From Nanohaloarchaea archaeon SW_7_43_1 (lineage in GTDB: Archaea > Nanohalarchaeota > Nanosalinia > Nanosalinales > Nanosalinaceae), in assembly GCA_003009795.1 (NCBI GenBank), contig PXPE01000001.1, forward strand, positions 186,001 through 250,000: a stretch of DNA of 64,000 nucleotides, given 5' to 3'. The position numbers and the translations under genes are program-made. How positions within the stretch are numbered: the first letter of the stretch is position 1; each line of letters begins with the position of its first letter. Of the stretch, positions 1 to 64,000 are shown one piece after another. The notes beneath the pieces are model-generated. The model did not search any database. It had not been told where the DNA came from and saw only the letters and a program-made list of their open reading frames with translations.

Positions 1-703
1 TGTAGTAGACTGCGGGAGGTATTATCAGTGATTTCATTATGTACATACCTTTCAGGGAGCCAAAGACATCTATGAAAAATCTTGCTAAAACATGTTTTTC
101 ACCGGTTCTAGGAAACATAAGTGCTATGCCTGTGATCCCTGCATCGAAATAATGTGAGACAATAGGGATATAGAATTCGGGCTTAAGGAAGCCTGGTTTA
201 ACCAGTTTCAAGATTGAGTAGCCCAGTATCATAGTTGTTCCCAGTGTAGCAGTTATCATCGCGAATCCTGGGAAGTTGTTTACCCTGTAAAAACTTAGCG
301 AGATCAGAAGTATCACCGTTCCAATGGCTGAAAGTATTTTATGGTAGCTGTAGCTTGTCTTCGATTCTAACTTTCTTGACAGTATTATTGAGGCTATTAC
401 AGTACCGAACATTAGAAGATAGATGAAAGGAGTCTCTAAGATGATCGTGTTGACCGCGTTTATGTCTTTTAGACCTCTGGCTGCTCCGCCGAGAAACACG
501 AAAGGAGCTATACCTAGAAAGAATTCTTTGTTGAGATCTATATCCAGTTTCTTGATGACAGGATATCCAATGTATGCCGCTGTCAATGCGAATAAACCTG
601 AGTATACAGCAGTATTGAAAGGGTTGTAGAAAACGGTTTCATCTATTATTGGGAGCCAGAACTTTTCCAGTAAAAAGCTTTTAACCCCGCTTAACAAACC
701 CAT
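1..703 (-). CDS. DUF63 family integral membrane protein (3' end outside window)
   Basis: Reading the minus strand from an ATG at 703 gives an open frame of about 234 codons running off the window edge. The protein is hydrophobic with several membrane segments. Near residue 30 it carries YNPFNTAVY, matching the YNxxNT signature of the archaeal DUF63 family (PF01889), followed by an FLGGAARGLKD-like stretch also typical of that family. Members are about 280-300 residues and have no established function, so the last fifth is missing here. Its start lies only 6 bases from the divergent lipoprotein start at 710, so each gene's promoter must lie inside or at the edge of the other. TTTTAA-like sequence occurs about 25-30 bases upstream of both starts. 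The family call is firm; the function is unknown. Confidence 0.8.
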   Translation of the reverse strand, partial: MGLLSGVKSFLLEKFWLPIIDETVFYNPFNTAVYSGLFALTAAYIGYPVIKKLDIDLNKEFFLGIAPFVFLGGAARGLKDINAVNTIILETPFIYLLMFGTVIASIILSRKLESKTSYSYHKILSAIGTVILLISLSFYRVNNFPGFAMITATLGTTMILGYSILKLVKPGFLKPEFYIPIVSHYFDAGITGIALMFPRTGEKHVLARFFIDVFGSLKGMYIMKSLIIPPAVYY

Positions 704-709
704 TGTTGT

Positions 710-1636
710 ATGCAAAGTAATACTACGGTTTTAACTTTGTTGTTTCTGACAGTTTTGGCCTCCGGATGCATGCACTCACCACCAGGAACTGTCACTGAAG
801 GACCGGAGTCTGTTGATATACAGAGCATACAGGTTACACCTAGTGAGATCTATGAGGGGCAAAACGCTAGAGCTTCTTTAACAGCTTTTAACGCCGGTAA
901 TATAGAGGCTGAGGTTACACTTGGAAAAAATGGTGAAAAAATGCTTACAGATTACTGTCCTGACATATTCGAGAATAAAGAGGAAAGATTTTCAGCTTCT
1001 ACCTCGAGAGTAGCAGAGACAAGACAAGGCAAAGAAGCTTCTTACAATCTGAAACCCGGCGACAAAATTAATGTAAGATGGTTTCTACAGCAACAAGGCA
1101 ATGTTCCGTTGATCGGGAAAAGATGTCAGATGTCGTTTTCAGTTCCGTTCAGTTACAGTGTTGAAGCCTATAGACAAGTCCAGATTAAACAGGATAGATC
1201 GGTGGAAGGATCACCTAATCTTGGATCAGAGTCTTCCAGCGGACCTCTAACATTGGCTATGGAAACCTTGCCCGGTTCTACAGGCCGTTCCAATACTTAT
1301 ATTGCAGAGGAGACCGGCGATGAAAGAATACAGTTACTGGTTCAGATGATAAACGAGGAACCACAGGAAGAATACAGGAAAGGTGTAGTCGAAATAAATA
1401 AGGAATCTTTCTCTATAGGCGCTACAGACCCCCTAGATGTTGATAGGGATGATTGTAAGTTCCCAGACGCAGATTTCCGTATGTACCAAGGGAAGAGCGT
1501 GGTCATACAATGCGATATCCCGGTGCCGCAGAATTTTGAAGAGCCTTCTGTGCTTTCAGATATTACCGCGAGTATAGATTATAATTACATTAAGGATGGA
1601 GGAACAAGAACAGTAAAGGTGGAGACCCGTGGATAA
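710..1636 (+). CDS. Predicted surface lipoprotein, first of three tandem paralogs
   Basis: This 308-residue protein begins with a short hydrophobic signal ending in a lipobox, L-A-S-G-C, with Cys20 as the likely lipid-modified residue. The rest is hydrophilic and beta-rich. Stretches such as LTAFNAGNIEAEV resemble CARDB/Ig-like adhesion modules. The last 20 residues contain a Y-N-Y-I-K-D pattern that recurs at the end of the next two proteins, which marks all three as paralogs. The stop overlaps the next GTG start by 8 bases, so the three genes should be co-transcribed and coupled. It probably sits on the outer face of the membrane. No enzymatic motif is visible and the specific role is unknown. 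Confidence 0.75.
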   Translation: MQSNTTVLTLLFLTVLASGCMHSPPGTVTEGPESVDIQSIQVTPSEIYEGQNARASLTAFNAGNIEAEVTLGKNGEKMLTDYCPDIFENKEERFSASTSRVAETRQGKEASYNLKPGDKINVRWFLQQQGNVPLIGKRCQMSFSVPFSYSVEAYRQVQIKQDRSVEGSPNLGSESSSGPLTLAMETLPGSTGRSNTYIAEETGDERIQLLVQMINEEPQEEYRKGVVEINKESFSIGATDPLDVDRDDCKFPDADFRMYQGKSVVIQCDIPVPQNFEEPSVLSDITASIDYNYIKDGGTRTVKVETRG

Positions 1637-2432
1637 CAAAATAATGATTCTAGCAGCGGTAGTTACTGTATCCGGCTGTACACATATGACCGGACCTTTA
1701 ACGCCTCCTAGTGGTCCTTCAGGTTCAGGCTTACAAGTTGAGACCCTTGATATCTCAGACGGTACTGTGAGCTCTGGTCAGACAGCATTAATCACTTTAG
1801 AGCTCAAAAACTATCACAGACAGGAGATAAACATAGATGATATATCACTGTACAATACAGGTATACTGGAGACAGAAAAACAAGGATGTAACCCTCCTCC
1901 CGCCCGTCTTGAGACAGCTAGAAAAGATTACATCCCGGAGATGCGGTGTCGTTGGACATTACAGGTACCTGAAGAAGAGGTCGAAAATTTTAACTCTAAG
2001 ATGGTTCCGGTAAAACTCAATCTCGCCTACCGGTCACAACTATCTAATTCTGAAGAACCTATCAAACTACATTTTCAGCCTTTAGAGGATATAGAGCAAA
2101 AAAACGAGTTGACCAAAACATTTTCGAATGAAGAGGTAAGACTTCAGATCAAAACTGAAAGCCCTATACAGCTTGAAGGCAGCACAGCAACTATTACAGC
2201 GAACAACGCTGGTAATGGAAGAGTAGATTCGGATTATAGCTTTGAATATTCGCCTTCAACCGTTTTCCCAGATTGTCCGCAACAGAAAGAACCTCTAATC
2301 AATCAAGAAGTTGAATTCGCCTGTAGTATAGATCCTCAGACAGATTCTAGTCTTACCCGGAACCTCATAGTTTCCACATCTTATAAATACGTGAAAGAGC
2401 CAACAATTGATGTTGAGGTTGTTAACCGTTAA
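1629..2432 (+). CDS. Predicted surface lipoprotein, second of three tandem paralogs
   Basis: This 267-residue protein starts at a GTG that overlaps the end of the previous gene. It has a hydrophobic leader ending V-S-G-C, with Cys17 as the lipid-attachment candidate. The body looks like two Ig-like beta domains, and the protein ends with the shared Y-K-Y-V-K-E motif. Its stop codon shares one base with the start of the third lipoprotein. Length, leader, domain order and C-terminal motif all agree with tandem duplication. No catalytic residues are recognisable. A structural, ligand-binding or adhesion role on the cell surface is an inference from fold-type only. Confidence 0.75.
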   Translation: MDNKIMILAAVVTVSGCTHMTGPLTPPSGPSGSGLQVETLDISDGTVSSGQTALITLELKNYHRQEINIDDISLYNTGILETEKQGCNPPPARLETARKDYIPEMRCRWTLQVPEEEVENFNSKMVPVKLNLAYRSQLSNSEEPIKLHFQPLEDIEQKNELTKTFSNEEVRLQIKTESPIQLEGSTATITANNAGNGRVDSDYSFEYSPSTVFPDCPQQKEPLINQEVEFACSIDPQTDSSLTRNLIVSTSYKYVKEPTIDVEVVNR

Positions 2433-3376
2433 TGATGGAGAATAAGGAAATACTGGTTTTACTGGGTCTTGTAGTCGTTGCTTCAGGATGTTCACATACG
2501 GCTTCACAATCTACATCTTCCAGTAGTGTAACAATTCAAAACTTCTCAGCTTTCCCCAGCAATGTTTTGAGCGATCAACAAGTCCGCTTAAAACTTACAC
2601 TGAAAAACAACGGAGACTCTGATGCTGAAAGTGTCCAGGCCAGATTGTTCAATGTTGCGTTTAGTGGGGAAAGAAACTGGAACTTAGATGGTGAAAGATC
2701 AATCAGATTTGGAACACTTCAATCTGCTGATGAGGAAAGAAATCTTCCTGCCAGAGAATCTACAAAATATTGGTCACTTGATTCTCCCAGCCTTGATGAG
2801 GGCGCCACAATACCTTATAGATTCATTACTAGAGTATACTACAAATACCAGACAACAGGCACCAGCAGTATCACTCTTATGGGACAGAGAAGATACAGGC
2901 AGCAAGGAAATCCTGAAAGACCAACTCTTGATACTACAAGTGGTCCTATCCAGATGGAGATCAGAACGCGTTCTCCTATAGTGTTCTATCCGCAAGATGA
3001 TTCAAGCAGGACGACAAAGATGTGTGTCATAGTTACCAACAAGGGAACCGGAACACCGTTTGTCCATAATCAGGCTTATGATGAAGATAATAGTGAATAC
3101 AATCTGGAAAGAGAAAACTCTAACAAGGTCAAACTGCGTGTGAAAAACCAGGGCAACACCAACTTCACATCAGCAGAATCAGGTGACGAATCACAAACAG
3201 TTTTAGTTGACATGCTGGGGAACAGAGGTATTGGTTGTTTCAGTATTGATGTCAGAAACTGGAACAATAACGTGGGACCTCAACAAGATGTGCCTGTACT
3301 CATCGAGGCAGATTATGGGTATGTTAAAGAAACCTCATCTTCCGCGACTGTCAGTGGAACAGATAGGTTTCGATAG
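2432..3376 (+). CDS. Predicted surface lipoprotein, third of three tandem paralogs
   Basis: The 314-residue protein starts with two ATGs in a row and has a leader ending V-A-S-G-C, with Cys20 counted from the first Met. A CARDB-like stretch, LTLKNNGDSDAES, follows at about residues 50-65. The protein ends with a Y-G-Y-V-K-E pattern matching the other two lipoproteins. It closes the three-gene operon and faces the minus-strand Ig-repeat protein with a 12-base gap, so the two operons converge. It is probably exported and anchored by its lipidated cysteine. The binding partner is unknown. Confidence 0.75.
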   Translation: MMENKEILVLLGLVVVASGCSHTASQSTSSSSVTIQNFSAFPSNVLSDQQVRLKLTLKNNGDSDAESVQARLFNVAFSGERNWNLDGERSIRFGTLQSADEERNLPARESTKYWSLDSPSLDEGATIPYRFITRVYYKYQTTGTSSITLMGQRRYRQQGNPERPTLDTTSGPIQMEIRTRSPIVFYPQDDSSRTTKMCVIVTNKGTGTPFVHNQAYDEDNSEYNLERENSNKVKLRVKNQGNTNFTSAESGDESQTVLVDMLGNRGIGCFSIDVRNWNNNVGPQQDVPVLIEADYGYVKETSSSATVSGTDRFR

Positions 3377-3388
3377 AGAGAAGAAAAA

Positions 3389-5101
3389 TTAGAAGAAAAA
3401 CAGGACTGCAGCTGTAATTGCTGCACCTGCTGTCATTGCGATTCCTACCTTACCTGTTTCTCCTTCTAGGTTTGGGGAAGGAACTTGATCGAAGAAGCCT
3501 CCGGTCAGTTCATTTCTTTCATCCTCAATTGATTCCTCAACATCTTTTTCGATCAACAGCTTGACTTTCTTACTTTTCTCAACTTCAGTTCCGTTAGCTT
3601 TTGCTGTGATCTTGACCTCTCCCTTCTTCTGGAATGGAACTCCTGCGTAGATGTAAGCTGTTTCTGTTTCTCCAGCTGGTACTGTTACTTCCTCTGGCTT
3701 AACTGAGGTCCATTCAGGTCCTTCCTTTGAAAGTTCGTAGGTGTTTTCTTCTGTTCCTGTGTTGTTCAGTCTTATCTTGTAGATTGCGCTTTTGTTCTCT
3801 CCTGCGCTTGCTACTTCCGGAATGACCTGCATGTCTAGATCCCAGCAGTTCTCTACTGTAAGTGTTGATGCTGATGATTTTACAGGTTCTCCGAATGTTG
3901 TTGCTGTAGCTGTGAGACCGACTTCGTGTTTACCTATTCCAAGGTCACCAGATGTATTTACTTCAACTTCCTGGCTTTCTCCTGGCGCAAGTTCTACTTC
4001 TGATGTCTGTAGTTCTCCTGTGCTTGCTTCTAGATTGAACGACTCCAGTGCTTCTCCCGTGTTCTCGACTTCTGCTGTGAATGTTGTTGATTCATCTTCA
4101 CAGATAGTTCTGGCCTCTCTCTCCAGATTGATCTCTGAGTCCATTCCATTGTATGAATTGAGGCTTACCGTGTTCGAACTTTCGGAGGTGCCTGTGGCTG
4201 AGACTGTGATTTCTCTTGATCCCAGTTCTCCAGGTCTTACAACCAAGGTCGTTGATCTGGTTGCTCCAGCTGGAACATCTAGTGATGTCTCGAGGAGCTT
4301 TCCTTCTGTTGTCTCAAGCGTGAACTCATCTGCCTTGGTTCCTAGGTTTCTAGCAGTTACTTCGTATTCCGTCTGGGTTCCTGCTGCCGTCTCCTGACTC
4401 TCAGGCGTTACTGATACTTCAGAGTTCCAGCATTCTTCTGCGTTGAACTGGACGTTCTGGATGTCCTGTGCGTAACTCGTTTTTGATGCGGTCACTACCT
4501 GAAAGTTTCTCTCTGCAGGTGAATCTGAAGACACTTCAAGTGTAAGTTCTGCTGTCTCTCCGTCTTCAAGATTAACAGAGTTTCTTGAGAGCTCTCCGAA
4601 GTCAGAAGTAACTGAGAACTCTTCAGGCTGGATACCAGTATTTTCTACCTCGACTGTGTATACAGCTTTCTGTCCCAGGCATGCTGTTTTCGATTCTTCC
4701 GCACTGACTTCTACCTGATGATCCTTGATAACTTCTACATTACCTGTCTCAGAAAATCGGTCACCGCTTGCTCTTGACTCCGCGGTAAGTTGGAATGTAT
4801 ATGTTCCCTCATCTCTATCGGTTCTGGGATTGAACCAGACGTTCACTGTCTCCGATTCTCCAGGTTCTAGCTCCGTTTTTTGCGGCGCGATTGTTACTTC
4901 GGCTGGAGATGAAGAACTTAGCTCGTAAACGTCTTTTGCCGGTCCTGTGTTCTCGACTTCAAGCTCATACGATGTAAAAGAATCAATTCGTGCACTTGAG
5001 CTTTCTGGGAACAGGTTTAGGGCTGCAGGACTTGCTGAAACTAGCCCTGATATCAAAACTAACGCTGCTGTAAGTAATCCGAGTTTGTTGTGTAAATTCA
5101 T
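3389..5101 (-). CDS. Exported surface protein with five Ig-like (NEW3/CARDB-type) repeats and a C-terminal membrane anchor
   Basis: The 570-residue product has a signal peptide (residues 1-24, hydrophobic, ending VSAS). About five repeats of 95-100 residues follow, each carrying an E-V-E-N-T-G or R-N-L-G strand and an L-E-P-G-E-S/T turn typical of NEW3/CARDB-like Ig folds. Repeats 2 and 4 each have a Cys near the start (TACLG, TICED) and another at the next boundary (EECW, ENCW), suggesting one disulphide per repeat. A short stalk leads to a final hydrophobic helix that ends at the C-terminus, so the protein is likely a membrane-anchored ectodomain. A strong AGGTGAC ribosome site lies just upstream of the ATG, with a TATTTAAAA box farther up. 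A structural or adhesion role is inferred. Confidence 0.8.
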   Translation of the reverse strand: MNLHNKLGLLTAALVLISGLVSASPAALNLFPESSSARIDSFTSYELEVENTGPAKDVYELSSSSPAEVTIAPQKTELEPGESETVNVWFNPRTDRDEGTYTFQLTAESRASGDRFSETGNVEVIKDHQVEVSAEESKTACLGQKAVYTVEVENTGIQPEEFSVTSDFGELSRNSVNLEDGETAELTLEVSSDSPAERNFQVVTASKTSYAQDIQNVQFNAEECWNSEVSVTPESQETAAGTQTEYEVTARNLGTKADEFTLETTEGKLLETSLDVPAGATRSTTLVVRPGELGSREITVSATGTSESSNTVSLNSYNGMDSEINLEREARTICEDESTTFTAEVENTGEALESFNLEASTGELQTSEVELAPGESQEVEVNTSGDLGIGKHEVGLTATATTFGEPVKSSASTLTVENCWDLDMQVIPEVASAGENKSAIYKIRLNNTGTEENTYELSKEGPEWTSVKPEEVTVPAGETETAYIYAGVPFQKKGEVKITAKANGTEVEKSKKVKLLIEKDVEESIEDERNELTGGFFDQVPSPNLEGETGKVGIAMTAGAAITAAVLFFF

Positions 5102-5174
5102 GGTTTAATTGTCACCTAGTAATAACACTTCAGTTAATTTTTAAATATCGGTCGGTAATCAATTGATTTTACCA

Positions 5175-8100
5175 CTACAGAAAGACATTTTTCAGCCTCT
5201 CATATAGTGATAGTTTTCTCTGGGTTTTGGTTCCTCCAACTTCTACCGGAACTCTCTCTGTATAGACAATTTTTGAGTCGCTGGTAATGGTAACTAGGGG
5301 ATTGAACTCTCCTTCTTCTCTAGGTGTGAGGTAGAAGAAGACTTCTTTCTCCTCTCCTGGCTGAAGGATAACTTCTTTCTCTGTTGTCGAAGTCCAGGTG
5401 TTTGGAAGACCGTTTATACCGACAAAGTACTTGGTCCGGACATCGTTATTGTTGTAAATAGTTGCCTTCACAATACCTCTACCTGAATCAACTGATGCAA
5501 TCTGTCCAGGGAAGCTTGAAGCCTCTGGCTTTGCCTCATGAACCTCTACTTCTCTCTCAGCAGAGCTTCTTTCACCTCTCGCTAATCCAACTATCTCATA
5601 GTTGACCTCGCCTTCTTTTTTGGCTACAGTGTCGAAACATACAGTACCTCTATCATTTGTTGACTCAACTATCTCTCCATCAACTAACAGTAGCACTGAA
5701 GGAATTTTCTGTGAGTTGACATCCGCACAGACTTCTATCTTATCGCCCTGGAATACTGTCTCGGGCGTCTTCATATTGCCAACCGTCACCGTTGGAAGGA
5801 CAGTAAGCTTTCTTGTCGCTCTATACTGATCAGTTCTCGCGGTTAGTTCGAAGTCACCTGCCCTCTCCGGGTAGATATAAGTTGAGTAGTAACCATCGGG
5901 CTCTGTCGATACCTGCTTGAGATCTCTGTCGTTTATCTCTATCTCAACATTTTCTCTTCCTCGAGCGTTGTCAACATATCCTGAGATCTTGACAGACTTA
6001 CCTGCTCTCACTCTATCAGGAACGACTTTCATCGATATCCCGTCTACTTCTTCCCCGACTGTATCACAGTCAAGTACCTCTATGCTGTTATCTATCGTGT
6101 CACTGTTTCCTCCCACTGAAGAGATTGTGAATTCCTTTGTTCCAGGTGATGCTGGCGTAAATGTTACAGTAACTTCCTCACTTTCTCCTTCTTCAAGTAA
6201 GGTGCTGTAGCTGTTGACGTCTCCCAGTCCTTCACCTTCTACTACAGTCAGTCTTTCACTTTCCCCGACATTCTCAGCGGTGAAAGTCACATCAAAACTT
6301 TCTCCAGCACATACATTACTTGGTGTATTGATATCGCTGAATGAGACCCGGCTCTCAGCTCTCACGCTGTATGCATTCTCTGCTGTATCGGTGTTACCAT
6401 CGTTGTCTGTAACTCTGACCTTCGCGGTTCTTTCTATCTCTTCAAAGAATGTCTCTTTGACCTCTGAATCATCCTCACTTATCTCGTAGTCGCCGTCCCC
6501 ATCAAGATCGAACTCATATTCCTTAATTCTTCCATCAAGATCCTCCGAATCCCCTGCATCGAAATCTATCTCTTCTCCCACATCAGCGTTCCCAGGATCT
6601 ATATCTAATCTTGCGACCGGTTCTCGATCTCCGGTTACTTCATTGAAAGTCGAGGATCTCTCGAAGAACCCCGAACCACAAGGATCTCCTGAAGTTCTTA
6701 CCTCGGCTCTAACCTCAGTACCTCTCTCATCAGCAAAGTTTTCTCTGAACTTTCTTTCAGCTCCGGTTCCTAAAGTCGCATCAGTATCCGAGATTTTTTC
6801 GTTATTCGCAAAGAGCTGGACATTTACATCCTGAGGTTCCCCTGTGTTCGTTATCTTTAACGAACCCTCAGTCTCATCATCAGTTGTATCTGTATCGCTG
6901 AAACTAACACCGCCCACATTAACTCTACATTGTTTCTGTTCTGGTACATTGAGGGATACTGATGCGGTATCACTGTTGCCATTGGTATCTGTAACTCTAA
7001 GGTATACCTGCTCTTTACCCTCTGAACTGAAACTTTTGAAGACCGACTTGCCGAACCTACTAGTGGCATCCTCAAACTCCCATTTGTATTCTTTAATATT
7101 TCCTTTACTTCTCGAACCATCAAACCTAACCGATTCTCCGATGAAAGGATTGTTGTTTGAAACCGATATTACTGCGTTAACTTCTTCTGGTTCCTCTTGG
7201 CCGCCGTCTTCCCCACCATCGCCGTTACTGGATTCATTCTTCTCTTCTACACTAACTGTTGTCCTATCTGTGTCGCTGTTGCCGTTTGTATCTGTGACGG
7301 TCAGTGTTGCTTGTTTCTCTCCAGGCGAATCATATGTTCTAGATACAGCCCTATCAAAACTGTTTTCACCGTCCTCAAAGTTCCATTTGTATTCTTTTAT
7401 CGGTGAGTCTCCTTCCTGACTGTCAAAGGCATCAAAGCTAACACTCTGGCCTGCCTCTATCGAAGAATCTGAAACTGTAATATCTGCAGTAGGTCCTTCA
7501 GCAGGCTGAGGTGTTTTCTTAACCCACTTTATCGTATTCTCGGAGCTGGCCTCTGTATTAGAATTTTCTGAGTTTCTAGCGACGGCTCTACCTCTTACAG
7601 AAATTGAGGACTCACTGTTTCTCTCAAAGTTGTATGAAACATCACATTTAGATCCTGAGCAGCCTGCGGAGTTCTGTCTTTTGGCAATCCATTCGTTTCT
7701 GCTATCAGACCATTTTTCTACCCAGATACTCTCCACGTTTGAACCTGTAGCAGTGACATCCACTCTAACAGATTCTCCTAAATTAACATTTCTTTCTCCC
7801 GAGGGATCAATATCTATTGATTCAATATTCGCTGATTCTTCAGGGGGTTTGTTTGTTGACTCACTCCATTCTAAATTTGTTTTCGATGTTGCACCGACGT
7901 TGCCTCCGTTACCACGAACTTCTATGACACCAGCATTGTTTTTCCGATATGAATAGGTTAGACTACACCCGTTATTACAGTCAGTTTCCATTTTATCTGC
8001 GACCCACTCATTTCTTTCTGAACTCCATCTTTCAACCCAGATAGATGAACGGCTTTGATCTGCGGTAACTTCGATTACTGCAGTCTTTCCTGTGTCAAGA

Positions 8101-8204
8101 TTGTTTGATGGTGAGACTTCTAATCCTAAAGCTGTGGCTGAAACTGCTAAAAAAAGTACCAAAAAAGTTGTCAATGCTAGTTTACTGTATTTCATTTTAA
8201 TCAC
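5175..8204 (-). CDS. Large secreted PKD-domain protein
   Basis: This roughly 1009-residue protein starts at a GTG overlapping the previous stop (GTGA); an ATG at 8195 gives a cleaner signal peptide (MKYSKLAL...). Visible layout: two ~100-residue repeats sharing S-I-W-V-E-[RK]-W-S with a Cys pair each; PKD domains at about 235-320, 340-425 and 530-620 (the first two with K-W-[NE]-F-E-D and all with T-D-[TN]-[ND]-G-N-[ST]-D-T); CARDB-like domains between and after; then Ig-like domains. The third PKD contains a D-L-D-G-D-G-D-Y loop that could bind Ca2+. Unlike its neighbour it has no C-terminal membrane helix and ends with a basic amphipathic tail, so it may be released or held by a partner. 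Adhesion or surface scaffolding is inferred. Confidence 0.8.
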   Translation of the reverse strand: MIKMKYSKLALTTFLVLFLAVSATALGLEVSPSNNLDTGKTAVIEVTADQSRSSIWVERWSSERNEWVADKMETDCNNGCSLTYSYRKNNAGVIEVRGNGGNVGATSKTNLEWSESTNKPPEESANIESIDIDPSGERNVNLGESVRVDVTATGSNVESIWVEKWSDSRNEWIAKRQNSAGCSGSKCDVSYNFERNSESSISVRGRAVARNSENSNTEASSENTIKWVKKTPQPAEGPTADITVSDSSIEAGQSVSFDAFDSQEGDSPIKEYKWNFEDGENSFDRAVSRTYDSPGEKQATLTVTDTNGNSDTDRTTVSVEEKNESSNGDGGEDGGQEEPEEVNAVISVSNNNPFIGESVRFDGSRSKGNIKEYKWEFEDATSRFGKSVFKSFSSEGKEQVYLRVTDTNGNSDTASVSLNVPEQKQCRVNVGGVSFSDTDTTDDETEGSLKITNTGEPQDVNVQLFANNEKISDTDATLGTGAERKFRENFADERGTEVRAEVRTSGDPCGSGFFERSSTFNEVTGDREPVARLDIDPGNADVGEEIDFDAGDSEDLDGRIKEYEFDLDGDGDYEISEDDSEVKETFFEEIERTAKVRVTDNDGNTDTAENAYSVRAESRVSFSDINTPSNVCAGESFDVTFTAENVGESERLTVVEGEGLGDVNSYSTLLEEGESEEVTVTFTPASPGTKEFTISSVGGNSDTIDNSIEVLDCDTVGEEVDGISMKVVPDRVRAGKSVKISGYVDNARGRENVEIEINDRDLKQVSTEPDGYYSTYIYPERAGDFELTARTDQYRATRKLTVLPTVTVGNMKTPETVFQGDKIEVCADVNSQKIPSVLLLVDGEIVESTNDRGTVCFDTVAKKEGEVNYEIVGLARGERSSAEREVEVHEAKPEASSFPGQIASVDSGRGIVKATIYNNNDVRTKYFVGINGLPNTWTSTTEKEVILQPGEEKEVFFYLTPREEGEFNPLVTITSDSKIVYTERVPVEVGGTKTQRKLSLYERLKNVFL

Positions 8205-8716
8205 TTGAATTCTTCTGGGTATGTTCCGATCCTCTCTCCGTCTTCTGTCAGAACAGTTAGATCTCCGGTTTTGGAGTCATACTGTAGGTCGAAATTTTCT
8301 GCATCTTTATATCCGCTTGTATCGGCGAATGCCTCTATCTCTTCGTATACCAGATTGGTGCCTACATCATCATTGAATTGGTCGACATTTTCATAGACTA
8401 CAGGTCCTCCGGTCGTCGTCGTATCTTTCTCAGTTCCTGTAGGTGTGTATTCACTGTCATGTGACGGGTGTTCTTTGCTTTCTTCAAGATCGTTATCACT
8501 TTGGTCCAGTATTCCATAAAGAATACCTCCCCCCGCTGTTGCAGCTGTTGCTGCACCCAATTTAAGTACATCTCTTCTGTTTGCCATGATTCCTTCATCC
8601 TGTGCCTCTTCGTGTCTGCGTTCAGCTTCCTTTCTTTCTCTATAAGCTTCTTCTCGTTCATCTGCTGGGCTTGGTTCTAGCTCGGAGTCTATCGAATCCC
8701 AATTATCGTCTGTCAT
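8201..8716 (-). CDS. Tat-signal protein of unknown function
   Basis: The 171-residue protein has an acidic, charged N-terminal 43 residues followed by a twin-arginine motif, N-R-R-D-V-L-K (Arg47-Arg48), and a small hydrophobic segment rich in Ala and Gly. This is a Tat signal or signal anchor. An internal ATG at 8587 would put the RR motif at residues 4-5, the usual spacing, so the long form may be cytosolic coupling sequence or a mis-start. The ATGA overlap with the upstream 69-aa gene favours the long start. The remainder is hydrophilic and acidic, without recognised domains. It lies between a small acidic gene and the PKD exoprotein in an overlapping operon, so joint function is likely. 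Confidence 0.65.
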   Translation of the reverse strand: MTDDNWDSIDSELEPSPADEREEAYRERKEAERRHEEAQDEGIMANRRDVLKLGAATAATAGGGILYGILDQSDNDLEESKEHPSHDSEYTPTGTEKDTTTTGGPVVYENVDQFNDDVGTNLVYEEIEAFADTSGYKDAENFDLQYDSKTGDLTVLTEDGERIGTYPEEFK

Positions 8717-8922
8717 TCGTCTGAAAGCACCTCCTCACCATCAATATATAGCTCGTCTGTATCCTCATCGTACTGGATTACGCTACTCGTTTTACGCGTT
8801 ATATCCTCTTCGTAGATTAAGTCTTCTTTAGTCTCTACCTCTCCTTCGAGTATTTTCTCTGCTGTGATGTATTCTAGGGAGCTGTTTGTTTTTTCACGCA
8901 ACTTGTGTTTGAATGTTTTCAT
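8713..8922 (-). CDS. Small acidic protein, first gene of the PKD operon
   Basis: A 69-residue, charged protein with no membrane segment. It begins with a basic stretch (MKTFKHKLREKTN) and ends in an acidic tail with D-E-L-Y-I-D-G-E-E-V. A related pattern, G-D-L-T-V-L-T-E-D-G-E-R, occurs near the end of the next protein, which hints at shared beta-hairpin ends. The stop overlaps the next start (ATGA). Upstream are an AAGGTGAC ribosome site, the inverted repeat at 8940-8960 and an ATATAAAAG TATA box, so this is the promoter-proximal gene. The family is not recognised. Confidence 0.65.
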   Translation of the reverse strand: MKTFKHKLREKTNSSLEYITAEKILEGEVETKEDLIYEEDITRKTSSVIQYDEDTDELYIDGEEVLSDE

Positions 8923-8939
8923 TTGATTGTCACCTTATA

Positions 8940-8960
8940 TGTTACTACTGTTAAGTAACA
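8940..8960 (-). promoter_or_regulatory. Inverted repeat between TATA box and start of the PKD operon
   Basis: TGTTACT and AGTAACA form a perfect 7-bp inverted repeat with a 7-base spacer. It lies immediately downstream of the minus-strand TATA box (about 8961-8970) and about 20 bases before the 69-aa gene's start. The position overlaps the expected transcription start, as a repressor operator would. No regulator gene is adjacent. Confidence 0.45.
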
Positions 8961-8993
8961 CTTTTATATGTTTTGACGCTTGCCCCCCTAATC

Positions 8994-9007
8994 GAGGATA
9001 AATCCTC
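8994..9007 (-). terminator. Short dyad downstream of the coiled-coil gene
   Basis: GAGGAT and ATCCTC flank a 2-base loop about 10 bases past the stop of the coiled-coil gene at 9018. On the minus strand it is followed by a purine-rich G run and not a T run, so termination is only one reading. Confidence 0.3.
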
Positions 9008-9017
9008 TCAATTCACG

Positions 9018-10514
9018 TTAGAAAAAATCTGAGATAATCTCTCTAAGCCCTTTGTTCATTTCTTCCTCCAATTTCTGCGTCTGGTCCTTGTATTCTTCAA
9101 TTGCTTTCCGGTCAGTCTCAGCTAGCTTTGTTTCTTTCTCTCTACGCCTATTTTTATTTTCCTTCAAATGTTCGAATCTATCTTCATGGGTCCCCAATGT
9201 ATCGTTAATATCTGAAACTGATGCTTCTACCCCATCCAGCCGATTCTGGTAATTATCAAGTCTACTTCCATTGTCAGATATATCCATCTCTGCTAAGTCT
9301 ACACGGCCCTCTAATGAATCAAACCGATCTTCTAGACCTGAGAGAGCTGAAACAGTTGACTGTAGTTCCTCTACATCCGACATAGTGGTCGTCAAATCTC
9401 CCCTATTGCTCCTAATCCTTGTGTCGTTGGCGGTTACCCTGCCTTCAAGTTTTTCTATATCTGACTCATTTGAATTTATACCTTCTTCAAGCTCGCTTAT
9501 CTCTTCATCAATATGATCATACAGCCCTGTTTCCAACTTATCTAAATGGTCATCGCAGTTATCCAATCGTTCTTCCAGGTCACTAATGCTATCTGTCACA
9601 ATACCTAATTGGTTATTGTGATTGTCTAGTATACCATAGAAGTTTTCGACTTCTTCGGTTAAGTTGTCCAGAGCGGTTATCTTTCCTTCTAGCACTCCTA
9701 CTTCATCAATTATTGTATCGATATTTTCGTTCTGTGTCTGAATAGTCTGTTCTATGTCCGTTATCCGTCCATCCACATTCTCCGTGAGGTGTTGTTCAAT
9801 GTTGTACTCAACATGGTTATCGATATACTGCTCTAATTTATTAACTATCTCTTCTCCGTAACTACCATCCTCGTCGTGTTCGGCTATCTGACCGATCATG
9901 CTTCCAAATAAATCCTCTTTAATATATTGGTCGAAAGTATCTGTAGTATCTCTGACTGCGTTTGTCCAGACCCTTCCCCCTTCTGCTATATCTCTTTGTA
10001 TCCTCATCAAATCCATTTCAGTATCTGAATTTTCGTCGCTCTCATACTCTGAAGCTATCTCCCTTTCAAAATCACGTATATCTACAATATCCTGCATAAT
10101 TTCGCTGTAATCTTCAGCGTCTCTATCAACTGCATCTTCATATATCTCGGCGGTCTGTTCTAGTAGATCCCAAGAAGATTTGAAACTGAAAAGACCTGGT
10201 AGCATCCTACCTTTTTCTAGGTCTTGTATATAGTTTATTAGTTCTCTGTTATCTACATCCCTTACTTCGGACTCATCAAAGTCTTCAGACTGTCTATTAT
10301 CGTTCTTAGAGGCCAAGTGTTCTCTTGCAAGGTTTTCTCTATTACCTCCTTCCTCAATACTTGTTTCTAAATAGAAATCTCTGTTTTCCTGAGAAACCTC
10401 TCCCATGGATGGCAAATTATAGTAATCGAAGGCTTTAGTGTATTCCTCGACTATGTTCTGTTCTATCGCATTTTCTTCATACAAATTCATCCATCCTTCT
10501 TCTGATCTAGACAT
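9018..10514 (-). CDS. Large cytosolic coiled-coil protein
   Basis: The 498-residue acidic protein has no signal peptide or membrane segment. Residues 1 to about 235 look helical but not heptad-patterned. From about 240 to 440 it is almost continuous heptad coiled coil, with repeating D-I-[ED]-x-x-I and L-E-x-[RK]-[VL] spacing like phage fibre or tropomyosin-type rods. The last 50 residues are basic-acidic mixed and end with a hydrophobic I-I-S-D-F-F. The start is preceded by AGGTG and, at 10551-10561, by a TATATAAAA box. It is divergent from another acidic helical gene (10658). The family is not recognised; a scaffold role is inferred. Confidence 0.7.
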   Translation of the reverse strand: MSRSEEGWMNLYEENAIEQNIVEEYTKAFDYYNLPSMGEVSQENRDFYLETSIEEGGNRENLAREHLASKNDNRQSEDFDESEVRDVDNRELINYIQDLEKGRMLPGLFSFKSSWDLLEQTAEIYEDAVDRDAEDYSEIMQDIVDIRDFEREIASEYESDENSDTEMDLMRIQRDIAEGGRVWTNAVRDTTDTFDQYIKEDLFGSMIGQIAEHDEDGSYGEEIVNKLEQYIDNHVEYNIEQHLTENVDGRITDIEQTIQTQNENIDTIIDEVGVLEGKITALDNLTEEVENFYGILDNHNNQLGIVTDSISDLEERLDNCDDHLDKLETGLYDHIDEEISELEEGINSNESDIEKLEGRVTANDTRIRSNRGDLTTTMSDVEELQSTVSALSGLEDRFDSLEGRVDLAEMDISDNGSRLDNYQNRLDGVEASVSDINDTLGTHEDRFEHLKENKNRRREKETKLAETDRKAIEEYKDQTQKLEEEMNKGLREIISDFF

Positions 10515-10657
10515 ATTTTGACACCTTTTGTTATTGTATAGTTACAAAAATTTTATATAGGTTATGAATTGTGGAAGAAACCCAAATCGGTTTTTCACCA
10601 GCTGATAGTAATTTTATATAATTAAGGCCCGATCATAACAGGTATGGTGAACAAATA
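10515..10657. promoter_or_regulatory. Divergent promoter region between two coiled-coil genes
   Basis: Two good archaeal TATA boxes face outward. CTATATAAAATT on the minus strand covers 10551-10561 and serves the gene starting at 10514. ATTTTATATAATT on the plus strand covers 10612-10620 and serves the gene at 10658, which also has a GGTGA ribosome site at 10646-10650. Confidence 0.6.
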
Positions 10658-12301
10658 ATGTCAGACGACAAAAGACCGGACGATAAGCCGGGACAAAGGT
10701 CCAGAACCTTTGAAGACGAGAAAAATATGGAACAAACTCGATCAGACGGAGGTAACTCCAATGATCAAAACCCAGAACCAAGAGAAACTGTAAGAGAGGA
10801 AAACAGAGAGAATGAAAGAGGATTTGCGCAGAGACTTTACGATGGATTAACAAACGCAGGAGAAGGAGTATCAAACGCTGTAACAGCAGAACATCAGGAA
10901 ACCGCTCAAACAGCTGAGAGGACAGCAGAAGCTGAAGAAGCAATGCATGACGCTCAAGAAGACATGGTTGGCCGATTTCAGGAACTAGGAGCTGATGCTG
11001 CAAGAGAGAAAACAAGGATTGAAGGATATACTACACAAAGAGACGATGAACTTCACAATCCTGAAGAAAGAAATGAAGCTCAGGGCAATTACGAAGCTGC
11101 AAGAGAAGGAGGAATGATTGACAGTGAATTTAGCTTCGGTCTATACGAGAGTCTAGTGAACACAGAATTCCTTTCAGATGATGTAGTCAAAATGAGATAT
11201 GTGGAGGATAACTCTTACACTCACGGAGACAGAGGAGGAAGATCACTTCCATTTATAGAAGAAGCAGAAATTGCCGACAGCGATGCGAGAGGATGGGCTT
11301 CCCGTTTCAACTCAGATCTGGATGCAGCGATCGAAAAACTCGGAGAACACGTTGATCTATTCAATCTGGGCGAGAGGAAAGACGCTTACGAAAACGCAGT
11401 AGATAGATATGAACAAACAGGAGAATTCGAAGACAGAATCGAAGAGATTGAAGAAGAAGCAGAGAAAAGAGGCCTAGAAGGAGTCAATGAATTAATTGAC
11501 AGTGATTATGAAGCCCTAGAAGGAGGACACCTCGAAGAACTTCAGGATACAATTGCAGAAGTCGGAGGCCACATGAACGGTAGAGAAGATGGAACAGGAT
11601 CCGTTAATCTTGAACATCCTGAAAGAGAGAATGCTGAAGAGCTAGTGAGACAGACAAGAGCAAGAGCATTGGATGCTGCAGCACTTCATAAAGACCGACT
11701 TGATGAAGCAAGAGAAGAGCTTGGAGCAGTCCAGACCGAGATCCGACAGACAAGAGACGAAGTTCAGTCATACGTTGATGATGTCGAAGATCTAACAGCA
11801 TTAAACGGTGTAGGAGACGCATTTGCGGATGTCTTAGGAGACATGGGAATCGACACAGTTATGGACCTAGCAGCAAGAAATGACTTCGACTCCAATCCTG
11901 CTTACCAAGAACAAAAACGAACAGAAAACGGAGTAGCAGTTCCAGACGCAAACGCACTCAGAGAGAACGCATTCGATTATCTGAACGAAGTTGCTTCAGA
12001 TAAAGAGAACCTTGATTTCGTCCCAACAGACACAATCAGGGATGTTGGAGACAACTACTCAGATGAAGACCAGAGAAGAAGACATCACGAAGCAGTCTAT
12101 GACTCAGCAAACTCACTCGTCAATGTAATGAACGAGCTTGAAGGAGAAATTCCTGACCTCGATCAGTACGACGTTGACTGGGATGGAGATGCAGACACAC
12201 TTGAGGACGAAAGACAGGAAGTTTACAGCAACCTGGATGTTGACTATCCGGTTGATGCAGAAAACGCTCTCAATCCATCTGACGTCTACGCAGAGGAGTA
12301 A
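10658..12301 (+). CDS. Acidic helical protein with a helix-hairpin-helix motif
   Basis: This 547-residue, very acidic protein has no signal peptide or membrane helix. The first 45 residues are polar and probably disordered. Most of the rest is helical and charged. At about residues 375-405 lies L-N-G-V-G-D-A-F-A-D-V-L plus a following G-I-D-T-V-M-D-L-A, the classic helix-hairpin-helix pattern used for non-specific DNA or protein binding. A D-W-D-G-D-A-D-T loop near residue 510 could bind a metal ion. It is divergent from the coiled-coil gene at 9018, with which it may share function. The 5' leader has a TATA box and a GGTGA ribosome site, and the stop codon sits in the loop of a hairpin. The family is not recognised. 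Confidence 0.7.
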   Translation: MSDDKRPDDKPGQRSRTFEDEKNMEQTRSDGGNSNDQNPEPRETVREENRENERGFAQRLYDGLTNAGEGVSNAVTAEHQETAQTAERTAEAEEAMHDAQEDMVGRFQELGADAAREKTRIEGYTTQRDDELHNPEERNEAQGNYEAAREGGMIDSEFSFGLYESLVNTEFLSDDVVKMRYVEDNSYTHGDRGGRSLPFIEEAEIADSDARGWASRFNSDLDAAIEKLGEHVDLFNLGERKDAYENAVDRYEQTGEFEDRIEEIEEEAEKRGLEGVNELIDSDYEALEGGHLEELQDTIAEVGGHMNGREDGTGSVNLEHPERENAEELVRQTRARALDAAALHKDRLDEAREELGAVQTEIRQTRDEVQSYVDDVEDLTALNGVGDAFADVLGDMGIDTVMDLAARNDFDSNPAYQEQKRTENGVAVPDANALRENAFDYLNEVASDKENLDFVPTDTIRDVGDNYSDEDQRRRHHEAVYDSANSLVNVMNELEGEIPDLDQYDVDWDGDADTLEDERQEVYSNLDVDYPVDAENALNPSDVYAEE

Positions 12302-12321
12302 CTCCTCTTCTTTCTTTCATT
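12292..12321 (+). terminator. Hairpin and T-rich terminator overlapping a stop codon
   Basis: AGAGGAG and CTCCTCT pair perfectly (7 bp) around a loop made of the TAA stop codon at 12299-12301. A T/C-rich run follows. This fits an intrinsic archaeal terminator for the helix-hairpin-helix gene. It ends against the convergent trm5 gene. Confidence 0.5.
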
Positions 12322-13336
12322 TCTTCTTTATTTCTATACAGACACGTTTTACTGAAGGACCTCGTTCACCGCACTCCACTTTATCTGTTATTTCATAGTT
12401 ACCGATATTCTCGGATATTTCGTTCTCAAGTTCTTCCCATTTATTGTCTTCCAGGAACCGGTAATAATGTATAATGCCGTTATATTCAGTATTCTTGGAA
12501 GCGAGTCCTAGGAATTCATCTGCTGACCCTGGTAGAGGCATTATTACGCGATCAAACTTCTCCTCTAGCCCCGGCAAAACCTCACTTACATCACCTTCGA
12601 TACCTTCCACTGTATCTTCCACATTGTTGATTAGAATGTTCTCTTCAAGGTAGTCGGCTCCATGAGGGTTCTTTTCAATCGCCACAATTTTTTCTAGATC
12701 AGCTTCTTTAGCTGCTAGTACGCTAAAGGGCCCGGCCCCAGCAAACATAACTAGAACTTTCTCTCCATCCTCTATCTGATCAACCACTCTTTTTCTCTCT
12801 GTAGAGAATCTTTCTGAAAAATATACTTTGGTGGGATCGACATGGTAATCACAGCCGAACTCTGTATGAATAGTTTCAGTTTCCTCCCCATATAGTTTAT
12901 TATAGTTCCCAACCCTGAACTCTCCTTCCAAACCGCCTTTTTTCAGCAATACAGTTTTCACGCTCTGATGATTTAGAATACCTTCTACCGCCTCTTTTCT
13001 GTCTACTCCAGCCAGATCGTTGACCACCGCTATGTCACCGATCATTTCGTAGGAAGGAGTTTCAAATTCGGGCCTCTCTGTTTCTTTCTCCAGAACTGAA
13101 ACATCGTTCTCCACTTTATTTTGAATATCAGATAGACCGGGGTCAATGAATACTTTGTCTCTATCCTCAGAAAGTTTAACTGCTTCACTTTCCGTATATT
13201 TCTCTGATGAGAAAACTTTCAGTGAAAGTTCTTCGGCCTCCTTTTGTGCATTAAACCCGTTCTCAGTTTCCTTAAGGTTGAAATCCTGTCTCTTGAATAG
13301 CTCTCTGGCTTTTGATTCTAGTTTTTCCTGTTTCAT
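12317..13336 (-). CDS. trm5: tRNA (guanine37-N1)-methyltransferase, Trm5 family
   Basis: Trm5 uses S-adenosylmethionine to methylate N1 of G37 next to the anticodon, preventing +1 frameshifts. The 339-residue length fits archaeal Trm5. The C-terminal two thirds show a Rossmann-type methyltransferase: motif I near residues 195-205 (M-F-A-G-A-G-P-F), motif II with A-I-E-K-N-P, then Y-L-E-E-N-I-L-I-N-N, and the M-P-L-P-G-S-A-x-x-F-L motif in place of the family's N-L-P. The N-terminal part carries I-G-D-I-A-V-V-N, as in the D1-D2 region. The start overlaps the upstream vapC stop by ATGA, so the two are co-transcribed. Class is confident; exact Trm5 subtype is not. Confidence 0.85.
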   Translation of the reverse strand: MKQEKLESKARELFKRQDFNLKETENGFNAQKEAEELSLKVFSSEKYTESEAVKLSEDRDKVFIDPGLSDIQNKVENDVSVLEKETERPEFETPSYEMIGDIAVVNDLAGVDRKEAVEGILNHQSVKTVLLKKGGLEGEFRVGNYNKLYGEETETIHTEFGCDYHVDPTKVYFSERFSTERKRVVDQIEDGEKVLVMFAGAGPFSVLAAKEADLEKIVAIEKNPHGADYLEENILINNVEDTVEGIEGDVSEVLPGLEEKFDRVIMPLPGSADEFLGLASKNTEYNGIIHYYRFLEDNKWEELENEISENIGNYEITDKVECGERGPSVKRVCIEIKKK

Positions 13337-13773
13337 TTGAACGGGTTTTCTGCTTCTATTCCTGATATTTGGTCGAAGTCTTGAGCGTTTTCAGTATGGA
13401 TTTTCTGAATACTGTTTTCCTTCATTGCTGAGGCTATAACAGCGTCCCAGTAGTCAGTGTTGTTCTTCTTCCTAATTTCTATGGAGTTTAGGACTGACTT
13501 TTCCGTTGTTTCTACTATTTTGAATTTTGGCCAGTTGATAATTTCTTCTATATATCCCCCGATTTCCTGCCATGAGATTGGATTTTCTATCTTTGAAGTT
13601 GAAACAGTTGCAAGTTCTTCAAGGTTCTGTACTGCTATGTAGAATTCTTCTTTACCCTCGAAACCGGATTTTATGATTTCTTTTGCTATTCTCCTTTTTT
13701 CTGGGTTCGCTGAGGAATCTATTGAGTATACCAAAATATTTGTGTCAATCAGTGTTTTTTGTGTGTCTGTCAT
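13333..13773 (-). CDS. vapC: VapC-type PIN-domain toxin (module 1)
   Basis: PIN-domain ribonuclease, the toxin half of a VapBC pair. Acidic active-site residues are visible: Asp in L-I-D-T-N-I-L-V-Y near the start, Glu in N-L-E-E-L, Asp in D-Y-W-D-A-V-I-A, and the C-terminal T-E-N-A-Q-D-F. The ATG at 13773 is preferred; a GTG at 13782 would add three residues. The gene overlaps the 3' end of the antitoxin by about 29 bases and the start of trm5 by 4, so the toxin, antitoxin and tRNA methyltransferase are one transcript. The RNA target cannot be told from sequence. Confidence 0.85.
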   Translation of the reverse strand: MTDTQKTLIDTNILVYSIDSSANPEKRRIAKEIIKSGFEGKEEFYIAVQNLEELATVSTSKIENPISWQEIGGYIEEIINWPKFKIVETTEKSVLNSIEIRKKNNTDYWDAVIASAMKENSIQKIHTENAQDFDQISGIEAENPFK

Positions 13774-13990
13774 GTAGTTCACTTCTCTTTTCGTATTGGA
13801 TTTCTCCCATCTCGTAGCCTTCTTCCAGCCGCTTAAGCGCTCTTTCTTGGTATTTTTGCTCGTTCTGCTTGTCTAACCAATTTCCAACTGCTTCGGTAAT
13901 TGCATCTCCGAGAGCGCCTTTATTATCGCTGATTCTTTCACGGAGGTTTTCCTCTACCTCATCATTCATACTGATGGTGATAATACCCAT
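13745..13990 (-). CDS. vapB: VapB-type ribbon-helix-helix antitoxin (module 1)
   Basis: The 81-residue protein has an N-terminal beta strand and helices (I-I-T-I-S-M-N-D-E-V) typical of ribbon-helix-helix DNA binding, then an acidic/basic helical tail that would wrap the toxin. It lies directly upstream of, and overlaps, the PIN toxin gene. The upstream region (14012-14023) contains ATATTTAAATAT, a perfect 12-bp palindrome that doubles as the TATA box about 25 bases before the start. Autoregulation there is likely but inferred. Confidence 0.8.
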   Translation of the reverse strand: MGIITISMNDEVEENLRERISDNKGALGDAITEAVGNWLDKQNEQKYQERALKRLEEGYEMGEIQYEKRSELHDRHTKNTD

Positions 13991-14036
13991 ATCTGTATTT
14001 AGTTATCGGAAATATTTAAATATGTCTCATTTGTAC

Positions 14037-14141
14037 TTAGAAATCCTTCAGATCTTGGGCTAGTTCTTTACCTGTGAGGTGCGGGTCTCTTGTTACCAGC
14101 TCCAGCTCATTTTCCCTGGCTGTAGCAAGAATTTTGCTCAT
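14037..14141 (-). pseudogene. Remnant of a VapC PIN toxin (C-terminus only)
   Basis: In the frame opened by an ATG at 14141 the minus strand encodes 34 residues resembling a PIN-domain C-terminus: I-L-A-T-A-R-E-N-E-L-E-L-V-T-R-D-P-H-L. The T-R-D-P-H is where the last acidic active-site residue sits. An in-frame TAG lies 6 bases upstream, and the first three quarters of the toxin, with its other catalytic acids, are absent. It directly follows an antitoxin gene whose last residues read through this remnant in another frame. This is best explained by a deletion that removed most of the toxin. A short ATAG repeat sits at the junction. Confidence 0.7.
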
Positions 14142-14343
14142 ATCTATCTATCCTGCCCTTTCTTTCTCTAATGGCTTCCTTATCTCTTATCTCAGCTGTT
14201 CCGAACATCTCATCGGTGGAAGGAGTATCCAGGTTTTCATCAGCTATCTTTTCTAAAATATCATCAAAAGAATTTTCTGAAGATTTCTCCTTCAGTCTCT
14301 TCAGCTTTCTATGAGTTTCCTCACTTATACTTACAGTGGTCAT
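14107..14343 (-). CDS. Orphan VapB-like antitoxin (decayed module 2)
   Basis: From the ATG at 14343 the product is 78 residues: T-V-S-I-S-E-E-T-H-R-K-L-K-R-L-K, a ribbon-helix-helix type start, then an acidic tail with D-E-M-F-G-T. This matches DUF217/VapB antitoxins. The final ~12 residues (Y-E-Q-N-S-C-Y-S-Q-G-K) are an out-of-frame reading of the toxin remnant and do not look native. Because no full toxin remains, it may act as an anti-addiction antitoxin or be decaying. It is divergent from dphB with a 74-base gap. Confidence 0.7.
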   Translation of the reverse strand: MTTVSISEETHRKLKRLKEKSSENSFDDILEKIADENLDTPSTDEMFGTAEIRDKEAIRERKGRIDRYEQNSCYSQGK

Positions 14344-14417
14344 AATGAATAATAAGCAATTGGACGCTAAATTTATTTTGGACATTCCTAAGTATCTTGC
14401 TGTAGACATCAAAATAT

Positions 14418-15122
14418 ATGCTTTACATGATTGGACTTGGCCTAGATAATGGAGAGATTACACAGAAAGGTTTAGAGGCTCTGAAAGAGGTTGACAGGGC
14501 CTTTGCGGAGTTCTATACTAATACTGAAAATATCAGTTTGGAGAAACTGGAGGACAAAACTGGAAAGGAAATAGAAAAATTAACCAGGGAAGAAGTTGAG
14601 AGAAATGACAAAGTACTTGAATCTGCAGAGAATCAGGATACGGCATTTCTCGTCTCTGGGGGTCCTCTGACGGCTACAACACACTATGATATCAAGCATC
14701 GAGCCGAGGAGAAAGGGATCGATGTTGAAGTGATTCATGCACCTTCGATATTTGTATCTGTAGCTGAAACAGGTTTAAGTGTCTATAAGTTCGGGAGAAC
14801 TGTTACGCTGCCAGATGATTCAGCTCCGGAATCTGTTACAGAGTATATCAGCAAGAATGATGAAATCGGCTTACACAGTTTAATTCTCCTAGATATAGAT
14901 TACCCTGCTGATAAGGCTGTGCAGAAACTCATTGAGATGGACGAAAGCCTATCTAATAGAGAGGCAGTCGTAATTGAGAGAGCCAACCATGATGATCAGC
15001 GGATAACTGTTTTGGATTTAGAAGAGGCCGCCGAGAAGGAGTTTGGATCTACCCCGCATTCGATTATTCTGACTGGGAATAAATCTCATAAGGAAGACGA
15101 ATTTCTCGATAGTTTTAAGTAA
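14418..15122 (+). CDS. dphB: Diphthine synthase
   Basis: DphB methylates the modified histidine of elongation factor 2 using S-adenosylmethionine, the second step of diphthamide synthesis. The product (234 residues, slightly short for a family of about 250-265) opens with the family's M-L-Y-x-I-G-L-G-L and I-T-x-K-G-L-E-A-L. It then has S-G-G-P-L-T-A-T-T-H-Y-D, where most members have a G-D-P-x-x-A-T-T-H loop. Later it has H-A-P-S-I, then T-G-L-S-V-Y-K-F-G-R-T-V and H-S-L-I-L-L-D-I-D. The Asp-to-Gly change in the G-D-P loop is notable, but the rest is well kept. Start chosen from the family N-terminus. It sits between toxin-antitoxin modules. Confidence 0.9.
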   Translation: MLYMIGLGLDNGEITQKGLEALKEVDRAFAEFYTNTENISLEKLEDKTGKEIEKLTREEVERNDKVLESAENQDTAFLVSGGPLTATTHYDIKHRAEEKGIDVEVIHAPSIFVSVAETGLSVYKFGRTVTLPDDSAPESVTEYISKNDEIGLHSLILLDIDYPADKAVQKLIEMDESLSNREAVVIERANHDDQRITVLDLEEAAEKEFGSTPHSIILTGNKSHKEDEFLDSFK

Positions 15123-15125
15123 ATG

Positions 15126-15139
15126 TACTTGTACAAGTA
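15126..15139. promoter_or_regulatory. Perfect 14-bp palindrome at the vapB start
   Basis: TACTTGTACAAGTA reads the same on both strands. It lies 3 bases after the dphB stop and just before the vapB start at 15145 (or touching the alternative ATG at 15139). Toxin-antitoxin operators of this type are normally bound by the antitoxin dimer, so this is a good autoregulatory site. Confidence 0.6.
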
Positions 15140-15144
15140 TGTTT

Positions 15145-15375
15145 ATGGTCACTAAAACTATCACGATTAAAGAGGAAGCCTATGAAAGGTTGAAAAAACT
15201 GAAAGATGGAAAGAGTTTTTCTGAAGTCATTATGGATATTACAGAAGATGATGAGATTGACCTAATGAAGAGTTTTGGAGTCCTTTCTAGTGAGGAGGCT
15301 CAAAAAGCAAAAGAAGAGATCAAGGAATTTAGAGAAAATATTGACGAGGATGCGGATGAAGCACTACGCATTTGA
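15145..15375 (+). CDS. vapB: VapB antitoxin, DUF217-like (module 3)
   Basis: From the ATG at 15145 the 76-residue product starts V-T-K-T-I-T-I-K-E-E-A-Y-E-R-L-K-K-L, characteristic of DUF217/VapB antitoxins, with an F-S-E-V-I segment after the first helix and an acidic C-terminal tail. An ATG two codons earlier (15139) is possible but would lie in the palindromic operator. The 3' end overlaps the PIN toxin gene. It lies 22 bases downstream of dphB, so both read-through and its own control are possible. Confidence 0.8.
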   Translation: MVTKTITIKEEAYERLKKLKDGKSFSEVIMDITEDDEIDLMKSFGVLSSEEAQKAKEEIKEFRENIDEDADEALRI

Positions 15376-15733
15376 TTCGAGTTTCATAATAAATTTTCTG
15401 TCTGGAGATGAAAGAGCCGCTGAATTTTATCACGGATTAAAGGCTAAGAGACTCGCTGTTCCTGCTCCAGTCAAGCTTGAAACATTGAGAGGAGTCAAGA
15501 GCCTGGAAGTTTTTGAGAAACTTGAGAAACCAGGTTTCAAAGATGAAGAGGCCTCTGAAGCACTAAAGTTGCTTGAATTTCTGGAAGAGGAAGGCGAAAT
15601 GATAGGAATAATGGACTTGATGATTGCATCGATAGCAGCAACTAACTCTCTGACTGTTATCAGTTATGACCAGGATTTTAGCAAACTGGAAGGCTATGAT
15701 GGGTTTGAATACGAGCTGGTTCAAAGTGGATGA
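15356..15733 (+). CDS. vapC: VapC-type PIN-domain toxin (module 3)
   Basis: The true start is most likely the ATG at 15356 (or 15350, two codons earlier), overlapping the end of vapB. The ~125-residue product has the PIN acids in order: Asp in A-F-D-S-S-F-I-I-N-F-L, Glu in V-K-L-E-T-L-R-G, Asp in I-M-D-L-M-I-A-S-I, and Asp in S-Y-D-Q-D-F. It is probably an endoribonuclease neutralised by the preceding antitoxin. The stop overlaps the start of the DUF357 gene by 8 bases. Confidence 0.85.
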   Translation: MKHYAFDSSFIINFLSGDERAAEFYHGLKAKRLAVPAPVKLETLRGVKSLEVFEKLEKPGFKDEEASEALKLLEFLEEEGEMIGIMDLMIASIAATNSLTVISYDQDFSKLEGYDGFEYELVQSG

Positions 15734-15959
15734 GACGCAGGAAAAACTGGAATCTGAAACCGAAAAATGGCTTGAAAAGTTGAATTCCCGATTAGAGGAA
15801 AGAGACAGATCTATTGACCAGATGGAAAATGTTATTGCCTACAGAGATGATACAGAGCATTTTTTGGAGGAAGAAGATTTTATCCGGGCCTGGGAATCAG
15901 TTATCTATGCCTGGGGAATACTGGAAACGCTTGAAAGGCTCGGTAAATTTGAGGAATAG
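15726..15959 (+). CDS. DUF357 family small helical protein
   Basis: The GTG at 15726 overlaps the vapC stop and gives a 77-residue helical protein. Its C-terminal part (F-L-E-E-E-D-F-I-R-A-W-E-S-V-I-Y-A-W-G-I-L-E-T) matches the archaeal DUF357 family (PF04010), a two- or three-helix domain of unknown function. The first 25 residues are a charged helix. Translation coupling to the toxin is suggested by the overlap but may be chance. No catalytic residues are known for the family. Confidence 0.7.
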   Translation: MDETQEKLESETEKWLEKLNSRLEERDRSIDQMENVIAYRDDTEHFLEEEDFIRAWESVIYAWGILETLERLGKFEE

Positions 15960-16007
15960 TCAGAATAATTACAGTTTTATCAATTAACAGTTACAGATTA
16001 TGTTCAC

Positions 16008-17111
16008 ATGGCAGCTACTGATTATATCATGGGCACGCTGTTTGCCGCAGTAGTAGCTTTTCTCATATTTTTGAGTTTCAGCCGTGGTCTTTCACCAGTT
16101 ATAGTTGGTACGGGAATACTGGTTTCTCTGGTTCTTTGGTATCTTGTAAACGGATCCGATGTAGGATCTCCTAGTACTTCAACATCTTCTGTCGATAATA
16201 GAGCGCCTTCAACTTCTTCTCAAGGCAGTGGTCCAAACTTGGATGGTCCTGACTTAGGTAACGGGAACGGAGGAAGTAACAATAGTGGAGGAAATAATAG
16301 CGGAGGAAGTAACAGTGGAGGTGGCAACAGCGGAGGAGCCGGTAATGGACCTATGGTTCAGCTGAAAGTTCCCAGGGGAACTAAACCTCCTGTGAACGCC
16401 GGCAATATAGACTTAGAGGTCAAATGCCAGGCCTCAGGTTCAGGTCTGGAAGCTCTAACTCTAGAGATACCTGATTTTGGCGAGCAAATAGGTGAGAATC
16501 TCAATGGAGTTCCAAATACTGTAGAAGATATTTCATTAGCTCGTATAATCGGGAATGTAGAACTAGGTGCTGGTGAAACTGAGATAAGAGCTATTTTATT
16601 CGATCAGAACAGAAACGAGGCCCGTGACGCAGAGGTACTGAAGATAAGTAATAAAAACAGCGGAGGACAAAGCAATAATATGCCAGACTTTGATGAACTT
16701 GAAAAGGATTTAGCTGCTCTTGACGAAAATGATCTTCCAAAAGCTATCAACGCTCTAAAGAATCACCATGAACACCTAAAAGCGGAGGAAGAACTAAGCG
16801 ACAGATTATTTAATGATGCGAAGGATTTCTTGGAGCATATTCATGCAGTCAGGCAGGATTTAATCGATCTAGAAAATAACAATCTCACCCAGAAACAGTC
16901 GAGGCAGGAGCTCCAAGATTTACATGATCATCTTGAAGACGCTTTGAGAGACTTAAGAGACTTTGAAGAGCTAGTAGAGAGTGAGAAGGCCAAAGTAAAT
17001 GAGGATAGCCAGCTATTAGCCAAGCTTGAGAATGCAGAGGATGCTATTGAGCCTAAAATGAATTATCTTCAGAATCACCAAAGAGATCTGAAGCAAGCGA
17101 TAGGAACCTAA
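16008..17111 (+). CDS. Membrane-anchored protein with Gly/Asn/Ser linker and helical C-terminus
   Basis: The 367-residue product has two N-terminal membrane helices (about residues 8-27 and 31-48). A low-complexity linker follows at about 52-115, dominated by S, N and G with several N-N-S-G-G units. A beta-type domain of about 100 residues comes next, with an Ig-like strand pattern (I-D-L-E-V-K-C-Q-A-S-G). The last ~145 residues form a His- and Glu-rich helical bundle. No family is recognised. It opens a co-oriented series of membrane/coiled-coil genes ending at 20990. The topology suggests a membrane stator or scaffold, which is inference. Confidence 0.65.
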   Translation: MAATDYIMGTLFAAVVAFLIFLSFSRGLSPVIVGTGILVSLVLWYLVNGSDVGSPSTSTSSVDNRAPSTSSQGSGPNLDGPDLGNGNGGSNNSGGNNSGGSNSGGGNSGGAGNGPMVQLKVPRGTKPPVNAGNIDLEVKCQASGSGLEALTLEIPDFGEQIGENLNGVPNTVEDISLARIIGNVELGAGETEIRAILFDQNRNEARDAEVLKISNKNSGGQSNNMPDFDELEKDLAALDENDLPKAINALKNHHEHLKAEEELSDRLFNDAKDFLEHIHAVRQDLIDLENNNLTQKQSRQELQDLHDHLEDALRDLRDFEELVESEKAKVNEDSQLLAKLENAEDAIEPKMNYLQNHQRDLKQAIGT

Positions 17112-17153
17112 TCTTTGACAACCTTTTTGAAGAGGTTAGATCAATAGTCAACT

Positions 17154-17426
17154 ATGCAAGATCCGTGGAAGTTTCTTGGTTTTCCGGCTGCAGCTGTCGG
17201 AGGATATCTGATTGCCTCGACACAAGTGGCAGTATTTCTAAAGGATTCTGTGGGTCTGAGCCAGTTTTTCTCTGAACTAGCTATAGTGGCGGTTACGGGG
17301 TTTATTGCCGGTTTTCTAGTGGATGAGGTAATACCGACGTATATTGAGCACGTTCGAGGCGGAGGTGCCGGACCTGGAGGGGATCTAGGTGGTGGAGGTA
17401 TGGATGATGATTTCGACTTCGACTAA
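17154..17426 (+). CDS. Small two-TM protein with Gly-rich acidic tail
   Basis: The 90-residue protein has two hydrophobic helices (about residues 8-28 and 37-58), then a tail G-G-G-A-G-P-G-G-D-L-G-G-G-G ending in D-D-D-F-D-F-D. The tail resembles those of small components docking on larger machines, but no family is recognised. Its 3' end overlaps the next gene by 23 bases, which argues for coupled translation. It belongs to the 16-21 kb membrane gene series. Confidence 0.6.
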   Translation: MQDPWKFLGFPAAAVGGYLIASTQVAVFLKDSVGLSQFFSELAIVAVTGFIAGFLVDEVIPTYIEHVRGGGAGPGGDLGGGGMDDDFDFD

Positions 17427-17853
17427 ACTCTTTCCACTGGCAGTAATAGTTCTGTTATTTTCAGGACTGGCTTTCAGTTCTCACTACTACGATCATCAGC
17501 GAAGCAGTTACAGTATTACAGGTGATACAGGTTTTTCTGTCCCGCAGTATGATTCACAAGCAGAACTGGCTACAGAGTTAATCGCTCCTTTCCTGTTTCT
17601 CGTTATATTACTGAAGTTTGGCCTGGAGATGGTTCTATCAAACGTTCTAGATTCAAACAATGCTCCGATACCGGGAGAGAAGCCGGATGTTTCCCGTGAA
17701 TCAACTTTGATGGCATTGACAATAACAGGTATGTTGATACCCACACCTTTCTGGGACTACATGAGGCTGGCGGCGAGCAGTATAGGACTGATTGCCACAG
17801 GTGCCGTGATACTGGCGATCCTGTTCGTAATTTACTCATTCATACAAGGCTGA
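17404..17853 (+). CDS. Membrane protein with about four TM segments
   Basis: Start taken at the ATG-ATG at 17404, inside the end of the preceding gene; an upstream ATG at 17389 is less likely. The ~149-residue product begins with a signal-anchor-like helix, then a short extracytoplasmic loop with two Tyr-Asp-His-type residues. Three more hydrophobic segments follow (about residues 60-80, 105-122 and 128-147). No conserved domain is recognised. Overlap and orientation tie it to the adjoining membrane genes. Confidence 0.6.
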   Translation: MMISTSTKLFPLAVIVLLFSGLAFSSHYYDHQRSSYSITGDTGFSVPQYDSQAELATELIAPFLFLVILLKFGLEMVLSNVLDSNNAPIPGEKPDVSRESTLMALTITGMLIPTPFWDYMRLAASSIGLIATGAVILAILFVIYSFIQG

Positions 17854-17891
17854 ACTGAAAGCCTTAAAATAATCGGAGCGAATAATTACTT

Positions 17892-19409
17892 GTGAAAAGT
17901 AAAAAACTGAAAGCAGTTCATATTTCAGCAACCTTTACTTTATTTCTAACCAAGGTCTCGGCACAGATAATCGATTCTTCGGGACGTCCTGAGGATCAGT
18001 TGCTGGAAGTCTTCAACCAAATACTTCTCACGTTTGAAGCTCAAAGCATCTCCGAGGTATTCCTATTCTTCATTCTTCCTTTGTTCGGTTTTTACTTCAT
18101 CAATAAGAATATATTCGAGATTGCATTCGAGAACTTCCATGAGAGAATAGATAGGCATGAGTGGCACAATACAGATGATGAATTACCTACCGGTGTGAAA
18201 GGACTTGCGTTTGTTGTGGCTTTCATGGTTGTCCAGATAACGGGAGCAGTTGGAACATGGATACTTGTCTCTACTGCAGCTCTTGCCTTTGGCGCATGGG
18301 TTCTCAGCTACATGGATCTTTTGAACTTAGATGATCTAGGTGGTGAAGGAGGAAATGAAACCGTCGCAGAAGACGTTATAAGAGATGCTGTTGGTGAAGG
18401 TGAAGATGCGATAGAAGATACTGAGGAAGATGAGGATGAGGAAGATGTCCCGTCCGCAGAAAATGATTTTGAACATGCTTTATCCGCCTTTGAGGGTGCA
18501 GAGGAAGATCTTATCCAGTTACTTGAATATGATGAACATGAACTGCTGAGCGTTGTTCAAAGAGCGAATGATGCAGTTGATGATACAGCTCTAGAAAGAG
18601 ATAAACTATCGAATTTTGAGGATAGAATGGAGAACTTCCAGCAGAAACTGATCAATCTCTCCCAATCAGTCAATGATGATGCTGATGGCAGATCGCTTGG
18701 TGGCTCAGACTTTCAAGACAGTTGGCAGAATCAGGACTTGGATGAAATAATGTCGATGACCGATCAAATAATCGGTCACATAGTGAATCTGAGAAAGCTG
18801 GATGTAAAGAACAATGAAGATGTACGAGACGAGTTAGACGATCTAATCAGAGAAACCAAAAGAATAAACCGGCTCTCAAAATTCCTTAACCGACTTGACC
18901 ATGACCTGTCCCGGTTAAGCAAAGACGAACAGAGACTTGAACAGATAGTGGAACAAGGTAAAGAACAGGGAGTTCTTGATGATAACTTTGTGGAGAGACT
19001 GATGGGAGATAAGAGAAAAATGAGTGACTTGGCTTCCAATCTTGAACACCTTGAAGATGAACTTGATACTGTTATGCCGACTCTCAAAAAATTGATAGAT
19101 AATCTAGAAGAACACGTAACCATAGAAGAGGATGTACTGGAAGACTTAATCGAAGGAGGAAGTAATGTTGTTGGCATAGAATATCTAATTAATTCAACTG
19201 AAACATTAGCGGAGAGGGTTAATGAAAAATACTCGGATGTCAGCAAGTTCAGTTACAAACATAACCTGATATATTCACATAAGAAACTGAAAGAAGGTAG
19301 AACAGAGTTAGTACATATGAAAGACAGCATAGAGTCCGGAGAATCCGAATATGTCAGCAGAAGGCTTGGACAGTTAAAGCAGGAATACAGCGAGATAACC
19401 AATGATTAG
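17892..19409 (+). CDS. Membrane protein with long cytosolic coiled-coil/helical domain
   Basis: The 505-residue protein starts at GTG. It has an N-terminal hydrophobic segment with a signal-like A-Q end (K-V-S-A-Q), then two or three membrane helices between about residues 50 and 145. The following ~350 residues are highly acidic and helical, with an E-D-E-D-E-E-D linker and heptad stretches such as L-S-R-L-S-K-D-E-Q-R-L-E-Q-I-V. The helical part resembles in style the C-terminus of the gene at 16008. No family is recognised. It could be a membrane-tethered cytosolic scaffold for the neighbouring secretion motor; this is inference from topology and position. Confidence 0.65.
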   Translation: MKSKKLKAVHISATFTLFLTKVSAQIIDSSGRPEDQLLEVFNQILLTFEAQSISEVFLFFILPLFGFYFINKNIFEIAFENFHERIDRHEWHNTDDELPTGVKGLAFVVAFMVVQITGAVGTWILVSTAALAFGAWVLSYMDLLNLDDLGGEGGNETVAEDVIRDAVGEGEDAIEDTEEDEDEEDVPSAENDFEHALSAFEGAEEDLIQLLEYDEHELLSVVQRANDAVDDTALERDKLSNFEDRMENFQQKLINLSQSVNDDADGRSLGGSDFQDSWQNQDLDEIMSMTDQIIGHIVNLRKLDVKNNEDVRDELDDLIRETKRINRLSKFLNRLDHDLSRLSKDEQRLEQIVEQGKEQGVLDDNFVERLMGDKRKMSDLASNLEHLEDELDTVMPTLKKLIDNLEEHVTIEEDVLEDLIEGGSNVVGIEYLINSTETLAERVNEKYSDVSKFSYKHNLIYSHKKLKEGRTELVHMKDSIESGESEYVSRRLGQLKQEYSEITND

Positions 19410-19468
19410 TCGACAGATAAACCTATATAAAACCGGAACGGATAATATTGACTATACAGTGAGCAAAC

Positions 19469-19612
19469 ATGGCATGTGAAGGACCTATACTACAATGTGT
19501 AATGAACAATCCGACAGTAGCGGGAATAGGAGTCGCAGCAGGATTCATACTTGCAAAAGCCATGGACATGAGAAAACGCCGTAACCAAGGATTTGGCGGA
19601 GGAGGTTTTTGA
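19469..19612 (+). CDS. Small 47-aa membrane protein
   Basis: An ATG at 19469 opens a 47-residue frame: a short N-terminal part with two Cys (C-E-G-P and Q-C-V), one Ala/Gly/Ile-rich hydrophobic helix, then a basic segment M-R-K-R-R and a Gly-rich end. A TATAAAA-like box (19430-19437) lies about 32 bases upstream. Its own 3' end supplies the GGAGG ribosome site for the next gene, 2 bases away, which supports a real operon member. The family is not recognised. Confidence 0.6.
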   Translation: MACEGPILQCVMNNPTVAGIGVAAGFILAKAMDMRKRRNQGFGGGGF

Positions 19613-19613
19613 A

Positions 19614-19871
19614 ATGAGTGATAAAAGATTCCATGAATACGTTTACAGTGTAGAAAACTGGCTTGATGAACTTGTAATCGCATTTCTATCTTTCGGAGTA
19701 ATAATAGTTCTAGTCGATCTGCTATTGTTCCAAAGCCGAAACTATTCATTTATGACACTGGGAGATGCAATATTTCCATGGATCACGATGATAGCCCTGA
19801 TGATAATTGGAAGAGAGCTTTGGCTTCTTAACAGAAATGTGAGAGAACACCTAGAGAGGACGGGTGAATAA
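19614..19871 (+). CDS. Small two-TM protein
   Basis: The ATG at 19614 is preceded by GGCGGAGGAGG, a strong ribosome site, so it is preferred over the in-frame TTG at 19593. The 85-residue product has a charged N-terminus, two hydrophobic helices (about residues 19-39 and 49-69), and a charged C-terminal helix. No conserved family is recognised. It is followed after 4 bases by the first of two polytopic paralogs. Confidence 0.6.
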   Translation: MSDKRFHEYVYSVENWLDELVIAFLSFGVIIVLVDLLLFQSRNYSFMTLGDAIFPWITMIALMIIGRELWLLNRNVREHLERTGE

Positions 19872-19875
19872 TTAA

Positions 19876-20469
19876 GTGGCAGTAGCCGGTTTCAATCAGC
19901 TTCTGGAAACAATGGCCCAGATAGACGCTTTTACGGGACTACTTCCGTTTGTACTGACCTATGTTGTTTTATATGCCGCTCTAAAGGACGTACCTGTTAT
20001 TAAGGACAATGATAAATTCCCTCCTTTGATCGCAGTTATTGGAGCGTTTTTCGTTGCAAGATTTATAGTTGTCAATCCTTTCTACCAAGACTTCTTTGTG
20101 ACCTTTTTCGGCAAGCTGGTGGTAGGATTAATAGGTTTCATAGGTCTACTGATTTTGCTAGCCTTCACAGGATTTAACGTAGAAAAAAGCAATGCGCCGA
20201 TATTAATGGTCTTGATGATAGCTATTGCGGGCGCTGCTTTCACGTCTGCCGGAGGATTCGGACCTCCTTGGAACCTTTCCGTGCTTTCGAGTGCTGAATT
20301 ATCCTCATTGATAGGTTTCACACTCGACTCAGGTCTTATATGGATCCTGGTGGTAGGTGGAGCCTTATTCTGGGTTTCAGGCGACGAGAACAATGAGGAT
20401 GGCCCATCAGGCATGGATTTCATGAAATGGATGTTGGGAGAAAGCGGCGAGGATCCTGAAGGAGGGTAA
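19876..20469 (+). CDS. Polytopic membrane protein, paralog 1
   Basis: A GTG start gives 197 residues with five or six membrane helices and an acidic C-terminal tail. The N-terminus reads L-L-E-T-M-A-Q-I-D-A-F, followed by L-P-F-V-L-T-Y-V-V-L-Y-A-A-L. The next gene shares this pattern (E-T-M-M-Q-V-D-V-F ... Y-G-A-L) and the same helix spacing, so the two are diverged duplicates. No transporter or channel signature is seen. Similar small polytopic proteins sit near type IV filament genes in other DPANN genomes as far as I recall; that is not checked here. Confidence 0.65.
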   Translation: MAVAGFNQLLETMAQIDAFTGLLPFVLTYVVLYAALKDVPVIKDNDKFPPLIAVIGAFFVARFIVVNPFYQDFFVTFFGKLVVGLIGFIGLLILLAFTGFNVEKSNAPILMVLMIAIAGAAFTSAGGFGPPWNLSVLSSAELSSLIGFTLDSGLIWILVVGGALFWVSGDENNEDGPSGMDFMKWMLGESGEDPEGG

Positions 20470-20471
20470 AA

Positions 20472-20990
20472 ATGGGAGTCTTCGAAGTAATTATCGAGAC
20501 CATGATGCAGGTTGATGTATTCCAGTTATTCTTTCCCTGGTTACTGGTTTTAGCTGTTACATATGGAGCATTAGATAAGTATAACTGGTTTGAGGAAGAT
20601 ACTATTAATGCAGCTGTTGCTATGTCTGTAGCCTTTATTGCGATCGGAGGCCTATATCTTTTCGTGCCTGCAGGATTGTTCCCTCATTTCGCAGCCGCGA
20701 TAGCTTTTGGGGCTTTCGGTATAATAGGGTTAATGGTTCTCATGGCGATAGCCGGTGTTGACCTAAACGAACTTGATAGGGAAAGCTCCATCGCCAAACT
20801 TGCTTTTGGAGGAGGAGTTCTTTCCTTCGTCGCTATCCTATTGATGTATTTTGAACTTCCAATTTCCCTTGCAGATCTTTTACAGGGACAGTCTTTTGAT
20901 GAGGTTGTGATGCCGATTTTGACAATGTTATTCTTGCTTGGGATTGTAGGTGTAATAACTAAATCGGGAGAAGAAAGTGATGAAGGTTAA
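20472..20990 (+). CDS. Polytopic membrane protein, paralog 2
   Basis: This 172-residue protein starts 2 bases after its paralog. It has five or six membrane helices and an acidic end. The N-terminal amphipathic segment (V-F-E-V-I-I-E-T-M-M-Q-V-D-V-F) and the following helix align with the upstream protein. It ends the co-oriented membrane series and converges on the minus-strand coiled-coil gene with only a 1-base gap. A heteromeric membrane complex of the two paralogs is a reasonable guess. Confidence 0.65.
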   Translation: MGVFEVIIETMMQVDVFQLFFPWLLVLAVTYGALDKYNWFEEDTINAAVAMSVAFIAIGGLYLFVPAGLFPHFAAAIAFGAFGIIGLMVLMAIAGVDLNELDRESSIAKLAFGGGVLSFVAILLMYFELPISLADLLQGQSFDEVVMPILTMLFLLGIVGVITKSGEESDEG

Positions 20991-20991
20991 G

Positions 20992-21837
20992 TTACCAGTC
21001 TTCCATATCAATGTCTTCAATATCGTCCTGATCGACATCCGAACTTGTCTCTATTCCTCTTTCCTGTTTTATTTCCTGTACTAGGGAGGTCAGGTCCCGG
21101 ACATTGTCCACAAGTGATGGTAGAACCTGTTGGAAAGCCTTTTCAAGTCCTCCGATTCTTGACTGGTATTCTTCTATATCGCCTTCGATATCATCCATTT
21201 TTTGAATTACCTGTTTGTCGTCTTCGTCATCCCTTACTTCAAGATCGTGTATTCGTTGTTCGAAGTCTTCTGCTCTTTCCTTAAGTGCATCCATCTCTGA
21301 GTATACATTTTCAAATTCGTTTTCAACTCTTTCAAAGTTCTCTGCTACAATTGTTTCAATTAGTTCTTCAACATTTCCGGAGTTGTTGCCTGAGAGATTG
21401 GTTTTTGGTGGAGGGTTGGCTGCAGGAGGGTTTTGAGCTTGTGTTGTCTGATTCATTTCTGGATTCTCGGAGTTAATCTGGTTGTTTTCCGGTCCCTGTG
21501 TCTGATTATTGAGTTCGTCGTTCGGGCCCATGCTTTGATTGTTTTCTTGGTAAGGTGTCATCGGTTGTGGTCCTTCTTGTTCTGCTGTGGCAGATGTTTT
21601 CACTGCCTGGTTTATAGCTCCTTGAATCTCATCTCTGGAGTACTGTCCCTGTAGTTCCTGTCTTACTTCTTCCTCTGAATATCCTTGTTCGAAAAGGTTT
21701 TCGACCGTTCTCTGTATCCCTGAGGAGCTAAAATCTTGGAAATCGTTTTCCTGGTTCATACCTGGTTCTTGTTCCTGTTTAACGTTTTCACTATCATCAT
21801 CATTACCTCTTAGTCTCCCGAATAACTGGAATTTCAC
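20992..21837 (-). CDS. Acidic coiled-coil protein with UBA-like N-terminal helices
   Basis: The 281-residue soluble protein starts with a short basic stretch. A predicted three-helix segment at about 40-80 follows (V-E-N-L-F-E-Q-G-Y-S-E-E-E-V-R-Q-E-L-Q), resembling small UBA-like helical modules. Then comes an Asn/Gln/Pro-rich linker (about 85-150) and a coiled coil (about 155-260) beginning E-L-I-E-T-I-V-A-E-N-F. The end is acidic. It is likely co-transcribed with the next upstream coiled-coil gene (3-base gap). Its position beside the secretion ATPase suggests a cytosolic adaptor, by analogy with coiled-coil ArlC/D/E of archaella; this is unproven. Confidence 0.6.
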   Translation of the reverse strand: MKFQLFGRLRGNDDDSENVKQEQEPGMNQENDFQDFSSSGIQRTVENLFEQGYSEEEVRQELQGQYSRDEIQGAINQAVKTSATAEQEGPQPMTPYQENNQSMGPNDELNNQTQGPENNQINSENPEMNQTTQAQNPPAANPPPKTNLSGNNSGNVEELIETIVAENFERVENEFENVYSEMDALKERAEDFEQRIHDLEVRDDEDDKQVIQKMDDIEGDIEEYQSRIGGLEKAFQQVLPSLVDNVRDLTSLVQEIKQERGIETSSDVDQDDIEDIDMEDW

Positions 21838-21840
21838 GTT

Positions 21841-22359
21841 TTACCATTCCTCATTACTGTTTTGTGAGCCTTTTTTATTATTTGATTGGGTTTTCCGGTG
21901 TTTATCCATTTTCTTCTGTATTACTCTTTCAATCTTCTTTTCCGGTACCCCGTTTTCCTCCTGGATCATTTCTTTCACCTCTTTTTTTGTGGCAAAAGAA
22001 GACTGTATAGGGTTCATTAGATCCATGTAGTTTTCTATTTCATCTATTTGCTGTTCGGTCACGTATTTCTTTTTTTCACGGTTAAGTGCCTTGATATCTA
22101 CCTCCATGTTTGCTACTCTGTCCCTGACCTTCTCTAAATCTTCTTCAAGATCCTGCATATCTTCTTGGAGAGCATTAGTCTTGTCTAGAAGTGAGTCATC
22201 GAGAGTGTTGACTCTTGCTGTAAGGTTTCTTACCTTCTCCTCCAGGTCTCTAATCCTTCTGTTGAAGTCATTGACCCGGTTTACGATACGGTTTAACAGA
22301 TCTTGCTGTGGCACATCTTTTATTGTAGCAAACCTTGAATAATAATGCTGGGATGACAT
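21841..22359 (-). CDS. Coiled-coil protein divergent from the secretion ATPase
   Basis: From the ATG at 22359 the product is about 172 residues: a short N-terminus, a long heptad coiled coil (V-R-N-L-T-A-R-V-N-T-L-D-D and onward), and a basic C-terminal third ending N-S-N-E-E-W. Starts are uncertain; a GTG at 22316 would avoid overlap with the divergent ATPase gene. It is followed after 3 bases by the other coiled-coil gene. No domain is recognised. Location and type suggest a partner of the ATPase or platform. Confidence 0.55.
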   Translation of the reverse strand: MSSQHYYSRFATIKDVPQQDLLNRIVNRVNDFNRRIRDLEEKVRNLTARVNTLDDSLLDKTNALQEDMQDLEEDLEKVRDRVANMEVDIKALNREKKKYVTEQQIDEIENYMDLMNPIQSSFATKKEVKEMIQEENGVPEKKIERVIQKKMDKHRKTQSNNKKGSQNSNEEW

Positions 22360-24614
22360 TACAGGACAAAGACGTTTTTGACTACGAGTACGATGATGAG
22401 AGCGGTACAATCGAGGTGAATATGCTTGGATCGATTTACGGGGCTTCTATAGAAGATTATCCTGAGGTAATGTCCCGAGTCATCAATATTTTACAGGAGG
22501 TACCTGATGCATCTTCGGTAGTGCTCTCTGAGTCCCGTGATTATGAATACGATGATGACCAGGTAAGAATGTTGAAGGAAGTCTCGGATGCTATAAGAGA
22601 TATTTCATCACAAGGATATCTTTCAGAGAGTATCAGAACAGATAAATGTGAGAGCCTTTATCAGGATCATCTACCTGAAGTCCAGAGAATAGTTATCGAT
22701 CAGTTAAGGAAAGATCCTGTCGGAGGCTATGTTGAACTGAAAAGAAAGGAGAGGCACCTCAAACAGGAGATGAACGAGTCGTACCCACAGAAAAAACGGT
22801 GCCTGAAATACTTTATACAGGATGTAGTTAATCCCGTTAAGAAGAGACTGGAAAACTGTGAGATGATTGATCAGGCCCGAAGCGATGAGTTCATAACAGG
22901 GCACCATGTCGGTGATAGAGAGGTTTATAGGGAGTTTTTCCATCCGTTGGTACGTCCTAACTTCATGCTTACAAAGTTTATGTCACTTCCCCCGGAAAGA
23001 GGGGAGGAAATCGATCGGTATGAATCAAGAAACGATGTAGAGGTCTCGGTCTACGATGTTCCTGACCAGGTTCAACCGGTCTATCATGTAAACCCACCGG
23101 AGTTCAATCTTTCCGAGGAAAAATACAGATTACTTGATGCAGCGAGAAGATTCCTGGCCTCCCACCAGCCAGAGTCAGGGGAATTCGCCCGGCCGGATAG
23201 AATGAGGCAGGTATTCCAAAACATTGGGAGAGATATGATACGGGATATCGCCCAGCAGATGGATATACAGCTTCCCAGAGAGGAATCAGAACAATTGACT
23301 TCAATACTTAACCGTTATACCTCCGGACTTGGAGTCCTGGAGTTACTTCTATCTGATCCAAAGATCCAGGACGTGTTTATCAACTCACCGATCGGAAACG
23401 CACCTATCTACATCAAACATGAAGAATACGAAGAGTGTGAGACCAATCTAATCCCGACAAAAGAGGAGGCAGAGTCATGGGCCACACGTTTCAGAATCAA
23501 ATCAGGTAGACCGTTGGATGAGGCAAACCCGGTTCTTGATACAGACACAGAGGTTCCAGGCGGAAGAGCCCGAGTAGCAATAATACAGGAGAATCTGTCG
23601 CCGGAAGGACTCGCATTCGCCTTTAGACGGCACAGATCACGGGCCTGGACATTACCATTGTTCATAAAACGTGATTTCATTAATCCGCTCGGTGCCGGCC
23701 TTTTATCGTTCATAGTAGACGGTTCAAGAAGCGTTATCTTTAGCGGTACGAGAGGAGCTGGAAAGACGTCCTTACTGTCGGCTTCTATGCTTGAGATACT
23801 GAAAAAAGAAAGGATAGTGACTGTAGAGGACACACGGGAGATTCCGATCCGTCAGATGAAGGATCTAGGATTTAATATTGAGTCTATGAAGTCAAGATCA
23901 GTGATTACTCAGGTAGAGAATGAATTACCGGCTGAAGAAGCGATCAGGACATCTCTGCGCCTAGGAGACTCAGCTCTTATTATTGGAGAGGTCAGGTCTG
24001 ATGAGGCCAAGACTTTGTATGAGGCTATGCGTGTTGGCGCTGTCGCTAACTTTGTCGGTGGAACCATCCACGGTGAATCAGCTTACTCCGTATTTGACAG
24101 GGTTGTAAATGATTTGAATGTTCCGAAGACTTCTTTCAAGGCTACTGATATCATTGTCTCGGTTAACAAGATCAAAAGCCCTGATGGTCTAGAGACTTAC
24201 AGACGGGTAACAGCTATTACAGAGGTTAGAAAGGACTGGACTGATGATCCGATGGAAGAAGATGCCTTCGTCGATCTTATGCGGTATGATTCCAATGAGG
24301 ATAAACTAGTTCCAACTGACACATTGAAGAACGGGGAATCGGAGATACTGAATAGGATTGCAGAGAATATTAGGGAATGGAAGAATAACTGGGAAGCCGT
24401 ATGGGGCAATATCAAACTGAGAGAAAGAATGAAGAAAGAAATTGTCGATAAAGCAAAAGAAACAGGTAATGATGAGTTACTCGAAGCCGAGTTTGTTGTG
24501 AAGGCAAATCAGAAATACCACATACTTGCACAAAGAGTGAGTGAAGAGTATGGGAAACAGGATCCGGAAAGAATATTCGCTCGATGGCAGGAATGGCTTG
24601 AGCAACAGGTGTAG
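22335..24614 (+). CDS. Type II/IV secretion ATPase, GspE/VirB11 (archaeal pilus motor) family
   Basis: Hexameric cytosolic motor that powers assembly of type IV filaments or related secretion. The 759-residue protein has a divergent ~270-residue N-terminal part, then the conserved N2/core: D-P-K-I-Q-D-V-F-I-N-S-P near 340, F-R-I-K-S-G-R-P near 390, Walker A at about 470-480 (S-G-T-R-G-A-G-K-T-S), Asp/Walker B box A-L-I-I-G-E-V-R-S-D-E-A near 545, and His box G-G-T-I-H-G-E-S near 578. A further helical C-terminus of ~130 residues follows. It starts at 22335, or at the ATG at 22353, and is followed 3 bases later by the platform gene. No archaellum ArlH partner is nearby, so a pilus or secretion role is preferred over a swimming motor. 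Confidence 0.9.
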   Translation: MNNNAGMTLQDKDVFDYEYDDESGTIEVNMLGSIYGASIEDYPEVMSRVINILQEVPDASSVVLSESRDYEYDDDQVRMLKEVSDAIRDISSQGYLSESIRTDKCESLYQDHLPEVQRIVIDQLRKDPVGGYVELKRKERHLKQEMNESYPQKKRCLKYFIQDVVNPVKKRLENCEMIDQARSDEFITGHHVGDREVYREFFHPLVRPNFMLTKFMSLPPERGEEIDRYESRNDVEVSVYDVPDQVQPVYHVNPPEFNLSEEKYRLLDAARRFLASHQPESGEFARPDRMRQVFQNIGRDMIRDIAQQMDIQLPREESEQLTSILNRYTSGLGVLELLLSDPKIQDVFINSPIGNAPIYIKHEEYEECETNLIPTKEEAESWATRFRIKSGRPLDEANPVLDTDTEVPGGRARVAIIQENLSPEGLAFAFRRHRSRAWTLPLFIKRDFINPLGAGLLSFIVDGSRSVIFSGTRGAGKTSLLSASMLEILKKERIVTVEDTREIPIRQMKDLGFNIESMKSRSVITQVENELPAEEAIRTSLRLGDSALIIGEVRSDEAKTLYEAMRVGAVANFVGGTIHGESAYSVFDRVVNDLNVPKTSFKATDIIVSVNKIKSPDGLETYRRVTAITEVRKDWTDDPMEEDAFVDLMRYDSNEDKLVPTDTLKNGESEILNRIAENIREWKNNWEAVWGNIKLRERMKKEIVDKAKETGNDELLEAEFVVKANQKYHILAQRVSEEYGKQDPERIFARWQEWLEQQV

Positions 24615-24617
24615 AAA

Positions 24618-26756
24618 ATGGAGGAAAAGGAAAGAAACCGTCTGAAAGGAATTGTCAATGATCTCAACAAGGATATGGAAATGCCTCCATACAATACCGG
24701 CTCCGAAAGAGGTTATTCCCGTGAATATAAGGAGTATAAGAAAGAGGAGAAGGAGGATCAGAGACTTTCAAGATATGAGAGGCTTTGCATAAAATTTTCT
24801 GAAGTACTTGATATTAGGGCAGGAGAAAGAACCCAGAAAAAGCTTAGCCCGCCTCTAAGCCTGCTTAAATGGGATGTAACTCCTGGTATGGTACTATCGG
24901 CTTCTGTAGGCGTGAGCTTTTCTATGTTTGCATTATGGGCAGTACTTTTCCTTACAAATATGCTTCTAGGTCCTTTGATACCTGTTTCAATAATGGTGAT
25001 AGCCGGAGTTATAGCTGTCGGTTCAGGAGCCTACATATACTACAAGCCGGTTTATGATGCCAAAAACAAGGTGATCAAAAGCAGCGGAGAGATGATTCTT
25101 TCCATACTTTATATGGTGATCTATATGCGTAGCTCACCGAACCTTGAGGGAGCGATACGTTTTGCAGGATTAAACCTTGAAGGACCTATTTCCAAGGATC
25201 TCAAAGGTATTCTCTGGGACTTGGAGGTTGGAAAATTCAACAATATAGAGAAATCTTTAGAAAACTATACCCGGGCCTGGAAAAATTACAACGATGACTT
25301 CCTTGAATCCCTACAGCTTTTGAAGGCAGCTGTAAACGAGCCCAACAAGGAAAGACGGGAATCACTTCTCCAGGACTCTATAGACCGTATTCTTGATGGA
25401 ACACAGGAAAAGATGAAACACTACGCCCAGGGCTTGAAGACACCTGTAATGATACTGAATGCTATCGGAGCAATGCTTCCGGTTCTTGGCATGATCATGC
25501 TTCCACTTATCTCGGTTTTCATGGGTTCAAGTATAACCATTACACACCTGTTTCTAACCTTCAACATCATGCTTCCTGGCTTTCTCTACTGGTTTATGCA
25601 GAGGATTTTAAGCTCCCGTCCCCCAACCGTAAGCTCAAAACCGACAAGCGAGGAAAGCCTGCCAACCCGTGGAAGATACCTAATAGAATCCCTTGATTTC
25701 GAGATACCGACCTGGCCGATAGGACTGGGCATATTCATGTTCATCGGGTTTTACGGGATTGTCGGTTACCTGATATTTCCGTATACCTATCCCTTAGGTG
25801 ATGCAGCCCAGGAAGCCGCAATACCGGTTATGCTCGGAGGTTCTGACGGTGCTTCACCGCTTGCAATGCTTATGAGAAGCCTAAGTATAACCTCCGGCCT
25901 GGGACTAGGAATAGGAACGGCTTTGATACTTGGTAACAAGAAAAGGAAGAAGGCGGAGGAGGATCTGAGGAAGATCGAACAACAGTTCCCAACCGCTCTT
26001 TTCCAGCTAGGTAACAAGATTTCCGGTGGAACACCTATTGAACTAGCACTGGAGGAAGCAGCGGAATCAACATCTGACCTGGAGATCTCTGATCTGTTCA
26101 AAGAATCTTCCAGAAATATAAGGGATATGGGAATGACTTTTGAAAAATCCATATTTGACGAAAGCTATGGTTCTTTGAGAAACTTTCCCTCACAGATGAT
26201 TCACACGGTGATGAAGGCAATACTCAAATCTTCTGATAAAGGCACACACATGGCCTCAATGGCGATGATGACAATATCAAAATACCTTGATAATATCCAC
26301 AAGACACAGGAAAGACTGAACGATCTGATGGAGGATACCACTACTACCATTCTGATGCTTGCATATCTTCTAGCACCGATTGTTTCAGGGATAGCCGTGG
26401 GAATGTCACAGACAATAATCACTGCAATGTATGAGCTCAGCAGCTCATTCTCGGAGATAGAAGGAGAGATAGGTGGTTCACAGGCAGGAGTTTCGGAACC
26501 AGGATTCACAGGTATACTCGGCAACCTCGATACAGCTATCCCTCCCGAAGTACTGCAGTTCGTGGTAGGTATTTACCTCATACAGCTGCTGTTCATACTT
26601 GGAACCTTCTACATGAAAATCCGGGAAGGAGAAAACAAAACCTACAGAAACATGTTCATAGGGAAGATACTTATTTCAGGAATGATATTCTACAGTTTAA
26701 GCCTGATCATAGTATCAGTCCTATTCGGAAGTATTGTACAAGGTGTCCCGACATAA
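24618..26756 (+). CDS. TadC/ArlJ-like membrane platform protein with two T2SSF domains
   Basis: The 712-residue integral membrane protein is the inner-membrane base on which the ATPase works. It has a charged cytosolic N-terminus (~85 residues), a helix pair at about 92-145, a first T2SSF-type helical domain, a second helix group at about 275-335, further helices at about 368-395 and 415-435, then a second T2SSF domain (I-E-Q-Q-F-P-T-A-L-F-Q-L-G-N-K-I-S-G-G-T is typical). Four terminal helices follow. Duplicated T2SSF halves are usual for archaeal platforms. The stop shares bases with the next small gene (TAATG). Confidence 0.85.
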   Translation: MEEKERNRLKGIVNDLNKDMEMPPYNTGSERGYSREYKEYKKEEKEDQRLSRYERLCIKFSEVLDIRAGERTQKKLSPPLSLLKWDVTPGMVLSASVGVSFSMFALWAVLFLTNMLLGPLIPVSIMVIAGVIAVGSGAYIYYKPVYDAKNKVIKSSGEMILSILYMVIYMRSSPNLEGAIRFAGLNLEGPISKDLKGILWDLEVGKFNNIEKSLENYTRAWKNYNDDFLESLQLLKAAVNEPNKERRESLLQDSIDRILDGTQEKMKHYAQGLKTPVMILNAIGAMLPVLGMIMLPLISVFMGSSITITHLFLTFNIMLPGFLYWFMQRILSSRPPTVSSKPTSEESLPTRGRYLIESLDFEIPTWPIGLGIFMFIGFYGIVGYLIFPYTYPLGDAAQEAAIPVMLGGSDGASPLAMLMRSLSITSGLGLGIGTALILGNKKRKKAEEDLRKIEQQFPTALFQLGNKISGGTPIELALEEAAESTSDLEISDLFKESSRNIRDMGMTFEKSIFDESYGSLRNFPSQMIHTVMKAILKSSDKGTHMASMAMMTISKYLDNIHKTQERLNDLMEDTTTTILMLAYLLAPIVSGIAVGMSQTIITAMYELSSSFSEIEGEIGGSQAGVSEPGFTGILGNLDTAIPPEVLQFVVGIYLIQLLFILGTFYMKIREGENKTYRNMFIGKILISGMIFYSLSLIIVSVLFGSIVQGVPT

Positions 26757-26869
26757 TGCTAAAACATAAAGGAAGATTACCCAGTTTTATGTTGTATGAG
26801 ATAGGCCTAGCGATTGTAATACTGGGAGCACTGCTAATAATCTGGTCCAAAGGTGTTTTACCTTCATGA
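26756..26869 (+). CDS. 37-aa single-TM protein
   Basis: The ATG at 26756 overlaps the platform gene's TAA. The 37-residue product has a basic N-terminus (L-K-H-K-G-R), one hydrophobic helix (I-G-L-A-I-V-I-L-G-A-L-L-I-I-W) and a short tail. Its TGA overlaps the next ATG (ATGA). Such chained overlaps on both sides support a real gene. The family is not recognised. Confidence 0.55.
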   Translation: MLKHKGRLPSFMLYEIGLAIVILGALLIIWSKGVLPS

Positions 26870-27042
26870 AAGGAGCATCAATGAACTTTGTGATCGGGCT
26901 AGTAATCGCGTTGTTCATGTTCGGTATCCTAGCAGCCATAATAACATCAACAATATTCGATGCACAGGGAGCAGCCCAGGGCTGTGGACCAATATCATCA
27001 TTAATATCCGACGTATCAGGAGGAGGAATCGAGACCTGCTAA
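26866..27042 (+). CDS. Small pilin-like protein with K-G-A-S N-terminus
   Basis: The 58-residue product begins M-K-G-A-S-M, followed by a long hydrophobic helix (F-V-I-G-L-V-I-A-L-F-M-F-G-I-L-A-A). A basic residue, Gly and small residue just before the hydrophobic helix is the class III (prepilin) signal pattern processed by PibD-type peptidases. The short remainder has two Cys (Q-G-C-G-P, E-T-C at the very end) that could form a disulphide. Overlap with neighbours and the pilus context support a filament subunit or minor pilin. Confidence 0.6.
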   Translation: MKGASMNFVIGLVIALFMFGILAAIITSTIFDAQGAAQGCGPISSLISDVSGGGIETC

Positions 27043-27046
27043 CACA

Positions 27047-28969
27047 ATGTCATCAACAGTAAACTCAACGGTATTCAAAATCTTTCTGCCAGTCCTAATA
27101 GGCCTAGCCATATTCGCAACACTCGACTCCATCAAAGTAAACTCGCTTGACCCTAGCGTAAACAGCCTAGAAGCTGCATTAAACTCAATGGATAGAAGTG
27201 TTACCTTTGGGGACATCGAAGATGAACAAAAAGGTAGACAGGAGATAAGAGAAGCAATTTTTTACAATATTATTATTGCTCAAAAGTGTAATTTATTGAA
27301 AGCCGTGTATGATGCCGATTGGGAAAGATTACAGACTAGTGATAAAGCAAGTTGGGGGGGTATAGCACCAGATCCTGACAAAGACGTGGTTTTTTTCTAT
27401 AATGGTGATCAAATTAGTGAGGGGTTTGAAGTCTCGAAATCTGAGGAACTTTCGATAAGCTGTGTAGGAGCTGATTCACCGACAGAAATGATAAGACCGA
27501 ATGCAGAAGATTTGAGAGAAGGTGCTGGTACGAGTAAAACCAATGATATGGAAGGAAAATTTGGTAGGGTTTCGTTTGATATGAATGATACGGTAGTTAT
27601 AGAAGATCCGAAAATTGGATCAACCTCTCTCTTCGAAGGGAACCCCTGGCGGCCTAGCGGCAACTTCCCTGATTTTTGGAGGAATCAAAGATTATCTATG
27701 ATGTTGCCGAATGGATTAGAGGAAACTAACGATTTGTGTGATAACGTGGGGCCTGAACATTATAAAAAAACCCAGTCGGTGTTTTATAAAGAATATGAAG
27801 CGATTTCAGGTCTTTATGAGGCTTTCACCGGGAACAACGAGGATATAAATGTTTATGAGGGAAGGGAAGGTCCGAGCTCTATTTACGCATTTAGGGTAAG
27901 AATGCAAAATGTGCCTATAATAAAAGAGGGATATCTTGGCCCCAAACAAAACCTAAACACATGTCAAAGAGGGACTGAATCAAAACTTAAGAAATTTTTA
28001 ATTGGTGGAGAGAATCAAGATTCTGCTAGATATGTTTTGTGTAAAAGCGCTTCTGGCTATATTCAGTCTAACGCCGGCTCTATAGATAACACAGGAGAGA
28101 CAAATGTAGATAGAATTGATTTGAAACGTGACTTTGCCACGGAAACTATATTTCCAAAACTTTTGATCCGGGAAAATTCCGATTATTGTTTAAGCGATAC
28201 ACAGAGCGAATTTATTGATTATAGACTAAATGGAGATAAATGTACTACAGAGGAAGTTCTAAAAGACAGAGAAGGATCTGAACCTGTGACCAAAAATTGG
28301 AGAGGTCTTGAGGTTAAGTGTGGAATAAAGAAGGAAACAATTACACAGGAAAACGGAGGAGGATTTAATTTCTATAATACGGGTTGGTTCAAAACAGGAG
28401 GAAAGTTGAATGGCGATATTAAAGCAGCAGGATCTCTTTATGAAACTGAAAACGGTAATGATGGTGGGGTGGAGTCTGCGGATCAAAATACGGAAGGCAA
28501 TCTGATCATAAGGTCTAACGACCAACAAGGTAGCAAAGTGACATTTAAGACGGCGCCATTCTCAGTGGAGAACGTTGGTCTGAGCTTTGAGACTAAAGGG
28601 GATATGAACGTAAATCTAAAGCAGGATGAAGATAAGCAAATCCAATTCAGGATTGAAATGGATCGAAACAATGAAAATAAACAATCTGGTGTTGATTATA
28701 CATTTGATATCATAGAAAATGGGGATACCAAGAAGTCATTTACTGATACAATAGACGCTGAACAACAAGAGAATGCTTTTGATGTAGTAGTAGATCTTCA
28801 ATACAGAGAAAACTTAGAATTAACTGTGAAAGGAGGCGATGAAGAAAAGGATATATTTGATGAAACGATAGAAGTTTCAGAAATTAATGTTAATTACATT
28901 GAATTTGAAACCTCAGTAGGAGATACTGTTCCAACAACAAAGGTTAAAGAGGTCTCGATTAAAGAATGA
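27047..28969 (+). CDS. Membrane-anchored large ectodomain protein of the filament locus
   Basis: The 640-residue protein has an N-terminal hydrophobic helix (about residues 11-29) with no K-G signal, then an entirely hydrophilic, probably extracellular body with about eight Cys. The last ~230 residues are beta-rich and resemble a jelly-roll carbohydrate-binding type fold (N-F-Y-N-T-G-W-F, later V-G-L-S-F-E-T-K-G), a weak impression. By eye the coding sequence after about 27200 is more AT-rich than its start and neighbours. It overlaps the next gene by ATGA. It may be a tip adhesin or cargo; no family is recognised. Confidence 0.6.
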   Translation: MSSTVNSTVFKIFLPVLIGLAIFATLDSIKVNSLDPSVNSLEAALNSMDRSVTFGDIEDEQKGRQEIREAIFYNIIIAQKCNLLKAVYDADWERLQTSDKASWGGIAPDPDKDVVFFYNGDQISEGFEVSKSEELSISCVGADSPTEMIRPNAEDLREGAGTSKTNDMEGKFGRVSFDMNDTVVIEDPKIGSTSLFEGNPWRPSGNFPDFWRNQRLSMMLPNGLEETNDLCDNVGPEHYKKTQSVFYKEYEAISGLYEAFTGNNEDINVYEGREGPSSIYAFRVRMQNVPIIKEGYLGPKQNLNTCQRGTESKLKKFLIGGENQDSARYVLCKSASGYIQSNAGSIDNTGETNVDRIDLKRDFATETIFPKLLIRENSDYCLSDTQSEFIDYRLNGDKCTTEEVLKDREGSEPVTKNWRGLEVKCGIKKETITQENGGGFNFYNTGWFKTGGKLNGDIKAAGSLYETENGNDGGVESADQNTEGNLIIRSNDQQGSKVTFKTAPFSVENVGLSFETKGDMNVNLKQDEDKQIQFRIEMDRNNENKQSGVDYTFDIIENGDTKKSFTDTIDAEQQENAFDVVVDLQYRENLELTVKGGDEEKDIFDETIEVSEINVNYIEFETSVGDTVPTTKVKEVSIKE

Positions 28970-29184
28970 ATTTGTTGGAGGATTATTATCGTTATATTGA
29001 ATTGAATTTAGCTCGGCGTAAAGGGATGGATAAACCGATTTTTCTTATTGCTTCTTTGACTTTGGCTATCATGTTTGTGATGGCCTATTACTTGGCAACT
29101 ACCGGCTGGATGAGTAGCGTAGGAGACATATTCAATACCACGGTTAATAATTATCAACCGGAACCGGGCGGTTCTGGAGGATAA
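28966..29184 (+). CDS. Single-TM protein with Gly-rich tail
   Basis: The 72-residue product has a charged N-terminal ~25 residues (L-E-D-Y-Y-R-Y-I-E-L-N-L-A-R-R-K-G-M-D-K-P), a hydrophobic helix (I-F-L-I-A-S-L-T-L-A-I-M-F-V-M-A-Y-Y-L-A), and a short polar tail ending G-G-S-G-G. The R-K-G before the helix is close to a prepilin signal but spaced by M-D-K-P. It is coupled to the upstream ectodomain gene by ATGA overlap. The family is unknown. Confidence 0.5.
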   Translation: MNLLEDYYRYIELNLARRKGMDKPIFLIASLTLAIMFVMAYYLATTGWMSSVGDIFNTTVNNYQPEPGGSGG

Positions 29185-29227
29185 GGGAATCCAAGTTTAT
29201 TTATCCTAGCTTTGAGTTCATTGTTGT

Positions 29228-29353
29228 ATGAGCATTTCGATCAGGATGATTATCTCAATGATTATCGGTATTGCTTTGGTATTGGCACTTGCTTTCCTGG
29301 TTCAAAATCAGACATCTGGAGCTGAAACGTTTCTGGTAGGTTTGCTTCCATGA
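29228..29353 (+). CDS. 41-aa single-TM protein
   Basis: The ATG at 29228 follows a TTTATTTAT TATA-like box about 28 bases upstream, so a new transcript may start here. The product is one hydrophobic helix with a short Arg-containing N-terminus (S-I-S-I-R-M) and a polar end. The TGA overlaps the next ATG (ATGA), which supports expression. No family is recognised. Confidence 0.5.
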   Translation: MSISIRMIISMIIGIALVLALAFLVQNQTSGAETFLVGLLP

Positions 29354-29586
29354 ACTCTGAAACTGCTATAGTAGTCGCTATAGTGATGGCGGTTTTGATC
29401 ATTCTTTCGATGGCAACCATATACAGCGGGAGCCTTGACCAGGTTGGTAGCTCGCTTTTTGGAGAAAACTCTGATGAAAATGGCATTTTTGAACCAGATG
29501 GAGAGATGAATGAGTTCCCGACTAGAGAAAACTCCCAGACCGAGGAATCAGTTTTTCAGGAGGACTTAGTATATGACGAGCTCTGA
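29350..29586 (+). CDS. Pilin-like single-TM protein with acidic tail
   Basis: The 78-residue product starts M-N-S-E-T-A, then a hydrophobic helix (I-V-V-A-I-V-M-A-V-L-I-I-L-S-M) and an acidic, probably extracellular tail. It lacks a basic-Gly signal, but the Glu just before the helix recalls the Glu5 region of type IV pilins. It overlaps its neighbours on both sides in the gene chain. Subunit function is inferred from context only. Confidence 0.5.
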   Translation: MNSETAIVVAIVMAVLIILSMATIYSGSLDQVGSSLFGENSDENGIFEPDGEMNEFPTRENSQTEESVFQEDLVYDEL

Positions 29587-30007
29587 GACACCAGGAACTA
29601 TTTCAAGGATTATCTTAGGTGCAATTGTGGCGGCTTTATCCACAGGTATTATGGTAGCTCTATTTTCCGGTATCGCGGGAGATGGACTGTCGAGAGAGAA
29701 ACAGGATCTGGGCACTCTCGTTGATGATGTTAATTCTGTATGTGATGGTGCAGAAGGAGCGGGAGGCGGATTGCCGAATTTAGAAAATTTTTACATAAAC
29801 AGATCTGATAATGAAAAAAATAAGGTTTATCTGGTCAGCCCAGAGAATGAAATCAAGGAGACGAGAGAAGTAGAGTGTATAATTAATAACGAATTCAGGG
29901 TCAGTGACCGTTACAAAGTCAGTTTGCTAAATGAAAACACCGATGAAACCCTTGTTAAGGTTTCTAAGAAAGGAGCCTCAGCCTCTCAGGGTGGTTTAGC
30001 TGAGTAA
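29573..30007 (+). CDS. Single-TM pilin-like protein of the filament locus
   Basis: The 144-residue product has a short polar N-terminus with one Arg before a helix (I-I-L-G-A-I-V-A-A-L-S-T-G-I-M-V-A-L-F). A hydrophilic globular part follows, with two Cys (S-V-C-D-G and E-V-E-C-I) likely to be oxidised outside the cell. It overlaps the preceding gene by 14 bases. The size and layout match minor pilins, but no family is recognised. Confidence 0.5.
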   Translation: MTSSETPGTISRIILGAIVAALSTGIMVALFSGIAGDGLSREKQDLGTLVDDVNSVCDGAEGAGGGLPNLENFYINRSDNEKNKVYLVSPENEIKETREVECIINNEFRVSDRYKVSLLNENTDETLVKVSKKGASASQGGLAE

Positions 30008-30404
30008 AGGATTATCTGTTACTCTTAGTCTGGCCATAGTTACTTTCTTTGCTGTAGCTTTAGTAGCTAATATAGGAATTGAGAGGGTTGCGGAAATAGA
30101 GGATAGAATGTCGATGCATGCAGTACCTCTTGTAGCTCAGAGAGTAGAGGTAGCGATCTATACCCTTAACTCAGGCAATAATGGTGAGGTCCAGTTAAAT
30201 CTACGTGACGAATACAATCTTTCGAAAAACCCTGATCAAATTAACTACAATTTTTCAAGTTATATACCTAGTCAGGATGATACAAGAAGATCCGAGATCA
30301 ACCCTCCTGAAGGCGTAGGATATGTAATAATAGAAGAGGGAAGATCTGAATACATTTGCTTGAGAAAAACAGGGACTATCAAGGTTAGTCCGGGTGAGTG
30401 CTGA
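30000..30404 (+). CDS. Prepilin-like protein with a probable CTG start
   Basis: The first ATG in this frame (30108) would remove the membrane helix. The frame is open back to a TAG at 29997, and the codons after it read L-S-K-G-L-S-V-T-L-S-L-A-I-V: a perfect K-G-x-S prepilin signal and helix. The first codon is CTG at 30000, preceded by GGGTGG, a plausible ribosome site, and overlapping the previous stop region. I take CTG as the start, giving 134 residues. The ectodomain has one Cys near the end (I-C-L-R) and a final E-C. The frame call is good; the exact start is uncertain. Confidence 0.55.
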   Translation: MSKGLSVTLSLAIVTFFAVALVANIGIERVAEIEDRMSMHAVPLVAQRVEVAIYTLNSGNNGEVQLNLRDEYNLSKNPDQINYNFSSYIPSQDDTRRSEINPPEGVGYVIIEEGRSEYICLRKTGTIKVSPGEC

Positions 30405-30793
30405 TGGAAGATGTTTTACCTTATGTAGCTGCCTCTGTCATGATCATACTGATAATCCTGGTATCAATCAGGATGCAGGTTTCTATGATGGAAGGACTTA
30501 ACGATATCACAGTTGAGAACAATGACAGACTAGGTTACAAGACGGCAGGTTCTTTTCAGTTCTTATCGAAAGGAGACAGATTTGGTGTTCTTACAAGAGA
30601 ACAGTATGACAGCTTGAAAGATAACTGCGGGCGATCCGTGGACGGGTTTTCCGGAGAGCCATTAACACTTGAGGATGCGGGCTGTCCGGAGGTAAAAACC
30701 CCGTTACCTGTTCCTTTGATGATTGTAGAACCTGAATCCGAAAACTCTTATAAGAAAATGCAGGTAGGTGAGACAAGTGAAGGGTTCAATTGA
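30404..30793 (+). CDS. Single-TM pilin-like protein of the filament locus
   Basis: The ATG at 30404 shares a base with the previous TGA (TGATG) and is preferred over the upstream GTG at 30398. The 129-residue product starts M-E-D-V-L-P-Y-V, then a helix (A-A-S-V-M-I-I-L-I-I-L-V-S-I), a heptad-like stretch and a small ectodomain with two Cys (D-N-C-G-R and A-G-C-P). It has an acidic residue just before the helix and no K-G signal. It is probably a minor subunit; no family is recognised. Confidence 0.5.
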   Translation: MEDVLPYVAASVMIILIILVSIRMQVSMMEGLNDITVENNDRLGYKTAGSFQFLSKGDRFGVLTREQYDSLKDNCGRSVDGFSGEPLTLEDAGCPEVKTPLPVPLMIVEPESENSYKKMQVGETSEGFN

Positions 30794-31211
30794 TATAACG
30801 GTTCTTATTGTTGCAGTAGTGCCTATGGTTTTGCTTTTGATTCTTTCTGCTTACTTCATCGCCGAGGATAATTTGAATGCAGAGCTTATAGGTGAAATGA
30901 GGTTTGAGGAAAGTAAGTTCCAGACTATATCTGTTCACTCCCAGATTATGGATAATGATACGAGAAGAAAAATTGGTTTATACAGTGTTCAGGAGAACCA
31001 GGTTCTGAAGAATGATGTTGAGGAAAGAGCTGAGGATATTTTATCAAGTTATACAGATTATTACAGGTTTCAGGCTGCAGGAGACAGTATAAATGTAGAA
31101 TCAGAAGCTGATGGGAACCGTGTAAGGTTCTCCACCTACGTTCCTTCTCCTAAACAAGAAATGGTTAAGGCTACTACTGCTTTAGAGATAACAAATCAGG
31201 AGGACCAGTGA
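30777..31211 (+). CDS. Prepilin-like protein with K-G-S N-terminus
   Basis: The GTG at 30777 is placed 5 bases after AGGTGA (30766-30771) and is preferred over the GTG at 30768. The 144-residue product then begins M-K-G-S-I-D-I-T, followed by a helix (V-L-I-V-A-V-V-P-M-V-L-L-L-I-L), fitting a class III signal. The rest is hydrophilic without Cys. It overlaps both neighbours. It is likely a filament subunit or pseudopilin. Confidence 0.55.
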   Translation: MKGSIDITVLIVAVVPMVLLLILSAYFIAEDNLNAELIGEMRFEESKFQTISVHSQIMDNDTRRKIGLYSVQENQVLKNDVEERAEDILSSYTDYYRFQAAGDSINVESEADGNRVRFSTYVPSPKQEMVKATTALEITNQEDQ

Positions 31212-32278
31212 TGAAAGGACAGTATGTAGGTATGCTCACTGTATTTGTTTTAGTTTTCATAATAACAGGTAATGTTTTCGGAGCCCTTCTTTTCCAGAAT
31301 GAATACAAAGAAGAGATTGATTTCAGTATAGGAAATTACAACACTATAGCTGAGGCACAGGTAATAGGTGAAAGATACATACCTAGGATAGAAACAGAGA
31401 CAAACTATTCAAGCAATATAATGGCGTTCAGAATTGGTATGAACAAAGGAGAATACGAAGGATTAGAAGATTATGATGATCCAGAGGGGGATCTTTCATG
31501 GGGTTATAACACTCCTAGATACAGTGAACTTAGGGAGGAGTTCAGGAAAGCTACTAGAGATCATCTTAAAACCCAGAATGAGGTTTTCAATTGTCGGAAT
31601 CCAATGGTTGAAACCCTTCAAGTGGAAAAAGAGCCTTTATCCGTAAAAACAACGTTCAAGAACAACTGGATTAACTGTACATCCTCAGGAGCTGAGGCCA
31701 GTATAAAAATCCCTGAAGAAGCATCTTCAGTACATGAGAAAAACCGGTACCTACAGATGGCAAAGTACTCAGTAGAGTTCTCAGGAAGATTATCCGATCA
31801 TATTGATGACTACTGGGATAATAATGGACCTATCACCAACGATGGGTACGAAAATGGTAGATGCGGTGTAGGCGAGGGTACTGTCGAAGAAAATGCGGAA
31901 ATTGATGCGGAGAAAGATATACCGGATACGAAAAATGTTTATGGAAAAATTTTATTCAAAAATGATGAAGGGAACAGACCTGAATGGGTGAGCCTGAAAG
32001 ATCAAAACACCACTTTCACATCCTCAACAATTAAATCCAGCCGTATAACTGATACCTCTTCCTGTTGTCAAAACTATAAAACTAACGATGAAGGAGAAAC
32101 TTCCTGTGCTGATTCTGATAATTCACATGAGGCGGAAGCTACGGCTGCTGCTACAGAGGTCAAAATTAATTTCACCATTAAGGATTCGGAAAGAACTGTT
32201 GTGGACAGTGAAGGCGCTGAAAGAAGCATAAATTTCAAGTTCAAAAAGATAGAAGACGTTCCCGACAGCTATAATTAA
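31211..32278 (+). CDS. Large prepilin-like protein with K-G-Q N-terminus
   Basis: The ATG at 31211 forms TGATG with the previous stop and has GGAGG about 8 bases upstream. The 355-residue product starts M-K-G-Q-Y-V-G-M, then a hydrophobic helix; K-G-Q before the helix is the commonest archaeal class III signal. The ectodomain has at least six Cys, including adjacent ones (S-S-C-C-Q-N), so it is probably disulphide-stabilised outside the cell. It is the last gene of the chain before albA. The size suggests a tip or minor pilin; family unknown. Confidence 0.6.
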   Translation: MKGQYVGMLTVFVLVFIITGNVFGALLFQNEYKEEIDFSIGNYNTIAEAQVIGERYIPRIETETNYSSNIMAFRIGMNKGEYEGLEDYDDPEGDLSWGYNTPRYSELREEFRKATRDHLKTQNEVFNCRNPMVETLQVEKEPLSVKTTFKNNWINCTSSGAEASIKIPEEASSVHEKNRYLQMAKYSVEFSGRLSDHIDDYWDNNGPITNDGYENGRCGVGEGTVEENAEIDAEKDIPDTKNVYGKILFKNDEGNRPEWVSLKDQNTTFTSSTIKSSRITDTSSCCQNYKTNDEGETSCADSDNSHEAEATAAATEVKINFTIKDSERTVVDSEGAERSINFKFKKIEDVPDSYN

Positions 32279-32325
32279 CTATATATTTCTTTAAACCAAT
32301 CTGGAACTAAAGGTGAACTAACAGT

Positions 32326-32613
32326 ATGCCAGAAGAAGATGACAACACAGTATACGTCGGTTCAAAACCTGCTATGAGCTACGTTCTCGCTGTAGTAACA
32401 CAGTTCAACGAAGGACACGAAACAGTACACGTCAAGGCGAGAGGGAAAGCAATTTCGAGAGCAGTAGACGTTGCAGAAATGGTAACGAGTAAGTTTGAGG
32501 AGACAGCAGAAGTTGATGATATATCAATTGATACAGACAAGATTGAAACAGATGAAGGAGACGAACTTAACGTATCATCAATCCAGATCAATCTTACACA
32601 AGATCAAGAGTAA
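32326..32613 (+). CDS. albA: Alba chromatin / RNA-binding protein
   Basis: Alba is a small dimeric protein that coats DNA and also binds RNA. The 95-residue product has the conserved strand and helix [12 protein letters not shown] (with the binding and acetylation Lys) and [13 protein letters not shown]. The C-terminal loop is acidic, as expected for a halophile. The promoter is clear: ACTATATATTT at about 32278-32288, and AGGTGAA before the ATG. A hairpin and T run at 32637-32664 probably ends the transcript, so it is monocistronic. Confidence 0.92.
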
Positions 32614-32636
32614 GGTCTCTGATTACTGCTGAATTT

Positions 32637-32664
32637 GAAGAGATAATCCTCTTCCCATCCTTTT
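32637..32664 (+). terminator. Hairpin with T run after albA
   Basis: GAAGAG and CTCTTC (6 bp) flank a 6-base loop 23 bases past the albA stop, followed within a few bases by TTTTT. It fits a terminator and separates albA from the next promoter. Confidence 0.45.
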
Positions 32665-32719
32665 TCTTCAGACTAAATTCACCGCACCGTTTTTATACAA
32701 CCAATTCCAATCAAGTAGT

Positions 32720-33010
32720 ATGAATAGAAAGGGAATGTCCCAGACATTGGCACTTATTGTGGCTGCCTCAGTTCTGATGATGACAGCACTAACCGTTATC
32801 TTCATGGTTCAAGGCGGTCTGGGAGATGTGAACAGCGGTACAAGTAGATCAAGCTGTGTAGCGACTATGGAAGCAAAGTGTGCCGGAACATCAGGAAGAA
32901 TAAAAGCTCCAACCACATGCTATTCTGATGGTAGCCCTATTCCAAGCGCTCCAGATATTGTACCTCAGACACAGGGAGCAGAATTTGAGTGCAGCAGACT
33001 CAACGAATAG
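32720..33010 (+). CDS. Pilin-like protein with K-G-M-S signal, paralog of 37477
   Basis: The 96-residue product starts M-N-R-K-G-M-S-Q, then a helix containing L-I-V-A-A-S-V-L-M-M-T-A-L-T. The K-G-M-S is a class III signal. The small ectodomain has four Cys, enough for two disulphides. The helix is almost identical to that of the gene at 37477. A TTTTTATAC box about 25-30 bases upstream suggests an independent, nearly leaderless transcript. A candidate major filament subunit: small, own promoter, Cys-stabilised. Confidence 0.65.
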   Translation: MNRKGMSQTLALIVAASVLMMTALTVIFMVQGGLGDVNSGTSRSSCVATMEAKCAGTSGRIKAPTTCYSDGSPIPSAPDIVPQTQGAEFECSRLNE

Positions 33011-33018
33011 TGATCTAG

Positions 33019-33366
33019 ATGGACAAGACTATTGAGATAATGGTTGTTGCCATGGTAGCCTTATCAACCGGTGTAGTTATCCTTTTCCTTACAAGCGGCC
33101 AAACAGACGGATTTACCTCATTTGTAGATAACCGTCAACAGGATACTAAATGTACTTATTGGAAACAAACATGTGAAGGAGGAGAAAAACCACCCGATTA
33201 CTGTGGAGAATCTGTTTCCGACTGTCCACCCGATACAGCTAATTCCGAAGGGAGTGGAGGCACCACTGGTCAAAGCTCAAATGGTGATTCAGGAAATTCT
33301 GATTCAAGTACAGATGATTATTCTGGCGGTAGCCAATCGAATACGGGCACCGGCCAAATTGAATAA
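33019..33366 (+). CDS. Pilin-like protein with Cys-rich head and Ser/Gly tail
   Basis: The 115-residue product starts M-D-K-T-I-E-I, then a helix (M-V-V-A-M-V-A-L-S-T-G-V-V-I-L-F-L). A Cys-containing part follows (K-C-T-Y-W-K-Q-T-C, D-Y-C-G, D-C-P-P), then a low-complexity Ser/Gly/Asn/Thr tail of ~45 residues. The start resembles the M-D-K of the gene at 47416. It follows the previous pilin-like gene by 8 bases, so they are probably co-expressed. The tail may be a flexible or glycosylated surface segment. Confidence 0.6.
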   Translation: MDKTIEIMVVAMVALSTGVVILFLTSGQTDGFTSFVDNRQQDTKCTYWKQTCEGGEKPPDYCGESVSDCPPDTANSEGSGGTTGQSSNGDSGNSDSSTDDYSGGSQSNTGTGQIE

Positions 33367-33533
33367 TGATGAATTCTATTGCGTAACAATTGAACCTGTT
33401 TGGAAAATGGGGCTAGCAATCAATTAACTGGTTCCTTTTTGACCTATATCATCACTTACTACCAGCAGAACAGGCCTTATGAATGGTTGCTCTTGCCCGA
33501 TGTTTAATAACTGAGCTTCAACCATTGATAAGT

Positions 33534-34568
33534 ATGCTGTCTTCATTGAAGGAAAAGCTTTCCGGTGACAGTGAATCTTCGGAGATTGAAGAGTCTGAAG
33601 TTATTGATGATATAAAAGAAGAAGTATCGACAGAAGATCAGGAAGTAGATAGTATCAATGGAAGCCTTGAGAATGTTGATGAACTTGAGAAGGAAATAGA
33701 GGAGAAACTCTCCGAACTAAATAATTCTGGGCAGGATAGTGCCCCTCAAACTGAGAACGGTGTAGATGAAGCCGGTAATTCAGAAGAATCAGAAGAAGTT
33801 GATAATCCGGTTGAAAAACTGCCTGAAACTGTAGAAGAAGAACAAAATAAGGAGAACTTTGAGAAACCCGGAGCCGAAGATTCTATTGAGTTAGAGACTG
33901 ATGCTGAAGATAATGCTTCGAAAGAAAAGGAGGTTAAAAATGTTGCTCAGGAATCAGACTCAGAGTCATTGCATAAGCCCTCACTCCCCGGAGCTGGGAA
34001 TAATCCGGATCTTCCATCCCAGGTCAAGCAGTTCGAGGAACATGTAATTGCAGGCGAATCTGAAGAACTTGCTAGGATAAATGACCTTGAGCAAAGAATC
34101 GAAAAGATGGAGCTCCGATCAACTAAAGATCTTCAGGAGAGAATCCAAAGTCTGGAGTCCAGGATTGATTCAATGCAATCAGTTGAAAAGTTCAATAAGA
34201 GATTACTGGAGCTGGAGGAAGTAGTAGCTGATAACGGACCTGCAAAGGTAGATGAAATAGGTAGAAAAGTCGATCAGCTTTGGGAGGCTTTCGACGAAGA
34301 ACTTGACGATATTGAGAAAAACGAAGATAGAACAGATAAGAAAATCCGGCTTTTATGGCAGGCACTTGATCTTAAGACAGATGAATTAGAATCCCTAATC
34401 GAAAACAATGATGAAAGAAAGATAGAGGAACTTTGGGAAGCAATGGATGAAGAGCTTATGGATGTTGAATCAAGAATACATGAGAATAAAGAAGAGATAA
34501 ATGATCTTTACTCATCGGTAGTAGAGCTTTCAGAGCTTATGAAGAAGGAAGTTGAATATGACCACTAG
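33534..34568 (+). CDS. Acidic coiled-coil protein with C-terminal ~26-aa repeats
   Basis: The ATG at 33534 has TTTAATAA 24-31 bases upstream and fits a leaderless start better than an in-frame codon at 33483. The ~344-residue product has an acidic, probably disordered first 170 residues, then heptad coiled coil. Near the end are three repeats with the core [KI]-[VI]-x-x-L-W-[EQ]-A-x-D, spaced 26-30 residues. No membrane segment is present. It is similar in style to the next gene. It may be a cytosolic adaptor of the filament motor, analogous to ArlC/D/E; this is an analogy only. Confidence 0.6.
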   Translation: MLSSLKEKLSGDSESSEIEESEVIDDIKEEVSTEDQEVDSINGSLENVDELEKEIEEKLSELNNSGQDSAPQTENGVDEAGNSEESEEVDNPVEKLPETVEEEQNKENFEKPGAEDSIELETDAEDNASKEKEVKNVAQESDSESLHKPSLPGAGNNPDLPSQVKQFEEHVIAGESEELARINDLEQRIEKMELRSTKDLQERIQSLESRIDSMQSVEKFNKRLLELEEVVADNGPAKVDEIGRKVDQLWEAFDEELDDIEKNEDRTDKKIRLLWQALDLKTDELESLIENNDERKIEELWEAMDEELMDVESRIHENKEEINDLYSSVVELSELMKKEVEYDH

Positions 34569-34569
34569 A

Positions 34570-34615
34570 GTTTTAATGTTTTAATCACTTCTAAGTGTTA
34601 AAGAAGCGGACCGCT
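34570..34615. promoter_or_regulatory. Two dyads between coiled-coil genes
   Basis: TTTAATCACTT and AAGTGTTAAA (34570-34592) form an inverted repeat with one bulged base, and AGCGG-A-CCGCT (34605-34615) is a second perfect dyad. The second is followed by TTTTTAATCC, a TATA-like box for the gene at 34667. Together they could be a terminator for the upstream gene plus an operator. Confidence 0.3.
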
Positions 34616-34666
34616 GTTTTTAATCCAGACTGTCTTGCTTCAATACTAATTTAAGAGGAGATAATT

Positions 34667-36004
34667 ATGGGAGAAGACGTAATATTTGGGGAAGATGAGG
34701 ACTCAGAACAGGAAACTCTTTTCGAATCAGAAGAGGAAGAAAACAACGAAGAACAGGATGTAATGTTCGGTGAAGATTCTGAGGAATCAGAAGCTGAAGA
34801 CTCGACAGATGAAGAAAATGAGGACGTCTTACTCGATGAAAACAATACAGAAAATGAAGAAGAGACAGAAACTGAAGAGGCTGAGGATGACGAACCAGAG
34901 TACAGTACTGAAGAAGACGATGTAGATGAGGATCCCAGTGACAAAAAGGAAACTCAAAATGAAGATGAATCCAAAGATGACAATGAACAAATCGGAGATC
35001 TAGAGAAGAGACTGGCTGAGCTTGAACAGAAAACAGACCTCCAAGATAGAGAAGAACTAGATGAAGTAAAGACGAGAATGGATGAACTCGAGGAATCGGT
35101 GAGGGAATCCGATATTTCTGATGAAATTGAGGATTTGAAGAATGATATCACACACCTAGAAGAAAAAATAGAGGATACTGAAGAAACTGATATCTCCTCA
35201 CTCGAAGATCAGTTGGATGAAATAGATAGGGCGGATGAAATTGAACAGGTGAAAGACAGACTTGCTGAAAAATCCGATCTAATAGAGGAGATTAGGAACA
35301 ACCATGAAGAACGGATGGAAAAACTTCAGGAGGAAATAGATCAGTTCGAAGATCGGGAATTATCGGATGAAGGAACTGAGGAAAACCTTCAGGAAGTTGA
35401 GGAAGAAATAAAGGAACTGGAAGGAGATATTGAGGGTGTTCTGGATAGACAAACCGAGTTCGAGGAAAAACTTCAAGATTTCAATTCCGGAGATTTCGAT
35501 AGGTTACAGGTTAAGGTACAGAACATAGAGAATAAGGTTGAGGAACTGGAGAAACAGGAACAGGAAAAAGATGTCTCCAAGCTTTCGGAAGAAATCGAAC
35601 AGCTGAAAGGAATGATATCAGACTATAAATGGATTTTCAACGACTTCGATGATCTTGCAGAGCTGAAGCTTCTATCACAGGATGAATACGAGGAGCTACA
35701 GGAAGGCATGAATGAGACTCAGTCTAAAGAAACCGATGAAAGAGTGGAGGCGATTGAGGAACTAAGTGATAACATGGAGAGATTCGCCGAGAAAGTCGAG
35801 CCCGGTCAAGAGCTCCGAGAAGATATTGAGCTTTTAGAGCAGAAAGTTCAGGAAATGGAGGAAAGGAAAGAAGAGAACAGTCTCGGCCCTCTGGTCAAGA
35901 GGGTTGAAAGACAGGAAAAACAGATAGAAGAGATCAGAGAAGGTTACCAGGAACTTGGTGATATGATGGAACTGGTGCTTAAAGAACTGAGAGAAACCAG
36001 ATAA
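34667..36004 (+). CDS. Long acidic coiled-coil protein
   Basis: The 445-residue product is preceded by AAGAGGAG, a strong ribosome site. Its first ~125 residues are almost wholly Glu, Asp, Ser and Asn, with repeated D-V-[IM]-F-G-E-D. Residues 125 to the end are near-continuous heptads with many E-E-L-E and I-E-E-L units. It ends with a basic helix, L-V-L-K-E-L-R-E-T-R. No membrane or enzyme motifs are seen. It is grouped with the coiled-coil gene before it and with those at 20992 and 21841, all around the secretion locus. The family is not recognised. Confidence 0.6.
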   Translation: MGEDVIFGEDEDSEQETLFESEEEENNEEQDVMFGEDSEESEAEDSTDEENEDVLLDENNTENEEETETEEAEDDEPEYSTEEDDVDEDPSDKKETQNEDESKDDNEQIGDLEKRLAELEQKTDLQDREELDEVKTRMDELEESVRESDISDEIEDLKNDITHLEEKIEDTEETDISSLEDQLDEIDRADEIEQVKDRLAEKSDLIEEIRNNHEERMEKLQEEIDQFEDRELSDEGTEENLQEVEEEIKELEGDIEGVLDRQTEFEEKLQDFNSGDFDRLQVKVQNIENKVEELEKQEQEKDVSKLSEEIEQLKGMISDYKWIFNDFDDLAELKLLSQDEYEELQEGMNETQSKETDERVEAIEELSDNMERFAEKVEPGQELREDIELLEQKVQEMEERKEENSLGPLVKRVERQEKQIEEIREGYQELGDMMELVLKELRETR

Positions 36005-36012
36005 AAATTCTT

Positions 36013-37044
36013 TTAGACAAAACTTCCGAGACCTGACTGTCGGGCCTCAAGTGCTTTTTCAAGATCTTCTAGCCCGGATTCAACACGGTCCTCGGAAAAG
36101 TCGTGTCGGTCCACAAGTATTTCCTTGATTTCCTCTTCATCAGGTTCACCGAAACTGTAATCCGTCTCTGCCACCGGGGGCTGAAGGAAGAATTCTACGA
36201 TTCTGTAAGGATCTTTCTCCGAATCCCATTCAACTTTATCATCCTCTAATAGTTCTTCAAGGCTTTCATACTCTCTGACAAGCTTTAGACTGGTTTTCGG
36301 CCCTATACCTTTGATACCGCCAGGATTGAAATCAGTTCCCATTAATAGACTCATCCATATCAGTTTCTCATATGAAATTTCTAGTTGTTCAAGAACCTCA
36401 TCAACTTCAATTCTCTCCGTAGAAATCTCTTTTCTTCCGCCTCCAGAGGTTTTCCGTGTTTTTCTTGTTGTCAAGTTCTTAACCATTCTCTCAGCTCCGA
36501 ACATTAAACAATCCCAGTCCTGTGAACCAACTGCATATATATCACCAGGGTATTCCTCTGAAACCATGAATGCTGCTTGGGCTTCTCCCTCGCTCGGTGC
36601 CTGAATATAGGGAATTCCCATAGCTTCAAGTAGCTTCTTCGCCTCTTCGATCATGTCTCCAGTCAATTTAGAGCTTTGAGTTGCCTTGCTATAAGCCTCG
36701 CTCACTTTGCCTTCTTCTTTCAGTTTTTTCCATTCTTTTCGTGCTTCCTCCCTTTTTTTCCTTCTTTTGCTACTCTCTTTTTCCTTCAGATCCGGCATCT
36801 CGCCGTCAAAAACAAATACAGGTCGGATGTTTTCCTCAAGAAGATTGATGTTGCGGTAGAAAAGCCCGGAAAGATGCGAGGTAATGTTTCCATCTGAGTC
36901 TTTCAACGGTGTTCCATCTCTCTGCCTTATAATTGATAGGAACTGGTATAGAGTATTCATGGCATCAATAGCGATCTCTTTGTCATTCAGGTCAGCAAAA
37001 TCTATCTCTTCGCTTTCAACCAGTTCCCCCAGATCTACACCCAT
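36013..37044 (-). CDS. fen: Flap endonuclease FEN-1
   Basis: FEN-1 removes 5' flaps in Okazaki-fragment processing and base-excision repair. The 343-residue product starts M-G-V-D-L-G. Key motifs: I-A-I-D-A-M-N-T-L-Y, F-V-F-D-G, A-P-S-E-G-E-A-Q-A, Q-D-W-D-C-L, and G-T-D-F-N-P-G-G-I-K-G-I-G-P-K-T, supplying the metal-binding acids and the H2TH/HhH DNA-binding loop. The C-terminus Q-S-G-L-G-S-F-V is a PCNA-interacting box. A perfect AGGAGG ribosome site precedes the start. It converges on the coiled-coil gene with an 8-base gap. Confidence 0.95.
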   Translation of the reverse strand: MGVDLGELVESEEIDFADLNDKEIAIDAMNTLYQFLSIIRQRDGTPLKDSDGNITSHLSGLFYRNINLLEENIRPVFVFDGEMPDLKEKESSKRRKKREEARKEWKKLKEEGKVSEAYSKATQSSKLTGDMIEEAKKLLEAMGIPYIQAPSEGEAQAAFMVSEEYPGDIYAVGSQDWDCLMFGAERMVKNLTTRKTRKTSGGGRKEISTERIEVDEVLEQLEISYEKLIWMSLLMGTDFNPGGIKGIGPKTSLKLVREYESLEELLEDDKVEWDSEKDPYRIVEFFLQPPVAETDYSFGEPDEEEIKEILVDRHDFSEDRVESGLEDLEKALEARQSGLGSFV

Positions 37045-37192
37045 GATGTCTTCTTACCTCCTGAACTTTAAACAGTTAGATATAGCAATGTGCAGCTAAT
37101 GGTGTGAAAGGGAATACAGCTGTGATGTAAATAGGCGTAGAGCTGCTATGTAAGGTAGAAGTTATTTTAACCATTCACAATACAAAATAATT

Positions 37193-37432
37193 ATGCAGGG
37201 CAGAGACAGACTGGAAAAATTTACAGAGTTCCTGATTTTCGGTATTATTCTAGGTGTAACCGAAGACATGATAGCGGTCATGCTCGTCACGGATGAAAGC
37301 TTTACTCTCCACATGCTTGGAGTAGTTATCGCGGTTACAATACCCTTTGCAGCGTTTTCAGAGCTGGTGGTTGACAGTGACGAATACAAAATAACGGAGA
37401 GAATTTCAAGTCGAATAAGAGATTTGCTGTAG
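37193..37432 (+). CDS. Small two-TM protein
   Basis: The 79-residue product has a charged N-terminal helix (Q-G-R-D-R-L-E-K-F-T-E-F), two hydrophobic segments (about residues 13-33 and 39-59) and a charged C-terminal helix. TTATTTTAACC lies about 30 bases before the ATG, so it probably has its own promoter. No conserved family is recognised. It sits between fen and a pilin-like gene without overlap to either. Confidence 0.55.
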   Translation: MQGRDRLEKFTEFLIFGIILGVTEDMIAVMLVTDESFTLHMLGVVIAVTIPFAAFSELVVDSDEYKITERISSRIRDLL

Positions 37433-37476
37433 TTCTGAAAAATCTTTTTTAACCGGCGATATAAACTTTATCAATA

Positions 37477-37749
37477 ATGAATCAAACTCTGACACTTATT
37501 GTTGCTGCCTCGGTTCTTATGATGACTGCTCTAACTGTTATACTTATGAGCTCTGATACCTTACCACAAGTCCAGAAAGATGTTGAAGTTACAGCATGTC
37601 AAGAGGCTGTTTCTGTTCAATGTTCGACCTCAGACTCTCCTAGTGTACCAGCCAATTGTAAAAATGATGAGGGCCAAGTTCCCGAAGATGTAGCGAGTCA
37701 GATAGAAGGATTATCGGTTTCAGGTTTAAGCTGCGAACCTTATAATTAA
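37477..37749 (+). CDS. Pilin-like protein, paralog of 32720 lacking the K-G signal
   Basis: The 90-residue product starts M-N-Q-T-L-T-L-I-V-A-A-S-V-L-M-M-T-A-L-T; from Q-T-L onward this nearly matches the helix of the gene at 32720. The R-K-G-M-S that precedes it there is absent, so processing by a prepilin peptidase looks impossible from this start, and no better upstream start is visible. The ectodomain has four Cys in similar spacing. A GATATAAAC box lies about 20 bases upstream. Its stop overlaps the convergent EF1B stop. Confidence 0.6.
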   Translation: MNQTLTLIVAASVLMMTALTVILMSSDTLPQVQKDVEVTACQEAVSVQCSTSDSPSVPANCKNDEGQVPEDVASQIEGLSVSGLSCEPYN

Positions 37750-38000
37750 AGCTTATCGAAGTGCTCTAGTTCAATACTTTGAATTCCTTCTAGATTTTCA
37801 AGTTTCTCCTCCACTGCATCAGTTCCGCCTTCTTCATCTGTTGTGATAGTGGAGACCTTGACCGCTTTAAGACCGAATGCAACTTCCTCCTCTCCTATAT
37901 CCTCTACATCCAGCTCTTCTCTGAGCTGATCTTTGATTTTTTCTAGATCGGTTTCGTTGTCTTCCGGCATAATCTTGTATACGCATGAAATCTTTCCCAT
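37746..38000 (-). CDS. ef1b: Elongation factor 1-beta (aEF1B)
   Basis: aEF1B promotes GDP/GTP exchange on EF-1A. The 84-residue product fits the family's length of about 88-90. It begins M-G-K-I-S-C-V-Y-K-I-M-P-E-D, has E-V-A-F-G-L-K-A-V-K-V and T-D-E-E-G-G-T-D-A-V-E-E-K-L, and ends G-I-Q-S-I-E-L, all in the family order. A TTTTTAAAT box lies about 35 bases before the ATG. Its stop codon overlaps that of the convergent pilin-like gene. Confidence 0.9.
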   Translation of the reverse strand: MGKISCVYKIMPEDNETDLEKIKDQLREELDVEDIGEEEVAFGLKAVKVSTITTDEEGGTDAVEEKLENLEGIQSIELEHFDKL

Positions 38001-38196
38001 TCTTGAATTGCCTCTTAGAAAACCAGATAGGAATGAAGATTTAAAAACAGATAAGAAAGATCGTCCTACCCTAAATTGTTTCTATGCTTCGAATTCAACT
38101 TTTTTCTCTTGATAAATTTCATCTTGTTCCAGCCTATTGTCTATAACATACCTGTAGAATCGGTTTTTAAAGTTCCTAGAAATAATTCGGTTACAG

Positions 38197-38337
38197 GCCC
38201 TCTTGGTCTAGTGGAAAGACGGCACCTTGCGGAAGACTGGTATATTAGCTCGGCATCCATCGTCCGGATGGCTTTCAGAACGGCATACTAGTTCAGCAGA
38301 TAGGTGCAGATCCAGGGTTCAAATCCCTGAGAGGGCG
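38197..38337 (+). tRNA. tRNA-Arg (anticodon GCG) with an intron at 37/38
   Basis: Acceptor GCCCTCT (38197-38203) pairs with AGAGGGC (38330-38336); discriminator G at 38337, no encoded CCA. D-stem GTC/GAC (38206-38208, 38218-38220). Anticodon stem GCACC (38222-38226) pairs with GGTGC (38303-38307). T-stem CAGGG/CCCTG closes the loop TTCAAAT (38313-38329). Removing the intron leaves a 7-base loop TTGCGGA with anticodon GCG, decoding CGC and CGU. A TTTTTAAAG TATA box lies about 30 bases upstream. Arg identity follows from the anticodon; mature length is 72 bases. Confidence 0.85.
38233..38301 (+). other. Archaeal tRNA intron (69 nt) with bulge-helix-bulge
   Basis: The intron lies between tRNA positions 37 and 38. 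Its ends pair as ACTGGTAT with ATACTAGT (one G-U pair). A 4-bp central helix TTGC/GCAG is flanked by 3-nt bulges GGA and ATA, whose cleavage after the second base gives exactly the two exons. This is the canonical splicing endonuclease substrate. Confidence 0.75.
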
Positions 38338-38611
38338 CTCTGAGATCGTTTTTATTAACTTGGCGGTTGTATAGCTCTTGGTTTCTATTTCTTGCGCTAT
38401 TTATTGGTTTCTACGGCTTGTTAATAAAGTTTAGGTTTAAATTGCCGGTTACTCCGGTATAGGAACTATCGGAACAGGTTTGGACTATATTATAAGTATT
38501 TTGAGGAGTGGATCTGACCGAAACGAATGGTCGTGGTCCAAAGCAGCCATGCTTTAGAATTTCTCGGATTTGTGGTATTGATTTAAAATCTTGGAGTGCC
38601 GTAGTCAAACC
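38338..38611. other. 274-bp gap without a convincing gene; two hairpins
   Basis: No frame here has a credible start and composition. CCGG-TTACT-CCGG (about 38443-38455) and AAAGCA-GCCA-TGCTTT (about 38539-38554) can form hairpins. A small RNA or the remains of a lost gene are possible; neither is established. Confidence 0.3.
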
Positions 38612-38839
38612 ATGAGAGACATTGAAATTGTTATCGATCCAGAGATTTTGAGCGGAGAACCTCACTTAGAGGGAACCAGAATCTCGGCTTGGAAGATTCA
38701 TGATATGTGTTCGATGGTAGGAATGTCACCGGAGGAGATTGCAGATGAGCTTCCGACAGTAGATGTTGAGGGAGTGAAAGCTGCTTTAGAATATGTTGAG
38801 AATCAGGATGAGAAAACTAAGTCACCGGTGAAGGCTTAG
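38612..38839 (+). CDS. DUF433 family antitoxin-like protein
   Basis: The ATG at 38612 is preferred over an in-frame TTG at 38591. The 75-residue product has I-V-I-D-P-E-I-L-S-G-E-P-H-L-E-G-T-R-I, the DUF433 (PF04255) signature, and a helix-turn-helix-like remainder. DUF433 proteins usually act as antitoxins paired with a DUF5615/PIN-like toxin downstream. No such toxin follows here: the next gene is a membrane protein 195 bases away. It may be an orphan antitoxin or a regulator. Confidence 0.75.
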   Translation: MRDIEIVIDPEILSGEPHLEGTRISAWKIHDMCSMVGMSPEEIADELPTVDVEGVKAALEYVENQDEKTKSPVKA

Positions 38840-39033
38840 ATTACTCCGTATAGTCTGATAGATACCAGATATTATCTTACAGTTCATCTTCAGAAACTTC
38901 GTTTAGTATCCACTTTACAGTGTCTGACAATCAGTCTAATTCTCTCCTGCGTATGTATTTATCTACTTCCTGGTCGCTGTCTTTAGAGGGCGTTCATAAT
39001 GGTTTATATTCATCAGTCGATGAATATTGAGAT

Positions 39034-39513
39034 ATGGAGCCGGACTGGGATAGGATCAGGACGTGGACTGACAGGCTTGTAGGACCTGCCTTGATAGTAA
39101 TTTTGGTTGTGATTTTACTGGAGATTTTTCTACCTGATCTAGCACACCACTACCATACAGAAATCATGATTGTGGATTATGCAGCTATTGCAGTATTCGT
39201 AGTTGATCTTGGTTTCAAGTTTGAAAGAGCTTCTAGGTGGCAGAACTTTCTGAAGGATTACTGGCTGGAGATAATTGCAATAATTCCAGGTTTCATACTC
39301 TTCAGGATACTTGATTCGTTATTTGTGATTACTAGAGGAGCAGAGCTGGGTCAGGATGCTTTACACCTTGCAACCCGCTCTGAGAGACTGACCGCGCTTG
39401 TTAGAGGCAGTGAACTAACGCGTGCAGCAAGGTTTGAAAGGGTTATGCTTGGTTTTGCAAGAACGCCTAGACTCGCGAAGGCAACCGAGTTCTTCAAACC
39501 ACATGAAGGCTAG
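39034..39513 (+). CDS. Voltage-sensor-like membrane protein without a pore domain
   Basis: The 159-residue product has three or four membrane segments in the order of S1-S3 of voltage-gated channels: S1 about 15-36, S2 with Y-A-A-I-A-V-F-V-V-D-L-G-F-K-F-E-R, and S3 with Y-W-L-E-I-I-A-I-I-P. An amphipathic Arg-rich stretch (L-V-R-G-S-E-L-T-R-A-A-R-F-E-R) follows where S4 would be. The pore and selectivity filter (T-x-G-Y-G) are missing because the protein ends there. It could be a stand-alone sensor or a trimmed ion-transport family member. Assignment is by pattern only. Confidence 0.55.
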   Translation: MEPDWDRIRTWTDRLVGPALIVILVVILLEIFLPDLAHHYHTEIMIVDYAAIAVFVVDLGFKFERASRWQNFLKDYWLEIIAIIPGFILFRILDSLFVITRGAELGQDALHLATRSERLTALVRGSELTRAARFERVMLGFARTPRLAKATEFFKPHEG

Positions 39514-39551
39514 TTAAAGGGTTTAACTTCCTCTGAGAGAAGTAAAAATAA

Positions 39552-40055
39552 TTAGGCTTTTTCTAGGCCGGTATACTTAATTTTTTCTTCCGGATTCTCG
39601 GTTTCAAGACTTCTTACAACCTTTTTTAGCTCGCTGTCTCCAGGGCTTCCTGTCTTTGACTCGTCCAGTAACTCGTTTTCCACAGACGGATATTCCTGTT
39701 TTTCGAGTTTTTCCCTGCCTTCGTATTCCAGGTTAATACCTCTGTTCTGATCTTCCTGACCTGATTTCACGGCTTCCGGTTCTTCCATTATGGTAGCAAT
39801 CTGTTCAAGGAGTTTTTGGCTGTCATACTTCTCTGATCCTATATCTCTTCTTTGGTCATAGAAATTAGTTAGAAGTTCAAACTTAGTATACGCATCTATA
39901 TCTTGGTAGTCCTCAGTGTCAAACTTTGTTTCAAAACCGGCTGAGTCCAGCAGCTGACCGTTTTTCAATAGCCAGTCAGCCATCGGTTCGTATTCTTCTG
40001 CTTTTTCACGTGTTTCGAAGCAAATAAGTCTGTTTTCAGGTCGAGTTCTCGTCAT
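39552..40055 (-). CDS. Hypothetical acidic soluble protein
   Basis: The 167-residue product has no membrane helix or signal. The first 85 residues look folded (I-C-F-E-T-R-E-K-A-E-E-Y, then L-L-N-G and F-E-L-L-T-N-F-Y-D-Q-R-R); the rest is acidic and likely flexible. It ends next to, and points toward, the voltage-sensor-like gene. I do not recognise the family. A TATA-like ATATATTATT sequence sits right at the start codon, so the promoter is unclear. Confidence 0.5.
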   Translation of the reverse strand: MTRTRPENRLICFETREKAEEYEPMADWLLKNGQLLDSAGFETKFDTEDYQDIDAYTKFELLTNFYDQRRDIGSEKYDSQKLLEQIATIMEEPEAVKSGQEDQNRGINLEYEGREKLEKQEYPSVENELLDESKTGSPGDSELKKVVRSLETENPEEKIKYTGLEKA

Positions 40056-40158
40056 ATATTATTAGATCACGTCTCTTTTTTATTCAGCCTAGACTATTTG
40101 GACCTGAGCTTTCAAAAAACTTGCGGTAAAAGAGTCCTGGGCCGCTGTCAAACTTTCT

Positions 40159-40557
40159 CTATTCTTCGATTCTTGGTGTTGGTACCGGCGGGATCAATCC
40201 AAGTGTATCTGCCACACCTACTGACTGTGAAATACATTTTCTGTAGAGATCATTCATGATATGTTTGTTAATTTGTTCTGGCAGTTCTTCGTTTTCATCC
40301 CAGCTATCTACTGCATTTTTTACTTCTCGGTTCCAGAGAATGTTTCCTTCCAGAACTATCTTTGCAGCGTTTTGATCTCCAACTGTATAGCCGACCGTGA
40401 AGCTGAAATCTATTTTCGCAACTTCATCGTCAAAAGCGTTTATAGATGCTTTTTCCACCGACATAATTTTCGGTGTATAGTTTACCTGTACATCTCCTCC
40501 TTTTGTTGAACGGTTTTTCTCTGCGTTAAGAGAATCAACATTGAATCCTACGATCAT
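40159..40557 (-). CDS. Conserved archaeal beta-rich protein (possible SecB-like fold)
   Basis: The 132-residue product begins M-I-V-G-F-N-V-D-S-L-N-A-E and has alternating strands (I-D-F-S-F-T-V-G-Y, I-V-L-E-G-N-I-L-W). A helix with an Asn-His follows, and the end is L-G-L-I-P-P-V-P-T-P-R. I recall archaeal proteins with the same start, the same G-x-[IV]-L-[WY] strand and the same P-P-x-P-x-P ending. Strand order and Pro-rich end resemble SecB-type folds. Function is unknown; a chaperone or binding role is speculative. Confidence 0.55.
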   Translation of the reverse strand: MIVGFNVDSLNAEKNRSTKGGDVQVNYTPKIMSVEKASINAFDDEVAKIDFSFTVGYTVGDQNAAKIVLEGNILWNREVKNAVDSWDENEELPEQINKHIMNDLYRKCISQSVGVADTLGLIPPVPTPRIEE

Positions 40558-40649
40558 AATCCAAGTTTCTTCAGTAAGTTACTTTAACCTTTAGGAAGTC
40601 GGCACCTATTTAGTTAGGCTTTTATGGCTTCGTCTCTGAAAGAGTCTTT

Positions 40650-41153
40650 ATGCTGGATCTAAAGCAGTTAGGTACTTTGTTAATAGGTGCATTTGCTGTA
40701 GGAGGCTTTGCCTTTGGCGGTATGGTCAATTGGTCAGGTATATCAGGCGGCGGCCAGCAACCTCAGGGATCAGGAGAACTTGATGCAACAATGCCGGAAC
40801 AGAACTACCAAGAATCGCCATATAAAATGAATTGGAGAGAACAGCGGGTTCTAGCCAACAAAAATGATGTCGTATTTGTTAATGCCTTCTATGAGAATGA
40901 AGAACAGAAAGAACAGCTCCAAAAACTTCAATCATTAGTTCAAAGATTTGACAAAAGGGTCTATGTCAGTGTTGCCAGCTCATCCTCAAACTCGAAAATC
41001 ATGATACATTATGGTATTTATGAGTTTCCATCAGCGGTCGTAAACGGAGGTTCAAGTATTTCACAGCCGGAGAATGTAACTGTTGAAAGGATTTCCGAGG
41101 CTGCATGTGATGGATTCAGAAACCTTGGTGACCAGACCTCAGAGTGCCTGTAG
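40650..41153 (+). CDS. Membrane-anchored thioredoxin-fold-like protein lacking C-x-x-C
   Basis: The 167-residue product has an N-terminal membrane helix (about residues 8-25), a Gly/Gln linker, then a domain with V-V-F-V-N-A-F-Y (beta strand before the usual active site), a helix, and Y-G-I-Y-E-F-P-S-A-V-V-N-G. The last part matches the cis-Pro loop and G of thioredoxin folds. Where C-x-x-C is expected there is E-N-E-E-Q; the only Cys are near the C-terminus. It is probably extracytoplasmic, with a binding rather than redox role. It precedes another membrane-anchored gene by 31 bases. Confidence 0.55.
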   Translation: MLDLKQLGTLLIGAFAVGGFAFGGMVNWSGISGGGQQPQGSGELDATMPEQNYQESPYKMNWREQRVLANKNDVVFVNAFYENEEQKEQLQKLQSLVQRFDKRVYVSVASSSSNSKIMIHYGIYEFPSAVVNGGSSISQPENVTVERISEAACDGFRNLGDQTSECL

Positions 41154-41184
41154 AGTTATATAGTAGAAAGCAGTATTTTTCTGC

Positions 41185-41817
41185 ATGGTAGAGGAAAAAA
41201 TCAGAAAATGGATAAAGAAAAAACTGGAGAAGGACATAAAACCTGACAGAATAAAGAAAAGTCTCCAAAATACAGGTCATGATGCCTCCCTCGTTGATGA
41301 AATAACCGGTGATAAACCGGATGAAGATGCTTTTCAGGCCGATGAGAAAACCGGTAGTTCAGATGGTGAAGATAAAGAATTTGAGTTTGCTTCAAATGCA
41401 AACCATGATGAAGAAGAGGAAGAAAATGGATCGGAGCGTTCTCTCAATGTTAAAAATATCTTAAACCGGAAAACCGCTGCGGTTCTTGTAATTTCGTTGA
41501 TAATAGCGGTTGTTACGGCGGGGTTTTTCAGCTATGTTGAGACTTCTAAGGTCTTTCAGCCACAGTGCTCAGGAGGGGATGAAGGCGCTGGTGTAAAGAT
41601 CTACAGTGCAGAGGCTCAAAATGATGTTACAACCGCCGAGATCAGTGTAGCTGAGGAAGCAAATGTTGTTCTAGAAGTGTTTGAATCCCAAGAAAAAATA
41701 GGACAAAGTATTGAGAAAATGAGTGGTAGAGGAACTATTTCAGTTGACGGTGTTGGAAACAGGATATTCTTCCACGAGTATGGTTGTGATGAGCCTTCTG
41801 TTGAAATGAATTACTGA
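41185..41817 (+). CDS. Single-TM protein with N-terminal helical module
   Basis: The 210-residue product has an N-terminal cytosolic helix module (I-R-K-W-I-K-K-K-L-E-K-D-I-K-P-D-R-I-K-K-S-L) similar to one seen in several archaeal membrane proteins. An acidic linker follows, then a membrane helix at about 91-113 (A-A-V-L-V-I-S-L-I-I-A-V-V) and a small extracytoplasmic beta domain with two Cys (P-Q-C-S-G, Y-G-C-D-E). A TTATATAG box about 25-30 bases upstream gives it a promoter. The stop overlaps the convergent alaS stop by 7 bases. Function is unknown. Confidence 0.6.
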   Translation: MVEEKIRKWIKKKLEKDIKPDRIKKSLQNTGHDASLVDEITGDKPDEDAFQADEKTGSSDGEDKEFEFASNANHDEEEEENGSERSLNVKNILNRKTAAVLVISLIIAVVTAGFFSYVETSKVFQPQCSGGDEGAGVKIYSAEAQNDVTTAEISVAEEANVVLEVFESQEKIGQSIEKMSGRGTISVDGVGNRIFFHEYGCDEPSVEMNY

Positions 41818-44606
41818 AGTTCAAAGGTTTTTGCAAAGTTTTCATCTCCTTGAATATTATTTCCGTGTCTCTCAAGGTTCTTGTCAGCGTCAAAGTCTTC
41901 GTGGTAAGATGCGGATACCGCTCCGTTTCTACCGATTAGCGTTACCGATGCCTGCTGATCTTTAGACAGTTTTCGGGCTACTTGAATTAAGAGGCCAATA
42001 TTCTCTGTAGGTACTTCTTCCTCGACAAATCTGTCCTCCATCTCAGCTCCTATATAGCTCTCTAGCTCTGACTCCAGGTTTTCCAGGATTTTTTCACGTT
42101 CCTTCCTTACGTTGAACATGCTTTCAGCCATTGATTTTAGGTCTTCACCATTTACTCTTGGAACCTCTTCGTCTCCCTCATTAAGATATCTGGAGAGACT
42201 CATTACCTTGGCCTCTAGATTCTCATTATCTTCAATGAAGTTTTCAATAGTTGAATTAAGGTGTTCGGGCTCCACAGAGAAAACTGTACAGAGTTCTCTC
42301 TGATTCTTTCTATGGTTGTCAGGTCTTCCGACTCCGAGTTTATCAGCTACTTCATTAATCCGGTCTCTTATCTGGTTTATGTGCTTCTCTGCAGCTTTTC
42401 CAGCTTTGTAGTTTAACCGGATAACTCCGTCCTGGATTTTTCTGCTTGAGGTTATCAAAAACTGTTTGGCTTCTGATGTTCTATCTAGATGTGTTCCCCC
42501 ACATGCTTCGACATCAATTGTTTCTCCGGGTTCTTCACCTAATATCTTGATTATTCTTACCTTGTTTCCAGGTGGTGCTCCTCCCTGGTATATTCTGAAC
42601 CCGTATTCCTGTTCTGCATCAGCTTTCTTTAGCTGTTCTCGTTCAATATTCAGGTCTTTCCAGATGTTTTCCCGGACTTCCTCTTCTATCTCATCTAGTT
42701 CTTTGCGGGAGAGTTTCTCATAATGTGATATATCCAATCTTCCTTTCTTCTGGGTTTTGTGGGCTCCTGCCTGGTTGATATGGTTTCCAAGCAGTTTTTT
42801 TGATGCTCCGTTCACCATGTGGGTTGTTGAGTGATGTTGCATTAACTGGAGACGTCTTTCCCAGTCAATCTTTCCTTCAACCTCATCTCCTTTCTCTAGA
42901 CTGTGTTTCGGGACCTTGTGTAAGACTACATTGCCTTGCTTCTGTACGTCTGTTACTTTATATCTCTCACCTAAGTGCGAGATGCTCCCTTCATCGGATT
43001 CCTGACCTCCACCCGTCGGGTAGAAGACAGTTTTATCTAATGCGACCCATTCATCTCTAACCGCTACCACCTCAGCATCCATTTCCTTCGTATACTCGTT
43101 AGTGTAATATAGTTTCTCAGTTCCCTCAACTTCTTTCAGGTCGAACCCTTCTTCTATTTCTTCGACTGTCTCATCTTTCGAGGCAACTTTAGCATAGAAA
43201 TCCTCCAGTACTTCAAAACCGGCTTCCTCCATCATTTCAGGTGATACTCCATGGGACTCGTAAAGCTCTATCATCTGCTCCACAGAAGGCTCTGAATCCA
43301 GTCTTTCCAGCTCCTGAGCAGCTTTCTCTCTTGCTTCCAGATACTTTACTTCCTCTACTTCAAGTATCTCTTTTATCTCATCGATCGAATCCATGAGTTC
43401 AGGAAACATCGATGAGAGCTCCCGAGCGTTCCACTCTATAACTTCTTTTACATCGAGATCCCAGTCATATTTTTCAATGTGGTCCTTCGCTCGACGGTAA
43501 ATTGCCCTCAGATTGTGTCCTCCGCCTGTGTTCGAGGGTAGTTTTCCGTCTGCTAATGCGAATAGAAGCGCCCGGGAATGCTCTGCAACAGAGTAGAGAC
43601 CTGCAACAGGTTTGATTTCATTCTTTAGCCGGTCTATATCTACCTCTAGCTCGTCGGCGATTTCCTGCCATTTCTCATCTATATCATCGACTTCATCTAC
43701 ATTCAATTTCGAACTGTGAGGTAGGAACTGTCCCCAGACCTCTTCGTTTACTTCCAAACCGGTTCTTTCCTTCATCTTTTCCAGAGTTTCTGGCATTACA
43801 CATTCATAGCTTGTCTCTGTGCCGTGTGATATCCATGTTATTCTTTCATGTCCCATACCCATGTCCAGGACCTTCAGGTCAAGTTCCTCGTAGCCGTCAG
43901 GAGTCTGTCTGTAGAACATATAGACCTGATTCCACAGCTCCAGTCCATCGACAAAGAACTCCATACATGCACCTAAGTTACCTCCGCCGCCCCATGCGTC
44001 TTCATGAAGTATCAACTTTTTCTCCGGTATTCCAAGTTCTTCTACAGCGAACTCGAACATATCGGCGAAGTATCTATCCTGATCATAGTTCTCCGTTTTG
44101 AAACATGTTTGACCTATATGGTTGTGGAGAACGTAATGTCGACCCGTTATCCCGACATTGTCGATATCATTGAATCTCAGAGAGGGTTGGGGTATAACCA
44201 GTTCTTCTGCTGGAGGCTCTGCCTCTCCCGATACTACGTATGGCTGGAAACAGTAGATACTTCCTCCCACAAATTCGGTATCGTCTCTCCACCGGGCTAT
44301 AACAGGGTATCTATCGATTGATTCGTAGTCCCGGGAGTTCATGAAGTCCTCATAGAGTTCCCAGGCCTCAGTGTAAGAGAATTCTCTATCAGTTGGTGAA
44401 TCTCCTATAAATGTGTAGCCGTTTCCACATTCAGGCTCCCCGCAGACTGTTCTCTCATCGGCTGAGCTCCAGAAATGCATTCCGCAGTTCTCGCATTTCC
44501 CTCTCGAGAATCCTTTCTCCCTTAGAACATTTGTTGCAAAGAATTTTTCCGGTTTCTGCGTGGCTTCTTCCTTAATCTGTTTCTTCAGTTTTTCGAGCTC
44601 TGCCAT
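41811..44606 (-). CDS. alaS: Alanyl-tRNA synthetase (archaeal type)
   Basis: Charges tRNA-Ala. The 931-residue protein shows the archaeal N-terminal zinc site (C-E-N-C-G ... V-C-G-E-P-E-C), the class II catalytic core with N-H-I-G-Q-T-C-F-K and G-M-G-H-E-R, and the tRNA-recognition helices. The editing domain has H-H-S-T-T-H-M and C-G-G-T-H-L-D, the metal ligands that clear Ser and Gly. A C-Ala-like end follows. Length matches archaeal AlaRS (~900). GAGAAG before the ATG and TGATAAAAAAATA about 20 bases up form its promoter region. Confidence 0.95.
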   Translation of the reverse strand: MAELEKLKKQIKEEATQKPEKFFATNVLREKGFSRGKCENCGMHFWSSADERTVCGEPECGNGYTFIGDSPTDREFSYTEAWELYEDFMNSRDYESIDRYPVIARWRDDTEFVGGSIYCFQPYVVSGEAEPPAEELVIPQPSLRFNDIDNVGITGRHYVLHNHIGQTCFKTENYDQDRYFADMFEFAVEELGIPEKKLILHEDAWGGGGNLGACMEFFVDGLELWNQVYMFYRQTPDGYEELDLKVLDMGMGHERITWISHGTETSYECVMPETLEKMKERTGLEVNEEVWGQFLPHSSKLNVDEVDDIDEKWQEIADELEVDIDRLKNEIKPVAGLYSVAEHSRALLFALADGKLPSNTGGGHNLRAIYRRAKDHIEKYDWDLDVKEVIEWNARELSSMFPELMDSIDEIKEILEVEEVKYLEAREKAAQELERLDSEPSVEQMIELYESHGVSPEMMEEAGFEVLEDFYAKVASKDETVEEIEEGFDLKEVEGTEKLYYTNEYTKEMDAEVVAVRDEWVALDKTVFYPTGGGQESDEGSISHLGERYKVTDVQKQGNVVLHKVPKHSLEKGDEVEGKIDWERRLQLMQHHSTTHMVNGASKKLLGNHINQAGAHKTQKKGRLDISHYEKLSRKELDEIEEEVRENIWKDLNIEREQLKKADAEQEYGFRIYQGGAPPGNKVRIIKILGEEPGETIDVEACGGTHLDRTSEAKQFLITSSRKIQDGVIRLNYKAGKAAEKHINQIRDRINEVADKLGVGRPDNHRKNQRELCTVFSVEPEHLNSTIENFIEDNENLEAKVMSLSRYLNEGDEEVPRVNGEDLKSMAESMFNVRKEREKILENLESELESYIGAEMEDRFVEEEVPTENIGLLIQVARKLSKDQQASVTLIGRNGAVSASYHEDFDADKNLERHGNNIQGDENFAKTFELQ

Positions 44607-44646
44607 ATCTTCTCTTGCTTCCTGTATTTTTTTATCAGCTAATACT

Positions 44647-45405
44647 TCACAAGTAGCCGTCTTTTCCGCCGTTAATTTCCCGGTCTAGTTCGATAAGTGT
44701 GGAGTAGACAGTTACAGCGGTCAAAGATCCCAGAAGCCCTGATACTATAATTACTACAGGGTTGGATGAGATTTCTGCATTGCTCGCACCGAGATTAACT
44801 AACAGACTTACTCCATAAAGGATTATTACAGGTACTGAAGCCGCCATCATCTGTTTCTTATGACCTTTCGTCTTTCTGACGCTGTTGTCAAGTGCTTCAA
44901 ACATCCTGTTGTTCCTTACTGCTACCTCAGGTAATGACAGAGCCAGTGCCAGAACTGCATAGAAAAAGGCTGCAAAGGATACCAGTAATCCTGCCACACC
45001 TACTAAAACTGCGGCTGTTCCCGCATTAGCCAGGTTTCCTCCTGCTACGGCATTTGATAGAGGTGCAAGTGGAACGAAAGCCAGTACTGCGAAAGCAGTA
45101 ATCACCAAGTTGACTCCTGCAAGTCTTATTATAGGCCATGTCAGATTATCTGTGAAATGCTTTTTTTCCAGTTCCCCGGAATTAAGTGACCTGAATGCTC
45201 CTAGTGCCACCACTATTGTAGCTCCGAAAAGTACAAGAGATAAAACATTTCCCAGTATAGCTGTTATTCCTCCGCTAGACGTTAAGGTCCCGGTGACTGT
45301 GTTTGCGACTTGGAGGAAGAAAACTGTGGCTACGAGAAATGCACCGGTTTGTGTCACAAGGTTTCCAAGTATCGACTTTACTGTTTTACTGATACCAAGT
45401 GTCAT
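44647..45405 (-). CDS. Six-TM membrane protein, DUF7847-like
   Basis: The 252-residue product has about six hydrophobic helices, with an amphipathic N-terminus (G-I-S-K-T-V-K-S-I-L-G-N-L) and a charged loop between helices 2 and 3. A R-K-T-K-G-H-K motif lies before helix 5, comparable to the W-N-M-A-K-G-N-R of the next gene. The layout matches haloarchaeal membrane proteins with duplicated helical hairpins, often linked to GDPD-type membrane domains. Function is unknown. It follows its paralog by 80 bases and precedes alaS. Confidence 0.6.
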   Translation of the reverse strand: MTLGISKTVKSILGNLVTQTGAFLVATVFFLQVANTVTGTLTSSGGITAILGNVLSLVLFGATIVVALGAFRSLNSGELEKKHFTDNLTWPIIRLAGVNLVITAFAVLAFVPLAPLSNAVAGGNLANAGTAAVLVGVAGLLVSFAAFFYAVLALALSLPEVAVRNNRMFEALDNSVRKTKGHKKQMMAASVPVIILYGVSLLVNLGASNAEISSNPVVIIVSGLLGSLTAVTVYSTLIELDREINGGKDGYL

Positions 45406-45485
45406 GTTGAGTAATTTGTGAGGCTTTGTTTAAAACCGGTTTGGGGGTAAAAAGAAGAGAAGAAATTGAAATGAAGTGTATAAAA

Positions 45486-46202
45486 TTACCTTAGCTGTCT
45501 GTAGGCCCTTGCCAGAATTGCCAAGGTGAAGACTGTGCTGAAAGCGTTTGCCGTCATTCCCACCAATGCGCCCAGCGGATTGCTTATGGTTCCTACAAGG
45601 GCTCCAGGTATACCTGCCACGATCCCTGCGGCTAGGCCTATTACAAGTGTTCCCGCTCCTATCAGCAGTATATCGAACCTGTTTCCTTTTGCCATGTTCC
45701 AGCTTTTTTTCATCGCATCGATAAAGTTTTCATCTTCTACAGATACATAAACTGTCCAGAATAACAGGCTTACCAGCAGAAAGATCCCCGGAATTACCAG
45801 TAGCATAAATCCGACTCCTACAATCAGGCCGAATACTAATCCTCCGATAATCAGGTTGAGGAAGGGCAGCCCAAGATTTTCCGTGAACAAATCGGTGTCT
45901 ATACTTTCCGAGTTTTCGCCAACAAAGTTTCTCAGAACTCCGATTGTTAGCCATAGCCCTGCTAGAGATCCGATAAGGCCTAGTCCTGTCCACAGCGGCA
46001 GCGGTCCATCAACTGCCAGTGAGCTCATCATCGGTCCAGGGTTCATCAATCCACTTTGCAGCTCTAATTTTGAGAGAATACTTTGACTGGATACTTTACT
46101 AATTATACTTATCATATATGCAAGCCCCATAAATTTCAGTCCTTTGGAGCTTAAGGTATCTCTGAGGCCGCCTCTCAGCGTTTCAATAATATCTAAGCTC
46201 AT
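45486..46202 (-). CDS. Six-TM membrane protein, DUF7847-like, paralog of the gene at 44647
   Basis: The 238-residue product has an amphipathic N-terminal helix (I-E-T-L-R-G-G-L-R-D-T-L), then about six membrane helices. The central V-G-F-M-L-L-V-I-P-G-I-F-L-L-V motif and the K-K-S-W-N-M-A-K-G-N-R loop are typical of this broad family. The ATG is preceded by an AATTATAAG box. It is probably transcribed with its smaller paralog. No substrate can be inferred. Confidence 0.65.
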   Translation of the reverse strand: MSLDIIETLRGGLRDTLSSKGLKFMGLAYMISIISKVSSQSILSKLELQSGLMNPGPMMSSLAVDGPLPLWTGLGLIGSLAGLWLTIGVLRNFVGENSESIDTDLFTENLGLPFLNLIIGGLVFGLIVGVGFMLLVIPGIFLLVSLLFWTVYVSVEDENFIDAMKKSWNMAKGNRFDILLIGAGTLVIGLAAGIVAGIPGALVGTISNPLGALVGMTANAFSTVFTLAILARAYRQLR

Positions 46203-46326
46203 ACCAACAATTTATTATACACTTATAATTATTTTGTGGTATTCATCAAAGAATACTGTTAAAAGAAAGATAAAGAAGTAAAAAGCTATGAGAAAGCCTT
46301 GGAAGGTTTAAAGCGCTCTAACTAAA

Positions 46327-46647
46327 CTAAAATAGATCTCCCAAGCCTTCTGCTGCCTCATCTTCGTCAGCTTCGTCTTCGTCGCCTTCTTCGTCAGCTT
46401 CGTCCTCTTCTGCTTCTTCATCTCCTGAATCTTCAGAAGATCCGCCTGAAGGTGCTGGTGCTCCGCCTCCTGCAACTGCTGTTTCCATTGCTTCTTCAAT
46501 GTTTACATCTTCGAGTGCCGCGACCAATGCCTTGACCTCTGAGTCCTCGACATCAAGGTCTGCTGCTTCTACAACTGACTTAAGGTTTTCCTCATTGACT
46601 TCTTTTCCTGTTTCGTGCAGTGTTAGTGCTGCGTATACAAGTTCCAT
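46327..46647 (-). CDS. rpl12: Ribosomal stalk protein P1 (L12e)
   Basis: P1 forms dimers on uL10 and recruits translation GTPases. The 106-residue product has the family start M-E-L-V-Y-A-A-L-T-L-H-E-T-G-K-E, the helical dimerisation part, an Ala/Gly/Pro hinge, a very acidic tail, and ends G-L-G-D-L-F, the GTPase-binding end. In most archaea it follows uL10 directly; here four kilobases of other genes lie between, and it has its own promoter (TCTTTTTAAC upstream) and ribosome site AGGTGAATCAATA, identical to that of secE. Confidence 0.93.
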   Translation of the reverse strand: MELVYAALTLHETGKEVNEENLKSVVEAADLDVEDSEVKALVAALEDVNIEEAMETAVAGGGAPAPSGGSSEDSGDEEAEEDEADEEGDEDEADEDEAAEGLGDLF

Positions 46648-46707
46648 TATTGATTCACCTGATGGATTGACAAACGTGCCTCATTGTTAAAAAGACTGCT
46701 AACATAA

Positions 46708-47427
46708 ATGAGTACAAATATGGAATTGTCTCCGGAAATTAGAGTTAAACTATCTGATGAATGTACCGAAAGATTGTGGGAAGAAGTTGATAGAAGAGGA
46801 GGTATCAAAGAGGTTTCAAAGAGTTTGGGTTATTCCCGCTCTAAAATATATAATTGGAAAAATAAGAATTCTTTTCTCCCTACTGATTTTGTAATCGAAA
46901 TATTAGGAAACTGTTTGGATGATGAGATCAAGGCTCTTAAGGGAAAAAGCAGGAGCAACCCTATTCGAAATCCAAGGTTACCATTAGATCCCTCTGATGA
47001 ACTGTTGTGTCGGATCGAATTCTCTGTCAGTACAAACGAAAATGGAACGCCAATGTACATAACCGACGATTTAGGAAATTTAAGAAGATTCCACACACTC
47101 CTAGATGAGATTGGGAAAGTTCCTTACCAGATTTATACCAGAGACAGTTGCTTCCAGTTGAACTTCCCTTGTTATCTCCACACACTGTTCCGAGAAACTA
47201 GCCATGGAATGGATAAAACAGCACTCGTAGATGAAAAGGGGAATGTGGAGGATGGTGAAATCTATGTGGAGGGTGAAAGAATTGCTGAAGAAAACTATCC
47301 TAACGAGATATATAATAGGAATAAGAAACTAGAATTGGCTTTGAGTAAAGAGAAGGGCGATGTTGTGAGGGAAATTTTGGGCAAGGAAGCTAAAAGAGCT
47401 GAGAGAACCCTGGAATCAGTTACTTGA
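46708..47427 (+). CDS. Helix-turn-helix protein, possibly degenerate LAGLIDADG-like
   Basis: The 239-residue product has an N-terminal helix-turn-helix at about 25-60 (I-K-E-V-S-K-S-L-G-Y-S-R-S-K-I-Y-N-W-K). A middle domain (about 85-175) has strand-helix spacing like homing-endonuclease-derived folds: R-F-H-T-L-L-D-E-I-G-K-V-P-Y-Q-I-Y. The final part is helical. The catalytic Asp/Glu of LAGLIDADG motifs are not evident, so it is more likely a DNA-binding regulator. It is opposite in orientation to the ribosomal genes around it and its 3' end overlaps the pilin-like gene by 12 bases, suggesting insertion. Confidence 0.55.
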   Translation: MSTNMELSPEIRVKLSDECTERLWEEVDRRGGIKEVSKSLGYSRSKIYNWKNKNSFLPTDFVIEILGNCLDDEIKALKGKSRSNPIRNPRLPLDPSDELLCRIEFSVSTNENGTPMYITDDLGNLRRFHTLLDEIGKVPYQIYTRDSCFQLNFPCYLHTLFRETSHGMDKTALVDEKGNVEDGEIYVEGERIAEENYPNEIYNRNKKLELALSKEKGDVVREILGKEAKRAERTLESVT

Positions 47428-47688
47428 ACCCGCAAGGGTGTCTTCATGTTTCTGCCCCAAGTACTTGTACATCAATACATCTGATGAATCAATACATTCC
47501 TGATCTACTTCTTCAAGATCTATCGCCCCGTTCTTATATTTATCTACTTGGTTTTGGCATGCGGTACTCTTTGAAGAATCAGAAAATGCTTCTATATTGC
47601 TAATACTGGGAAGAGCTATTGCTAAGACTATTATACCTGCTGTAAGAAGTACGGAAGCACTGATTATGATAGCTAGAACTTTATCCAT
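47416..47688 (-). CDS. Pilin-like single-TM protein
   Basis: The 90-residue product starts M-D-K-V-L-A-I-I-I-S-A-S-V-L-L-T-A-G-I, like the M-D-K-T-I-E-I start of the gene at 33019, then a small ectodomain with two Cys (T-A-C-Q-N, Q-E-C-I-D). It starts 8 bases before the end of the large secreted protein gene, so translation is coupled. It has no K-G signal. Co-expression with a large Cys-rich exoprotein suggests a minor pilin with its cargo or tip protein. Confidence 0.6.
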   Translation of the reverse strand: MDKVLAIIISASVLLTAGIIVLAIALPSISNIEAFSDSSKSTACQNQVDKYKNGAIDLEEVDQECIDSSDVLMYKYLGQKHEDTLAGSSN

Positions 47689-50419
47689 CTATTGAGACCC
47701 CCGGTACAGGTTCTTTCATTAAATCTGGGATTTCTCCATTTTCTTCATTTTCTGCCGCTGCACCGTCTGCACACCTGTACCCGCCTGAACTTGTTTGAGT
47801 GGCTTCTTCGCCTTCTCCGAGGGCTTCTTTCTGTCCTTCACTCACTGCATCCGAGTTATCCCCGTATAAATCTTTGCAGAGTGTATCCATTACTTTTTCA
47901 CAGTTTTTCAAACTGTCATCGTTTCCTTCTACACAGCTCGGAATAATCAGGTTGGATATACATTTATCTCTAGATTCTAATCTTTTCTCCTCTAATTCGT
48001 ATTCTTCTCTGCATTTTTCCTCCCACGCACTTGAACTGGAGCTTTTCAAACCGCATTTATCAGAGTAAGTGCCTTTAGGGCTTCCAAGCTCTCCTTTATC
48101 ACCTGTAATTTGACAGGATACTTGGCAAGGCCCTCCCCCTGATCCAGTCCACTTAGGATTTATCTTGGCGCTGTACTCGGTACCGGTTCCTTCTTGGGCC
48201 CCGGATTTCGCGTATGACGGTACACCTTTCTCCTGTCTAAAGGATAGTTCTTTACTGGATCCTGGTCCTATCCATGCGGTATCTGCGCCCAGCCCTAGTC
48301 CGGCAACATTAAATCTCGTTCCTAGTTTTATGGGGTAATCGTTTTCATTATTTATTGTTATTTTTCCGCTCTGAGCACCGCTTAAACCGTTTTCAAGCCC
48401 TATTTTGCAGGAATTAGGATTAATTCCTTCGAACCGGTACTTATCCTTGTACGCAGCCTTACCAGTTGGATTGTACGGAAGTATGTATCTAGAGTTAGGG
48501 TCTTCAGCTGTATTAGGATCGTCGTATTCGGCACCTGGTTTCCAGTACTGATGCTTTAAGTCGTTTATAGTATCGATATTTTCGTTTTTGACCGTTAGAT
48601 CACCGGAATATGTTTGCACTAAGTTGGTTGCTTCGTTTTCTTTGAAACACTGTGAGTATAATACTTCATCTTGCTCTATAGGATTTGTTCGTTGGATCCT
48701 TGCCTCTCCCAGACTATTTAATTCAATCTCAATCAAAGTATCTCCGGAATTGGGATCTATTATACCGTTTTTGACGGAATTCTGTTCTGTTAAGCTCTCT
48801 GCCTTTTTGGTTACAACTGAATAACATTTGAACGATTTGAAGTCTACATCTCCCCACAGCTTTAGGGTGGCTCTATTTTGGATATCATCTAGAACCGATA
48901 ACCATAAATTATCGTTGTATACACCTTCCGCTTCTCTGCTCACAGGTAATTCTATACTTTCCGGGTTTTCTACCATTGAAGTCTTAGAACTGTATTGTTT
49001 GGATGAATCTTTATTTTCAGAGGATAAAACGCCGTCAATTAATTCTTTAGCCTTATCAACCGCCTCTTCTACTATTCCTTCATCCTGAGATCCTCTCGGT
49101 TCTGTTACCTCAAAAGTGTCATTGATTTGTGTCTTATAGTTGTAATCATACCTTCTGTCAAGCGAGCGAAGAATGTCTTCATCGGTCTCTAGTTTTACTA
49201 TGTATTTACCGGGCTCGAGTCCGTCTTCCTTCAAATCCAGCCAGTGCAGTTTGATGGTTTCATGTGTAGTTTCTTTCTCGTCAATCAATTCATTAGATGA
49301 ACGTTTTTCTATTCTTAGATTATATCCTGACGATGCGACTTCGACAGGGACATAAACATAAATGAAGGATCCTCCTCCCACCTGCAGTTCTGGAGTTCTA
49401 AAGTCTACCGCGGGACCTGATTTTCTGGCCTTATCAGTTTCTATTTCTGATGGCTCGTCTCTTGTCACCTTAAATTCTGCGCCTTTTTGTCTGAAGCTAT
49501 CTACTCCCATTCTATAGTTTCCTGCCAGCTCTTCTTTGTTCTGGAAATCGGTCCATCTCATGAAATCTATTTCAGGATACTGTCTGTAGGTATATCTCAG
49601 GGTATCATCACCTCTTTCAGGCTCTACTTGATGCAAGAATTTGTTTCTGTCAATGTCTCTTAACCACCCTGAATGACTGCTTTCATTATGTTCACTGGGA
49701 ATATTTTCTACTACAATCTCTACTTCTGATGACATGTTAACGGTTTTTTCCAGGTCTTCTCCAGACTGTTCAGGATTATTATCAACTGGAATTACTTCGT
49801 CCCTTCCGTCCTCTTTTTCCTGGTATCTGTATCTTAATGTCTTTACTGGGATATCATCTCTTTGATTTACAGGTATTCTGAAACCGTATTCCGATTTCTC
49901 GGTTCCCATCTCCTCTATATTTTCCAAGTTGAAAACCAGGTCCTCACCTCTAGATCCGTAGTCTGTCTCATACTTTGAATCCTTTATTGAGTGTGTGGAT
50001 CTATAATTGTTGGAAAAACTGAATTCTGGAGTTTTCTCTGATTTGAAATCTATTTCGATTGGTTCAGTTTGATCAGAAATCTGAAATGATACGTTAGGGT
50101 TCTCCACTATCTCTTGGTTAGATGTTTCAGGAGCCATCGCCCATTCTATAGTGACTAAGGTCTGGTCCTGCCATTGTCCCTTATCTGATTGAAATGCCTC
50201 AGTGACTCGTGGAATGTATCTGACAGTTCCTGTTTCTCCCTCGACTATGAAACCTCTATCAGTTCTGTTACTGCCGTTGATCTTGAAATCTTCATAGAGA
50301 TCCATTGTAGGGTCATAGGATTGGATGTAATTGGTTGCGCTCTCGCTTTTCCATTGAACTCCTATAACCGCAGAAGAAAGTAGTATAATGCTGATTATTA
50401 CCAGAGCTTTCTTCTGCAT
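47681..50419 (-). CDS. Large secreted protein with Cys-rich C-terminus
   Basis: The ATG at 50419 gives a clean signal or anchor (Q-K-K-A-L-V-I-I-S-I-I-L-L-S-S-A-V-I-G) and has a TTTTTAAAC box about 30 bases upstream; an upstream start at 50461 is less likely. The ~912-residue protein is hydrophilic and beta-rich, with Ig-like stretches (I-Y-V-Y-V-P-V-E-V-A). Its final ~190 residues carry more than ten Cys, including a C-x-x-x-C (C-Q-V-S-C) and E-K-C-R-E-E-Y-E-L. No catalytic domain is recognised. It sits between uL10 and P1 and is coupled to a pilin-like gene, so a filament-associated exoprotein is plausible. Confidence 0.6.
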   Translation of the reverse strand: MQKKALVIISIILLSSAVIGVQWKSESATNYIQSYDPTMDLYEDFKINGSNRTDRGFIVEGETGTVRYIPRVTEAFQSDKGQWQDQTLVTIEWAMAPETSNQEIVENPNVSFQISDQTEPIEIDFKSEKTPEFSFSNNYRSTHSIKDSKYETDYGSRGEDLVFNLENIEEMGTEKSEYGFRIPVNQRDDIPVKTLRYRYQEKEDGRDEVIPVDNNPEQSGEDLEKTVNMSSEVEIVVENIPSEHNESSHSGWLRDIDRNKFLHQVEPERGDDTLRYTYRQYPEIDFMRWTDFQNKEELAGNYRMGVDSFRQKGAEFKVTRDEPSEIETDKARKSGPAVDFRTPELQVGGGSFIYVYVPVEVASSGYNLRIEKRSSNELIDEKETTHETIKLHWLDLKEDGLEPGKYIVKLETDEDILRSLDRRYDYNYKTQINDTFEVTEPRGSQDEGIVEEAVDKAKELIDGVLSSENKDSSKQYSSKTSMVENPESIELPVSREAEGVYNDNLWLSVLDDIQNRATLKLWGDVDFKSFKCYSVVTKKAESLTEQNSVKNGIIDPNSGDTLIEIELNSLGEARIQRTNPIEQDEVLYSQCFKENEATNLVQTYSGDLTVKNENIDTINDLKHQYWKPGAEYDDPNTAEDPNSRYILPYNPTGKAAYKDKYRFEGINPNSCKIGLENGLSGAQSGKITINNENDYPIKLGTRFNVAGLGLGADTAWIGPGSSKELSFRQEKGVPSYAKSGAQEGTGTEYSAKINPKWTGSGGGPCQVSCQITGDKGELGSPKGTYSDKCGLKSSSSSAWEEKCREEYELEEKRLESRDKCISNLIIPSCVEGNDDSLKNCEKVMDTLCKDLYGDNSDAVSEGQKEALGEGEEATQTSSGGYRCADGAAAENEENGEIPDLMKEPVPGVSIDG

Positions 50420-50495
50420 AATGTAACATATTTGCTGTATTTGTTTAAAAATCCGTTTCAAAAAGAAAACAGCGATAAAGATGGGGAAGGGTCAC

Positions 50496-51662
50496 TTATT
50501 CTTGATTTTCTAGCCATTCCAGGAATGTCTTTCTTTCCTTGTTATCTTCCTCTGCTTCGATAAGTGCATCGAAGTCAGGTTCCTGGAGGTCTCCGATTTC
50601 TTCTTTGGCATCACTAATTGACTGATCGACTATTTTATCGTAGTCGGCTTCAGAGTCTTCTTGGCTTTCTTCCTTTTCTTCTTCAGTTTCTTTTTCTCCC
50701 GACTCTGTTTCATCTTCAGCTTCTGTTTCCCTGTCTTCCCCGTTGGTTTCTGTTTCATCGGGTTCCGTGTCCTCTTCTGTTTCTTCTTCAAGGTTGACTG
50801 ATTCAAGATCGATCTGTGAGTCGACTCCTTCCGCGTTACTTCCTGCGTAGGCGATTGCTTCTTCAACTGTATCCTTGATTGGAAGTCCTTCACTGACAGC
50901 AAGGTTTTTGGACTTTCTTGATGCCTTTGAGACTATTGCTGGTGCGGTTGTCTCTTTGACAATCTCGGCGTTAACCGCGAGGTTGAATGCGAGGCTTGAT
51001 GCTGCTTCAAGATCATTTCTGTACTCTTCTACATCAATGTCAAGTTCTTTTGACGTGAAGATCTCTCCCTGGCTGTAGGCGATGTCCAGGTCTAGTCCGA
51101 TCTCAAGAGGTTCAAGTCCGACCTGATTCAGGATTTCTGCATCGTCCGCTGTAATTGTTTCTTCTCTCTCGACGATGATACCCGGTTTCTGTACGTGAAT
51201 CGATCCATCATCTACCTGTACTTGAAGTCCTGCTCCCTGTAGTTTTCCAAGCATAGGTCCTGGCCCGATTCCTGTATCTCCTTCAGGGATTTCAATGTCA
51301 TCAGGTGCTTGTTCTCCTCCTTGTGCTGCAGCCGATGACTTATTCTGCTGTATCAGAGAGTACAGCTGGAAGGGATCCTTGTTTGAGAAGATGAAAGCTG
51401 GCTGTGTTGCATTGTTTTCCTCAAGCTGGTCGATTTCTTCCTTTCCAGCGTTTTCTACAGCTAGTTTCATCAATGTCTTTCTTTCCATCCTGATGTTGGC
51501 AAACTCCTTCATCTCTTTCTTGATCTGTTGAAGCTGTTTGGATGGCAGATTATGCATGTCGAGAATCCCTACAACAGGGTGTTCTTCGATCTGTTCCTCC
51601 ATCTGTTCGACTACTTCTTCTTTTTCTTCTCGAGTCAAGTGTTTTGGCGTTGGCTGTACCAT
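50496..51662 (-). CDS. rplP0: Ribosomal protein uL10 (P0)
   Basis: uL10 is the base of the ribosomal stalk, binding 23S rRNA and P1 dimers. The 388-residue product starts with H-L-T-R-E-E-K and has V-V-G-I-L-D-M-H-N-L-P-S-K-Q-L-Q, P-G-P-M-L-G-K-L-Q and the P1-binding helices. A very acidic, Glu-rich region replaces the hinge, making the protein longer than the usual ~330-350. The end lacks the G-L-G-x-L-F seen in P1. It follows uL1 by 2 bases. Confidence 0.93.
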   Translation of the reverse strand: MVQPTPKHLTREEKEEVVEQMEEQIEEHPVVGILDMHNLPSKQLQQIKKEMKEFANIRMERKTLMKLAVENAGKEEIDQLEENNATQPAFIFSNKDPFQLYSLIQQNKSSAAAQGGEQAPDDIEIPEGDTGIGPGPMLGKLQGAGLQVQVDDGSIHVQKPGIIVEREETITADDAEILNQVGLEPLEIGLDLDIAYSQGEIFTSKELDIDVEEYRNDLEAASSLAFNLAVNAEIVKETTAPAIVSKASRKSKNLAVSEGLPIKDTVEEAIAYAGSNAEGVDSQIDLESVNLEEETEEDTEPDETETNGEDRETEAEDETESGEKETEEEKEESQEDSEADYDKIVDQSISDAKEEIGDLQEPDFDALIEAEEDNKERKTFLEWLENQE

Positions 51663-51664
51663 TT

Positions 51665-52288
51665 TTACTTCACCTCCTCAGGTGAACCCATGGTTGTCTT
51701 TATCATCACTGATTTGATGTTGTTGTCTCCTTTTGGAAGCTGTCCTTCAATAAATTCATATACCGAAGATGCGTTTCTCTGAACTTTATCGAACTCGTAA
51801 TCCTCTTTTCCAATCTTGATCTGTAGAAGCGGTTCCTCTTTCAGTCTTAATGTTACTGTGTTTTTCAGATCTTCAATACTGTCTGTTGGGTCAGAACCTG
51901 GGGGCATTGGATCTGGCATCATGTTTCGTGGTCCGAATACCTGTCCCAGCTGCTGACCGATCTTAGGCATTAGAGGTGCTTCCGCAATCAGGAATGAGAA
52001 CTCTTCCGCAAGATCTTTTGCCTCGTCCGGATTGTCATACATTTCCTCGAGTTCATCGCTGCTGACCGTTCTATCCGCGTTTTCTGCGTTCTGTGTGATT
52101 GAGTCTCCGATTACCGCGATCTTGACTTCTTCATCTGCCTGATATGGAAGCTTGAAGTCTTCGTTGAAACGGTTTTCAGGGTCTGAAAGATCTAGGTCTC
52201 TGAAATTGATTATCAGGTCGATTGATTCTGTAAAGTTTCGATCTTCAGAGTTCTTTACTGCTTGTTCGACTGTTGTCTCAAAATCCAT
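51665..52288 (-). CDS. rpl1: Ribosomal protein uL1
   Basis: uL1 forms the mobile L1 stalk near the E site and in some archaea represses its own mRNA. The 207-residue product has the family features F-T-E-S-I-D-L-I-I-N-F-R-D-L-D-L, the P-L-M-P-K-I-G-Q-Q-L-G-Q-V-F-G-P-R-N-M-M-P core and a C-terminal T-T-M-G-S-P-E. GGTGAC precedes the start. Autoregulation is known in methanogens; I have not identified a matching leader hairpin here. Confidence 0.95.
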   Translation of the reverse strand: MDFETTVEQAVKNSEDRNFTESIDLIINFRDLDLSDPENRFNEDFKLPYQADEEVKIAVIGDSITQNAENADRTVSSDELEEMYDNPDEAKDLAEEFSFLIAEAPLMPKIGQQLGQVFGPRNMMPDPMPPGSDPTDSIEDLKNTVTLRLKEEPLLQIKIGKEDYEFDKVQRNASSVYEFIEGQLPKGDNNIKSVMIKTTMGSPEEVK

Positions 52289-52300
52289 TTTTTGTCACCT

Positions 52301-52798
52301 CTAGATTCCTTCCTCGGCTTCTAGCCGATCATCGTATTTGCCTTCATCGATTTCCTGCTGGATATCATAGGCATCTTTCCCGTCTACTGTTATTCCTGCG
52401 GCCTGTGTAGAACCAATTACCTCTTTAACAGCTCCTCTCAGATCCATTGCGAGTAGATCAGAGGCTTTCATCCTTGCGACTTTACATGCAGTTTCAAACT
52501 CCATGTCCGCTATCTTGTTTTTGTTCGGTTCTCCTGATCCGCCGTCGATTCCCAGTTCGTCGAAGACTAGCTGGGCTACAGGCGGTTTTCCGACTTTTAC
52601 CTCGAATTCACCTGTTTCCTCATCGACTTCTACAGTTACGGGCACTTCCATGCCTTCAAAGTCCTTGGTTTTTTCGTTAATTGCTGACACGACTTCCCCT
52701 ACGTCTGTGGGCAAAGGCCCGAGTTCTGGTCCTAGAGGAGGTCCTGCGGAGGCTGATCCTCCTTCCACCAATGTTTCGATAGTGGTTGTGTCTCCCAT
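52301..52798 (-). CDS. rpl11: Ribosomal protein uL11
   Basis: uL11 binds the GTPase-associated centre of 23S rRNA. The 165-residue product has G-G-S-A-S-A-G-P-P-L-G-P-E-L-G-P-L and the C-terminal rRNA-binding domain including M-K-A-S-D-L-L-A-M-D-L and I-G-S-T-Q-A-A-G-I-T-V. An ACTAGGTGAC ribosome site and an AATTTTAAC box lie upstream, so a promoter between spt5 and this gene may add to operon transcription. Confidence 0.95.
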   Translation of the reverse strand: MGDTTTIETLVEGGSASAGPPLGPELGPLPTDVGEVVSAINEKTKDFEGMEVPVTVEVDEETGEFEVKVGKPPVAQLVFDELGIDGGSGEPNKNKIADMEFETACKVARMKASDLLAMDLRGAVKEVIGSTQAAGITVDGKDAYDIQQEIDEGKYDDRLEAEEGI

Positions 52799-52844
52799 TG
52801 TTGTTTTGTCACCTAGTATTGTGTTGAGTTAAAATTTCTGTGTT

Positions 52845-53282
52845 TCAGTTCGCTGATGCTTTTTTTCTTACTGTGTCGATGTCTACTGTTGTCGGTATAG
52901 GTACTGCAGCATCGATAAGTTCTACTGTTACTTCTCTGTTGGTTTCGTCAACCCTGTTGATCTTGGCTTCTTCTCCTTTGAATGCTCCGCCGACTACTTC
53001 AACGGTATCGCCTTCTTCCAGTTTGATATCTTCTTCCTCTTCATCAAGATATTTCTCAATTTTTTCTATATCTACTTCTTCTTCGATTATTCCTCTGAGG
53101 TTTCTGATATCATCGGTCAGTTTCTGGATATCTCCTTCCTTTCCCTCAATGAATATGTATCCTTTCAGATCTTGGGGGTGGAAAACTGCTTTTATGTCAA
53201 GGTTTTCAGCTTTAACCTTGCTTTTGACCGCCTCTATGGCGTTTTTCTCTCGTCCTCGTGTTGTTTTTCCGGTAAGTATCAT
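52845..53282 (-). CDS. spt5: Transcription elongation factor Spt5 (NusG homolog)
   Basis: Spt5 closes the RNA-polymerase clamp with Spt4 and aids elongation. The 145-residue product has an NGN domain (K-A-V-F-H-P-Q-D-L-K-G-Y-I-F-I-E-G) and a KOW domain (E-G-D-T-V-E-V-V-G-G-A-F-K-G-E-E-A-K-I). The N-terminus is the archaeal type. It follows secE by 13 bases. The secE-spt5-uL11 order is conserved in archaea. Confidence 0.95.
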   Translation of the reverse strand: MILTGKTTRGREKNAIEAVKSKVKAENLDIKAVFHPQDLKGYIFIEGKEGDIQKLTDDIRNLRGIIEEEVDIEKIEKYLDEEEEDIKLEEGDTVEVVGGAFKGEEAKINRVDETNREVTVELIDAAVPIPTTVDIDTVRKKASAN

Positions 53283-53295
53283 TCTTGTTTGAACC

Positions 53296-53496
53296 TCAGA
53301 CGTACTGTGGTAACAGGTTAGCTATCAAATACATGATAAAGCCCATTAGGCCGATTATCAGCATTCCCGCACCTGTGACTTTCGCAGCCATCTCAAACTC
53401 TTCTCTATCCGGCTTCGTTGAAATCTTGAGCACTCTTTTGTACTCGTTAAGTTTACTTTTTAGCTGGTTTTTCCACTTGCGGGGTTTGAACTCCAT
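53296..53496 (-). CDS. secE: Preprotein translocase subunit SecE (Sec61 gamma)
   Basis: SecE clamps the SecY channel. The 66-residue product has an amphipathic N-terminal helix with E-Y-K-R-V-L-K-I-S-T-K-P-D-R-E-E-F, the family signature, and a single membrane helix (A-G-M-L-I-I-G-L-M-G-F-I-M-Y-L). It leads the secE-spt5-uL11-uL1-uL10 transcript. AGGTGAATCAATA precedes the ATG and a structured leader lies upstream at 53518-53584. Confidence 0.93.
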   Translation of the reverse strand: MEFKPRKWKNQLKSKLNEYKRVLKISTKPDREEFEMAAKVTGAGMLIIGLMGFIMYLIANLLPQYV

Positions 53497-53517
53497 GCTA
53501 TTGATTCACCTGCAGTT

Positions 53518-53584
53518 CCGTCAGCTGTAAGGGAGAATACAGTTCGAATTGGAAACTCCCTCCCACCATAGGTGGTTCCGACGG
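53518..53584 (-). ncRNA. Structured 5' leader of the secE-spt5-ribosomal operon
   Basis: On the minus strand CCGTC (53580-53584) and GACGG (53518-53522) close a junction. Within it CCACC/GGTGG (53563-53575) and GGGAG/CTCCC (53531-53535 with 53556-53560) form two further perfect helices, the second with a 20-base loop. This three-way arrangement ends about 22 bases before the secE ATG, next to its ribosome site, and begins about where the TATA box at 53610-53620 would place the transcript start. A control element for translation or transcription is inferred. I do not recognise a known riboswitch or tRNA. Confidence 0.5.
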
Positions 53585-53612
53585 GTTACATCTAATAGAG
53601 GTGAACAATTTT

Positions 53613-53631
53613 TATAAGGAGTTCCTTTATA
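53613..53631. promoter_or_regulatory. Symmetric TATA dyad upstream of secE
   Basis: TATAAGGA and TCCTTTATA face each other around GT, with one extra T. The minus-strand half lies about 25-30 bases before the expected start of the secE leader. The plus-strand half could drive transcription toward 53744. This may be a bidirectional promoter or an operator overlapping TATA. Confidence 0.4.
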
Positions 53632-53713
53632 CAAGAGGTCAATATTTGAGAAAAGCCTTTTGTTCTCTCAGTTCCAGAGAATATTGATCAAAATGCTCCT
53701 GATACTAAACCAC

Positions 53714-53727
53714 TTAAGGATCCTTAA
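53714..53727. promoter_or_regulatory. Perfect 14-bp palindrome before the gene at 53744
   Basis: TTAAGGATCCTTAA is self-complementary and lies 17-30 bases before the ATG, where a TATA box would sit. It shares the AAGGA/TCCTT arms of the dyad at 53613-53631, so both could bind one regulator. Confidence 0.45.
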
Positions 53728-53743
53728 TTAGTAAGTATACAAT

Positions 53744-54052
53744 ATGGATCGCCGAATAATCTTTACCATAGCATTTTTGTGGATATTATTATCCGTCTTC
53801 GTTCTATTATACTTCGGCTCTGCACCGAAAGGATTTTGCTGTGCTTCTCCTGATGAAAATAAAGAAGCTTACTGTAATTCCATATTGAACAAGGTGACAG
53901 CGAAGGATGCAGGAAATGAAAATTATTCATTCAGTCCTCCGGATTTATGTTTTGAGCAAGGAGAACCAATTGTATCTGAACTTGAAGGCGTAAATGAGGA
54001 TGATAATATTACTTATAGAGACGGTGAATACGTGGTTGTAGATGAAAGCTAG
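53744..54052 (+). CDS. Small signal-anchored protein with Cys-rich ectodomain
   Basis: The 102-residue product has a basic start (M-D-R-R) and one hydrophobic helix (I-A-F-L-W-I-L-L-S-V-F-V-L-L-Y-F). A small ectodomain with four Cys follows (G-F-C-C-A, A-Y-C-N, D-L-C-F) and an acidic C-terminal strand region. Layout and Cys number recall the small pilin-like proteins at 32720 and 37477, but without K-G or the shared helix. It has the palindrome at 53714 upstream and is divergent from the secE operon. The family is not recognised. Confidence 0.6.
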   Translation: MDRRIIFTIAFLWILLSVFVLLYFGSAPKGFCCASPDENKEAYCNSILNKVTAKDAGNENYSFSPPDLCFEQGEPIVSELEGVNEDDNITYRDGEYVVVDES

Positions 54053-54105
54053 TCAAAGGCTTTTCCTTCACAAAAATGGATAGAAGAAAGAATTTGAAGA
54101 GATTT

Positions 54106-55218
54106 CTAGATGAACTCTACTCCTAGTTCCTGTTCGATTTCTTCCTCGTATTCGTCGCTGTGAGTCTTTTCAGGTCCGTAGATCTGAGGTGAATCTACTC
54201 CTGTTACGATGATCATTGACTGGAGTGTTGAGTCCATATCTTCTCTGACCTGTGCTCCCCATATAACCTTTGCGGAGTCATCAAGTTTGTCGCTTACCGT
54301 GTTGACAACTTCCTGAGCTTCGTTGAGTGAGAGTGATGTTCCTCCTGTCACGTTTACTAGTGCTCCCCTTCCACCCTCAATGTTCACGTCGAGTAGAGGA
54401 TTGGAAAGTGCTTTCTGAACTGCTTCTCTTGCTCTTGAGTCTGTATCGCTTTGACCCATTCCGATCATGGCGATTCCTCCTTCTCCCATTACAGCACGTA
54501 TATCTGCGAAGTCAAGGTTGACCAGCCCGGGTTTTGTAACAAGTTCTGTTACGCCTTTAACTGCATTTACGAGAATTTCGTCCGCTATCTTGAATGCTGT
54601 ATTAAGTGAGACATCTGGAACGATTTCAAGTAGTTTATCGTTTGGAATTACAATTAGTGTATCTACAGTATCTTCGAGCATTTCAAGTCCGTACTCTGCG
54701 TTCTCTCTTCTTGACTGTCCTTCCATCTCGAAAGGCAATGTTACAATACCTACTGTTAGTGCGCCTTCTTTCTTGGCTTGCTGTGCGATTACTGGTGCTG
54801 ATCCTGTTCCGGTTCCTCCTCCGAGGCCGCATGTTACGAATACCATGTCTGCGCCTTTGACGGATTCCTTAACTTTCTGCTGTGATTCTTTTGCAGATTC
54901 TTCTCCTACTTTAGGATCTGCTCCTGCTCCGAGTCCTCCTGTAAGCTCTTTTCCGATAAGGACCTTTTTGTCAGCATTTGCATAAAGAAGATCCTGTGCG
55001 TCGGTATTCATTGCGACCGTTTCACATCCCTCGATACCGACTTCAACAAGTCTGGAGATTGTGTTGTTCCCTGCGCCTCCTGAGCCGATTACTTTGATGT
55101 CTGCCTTTCTCTTTTCAATTAATTCTTCCAGTTCATCGTCAATATCATGTTTTTTCTGCTTTGACTGCGGTACGTTGCCTGAGTTATCCTGCTTCGCCTG
55201 TTGTATCTTGTCTTCCAT
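54106..55218 (-). CDS. ftsZ: Cell division protein FtsZ
   Basis: FtsZ is the tubulin-like GTPase that forms the division ring. The 370-residue product has G-S-G-G-A-G-N-N-T-I-S-R, the tubulin signature G-G-G-T-G-T-G-S-A-P, the T7 loop with N-L-D-F-A-D-I and a conserved C-terminal core. The N-terminus has a polar ~25-residue extension with K-Q-K-K-H. A TTTTATATATTTTG promoter at about 55270-55285 is clear. It is a single copy in this window and lies upstream of, but separate from, the secE operon. Confidence 0.96.
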   Translation of the reverse strand: MEDKIQQAKQDNSGNVPQSKQKKHDIDDELEELIEKRKADIKVIGSGGAGNNTISRLVEVGIEGCETVAMNTDAQDLLYANADKKVLIGKELTGGLGAGADPKVGEESAKESQQKVKESVKGADMVFVTCGLGGGTGTGSAPVIAQQAKKEGALTVGIVTLPFEMEGQSRRENAEYGLEMLEDTVDTLIVIPNDKLLEIVPDVSLNTAFKIADEILVNAVKGVTELVTKPGLVNLDFADIRAVMGEGGIAMIGMGQSDTDSRAREAVQKALSNPLLDVNIEGGRGALVNVTGGTSLSLNEAQEVVNTVSDKLDDSAKVIWGAQVREDMDSTLQSMIIVTGVDSPQIYGPEKTHSDEYEEEIEQELGVEFI

Positions 55219-55308
55219 TTGAGAGAACCCTTTGTATTTTGTTGTTATGTATAAGAGGTTATCATCAAAATATATAAAATTGGCCCGAGTTCCGCGATCT
55301 CACGGTTT

Positions 55309-55959
55309 TTACTTGGTAAACTCGACTTCCTCGAAACCGGTGTACTCAGTCATCTCTTTAGTTAGTTTCTCCCGGGCCTCTTCCGGTAGCTCGTGTTCGT
55401 GGTCCTCATGAGAGTACATTCCAGGGACTTTAACCTTTTCTCCCTCGAACTCCATGTCTTCGGAGCCGTGGCCGATCCGGTAATCCATGATGTGCTTTGC
55501 GATCTCCTCGTCATCTTCAACTTTCTCTTTTACTCTTATATCGTATTTTAGGTCTTTTCCTGCGAGAGGATGGTTAAAATCGATTCTTACTCTACCTGAT
55601 CCCTTTGATACTACTTTTCCTCTCCTGTTTCCAATCTTCAGTTCTTCTCCCGTCCTCACCTGTATACCCTGTTTCTTGAATTCTTTTTCAGGATAGGTTT
55701 TAACCGCATCAGAGTCTCTTTCTCCGTATGCCTTTTCTGATGAGATTTCTGCTTCCTTCTGGTCTCCGACTTCCATGTCGAGCAGTGCCTCCTCAAATCC
55801 TTCAATTACATAGTTCTTTCCGATAAGTACAGGAGCCGGTTTGAAATCTTTACCTCTACTCATTCCCTCTTCTTGTGCTTTCTCCTCCACTGTTAGATCA
55901 AAGATTTCGCCATCCGCCTTTCCGATATAGTCCACGAGTACCATGTCGCCTTTTTCCAT
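55309..55959 (-). CDS. FKBP-type peptidyl-prolyl isomerase (SlyD-like, archaeal long form)
   Basis: Folds proteins by Pro isomerisation and chaperone activity. The 216-residue product begins with the FKBP strand M-V-L-V-D-Y-I-G-K-A-D-G-E-I-F-D and has G-K-N-Y-V-I-E-G-F-E-E-A-L and E-K-A-Y-G-E-R. An IF-domain insert follows (about residues 90-140) with F-N-H-P-L-A-G-K, then a C-terminal domain of ~70 residues found in long archaeal FKBPs. No signal peptide, so it is cytosolic. A TATTTAATA box lies about 30-35 bases before the ATG. Confidence 0.92.
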   Translation of the reverse strand: MEKGDMVLVDYIGKADGEIFDLTVEEKAQEEGMSRGKDFKPAPVLIGKNYVIEGFEEALLDMEVGDQKEAEISSEKAYGERDSDAVKTYPEKEFKKQGIQVRTGEELKIGNRRGKVVSKGSGRVRIDFNHPLAGKDLKYDIRVKEKVEDDEEIAKHIMDYRIGHGSEDMEFEGEKVKVPGMYSHEDHEHELPEEAREKLTKEMTEYTGFEEVEFTK

Positions 55960-56080
55960 TGTCTAATTCACATATAGAAAGTAGAGGTTGAATATTAAAT
56001 ACTCTGCTAGCTCTCCCAGCTTCTCGATAACCATGTCCTGGCATCTAAAAACCAGTTTTGAAGCATCTATCCTGTTATCA

Positions 56081-56100
56081 GGAGTTACTGCAGAAACTCC
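56081..56100. promoter_or_regulatory. Near-perfect 20-bp palindrome between FKBP and the gene at 56174
   Basis: GGAGTT-A-CTGCAG-A-AACTCC is self-complementary at 18 of 20 positions. It lies between two divergent genes, about 75 bases from the plus-strand start. It could be an operator or an RNA hairpin. Confidence 0.3.
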
Positions 56101-56173
56101 AGCCACATTTTTGGGATAAAAACCTAGAATTGGTCGCGAAACCGTTAAAAGAATTTGATTACATCTGTTTGAC

Positions 56174-56437
56174 ATGGAATGGGTAGAAGATCTTCCCGAT
56201 GAACTTCAAGCATCTCTTGAATCACTTCTAGACGACGTTGAACACCAAGAAAATATTTACTTAAACGCTCAAAATGCTTCAGTTGGACAGATCTGGGTTG
56301 CTATGAGCCATATGATGAACCGAGTGCAGAAACTGGAGCAACTTGTTTCAGCCCAGAGAAAGGCTTTGAACGAGACAGAAGTTGATATCGACGAGCATCT
56401 TGATCAAAGACTTGAGGAAAGCCTCAAACGATACTAG
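56174..56437 (+). CDS. Small helical acidic protein
   Basis: The 87-residue product is all-helical and cytosolic, with D-E-L-Q-A-S-L-E-S-L-L-D-D-V-E-H-Q, then A-M-S-H-M-M-N-R-V-Q-K-L-E-Q and a charged end. A GTTAAAAG box lies about 30 bases upstream and suggests a leaderless transcript. It converges on leuS with a 26-base gap. I do not recognise the family; the short heptad stretch suggests a dimer. Confidence 0.55.
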   Translation: MEWVEDLPDELQASLESLLDDVEHQENIYLNAQNASVGQIWVAMSHMMNRVQKLEQLVSAQRKALNETEVDIDEHLDQRLEESLKRY

Positions 56438-56463
56438 AATCTCCGAGCATCAATTTCTCTCAT

Positions 56464-59310
56464 TTACTCCATCACTATCGCAGGTTTCCCAGGCTCCGCT
56501 CTTGAAGCTTTTTCCTCTCCAGATTCTTCCTCTGTCTCTATTACAATATCGACATTGAACTCTTCCTCGATGAACTCTCTGTTATCTTCAAGAATCTCCA
56601 CTTCTCTTTCCGAGCTGAAGACTTCTTCAGGCATCGCTCCAGGATCATCCATATATTCTCGGAGAAGTTTCTTGACAGTCTCTGCGTATTCCTTTCTTCC
56701 TTCTATAAGTCGGTTCATTGCTTCTCCAAACTCCGGTCTTTCTTCGATTACTTCATTCATTTCCTGAAAGAGCTCTCGTTTCCAGTTCTCCGCGGTTATG
56801 ATTCTTACAGTTGCGAAACCATCAACAATCTCCGATAATTCTCTGATATCGCTGACCGTGTTTTCTATGAACTCCTGAGCTCTCTCAATCTCTTCATCTA
56901 TCTTTTCCTCATCAATTTCCGGCCAGTCCTCTTCAGAGACAAGTGTTTCATGCCCGGTTTCATTCCACAGCTCCTCACATATGTGTGGTGTGAAAGGAGC
57001 CATCAATTTGATCTGGGTCTCTAATGCTTCTTCAACTACCTTGGCGTTTAGCTCATCGCTTCGGCTAATATAAGTGTTAATCAGCGAGTTAAGCTCGAAG
57101 AATGCTTTTAGACCGGCTTTTCTGGTCTGGAACTCTTCAAGTCCTTCCGTCGCTTCTCTCTTAATCTTATTTAGCCTTGAAATAACATACCTGTCAAGGT
57201 TGTTGTGTTCTCTTTCAACTCCTTTGCCATGAAGTTCAAGGGTTCTATCATAGAATTTTTTCAGCTTGGTTCTGTAGTCTTTTACTTCCTCTGATTTCCA
57301 GTCAAAGTCCTGCCATGGTTCAACTGAGGCGAAAAGGAAGAATCGGGATGTATCCGCGCCGTATTTATCTAGTGCTTCATCCGCTGGCACCACATGCCCT
57401 TTTGAGGTAGACATTTTCTCTCCTTCAAGTAGACCCATTCCCCAGATAGCTATTCCCTGTGGCCAGTTCTCTTCCTCGAATATGGCTGCATGGTGGAACA
57501 TCATGAATGTGAGATGATTCTGAATGTGTTCCTCAGCTGTAGTTCTCCAGTCGAGAGGATACCAGTAATCAAAGCTCTCCTTTGCTTCTCTTATTACTGA
57601 TTCTTCGATACCTGTGTTTTCAGAAACCTTGTCTAATTCTCCTTCATCTCTGAAGACATAGTCGAAGAACCCCGGTTGAAGTTTTTCGGCATCAACATCT
57701 TCGATTATATGTCTGATGGTGTAAAAAGCCATGTAGATGGTGGAATCGGAGAGAGGTTCTATAACGAATTCACCGTCAAACGGCAGCCTGGTTCCGAGAC
57801 CGTAGTTCCTGATGCATGGCCAGGATTCAAGCCAGTTTATCGTGTGTTCAAATTCATCTATTGTGTTTTCCGGTATCAATTCGAGATTGTTGAGGCATTT
57901 ATCAGTCTTGTCCTTCCACCCTTTGTCGCCGTATTCGAGGAACCATGAGTCCTGCATCGAGACTATTACTTTTCCTCCGCATCGACAGACGACTTCTTCT
58001 GAGAAGTCGTACATGGAGTCGAATTTGCCCTGGTTCTCGAACTGCTCGGTGAGTCTATCTTTGACGGCATTGACTTTTTCAGAGGCGAAGTCCTGGCAGT
58101 TTGCGTTCAAAGTTCCGGTGTGGAACTCTTTATCGTATATCTCTTCAGTTGCTTTCTCAAGTGCTTCTTCATCTTCCTGTGATTCGACTCCGTACTCTTC
58201 ACATGCTTCTCTTGCCGGGATATCGTCAAATCCTTCGACGTTGATTATAGTTTTAGGTTCAATTTCCTGTACAGCTTCTGGATTAATTCCATACTCGTCG
58301 AGGAGAGCTTCGTCTCTCTGAATATCTTTGAGTGAGATCCAATCGTAAGGAGCATGTGCCGGGACAGACATTACAAGCCCTGTACCTGAGTCCGAGCCAA
58401 CAAATGATGCAGGAAGCATCAGCACCGATTCGCCTGTAACCGGGTTCTTCAAGGTCTCTCCAACTAGCTCTGAACCTGAGATCTCTCCGGTTATCTCAAT
58501 CTCTCTATCTTGGTGTTTGAGCTTCTCAGCTGCTTCTTCCGAGACAACCCAGTTCTCCCCGTCGACTTCTGTCGTTACGTAATCCACTTCCGGATTAACC
58601 AGTGTATGAGTTACTCCGAAAACGGTTTCAGGTCGGAGAGTAGCCATCGGAAATACATAATCTTCTTTCTCGAACTTGACAAGCGAGTACTCCTGCTTCT
58701 CAGCGCTTTCTCCTTCAAGTAAGTCGTGTGTTGTGACAGGATTCTTATCGTTTAGACAGTACTTTGTAGGATGGAGGCCCTGTTTTACCAGACCTTTTTC
58801 CCTCAATTTCCTGTACTGCCACTCGATAAACCTGTTATACTGTTCCTGGCTGGTGTTGAATTCTCGGCGCCAGTCAACGGAGAAACCGAGATTCTTCATG
58901 TTCTTCTTGTAAGAGTTTTCGATGAAGTAGTTAGCATAATCCATCGGCTCCTCCCAGCTCTCCATTTCCTCTTCCGGGACATCGTATACATCCCTGAGAA
59001 CTTCAATCTGTTTCTCCTCTCCTTTCTGAAGCCTTTCCAGAGCTCCAATTATTGGTGTGCCTGTGACATGCCATGACATCGGGAACAGAACGTTGTATCC
59101 CTGCATTCTCTTGTAGCGTGCGAAAACATCTGGCAGAGTATAAGTGGAGACATGGCCGATATGCATTCCGCCGCTCGGGTAAGGATAGGCCACAGTTATG
59201 AAGAATTTATCATCATTGTTCGGATCTGGTTCGAATATTTTCTCTTCATCCCATATTTCCTGCCATTTACTTTCAATTGAATTGAGTTTATCGGCAAAGT
59301 CCTGATCCAT
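56464..59310 (-). CDS. leuS: Leucyl-tRNA synthetase (archaeal type)
   Basis: Charges tRNA-Leu. The 948-residue class I enzyme has the HIGH motif at about 47-52 (G-G-M-H-I-G-H-V), the large CP1 editing domain (A-T-L-R-P-E-T-V-F-G, then V-P-A-H-A-P-Y-D-W), zinc-type C-R-C-G-G near 450, and the KMSKS motif G-E-K-M-S-T-S-K-G-H near 640. Anticodon-binding and C-terminal domains follow. Length matches archaeal LeuRS (~940). An AATTAAAATAAG box is about 25 bases before the start. Confidence 0.96.
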   Translation of the reverse strand: MDQDFADKLNSIESKWQEIWDEEKIFEPDPNNDDKFFITVAYPYPSGGMHIGHVSTYTLPDVFARYKRMQGYNVLFPMSWHVTGTPIIGALERLQKGEEKQIEVLRDVYDVPEEEMESWEEPMDYANYFIENSYKKNMKNLGFSVDWRREFNTSQEQYNRFIEWQYRKLREKGLVKQGLHPTKYCLNDKNPVTTHDLLEGESAEKQEYSLVKFEKEDYVFPMATLRPETVFGVTHTLVNPEVDYVTTEVDGENWVVSEEAAEKLKHQDREIEITGEISGSELVGETLKNPVTGESVLMLPASFVGSDSGTGLVMSVPAHAPYDWISLKDIQRDEALLDEYGINPEAVQEIEPKTIINVEGFDDIPAREACEEYGVESQEDEEALEKATEEIYDKEFHTGTLNANCQDFASEKVNAVKDRLTEQFENQGKFDSMYDFSEEVVCRCGGKVIVSMQDSWFLEYGDKGWKDKTDKCLNNLELIPENTIDEFEHTINWLESWPCIRNYGLGTRLPFDGEFVIEPLSDSTIYMAFYTIRHIIEDVDAEKLQPGFFDYVFRDEGELDKVSENTGIEESVIREAKESFDYWYPLDWRTTAEEHIQNHLTFMMFHHAAIFEEENWPQGIAIWGMGLLEGEKMSTSKGHVVPADEALDKYGADTSRFFLFASVEPWQDFDWKSEEVKDYRTKLKKFYDRTLELHGKGVEREHNNLDRYVISRLNKIKREATEGLEEFQTRKAGLKAFFELNSLINTYISRSDELNAKVVEEALETQIKLMAPFTPHICEELWNETGHETLVSEEDWPEIDEEKIDEEIERAQEFIENTVSDIRELSEIVDGFATVRIITAENWKRELFQEMNEVIEERPEFGEAMNRLIEGRKEYAETVKKLLREYMDDPGAMPEEVFSSEREVEILEDNREFIEEEFNVDIVIETEEESGEEKASRAEPGKPAIVME

Positions 59311-59386
59311 GGAAAGTGATAGAAGCTGAACTTATTTTAATTTGAACGTTTGGGTGCTATCCAGAAAAAGAAAAAATATGGTGGAT

Positions 59387-59620
59387 TCATTCCCTGTAGT
59401 TTCTAACGGCTACCACAAGGATGTAGAGTACGGCGCTGACTATACCTGTCTGACCAAGGGCTCCTGCAATACTGTCCGATAAATTGCTGCTTAGATTGGC
59501 TGCCTCTATTCCGAACCCTACGAGCTGTGATACTGCAGCCCAGAATAAGAGGATTGTCGCAAGCACCAGTCCATGCATTAGCATTTCCCGTGTGTCCTGC
59601 ATATAATCTGCTTCTCTCAT
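59387..59620 (-). CDS. Small two-TM protein
   Basis: The ATG at 59620 gives 77 residues (an upstream GTG-type start at 59647 adds nine). An N-terminal charged helix (R-E-A-D-Y-M-Q-D-T-R-E-M) precedes a hydrophobic helix, an Asn/Ser-rich loop, a second helix (V-S-A-V-L-Y-I-L-V-V-A-V), and a basic end. It is upstream of leuS on the same strand with a 76-base gap. No family is recognised. Confidence 0.55.
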   Translation of the reverse strand: MREADYMQDTREMLMHGLVLATILLFWAAVSQLVGFGIEAANLSSNLSDSIAGALGQTGIVSAVLYILVVAVRNYRE

Positions 59621-59846
59621 AACACATCCTTTTTTGTCATTCCACACTTATACCGTTAGGGGTAAGTTATGCGTTGGTAGGGTATTGCCTTCGATTACTT
59701 TTACCGGTATTAGAGTAAAGACTAACCCTGCGAGATTTTGTATAAAGCGTTTAAGGCCATTCTTTCAAGTTTGTCTAATAATTGGCCTCTTGAAAACTCT
59801 TTTCTCTACTATTTAGGCTTACTAGGGCTTTTATAGAGTAATCAAG

Positions 59847-59863
59847 TGGCATATTAATTGCCA
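59847..59863. promoter_or_regulatory. Inverted repeat around a TATA-like core before 59887
   Basis: TGGCA and TGCCA flank TATTAAT, a TATA-like core 30 bases before the start at 59887. Binding there would block the promoter. The 7-base spacing equals that of the repeat at 8940-8960, though the arm sequences differ. Confidence 0.35.
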
Positions 59864-59886
59864 TAGCTTTTTTCAACTATGGCCTC

Positions 59887-60462
59887 ATGAGTCTAATTAT
59901 GAATAAAACCGCTGTTTATGGTCTGGCTTTCACAATGTTTGCAATTTTAGCTGCCTTAACAGTCTCGAGTGTTTCCGAAGATAAAGTTTATTATGTTGAT
60001 AACTTTGAGACCTCTTACAATACTTCTAACTCGAATAACTCTTCTCCGATAAAGTTTGATGCTGAGTTGGTTGACCAGAAAGTAAACTCTTCCAATCCGG
60101 CGAAAATTCAATTAATGATAGAACCTACTTCTACTACCAATGTTTCTCTAATTGGGGGTCCCGTCTATCCTTTCGGGGTTCTGAATGCTGAATCTAGAGA
60201 GGATAATCTTGTTCTCTGGTCTAAAAGATATGAGGAAAACAGTGCTATCTCAACCGAACAGGGAAGAGTAACTACTATCGGTGCAATTAGAATCATAGGA
60301 GAACATTCAGGTGGTGAGACAGTATCTAGGAACTATTCAGTTCGTTTGAAAGATATCGAAAGATCTGATAATTACACTGCAAAGGAGTCTATCAAATATA
60401 GAACGGATTCTGGGAGAGGAAACCTAAGCTATCGATTCAGCTTTGATTTGAAAAAACAATGA
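59887..60462 (+). CDS. Single-TM extracytoplasmic protein with many N-glycosylation sequons
   Basis: The 191-residue product has an N-terminal helix (A-V-Y-G-L-A-F-T-M-F-A-I-L-A-A-L) with no K-G signal and a hydrophilic beta-rich ectodomain without Cys. It contains about eight N-x-S/T sequons (for example N-T-S, N-S-S, N-V-S, N-Y-S, N-Y-T, N-L-S), more than its neighbours. It precedes the MinD trio by 90 bases on the same strand. It is likely a surface protein; the family is not recognised. Confidence 0.6.
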   Translation: MSLIMNKTAVYGLAFTMFAILAALTVSSVSEDKVYYVDNFETSYNTSNSNNSSPIKFDAELVDQKVNSSNPAKIQLMIEPTSTTNVSLIGGPVYPFGVLNAESREDNLVLWSKRYEENSAISTEQGRVTTIGAIRIIGEHSGGETVSRNYSVRLKDIERSDNYTAKESIKYRTDSGRGNLSYRFSFDLKKQ

Positions 60463-60552
60463 CTATCCTGGACAGATCTTTGATCAGTAGATAGTGCTGG
60501 GAACCTCACTCACTACTCATTTAAATGACTGTGAACTTAATATTAAGATACA

Positions 60553-61320
60553 ATGACCCGCCTTGTATGTGTTAGTAGTGGTAAAGGAGGCACAGGGAAA
60601 ACCACAGTAACTTCCAACTTAGGAGCTGCATTAACCCAGTTCGGTACGGATACTATTGTTCTGGACGCCAATCTTACCAACCCCAATCTAGGTTTTCATC
60701 TAGGAATTCCGTTATATCCGAATACTCTTCATGATGTTTTGAAGGGCAATGCACACATAACCGAGGCAATGTATATCCACAATTCGGGTCTGAGAGTTGT
60801 GCCGGCAGGTCTTTCAATCGAGGATCTTGTTGATACCTCACCTGAGAACCTGAGTGATGTTTTACTTGATACTGTCGGAGAACCTGATTTTGTTCTTGTA
60901 GACTCAGCAGCAGGTCTGGGAAGCGAATCAATCAACGCTATTGAGGCATCAGATGAAGTTTTAGTCGTCACCAATCCTAATCTTCCAGCGGTTACTGATG
61001 CTCTTAAGACGGTTAATATAGCTGAGGAGGCAGGTACTGATGTTCTTGGAATTGTTGTTAACCGGAAGACAGGTCATGAATCGGAACTGGATGAAGACGA
61101 GATCGAGTCTATGCTCGGCCATGAAGTAATAATGGAGGTGCCTGAACACGAGAAGGTCCAGGAAGCGCTTGCAGTCAAGAAGCCTATGGTTCATCATGAC
61201 CCTGACCACCATGTTTCGGAAAGGTTCAAGGGTGTAGCAGCTGAGGTAGCAGGCCTTGAATACGAACCGGATCTGAGAGAAGAAGGCTTTTTCACTAAGA
61301 TAGTAGATAAGTTAAGATAG
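60553..61320 (+). CDS. MinD/ParA-family ATPase 1
   Basis: The 255-residue product has the deviant Walker A S-G-K-G-G-T-G-K-T-T at residues 8-17, F-V-L-V-D-S-A-A-G-L as Walker B/switch II, and the MinD fold throughout. It ends F-F-T-K-I-V-D-K-L-R, an amphipathic basic helix like the MinD membrane-targeting sequence. Such ATPases position machines at the membrane. It lies 2 bases before a K-G-Q pilin-like gene, with a second MinD after that. Spatial control of a filament is a fair hypothesis; no MinC or MinE is nearby. Confidence 0.88.
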   Translation: MTRLVCVSSGKGGTGKTTVTSNLGAALTQFGTDTIVLDANLTNPNLGFHLGIPLYPNTLHDVLKGNAHITEAMYIHNSGLRVVPAGLSIEDLVDTSPENLSDVLLDTVGEPDFVLVDSAAGLGSESINAIEASDEVLVVTNPNLPAVTDALKTVNIAEEAGTDVLGIVVNRKTGHESELDEDEIESMLGHEVIMEVPEHEKVQEALAVKKPMVHHDPDHHVSERFKGVAAEVAGLEYEPDLREEGFFTKIVDKLR

Positions 61321-61322
61321 AG

Positions 61323-61715
61323 ATGAGCAAAGGCCAATTAATACTTAACCCGGGAATGGCCCTACTGATAGTTTTAATAGCTTTTTTAGGGTTCTTTGTT
61401 TATTCTTGGTCGGCAGATTCTGTAACTAGTACAGGGAATGAAACCCTCCAGGAGCAACAGAATGTGATCGGTTGCACAAAGCTTAATATTGAGATCGTAG
61501 AGTTCAACTCTGAGGATAACTCTACAAGCGTTTCCTTCAGGTCCGATCGAGAATTTGAAAATATTTCGGTTGTGTTCTTGGGAGAAAATAATATGACCCA
61601 AAATTTTGACAAGGTAGAACCTCAAGAAATAGAGACTGCTACAGTTTCTGGTACTCGCTATTCCAATGTAATCATTGAGGCTCAGGGCTGTGGAAGAGTC
61701 ACAAGCTACAGGTGA
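61323..61715 (+). CDS. Prepilin-like protein with K-G-Q signal
   Basis: The 130-residue product starts M-S-K-G-Q-L-I-L-N-P-G-M, then a hydrophobic helix (A-L-L-I-V-L-I-A-F-L-G-F-F-V-Y). K-G-Q before the helix matches the archaeal class III signal, though the helix begins six residues later than usual. The ectodomain has two Cys (I-G-C-T-K, Q-G-C-G-R) and four sequons. It is enclosed by two MinD genes with gaps of 2 and 35 bases, so it should be co-expressed with them. Confidence 0.65.
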   Translation: MSKGQLILNPGMALLIVLIAFLGFFVYSWSADSVTSTGNETLQEQQNVIGCTKLNIEIVEFNSEDNSTSVSFRSDREFENISVVFLGENNMTQNFDKVEPQEIETATVSGTRYSNVIIEAQGCGRVTSYR

Positions 61716-61750
61716 TACTCTTTTATTCCGGAAGAAATAATTCAAATATT

Positions 61751-62512
61751 ATGACACGTGTGATTTCAGTGGTTTCCGGTAAAGGAGGTGCGGGAAAGAC
61801 CACTTTGACAGCTAACCTCGGTGTGGCTTTATCCAACCAAGGAGAAGATGTCCTGATTATCGATGGAAACTTCACCGGGGCAAACATCGCACAGCATTTC
61901 GGAGTAGGTTTTCAAGATGTCTCATTGAACGATGTTCTTGAGGGTGATGCGTATATTACACAGGCAGTCGCCAAGCATCCTGAAGGAGTCTCGATTCTAC
62001 CGGCTTCAGTTCTAGAGTTCAACGGTCAAGAACAGAACCTCAAGCATTCAATAGTGGACTTCCTTGGCGATAAAGACTTTGTACTGATTGATGCTGCTGC
62101 AGGAACTGATGATGAGGTACAGGCAGCGATAGAGACCTCAGATGAAGTATTACTTGTTTCACATCCGGAGCTCCCTGCTTTAACAAATACTCTAGGAGCC
62201 AAAAAACTGGCCGAAGAGATGGATAGAGAGATACTCGGGCTTGTGATGAACATGGTAAGAGATGAAAAATCCGAGGTCGAACACGAAGATATCAAAGAAC
62301 TGGTAGATGAGAAGATTATAGGAGAAGTTCCTGAACATAAGCATGTAAGGGAAGGAATTGCATTGAGAAAACCGGTTGTATCATACAAACCGGATTCAAG
62401 AGCATCCTATGCAATTGAGGATGTTGCTCATAAGTTAAAGGGGCGTGAACCTCCGAAGAGACCTCTGCAAAAAAGACTGAAGATGCGGCTTCAAGATGTG
62501 TCGCCTATTTGA
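61751..62512 (+). CDS. MinD/ParA-family ATPase 2
   Basis: The true start is the ATG at 61751 (the frame is open farther up). The ~253-residue product has S-G-K-G-G-A-G-K-T-T (Walker A), I-I-D-G-N-F-T-G-A-N, and F-V-L-I-D-A-A-A-G. It aligns with MinD 1 along its length (for example D-V-L-[EK]-G-[DN]-A and I-T-[QE]-A). It ends with a basic segment R-P-L-Q-K-R-L-K-M-R-L, likely membrane-binding. The 3' end overlaps the convergent HD gene by 8 bases. Confidence 0.88.
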   Translation: MTRVISVVSGKGGAGKTTLTANLGVALSNQGEDVLIIDGNFTGANIAQHFGVGFQDVSLNDVLEGDAYITQAVAKHPEGVSILPASVLEFNGQEQNLKHSIVDFLGDKDFVLIDAAAGTDDEVQAAIETSDEVLLVSHPELPALTNTLGAKKLAEEMDREILGLVMNMVRDEKSEVEHEDIKELVDEKIIGEVPEHKHVREGIALRKPVVSYKPDSRASYAIEDVAHKLKGREPPKRPLQKRLKMRLQDVSPI

Positions 62513-63653
62513 TCATGTTATTTACTTTTTCCGATGCAGCTTCTCCAACTTCTTCTCTGACTTCTTCGGGAGAAAAGACTTTCAGGTCAACAGTCTGCCA
62601 TTCCGCCTCTGATAGCATATCCGGGAAACGGGATATATCTGACATATTGACGACTTCTCCATTACTTTTCTTTATATTGATACCGAAATCGGTTATTCCG
62701 GGTGTTGACGGAGGATCCACTATAACTTCATGAGGTCTGACTCCAGCTCTCTCCGCTATTTCCCTTTCTATCTCCTCAGGGCTGTCTATTCTCTGCTCCA
62801 GATGTTTGAGCTCTTCCTGATCTCCTCTGTATATAAACGCTCTTTTGTACAGTTTGCGGTTCTTCACTCTCTCGTACAATTTATGCGACACACCTTCTGA
62901 TTCCAGGAGTTCATTGTGGGCATCATAGTCATCCAGCCTCATGATCCTCTCTAGACGGTTATCCTCAAGATGGTTGTCCAGAGCTCTCTGAATCATTTTC
63001 TCTGCAATTTCCACTGCGTGATGTTTGTAAACAGATTTAGTCATATGGAAACGGGATGCGAGCAGTGATTCCAGTGATGTAACCGCTTTTTCATCATATA
63101 CAAGTCTACGTGAGTCTATCTCTGCTAACCGTATAATAGTATCAACGTCTATCTCTCCGTGCTTTACTCCTGTAGCGTGAGCATCCCGGATAAGATAATC
63201 CATTCTATCCGCATCTATATCTCCGGCTACTATCTGTCCGATCTCCAGATCTCCTCTGATTATCCTGTGCAACCGGTATTTATCCGCGGAGTATAGATCC
63301 TCAAGTCGGTCAATAACCTCACAGGAGAAATCTTCGTGTGAAACCCCATACTGTTTTGACATCATTTCGCTGACATGGGAGAACGGTCCGTGGCCAGTAT
63401 CGTGGAATAATGCAGCAAGTCTAAGTTCCTTTCTTTTCTCATGTTTAAGGTTCAGGCTGTCAGCGAACTTTCCGGTCAGATGCGTAACTCCCAGTGAGTG
63501 CTGGAACCGGGTATGTGTGGCAGAGGGGTAAATCAGTGATGTAAATCCCAGCTGCCTGATTCTTCTCAGCCTCTGAAATGCTGGAGAATCAACTATCTTT
63601 TTCTCCTCTTCGCTGAGGTTTATGTAGCCATGGACTGCATCCTGAATATCCAT
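62505..63653 (-). CDS. HD-domain phosphohydrolase (SAMHD1/dGTPase-like)
   Basis: The 382-residue product has the HD superfamily motifs in order: H-T-R-F-Q-H-S-L-G-V-T-H, then L-F-H-D-T-G-H-G-P-F-S-H, and D-I-D-A-D-R-M-D-Y-L-I-R-D. These supply His, His-Asp and Asp metal ligands. This is the archaeal form of dNTP triphosphohydrolase-like proteins (COG1078 type). The substrate is not certain from sequence; dNTPs or other nucleotides are likely. Length and domain are complete. It is convergent with MinD 2. Confidence 0.9.
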   Translation of the reverse strand: MDIQDAVHGYINLSEEEKKIVDSPAFQRLRRIRQLGFTSLIYPSATHTRFQHSLGVTHLTGKFADSLNLKHEKRKELRLAALFHDTGHGPFSHVSEMMSKQYGVSHEDFSCEVIDRLEDLYSADKYRLHRIIRGDLEIGQIVAGDIDADRMDYLIRDAHATGVKHGEIDVDTIIRLAEIDSRRLVYDEKAVTSLESLLASRFHMTKSVYKHHAVEIAEKMIQRALDNHLEDNRLERIMRLDDYDAHNELLESEGVSHKLYERVKNRKLYKRAFIYRGDQEELKHLEQRIDSPEEIEREIAERAGVRPHEVIVDPPSTPGITDFGINIKKSNGEVVNMSDISRFPDMLSEAEWQTVDLKVFSPEEVREEVGEAASEKVNNMIK

Positions 63654-63741
63654 CCTATGAACTATTTAGAACGTCATCTGCTTTAATCTAATGGTTCCCC
63701 AAACCTTCATGCTTAAATCTTCAGCTCAACAACTTCCACAT

Positions 63742-63834
63742 ATGACAGATTTTAAGACCTATGAAAAATACCTCTGGAGCCCTAAAAGAGAGGAATACCA
63801 GCAGGAAACACAGATACTGGAAGACTACTGGTGA
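63742..63834 (+). CDS. 30-aa coupled small ORF before the phosphohexomutase
   Basis: An ATG at 63742 opens a 30-codon frame (M-T-D-F-K-T-Y-E-K-Y-L-W ... D-Y-W) whose TGA overlaps the next GTG (GTGA). CTTAAATC lies about 28 bases before it, as a TATA box would. The product is charged, aromatic and has no hydrophobic helix. It may be a real microprotein or a leader peptide controlling the next gene. Confidence 0.4.
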   Translation: MTDFKTYEKYLWSPKREEYQQETQILEDYW

Positions 63835-64000
63835 TCAACTTGGCATCATTCTTCCATGCATACGATCTCAGAGGCAAGTATCCAGACGAGATAGGTGAGG
63901 GAAAGGCGGAGAAAGTCGGCAAGGCATTCGGAACATTTACTGAAGCCGAGAAAGTTCTGGTGGGCAGGGATGGAAGAACTCATGGAGAGAAGATAAAAGA
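63831..64000 (+). CDS. Phosphomannomutase/phosphoglucomutase family protein (3' end outside window)
   Basis: From the GTG at 63831 the visible 56 residues read F-F-H-A-Y-D-L-R-G-K-Y-P-D-E-I, then V-L-V-G-R-D-G-R-T. Both are N-terminal signatures of the alpha-D-phosphohexomutase family, which interconverts hexose 1- and 6-phosphates. It probably supplies sugar nucleotides for glycans. The catalytic Ser loop lies beyond the window edge, so substrate specificity cannot be judged. The start overlaps the stop of the 30-aa frame. Confidence 0.8.
   Translation, partial: MINLASFFHAYDLRGKYPDEIGEGKAEKVGKAFGTFTEAEKVLVGRDGRTHGEKIK

Follow-up and report, generated by a model that had tools for sequence, protein, structure and literature searches.

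Nanohaloarchaea archaeon SW_7_43_1 is a tiny archaeon that depends on a host. Its genome (956,550 bases in a single contig) contains a block of genes for what, judged from sequence, is very probably an archaeal machine of the type IV filament kind. Some thirteen distinct pilin-like proteins are encoded there, of which two are large, fast-changing and probably disulfide-bonded. The block lies in the window analysed here, a stretch of 64,000 nucleotides (G000:C1:186001-250000). An earlier note on this DNA had described a type IV filament or secretion locus of a symbiotic archaeon with many unfamiliar pilin-like genes, and a type IV filament-type machine is supported; the locus is not an unreported one, however, since its ATPase, platform and coiled-coil genes correspond to the 'Locus 2' that Hamm et al. 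described in 2024 (PMC11291902), matched by gene content with the legend of that paper and not by accession. According to the text and legend, Locus 2 consists of an ATPase, a platform and coiled-coil genes in Nanohaloarchaeota and other cluster 2 DPANN. Both descriptions share a CpaF-type ATPase, a TadC-type platform, two coiled-coil genes and a location apart from the GatE/GroEL locus. Filament proteins (FlaF, PilA) are named in the text and legend for Locus 1 only, and the ordered thirteen-gene pilin-like cassette is absent from the paper's text; parts of it may already be drawn in the figures or supplements (PMC11291902). New here are the ordered pilin-like cassette, the evidence that it is coding, the leader-bearing and leaderless classes of its products and the duplications of its modules, the locus itself having been reported before.

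The block begins with the ATPase and a platform with two T2SSF stretches, followed by exactly eleven single-helix genes (26756-32278), the number given in the earlier note, then by an Alba gene, the genes K and L (32720-33366) and two coiled-coil genes. From the ATPase through J the genes mostly overlap or abut (overlaps of at most 26 nt, gaps of at most 43 nt). On the upstream side lie two divergent coiled-coil genes and two genes for five-TM proteins. The genes previously delimited at 22335-32278 are all present, but the end of the block had been set too early, as it also takes in two further pilin-like genes (at 32720 and 33019) and, after these, two coiled-coil genes (at 33483 and 34667). 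Single-helix proteins were called by a simple hydropathy rule, which elsewhere in the window finds a single N-terminal helix in 9 of 42 genes of at least 100 aa. The features are as follows; motif counts refer to orthologues.

19876-20469, plus strand: five-TM protein, a conserved neighbour which may be part of the machine; a similar gene pair occurs in L034, L039, L040 and L046 and, distantly, in L065 and L068
20472-20990, plus strand: second five-TM protein, the pair being seen in the same relatives; dN/dS 0.15
20992-21837, minus strand: coiled-coil protein in conserved position; weak matches to FlaC_arch (E 0.002) and DUF7310, both below cut-off
21841-22410, minus strand: coiled-coil protein; orthologues start about 150 aa before the end and the long frame overlaps the ATPase, so that the true start is probably internal
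22335/22353-24614, plus strand: secretion/pilus-assembly ATPase (PF00437)
24618-26756, plus strand: fused platform with two T2SSF stretches (PF00482; relatives)
26756-26869, plus strand: gene 0, pilin-like, 37 aa, its start overlapping the platform stop; basic residue-Gly motif 8/8; dN/dS 0.24
26866-27042, plus strand: gene A, prepilin-like, 58 aa; KG-type motif 11/11; two Cys 11/11; dN/dS 0.13
27047-28969, plus strand: gene B, 640 aa, large ectodomain, leaderless in SW_7_43_1; motif 9/13; 6-12 Cys, always even; dN/dS 0.34 (alignable part only)
28966-29184, plus strand: gene C, prepilin-like, 72 aa; motif 9/11; dN/dS 0.24
29228-29353, plus strand: gene D, helix-only subunit, 41 aa, leaderless here with an upstream stop; motif 5/11; dN/dS 0.04
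29350-29586, plus strand: gene E, leaderless pilin-like, 78 aa; motif scored in 2/11, these two not being canonical leaders either; dN/dS 0.11
29573-30007, plus strand: gene F, pilin-like, 144 aa; motif 7/10; family profile matches the Locus-1 protein L031:11106-11774
30000-30404, plus strand: gene G, prepilin-like, 134 aa, start CTG in this genome versus ATG in the sister genome; motif 10/11; dN/dS 0.05
30398-30793, plus strand: gene H, leaderless pilin-like, 131 aa; motif 0/11; in-frame stop upstream; two Cys 11/11
30768-31211, plus strand: gene I, prepilin-like, 147 aa; motif 11/11; dN/dS 0.11
31208-32278, plus strand: gene J, large prepilin-like, 356 aa; motif 10/10; 4-10 Cys, always even
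32326-32613, plus strand: Alba protein inside the block (PF01918, E 2e-20), same position in relatives
32720-33010, plus strand: gene K, prepilin-like, 96 aa; motif 11/11; four Cys 11/11
33019-33366, plus strand: gene L, paired with K and leaderless; motif 0/11, with an in-frame stop lying upstream; residue 6 is Glu in 9/11
33483-34568, plus strand: coiled-coil protein 1, in which neither a helix nor a signal was found
34667-36004, plus strand: coiled-coil protein 2, which is acidic; again neither a helix nor a signal was found

Both core components of the machine are as first described. The GspE/VirB11-like ATPase matches PF00437 over cut-off (E 4e-15), and its best PDB relatives by sequence are GspE2 (2oap, E 2e-27), CpaF (E 6e-21) and FlaI (E 7e-17). 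Among the scanned members it is the only protein that was named by NCBIfam, always below cut-off. The TadC-like platform is a fused protein of 712 aa in which two stretches match PF00482 (best E 4e-5; with 24.0 bits the cut-off of 25.2 is narrowly missed). Its core is conserved with 59-71% identity across nine family members; the platform of SW_4_43_9 is 97% identical, and the close relatives carry nanohaloarchaeal names. Only in L047 is the platform split, possibly by a frameshift in that assembly. No known pilin family or archaellum gene is visible in the block, as noted before. A prepilin peptidase, of which the earlier note saw none at the locus, is encoded elsewhere in the genome: a type IV prepilin peptidase (Peptidase_A24) with a weak family score at G000:C1:827698-828576, of which 18 of 19 family genomes possess an orthologue when the protein of this genome is the query.

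The prepilin signal pattern, at first claimed for at least four of the proteins, is clearly enriched. Of the 13 window proteins, 7 have K/R-G ahead of the helix; shuffling the N-termini predicts 1.35, and none of 5000 shuffles gave as many as 7. Among the orthologues the count is 90 of 140, against a mean of 24 and a maximum of 39 after shuffling. Nine families possess this prepilin-type motif in most or all genomes, and in families 0, A, I, J and K it is invariant if His or Ala is also allowed. By this enrichment the motif-bearing families carry the predicted class III signal peptide by which the type IV filament superfamily is recognised. The motif is never found in H or L, practically never in E and in about half of D. 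A misplaced start as the reason for the missing leaders of E, H and L is ruled out by in-frame stops close upstream in nearly all genomes.

The fixed order 0-A-B-C-D-E-F-G-H-I-J-Alba-K-L recurs in about eleven nanohaloarchaeal genomes. The earlier note had also considered that the small ORFs might lack conservation or coding signal in related genomes; they are conserved and coding there. Purifying selection acts on all measurable genes (0, A-J), including the ORFs of 37 and 41 residues, with dN/dS values versus the sister genome of 0.04-0.24 for the small genes and 0.34 for B, the most divergent gene between the two. These values come from comparison with a single sister genome, in which the shortest genes differ by few substitutions; J was covered by its first 227 bases only, and K and L, located past the point where the sister contig stops, are outside the dN/dS set. 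Chance ORFs are thus ruled out by conservation and dN/dS. Since several families are very divergent (12-36% identity), orthology was in part assigned from gene order. With the platform profile, 22 of 28 genomes of the phylum give a match, among them every one of the 12 that are near-complete. Nanoarchaeota, Aenigmarchaeota and Jingweiarchaeum encode more distant platforms (29-40% identity). In L064, L066, L068, L071 and L074 the platform is followed by a long series of single-helix genes, including large members that contain Cys; the distant platform loci L069 and L072 show no such series.

Almost all Cys-bearing family members (95 of 97) have an even number of cysteines, which fits disulfide-bonded exported ectodomains. 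The two large ectodomain proteins of the earlier note were found again, but 'Cys-rich' overstates their modest content (8 Cys in 640 aa of B, 6 in 356 aa of J). The AlphaFold model of B is poor (pLDDT 36). That of J (AF2) is of moderate quality (pLDDT 69) and consists of an N-terminal helix followed by a beta-rich part, for which Foldseek found no match in the PDB at E<=0.001. Profiles of B and J gave no credible match among PDB sequences; a likeness to picornavirus VP1 (E 0.4-1) was at chance level and was rejected. Pfam searches on the scanned members of B, G, I, J and K yielded only sub-threshold matches, among them DUF7266 once for G (E 0.02), and no adhesin or lectin domain was recognised. 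None of the papers in the collection searched mentions DUF7266, DUF7287 or DUF7289.

In some relatives parts of the cassette are duplicated. L047 carries H-I-J as a tandem duplicate together with a weaker copy of G (identity 31% for H, 37% for I), B is present twice in L034, and in L040 a second B adjoins an A. These duplications of G-H-I-J and of A-B or B suggest exchangeable units. A relationship to a second pilus locus of the same genome, L031, was found for F and G, whose family profiles match the DUF7289-like L031:11106-11774 (E 2e-4) and the DUF7266-like L031:10706-11101 (E 1e-5), respectively, two adjacent proteins beside the ATPase of that locus. With GatE, a chaperonin, a coiled-coil protein and PilA-like pilins, L031 has by content the layout of Locus 1, as the text and legend of Hamm et al. 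give it (PMC11291902).

A secretion ATPase, a TadC-like platform and small pilins are shared with the type IV pilus loci of haloarchaea and other archaea surveyed by Makarova et al. (2016, PMC4858521), and F and G add a distant relationship to the Locus-1 proteins resembling DUF7289 and DUF7266. In contrast to these loci, the scanned members of B, G, I, J and K are without a Pfam match over cut-off, and the number of distinct subunits is far larger than in the four-component ancestral plan proposed in that study (PMC4858521). The same census could not identify the cognate pilins of one nanoarchaeal ATPase group (PMC4858521). For DPANN pilus ATPases whose partners are missing, the cassette offers candidates. 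With Tad/Kil pili (PMC12075869) and Epd-like pili (PMC6668835) the block shares a CpaF-like ATPase, very short pilins, several minor pilins together with one large one, predicted disulfides and, on the reading proposed below, exchangeable tip modules. However, in Tad and Epd systems (PMC6668835) the platform is divided between two genes and a TadZ/FlaH-like ATPase is present, whereas the platform is fused here and no TadZ/FlaH-like ATPase was found in the block. Because of the split Tad and Epd platforms, the system was not placed with them.

The whole of these data is explained with reasonable probability by a type IV filament with exchangeable tip complexes that contacts a haloarchaeal host. 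The A24 peptidase would trim those subunits that bear a leader; ATPase and platform would stack the trimmed subunits into a filament. The main shaft subunit is probably K: among the aligned families its helix shows the highest conservation, and both leader and cysteines are present in every genome. B (with A) and G-H-I-J may build minor-pilin complexes at the tip that are exchangeable and stabilised by disulfides. The ectodomains of B and J would lie outermost, since these proteins are large and the most divergent; we lean slightly towards several such complexes. This tip-module reading draws by analogy on the Kil Tad pilus of Myxococcus, a tested example of the design with exchangeable minor-pilin tips, one large pilin, predicted disulfides and prey contact (PMC12075869). 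The leaderless H, L, E and D might sit beside the tip complexes, forming the base or priming assembly, while the coiled-coil proteins in the cytoplasm might scaffold or regulate the motor. For the final step, the contact of the filament with the haloarchaeal host, the chances appear even. The near-universal presence in the phylum might instead point to a housekeeping role, e.g. envelope maintenance.

The best surviving rival is a secretion machine in which, as in type II secretion, a short pseudopilus pushes proteins or lytic factors out or into the host. The many different subunits, the minor-pilin-like sizes and the large distal proteins resemble a pseudopilus set, and among solved structures the closest relative of the ATPase bears the name of a type II secretion protein. 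However, the block contains no obvious gene for an exported substrate, archaea lack the outer membrane and secretin of type II secretion, and a short and a long filament look alike in sequence. This reading is considered unlikely. Surface display is more doubtful still. Here ATPase and platform would set single-helix proteins in a static, bindosome-like envelope complex, for which the helix-only subunits of 37-41 aa and the leaderless ones speak, being odd as filament building blocks; the helix of K, however, is short, strongly conserved and leader-bearing, as it should be in a pilin that polymerises. An archaellum-like or motility filament with FlaC/D/E-like coiled-coil switch proteins, suggested by the weak FlaC_arch matches of the coiled-coil neighbours and by the alignment of the ATPase to FlaI models, is very improbable, as FlaH, FlaF, FlaG and archaellin matched neither by Pfam in the block nor by NCBIfam in the scanned members and the FlaI model of NCBIfam scores 133 versus a cut-off of 550.

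The preferred filament with exchangeable tips bears on how DPANN archaea recognise and hold their hosts. The cassette is a good candidate for a device that touches or attaches to the host, with K as candidate for the shaft and B and J for the tip. A bolder reading, which we regard as rather speculative, takes it as a DPANN-specific filament class with exchangeable A-B and G-H-I-J tips and obligate leaderless pilins that join unprocessed, an organelle for host recognition, attachment or attack; if true, a DPANN-specific filament would be the contact organelle of ectosymbiotic archaea. Besides the block and L031, a third ATPase/platform locus, L030, carries split platform genes and a KaiC-like ATPase.

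The small single-helix genes downstream of the fused platform include gene G, which begins at window position 30000 with the start codon CTG, whereas the same gene starts with ATG in the sister genome. With a dN/dS of 0.05, gene G is coding. In the sister MAG (L049/L033) either a frameshift or an assembly error has split gene B into two reading frames, one of 206 aa and the other of 426 aa.

The leaderless family L, comprising the partner of the pilin-like protein K (window 33019-33366) and its orthologues, possesses a glutamate at residue 6 in nine of eleven genomes. Removal of the initial methionine would bring this residue to position 5, comparable to Glu5 of the bacterial pilins, but the match is possibly a coincidence. 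A paralogue of K is located beyond FEN1 (window 37477-37749) and shares its helix with K; it has no K-G leader, and a few codons upstream of its start the frame is closed by a stop codon. Far from the locus, a further single-helix protein with an SKG motif at the N-terminus is encoded at window 61323-61715.

The gene for Alba (window 32326-32613) stands within the block, a position which is kept in the relatives. Upstream, the run at window 16008-19871 is composed of genes for proteins with a helix and a coiled coil, and of TM genes. A Pfam scan of two of these genes gave no match at E<=0.001. Genes resembling this run stand before the five-TM pair in the relatives.

Insertions were also seen in some pilus ATPases. 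Within the third pilus-like locus of the same genome (L030:8282-13069) the ATPase is broken up by inteins, with two intein-splicing stretches and, in addition, LAGLIDADG domains. An intein is likewise present in the counterpart of the window locus's ATPase in a Nanoarchaeota relative (L064:6230-9958). The ATPases of the related loci L041 and L047 are interrupted as well; the insert there, some 1.5 kb long, sits next to the conserved VEDT box, around residue 495-500.
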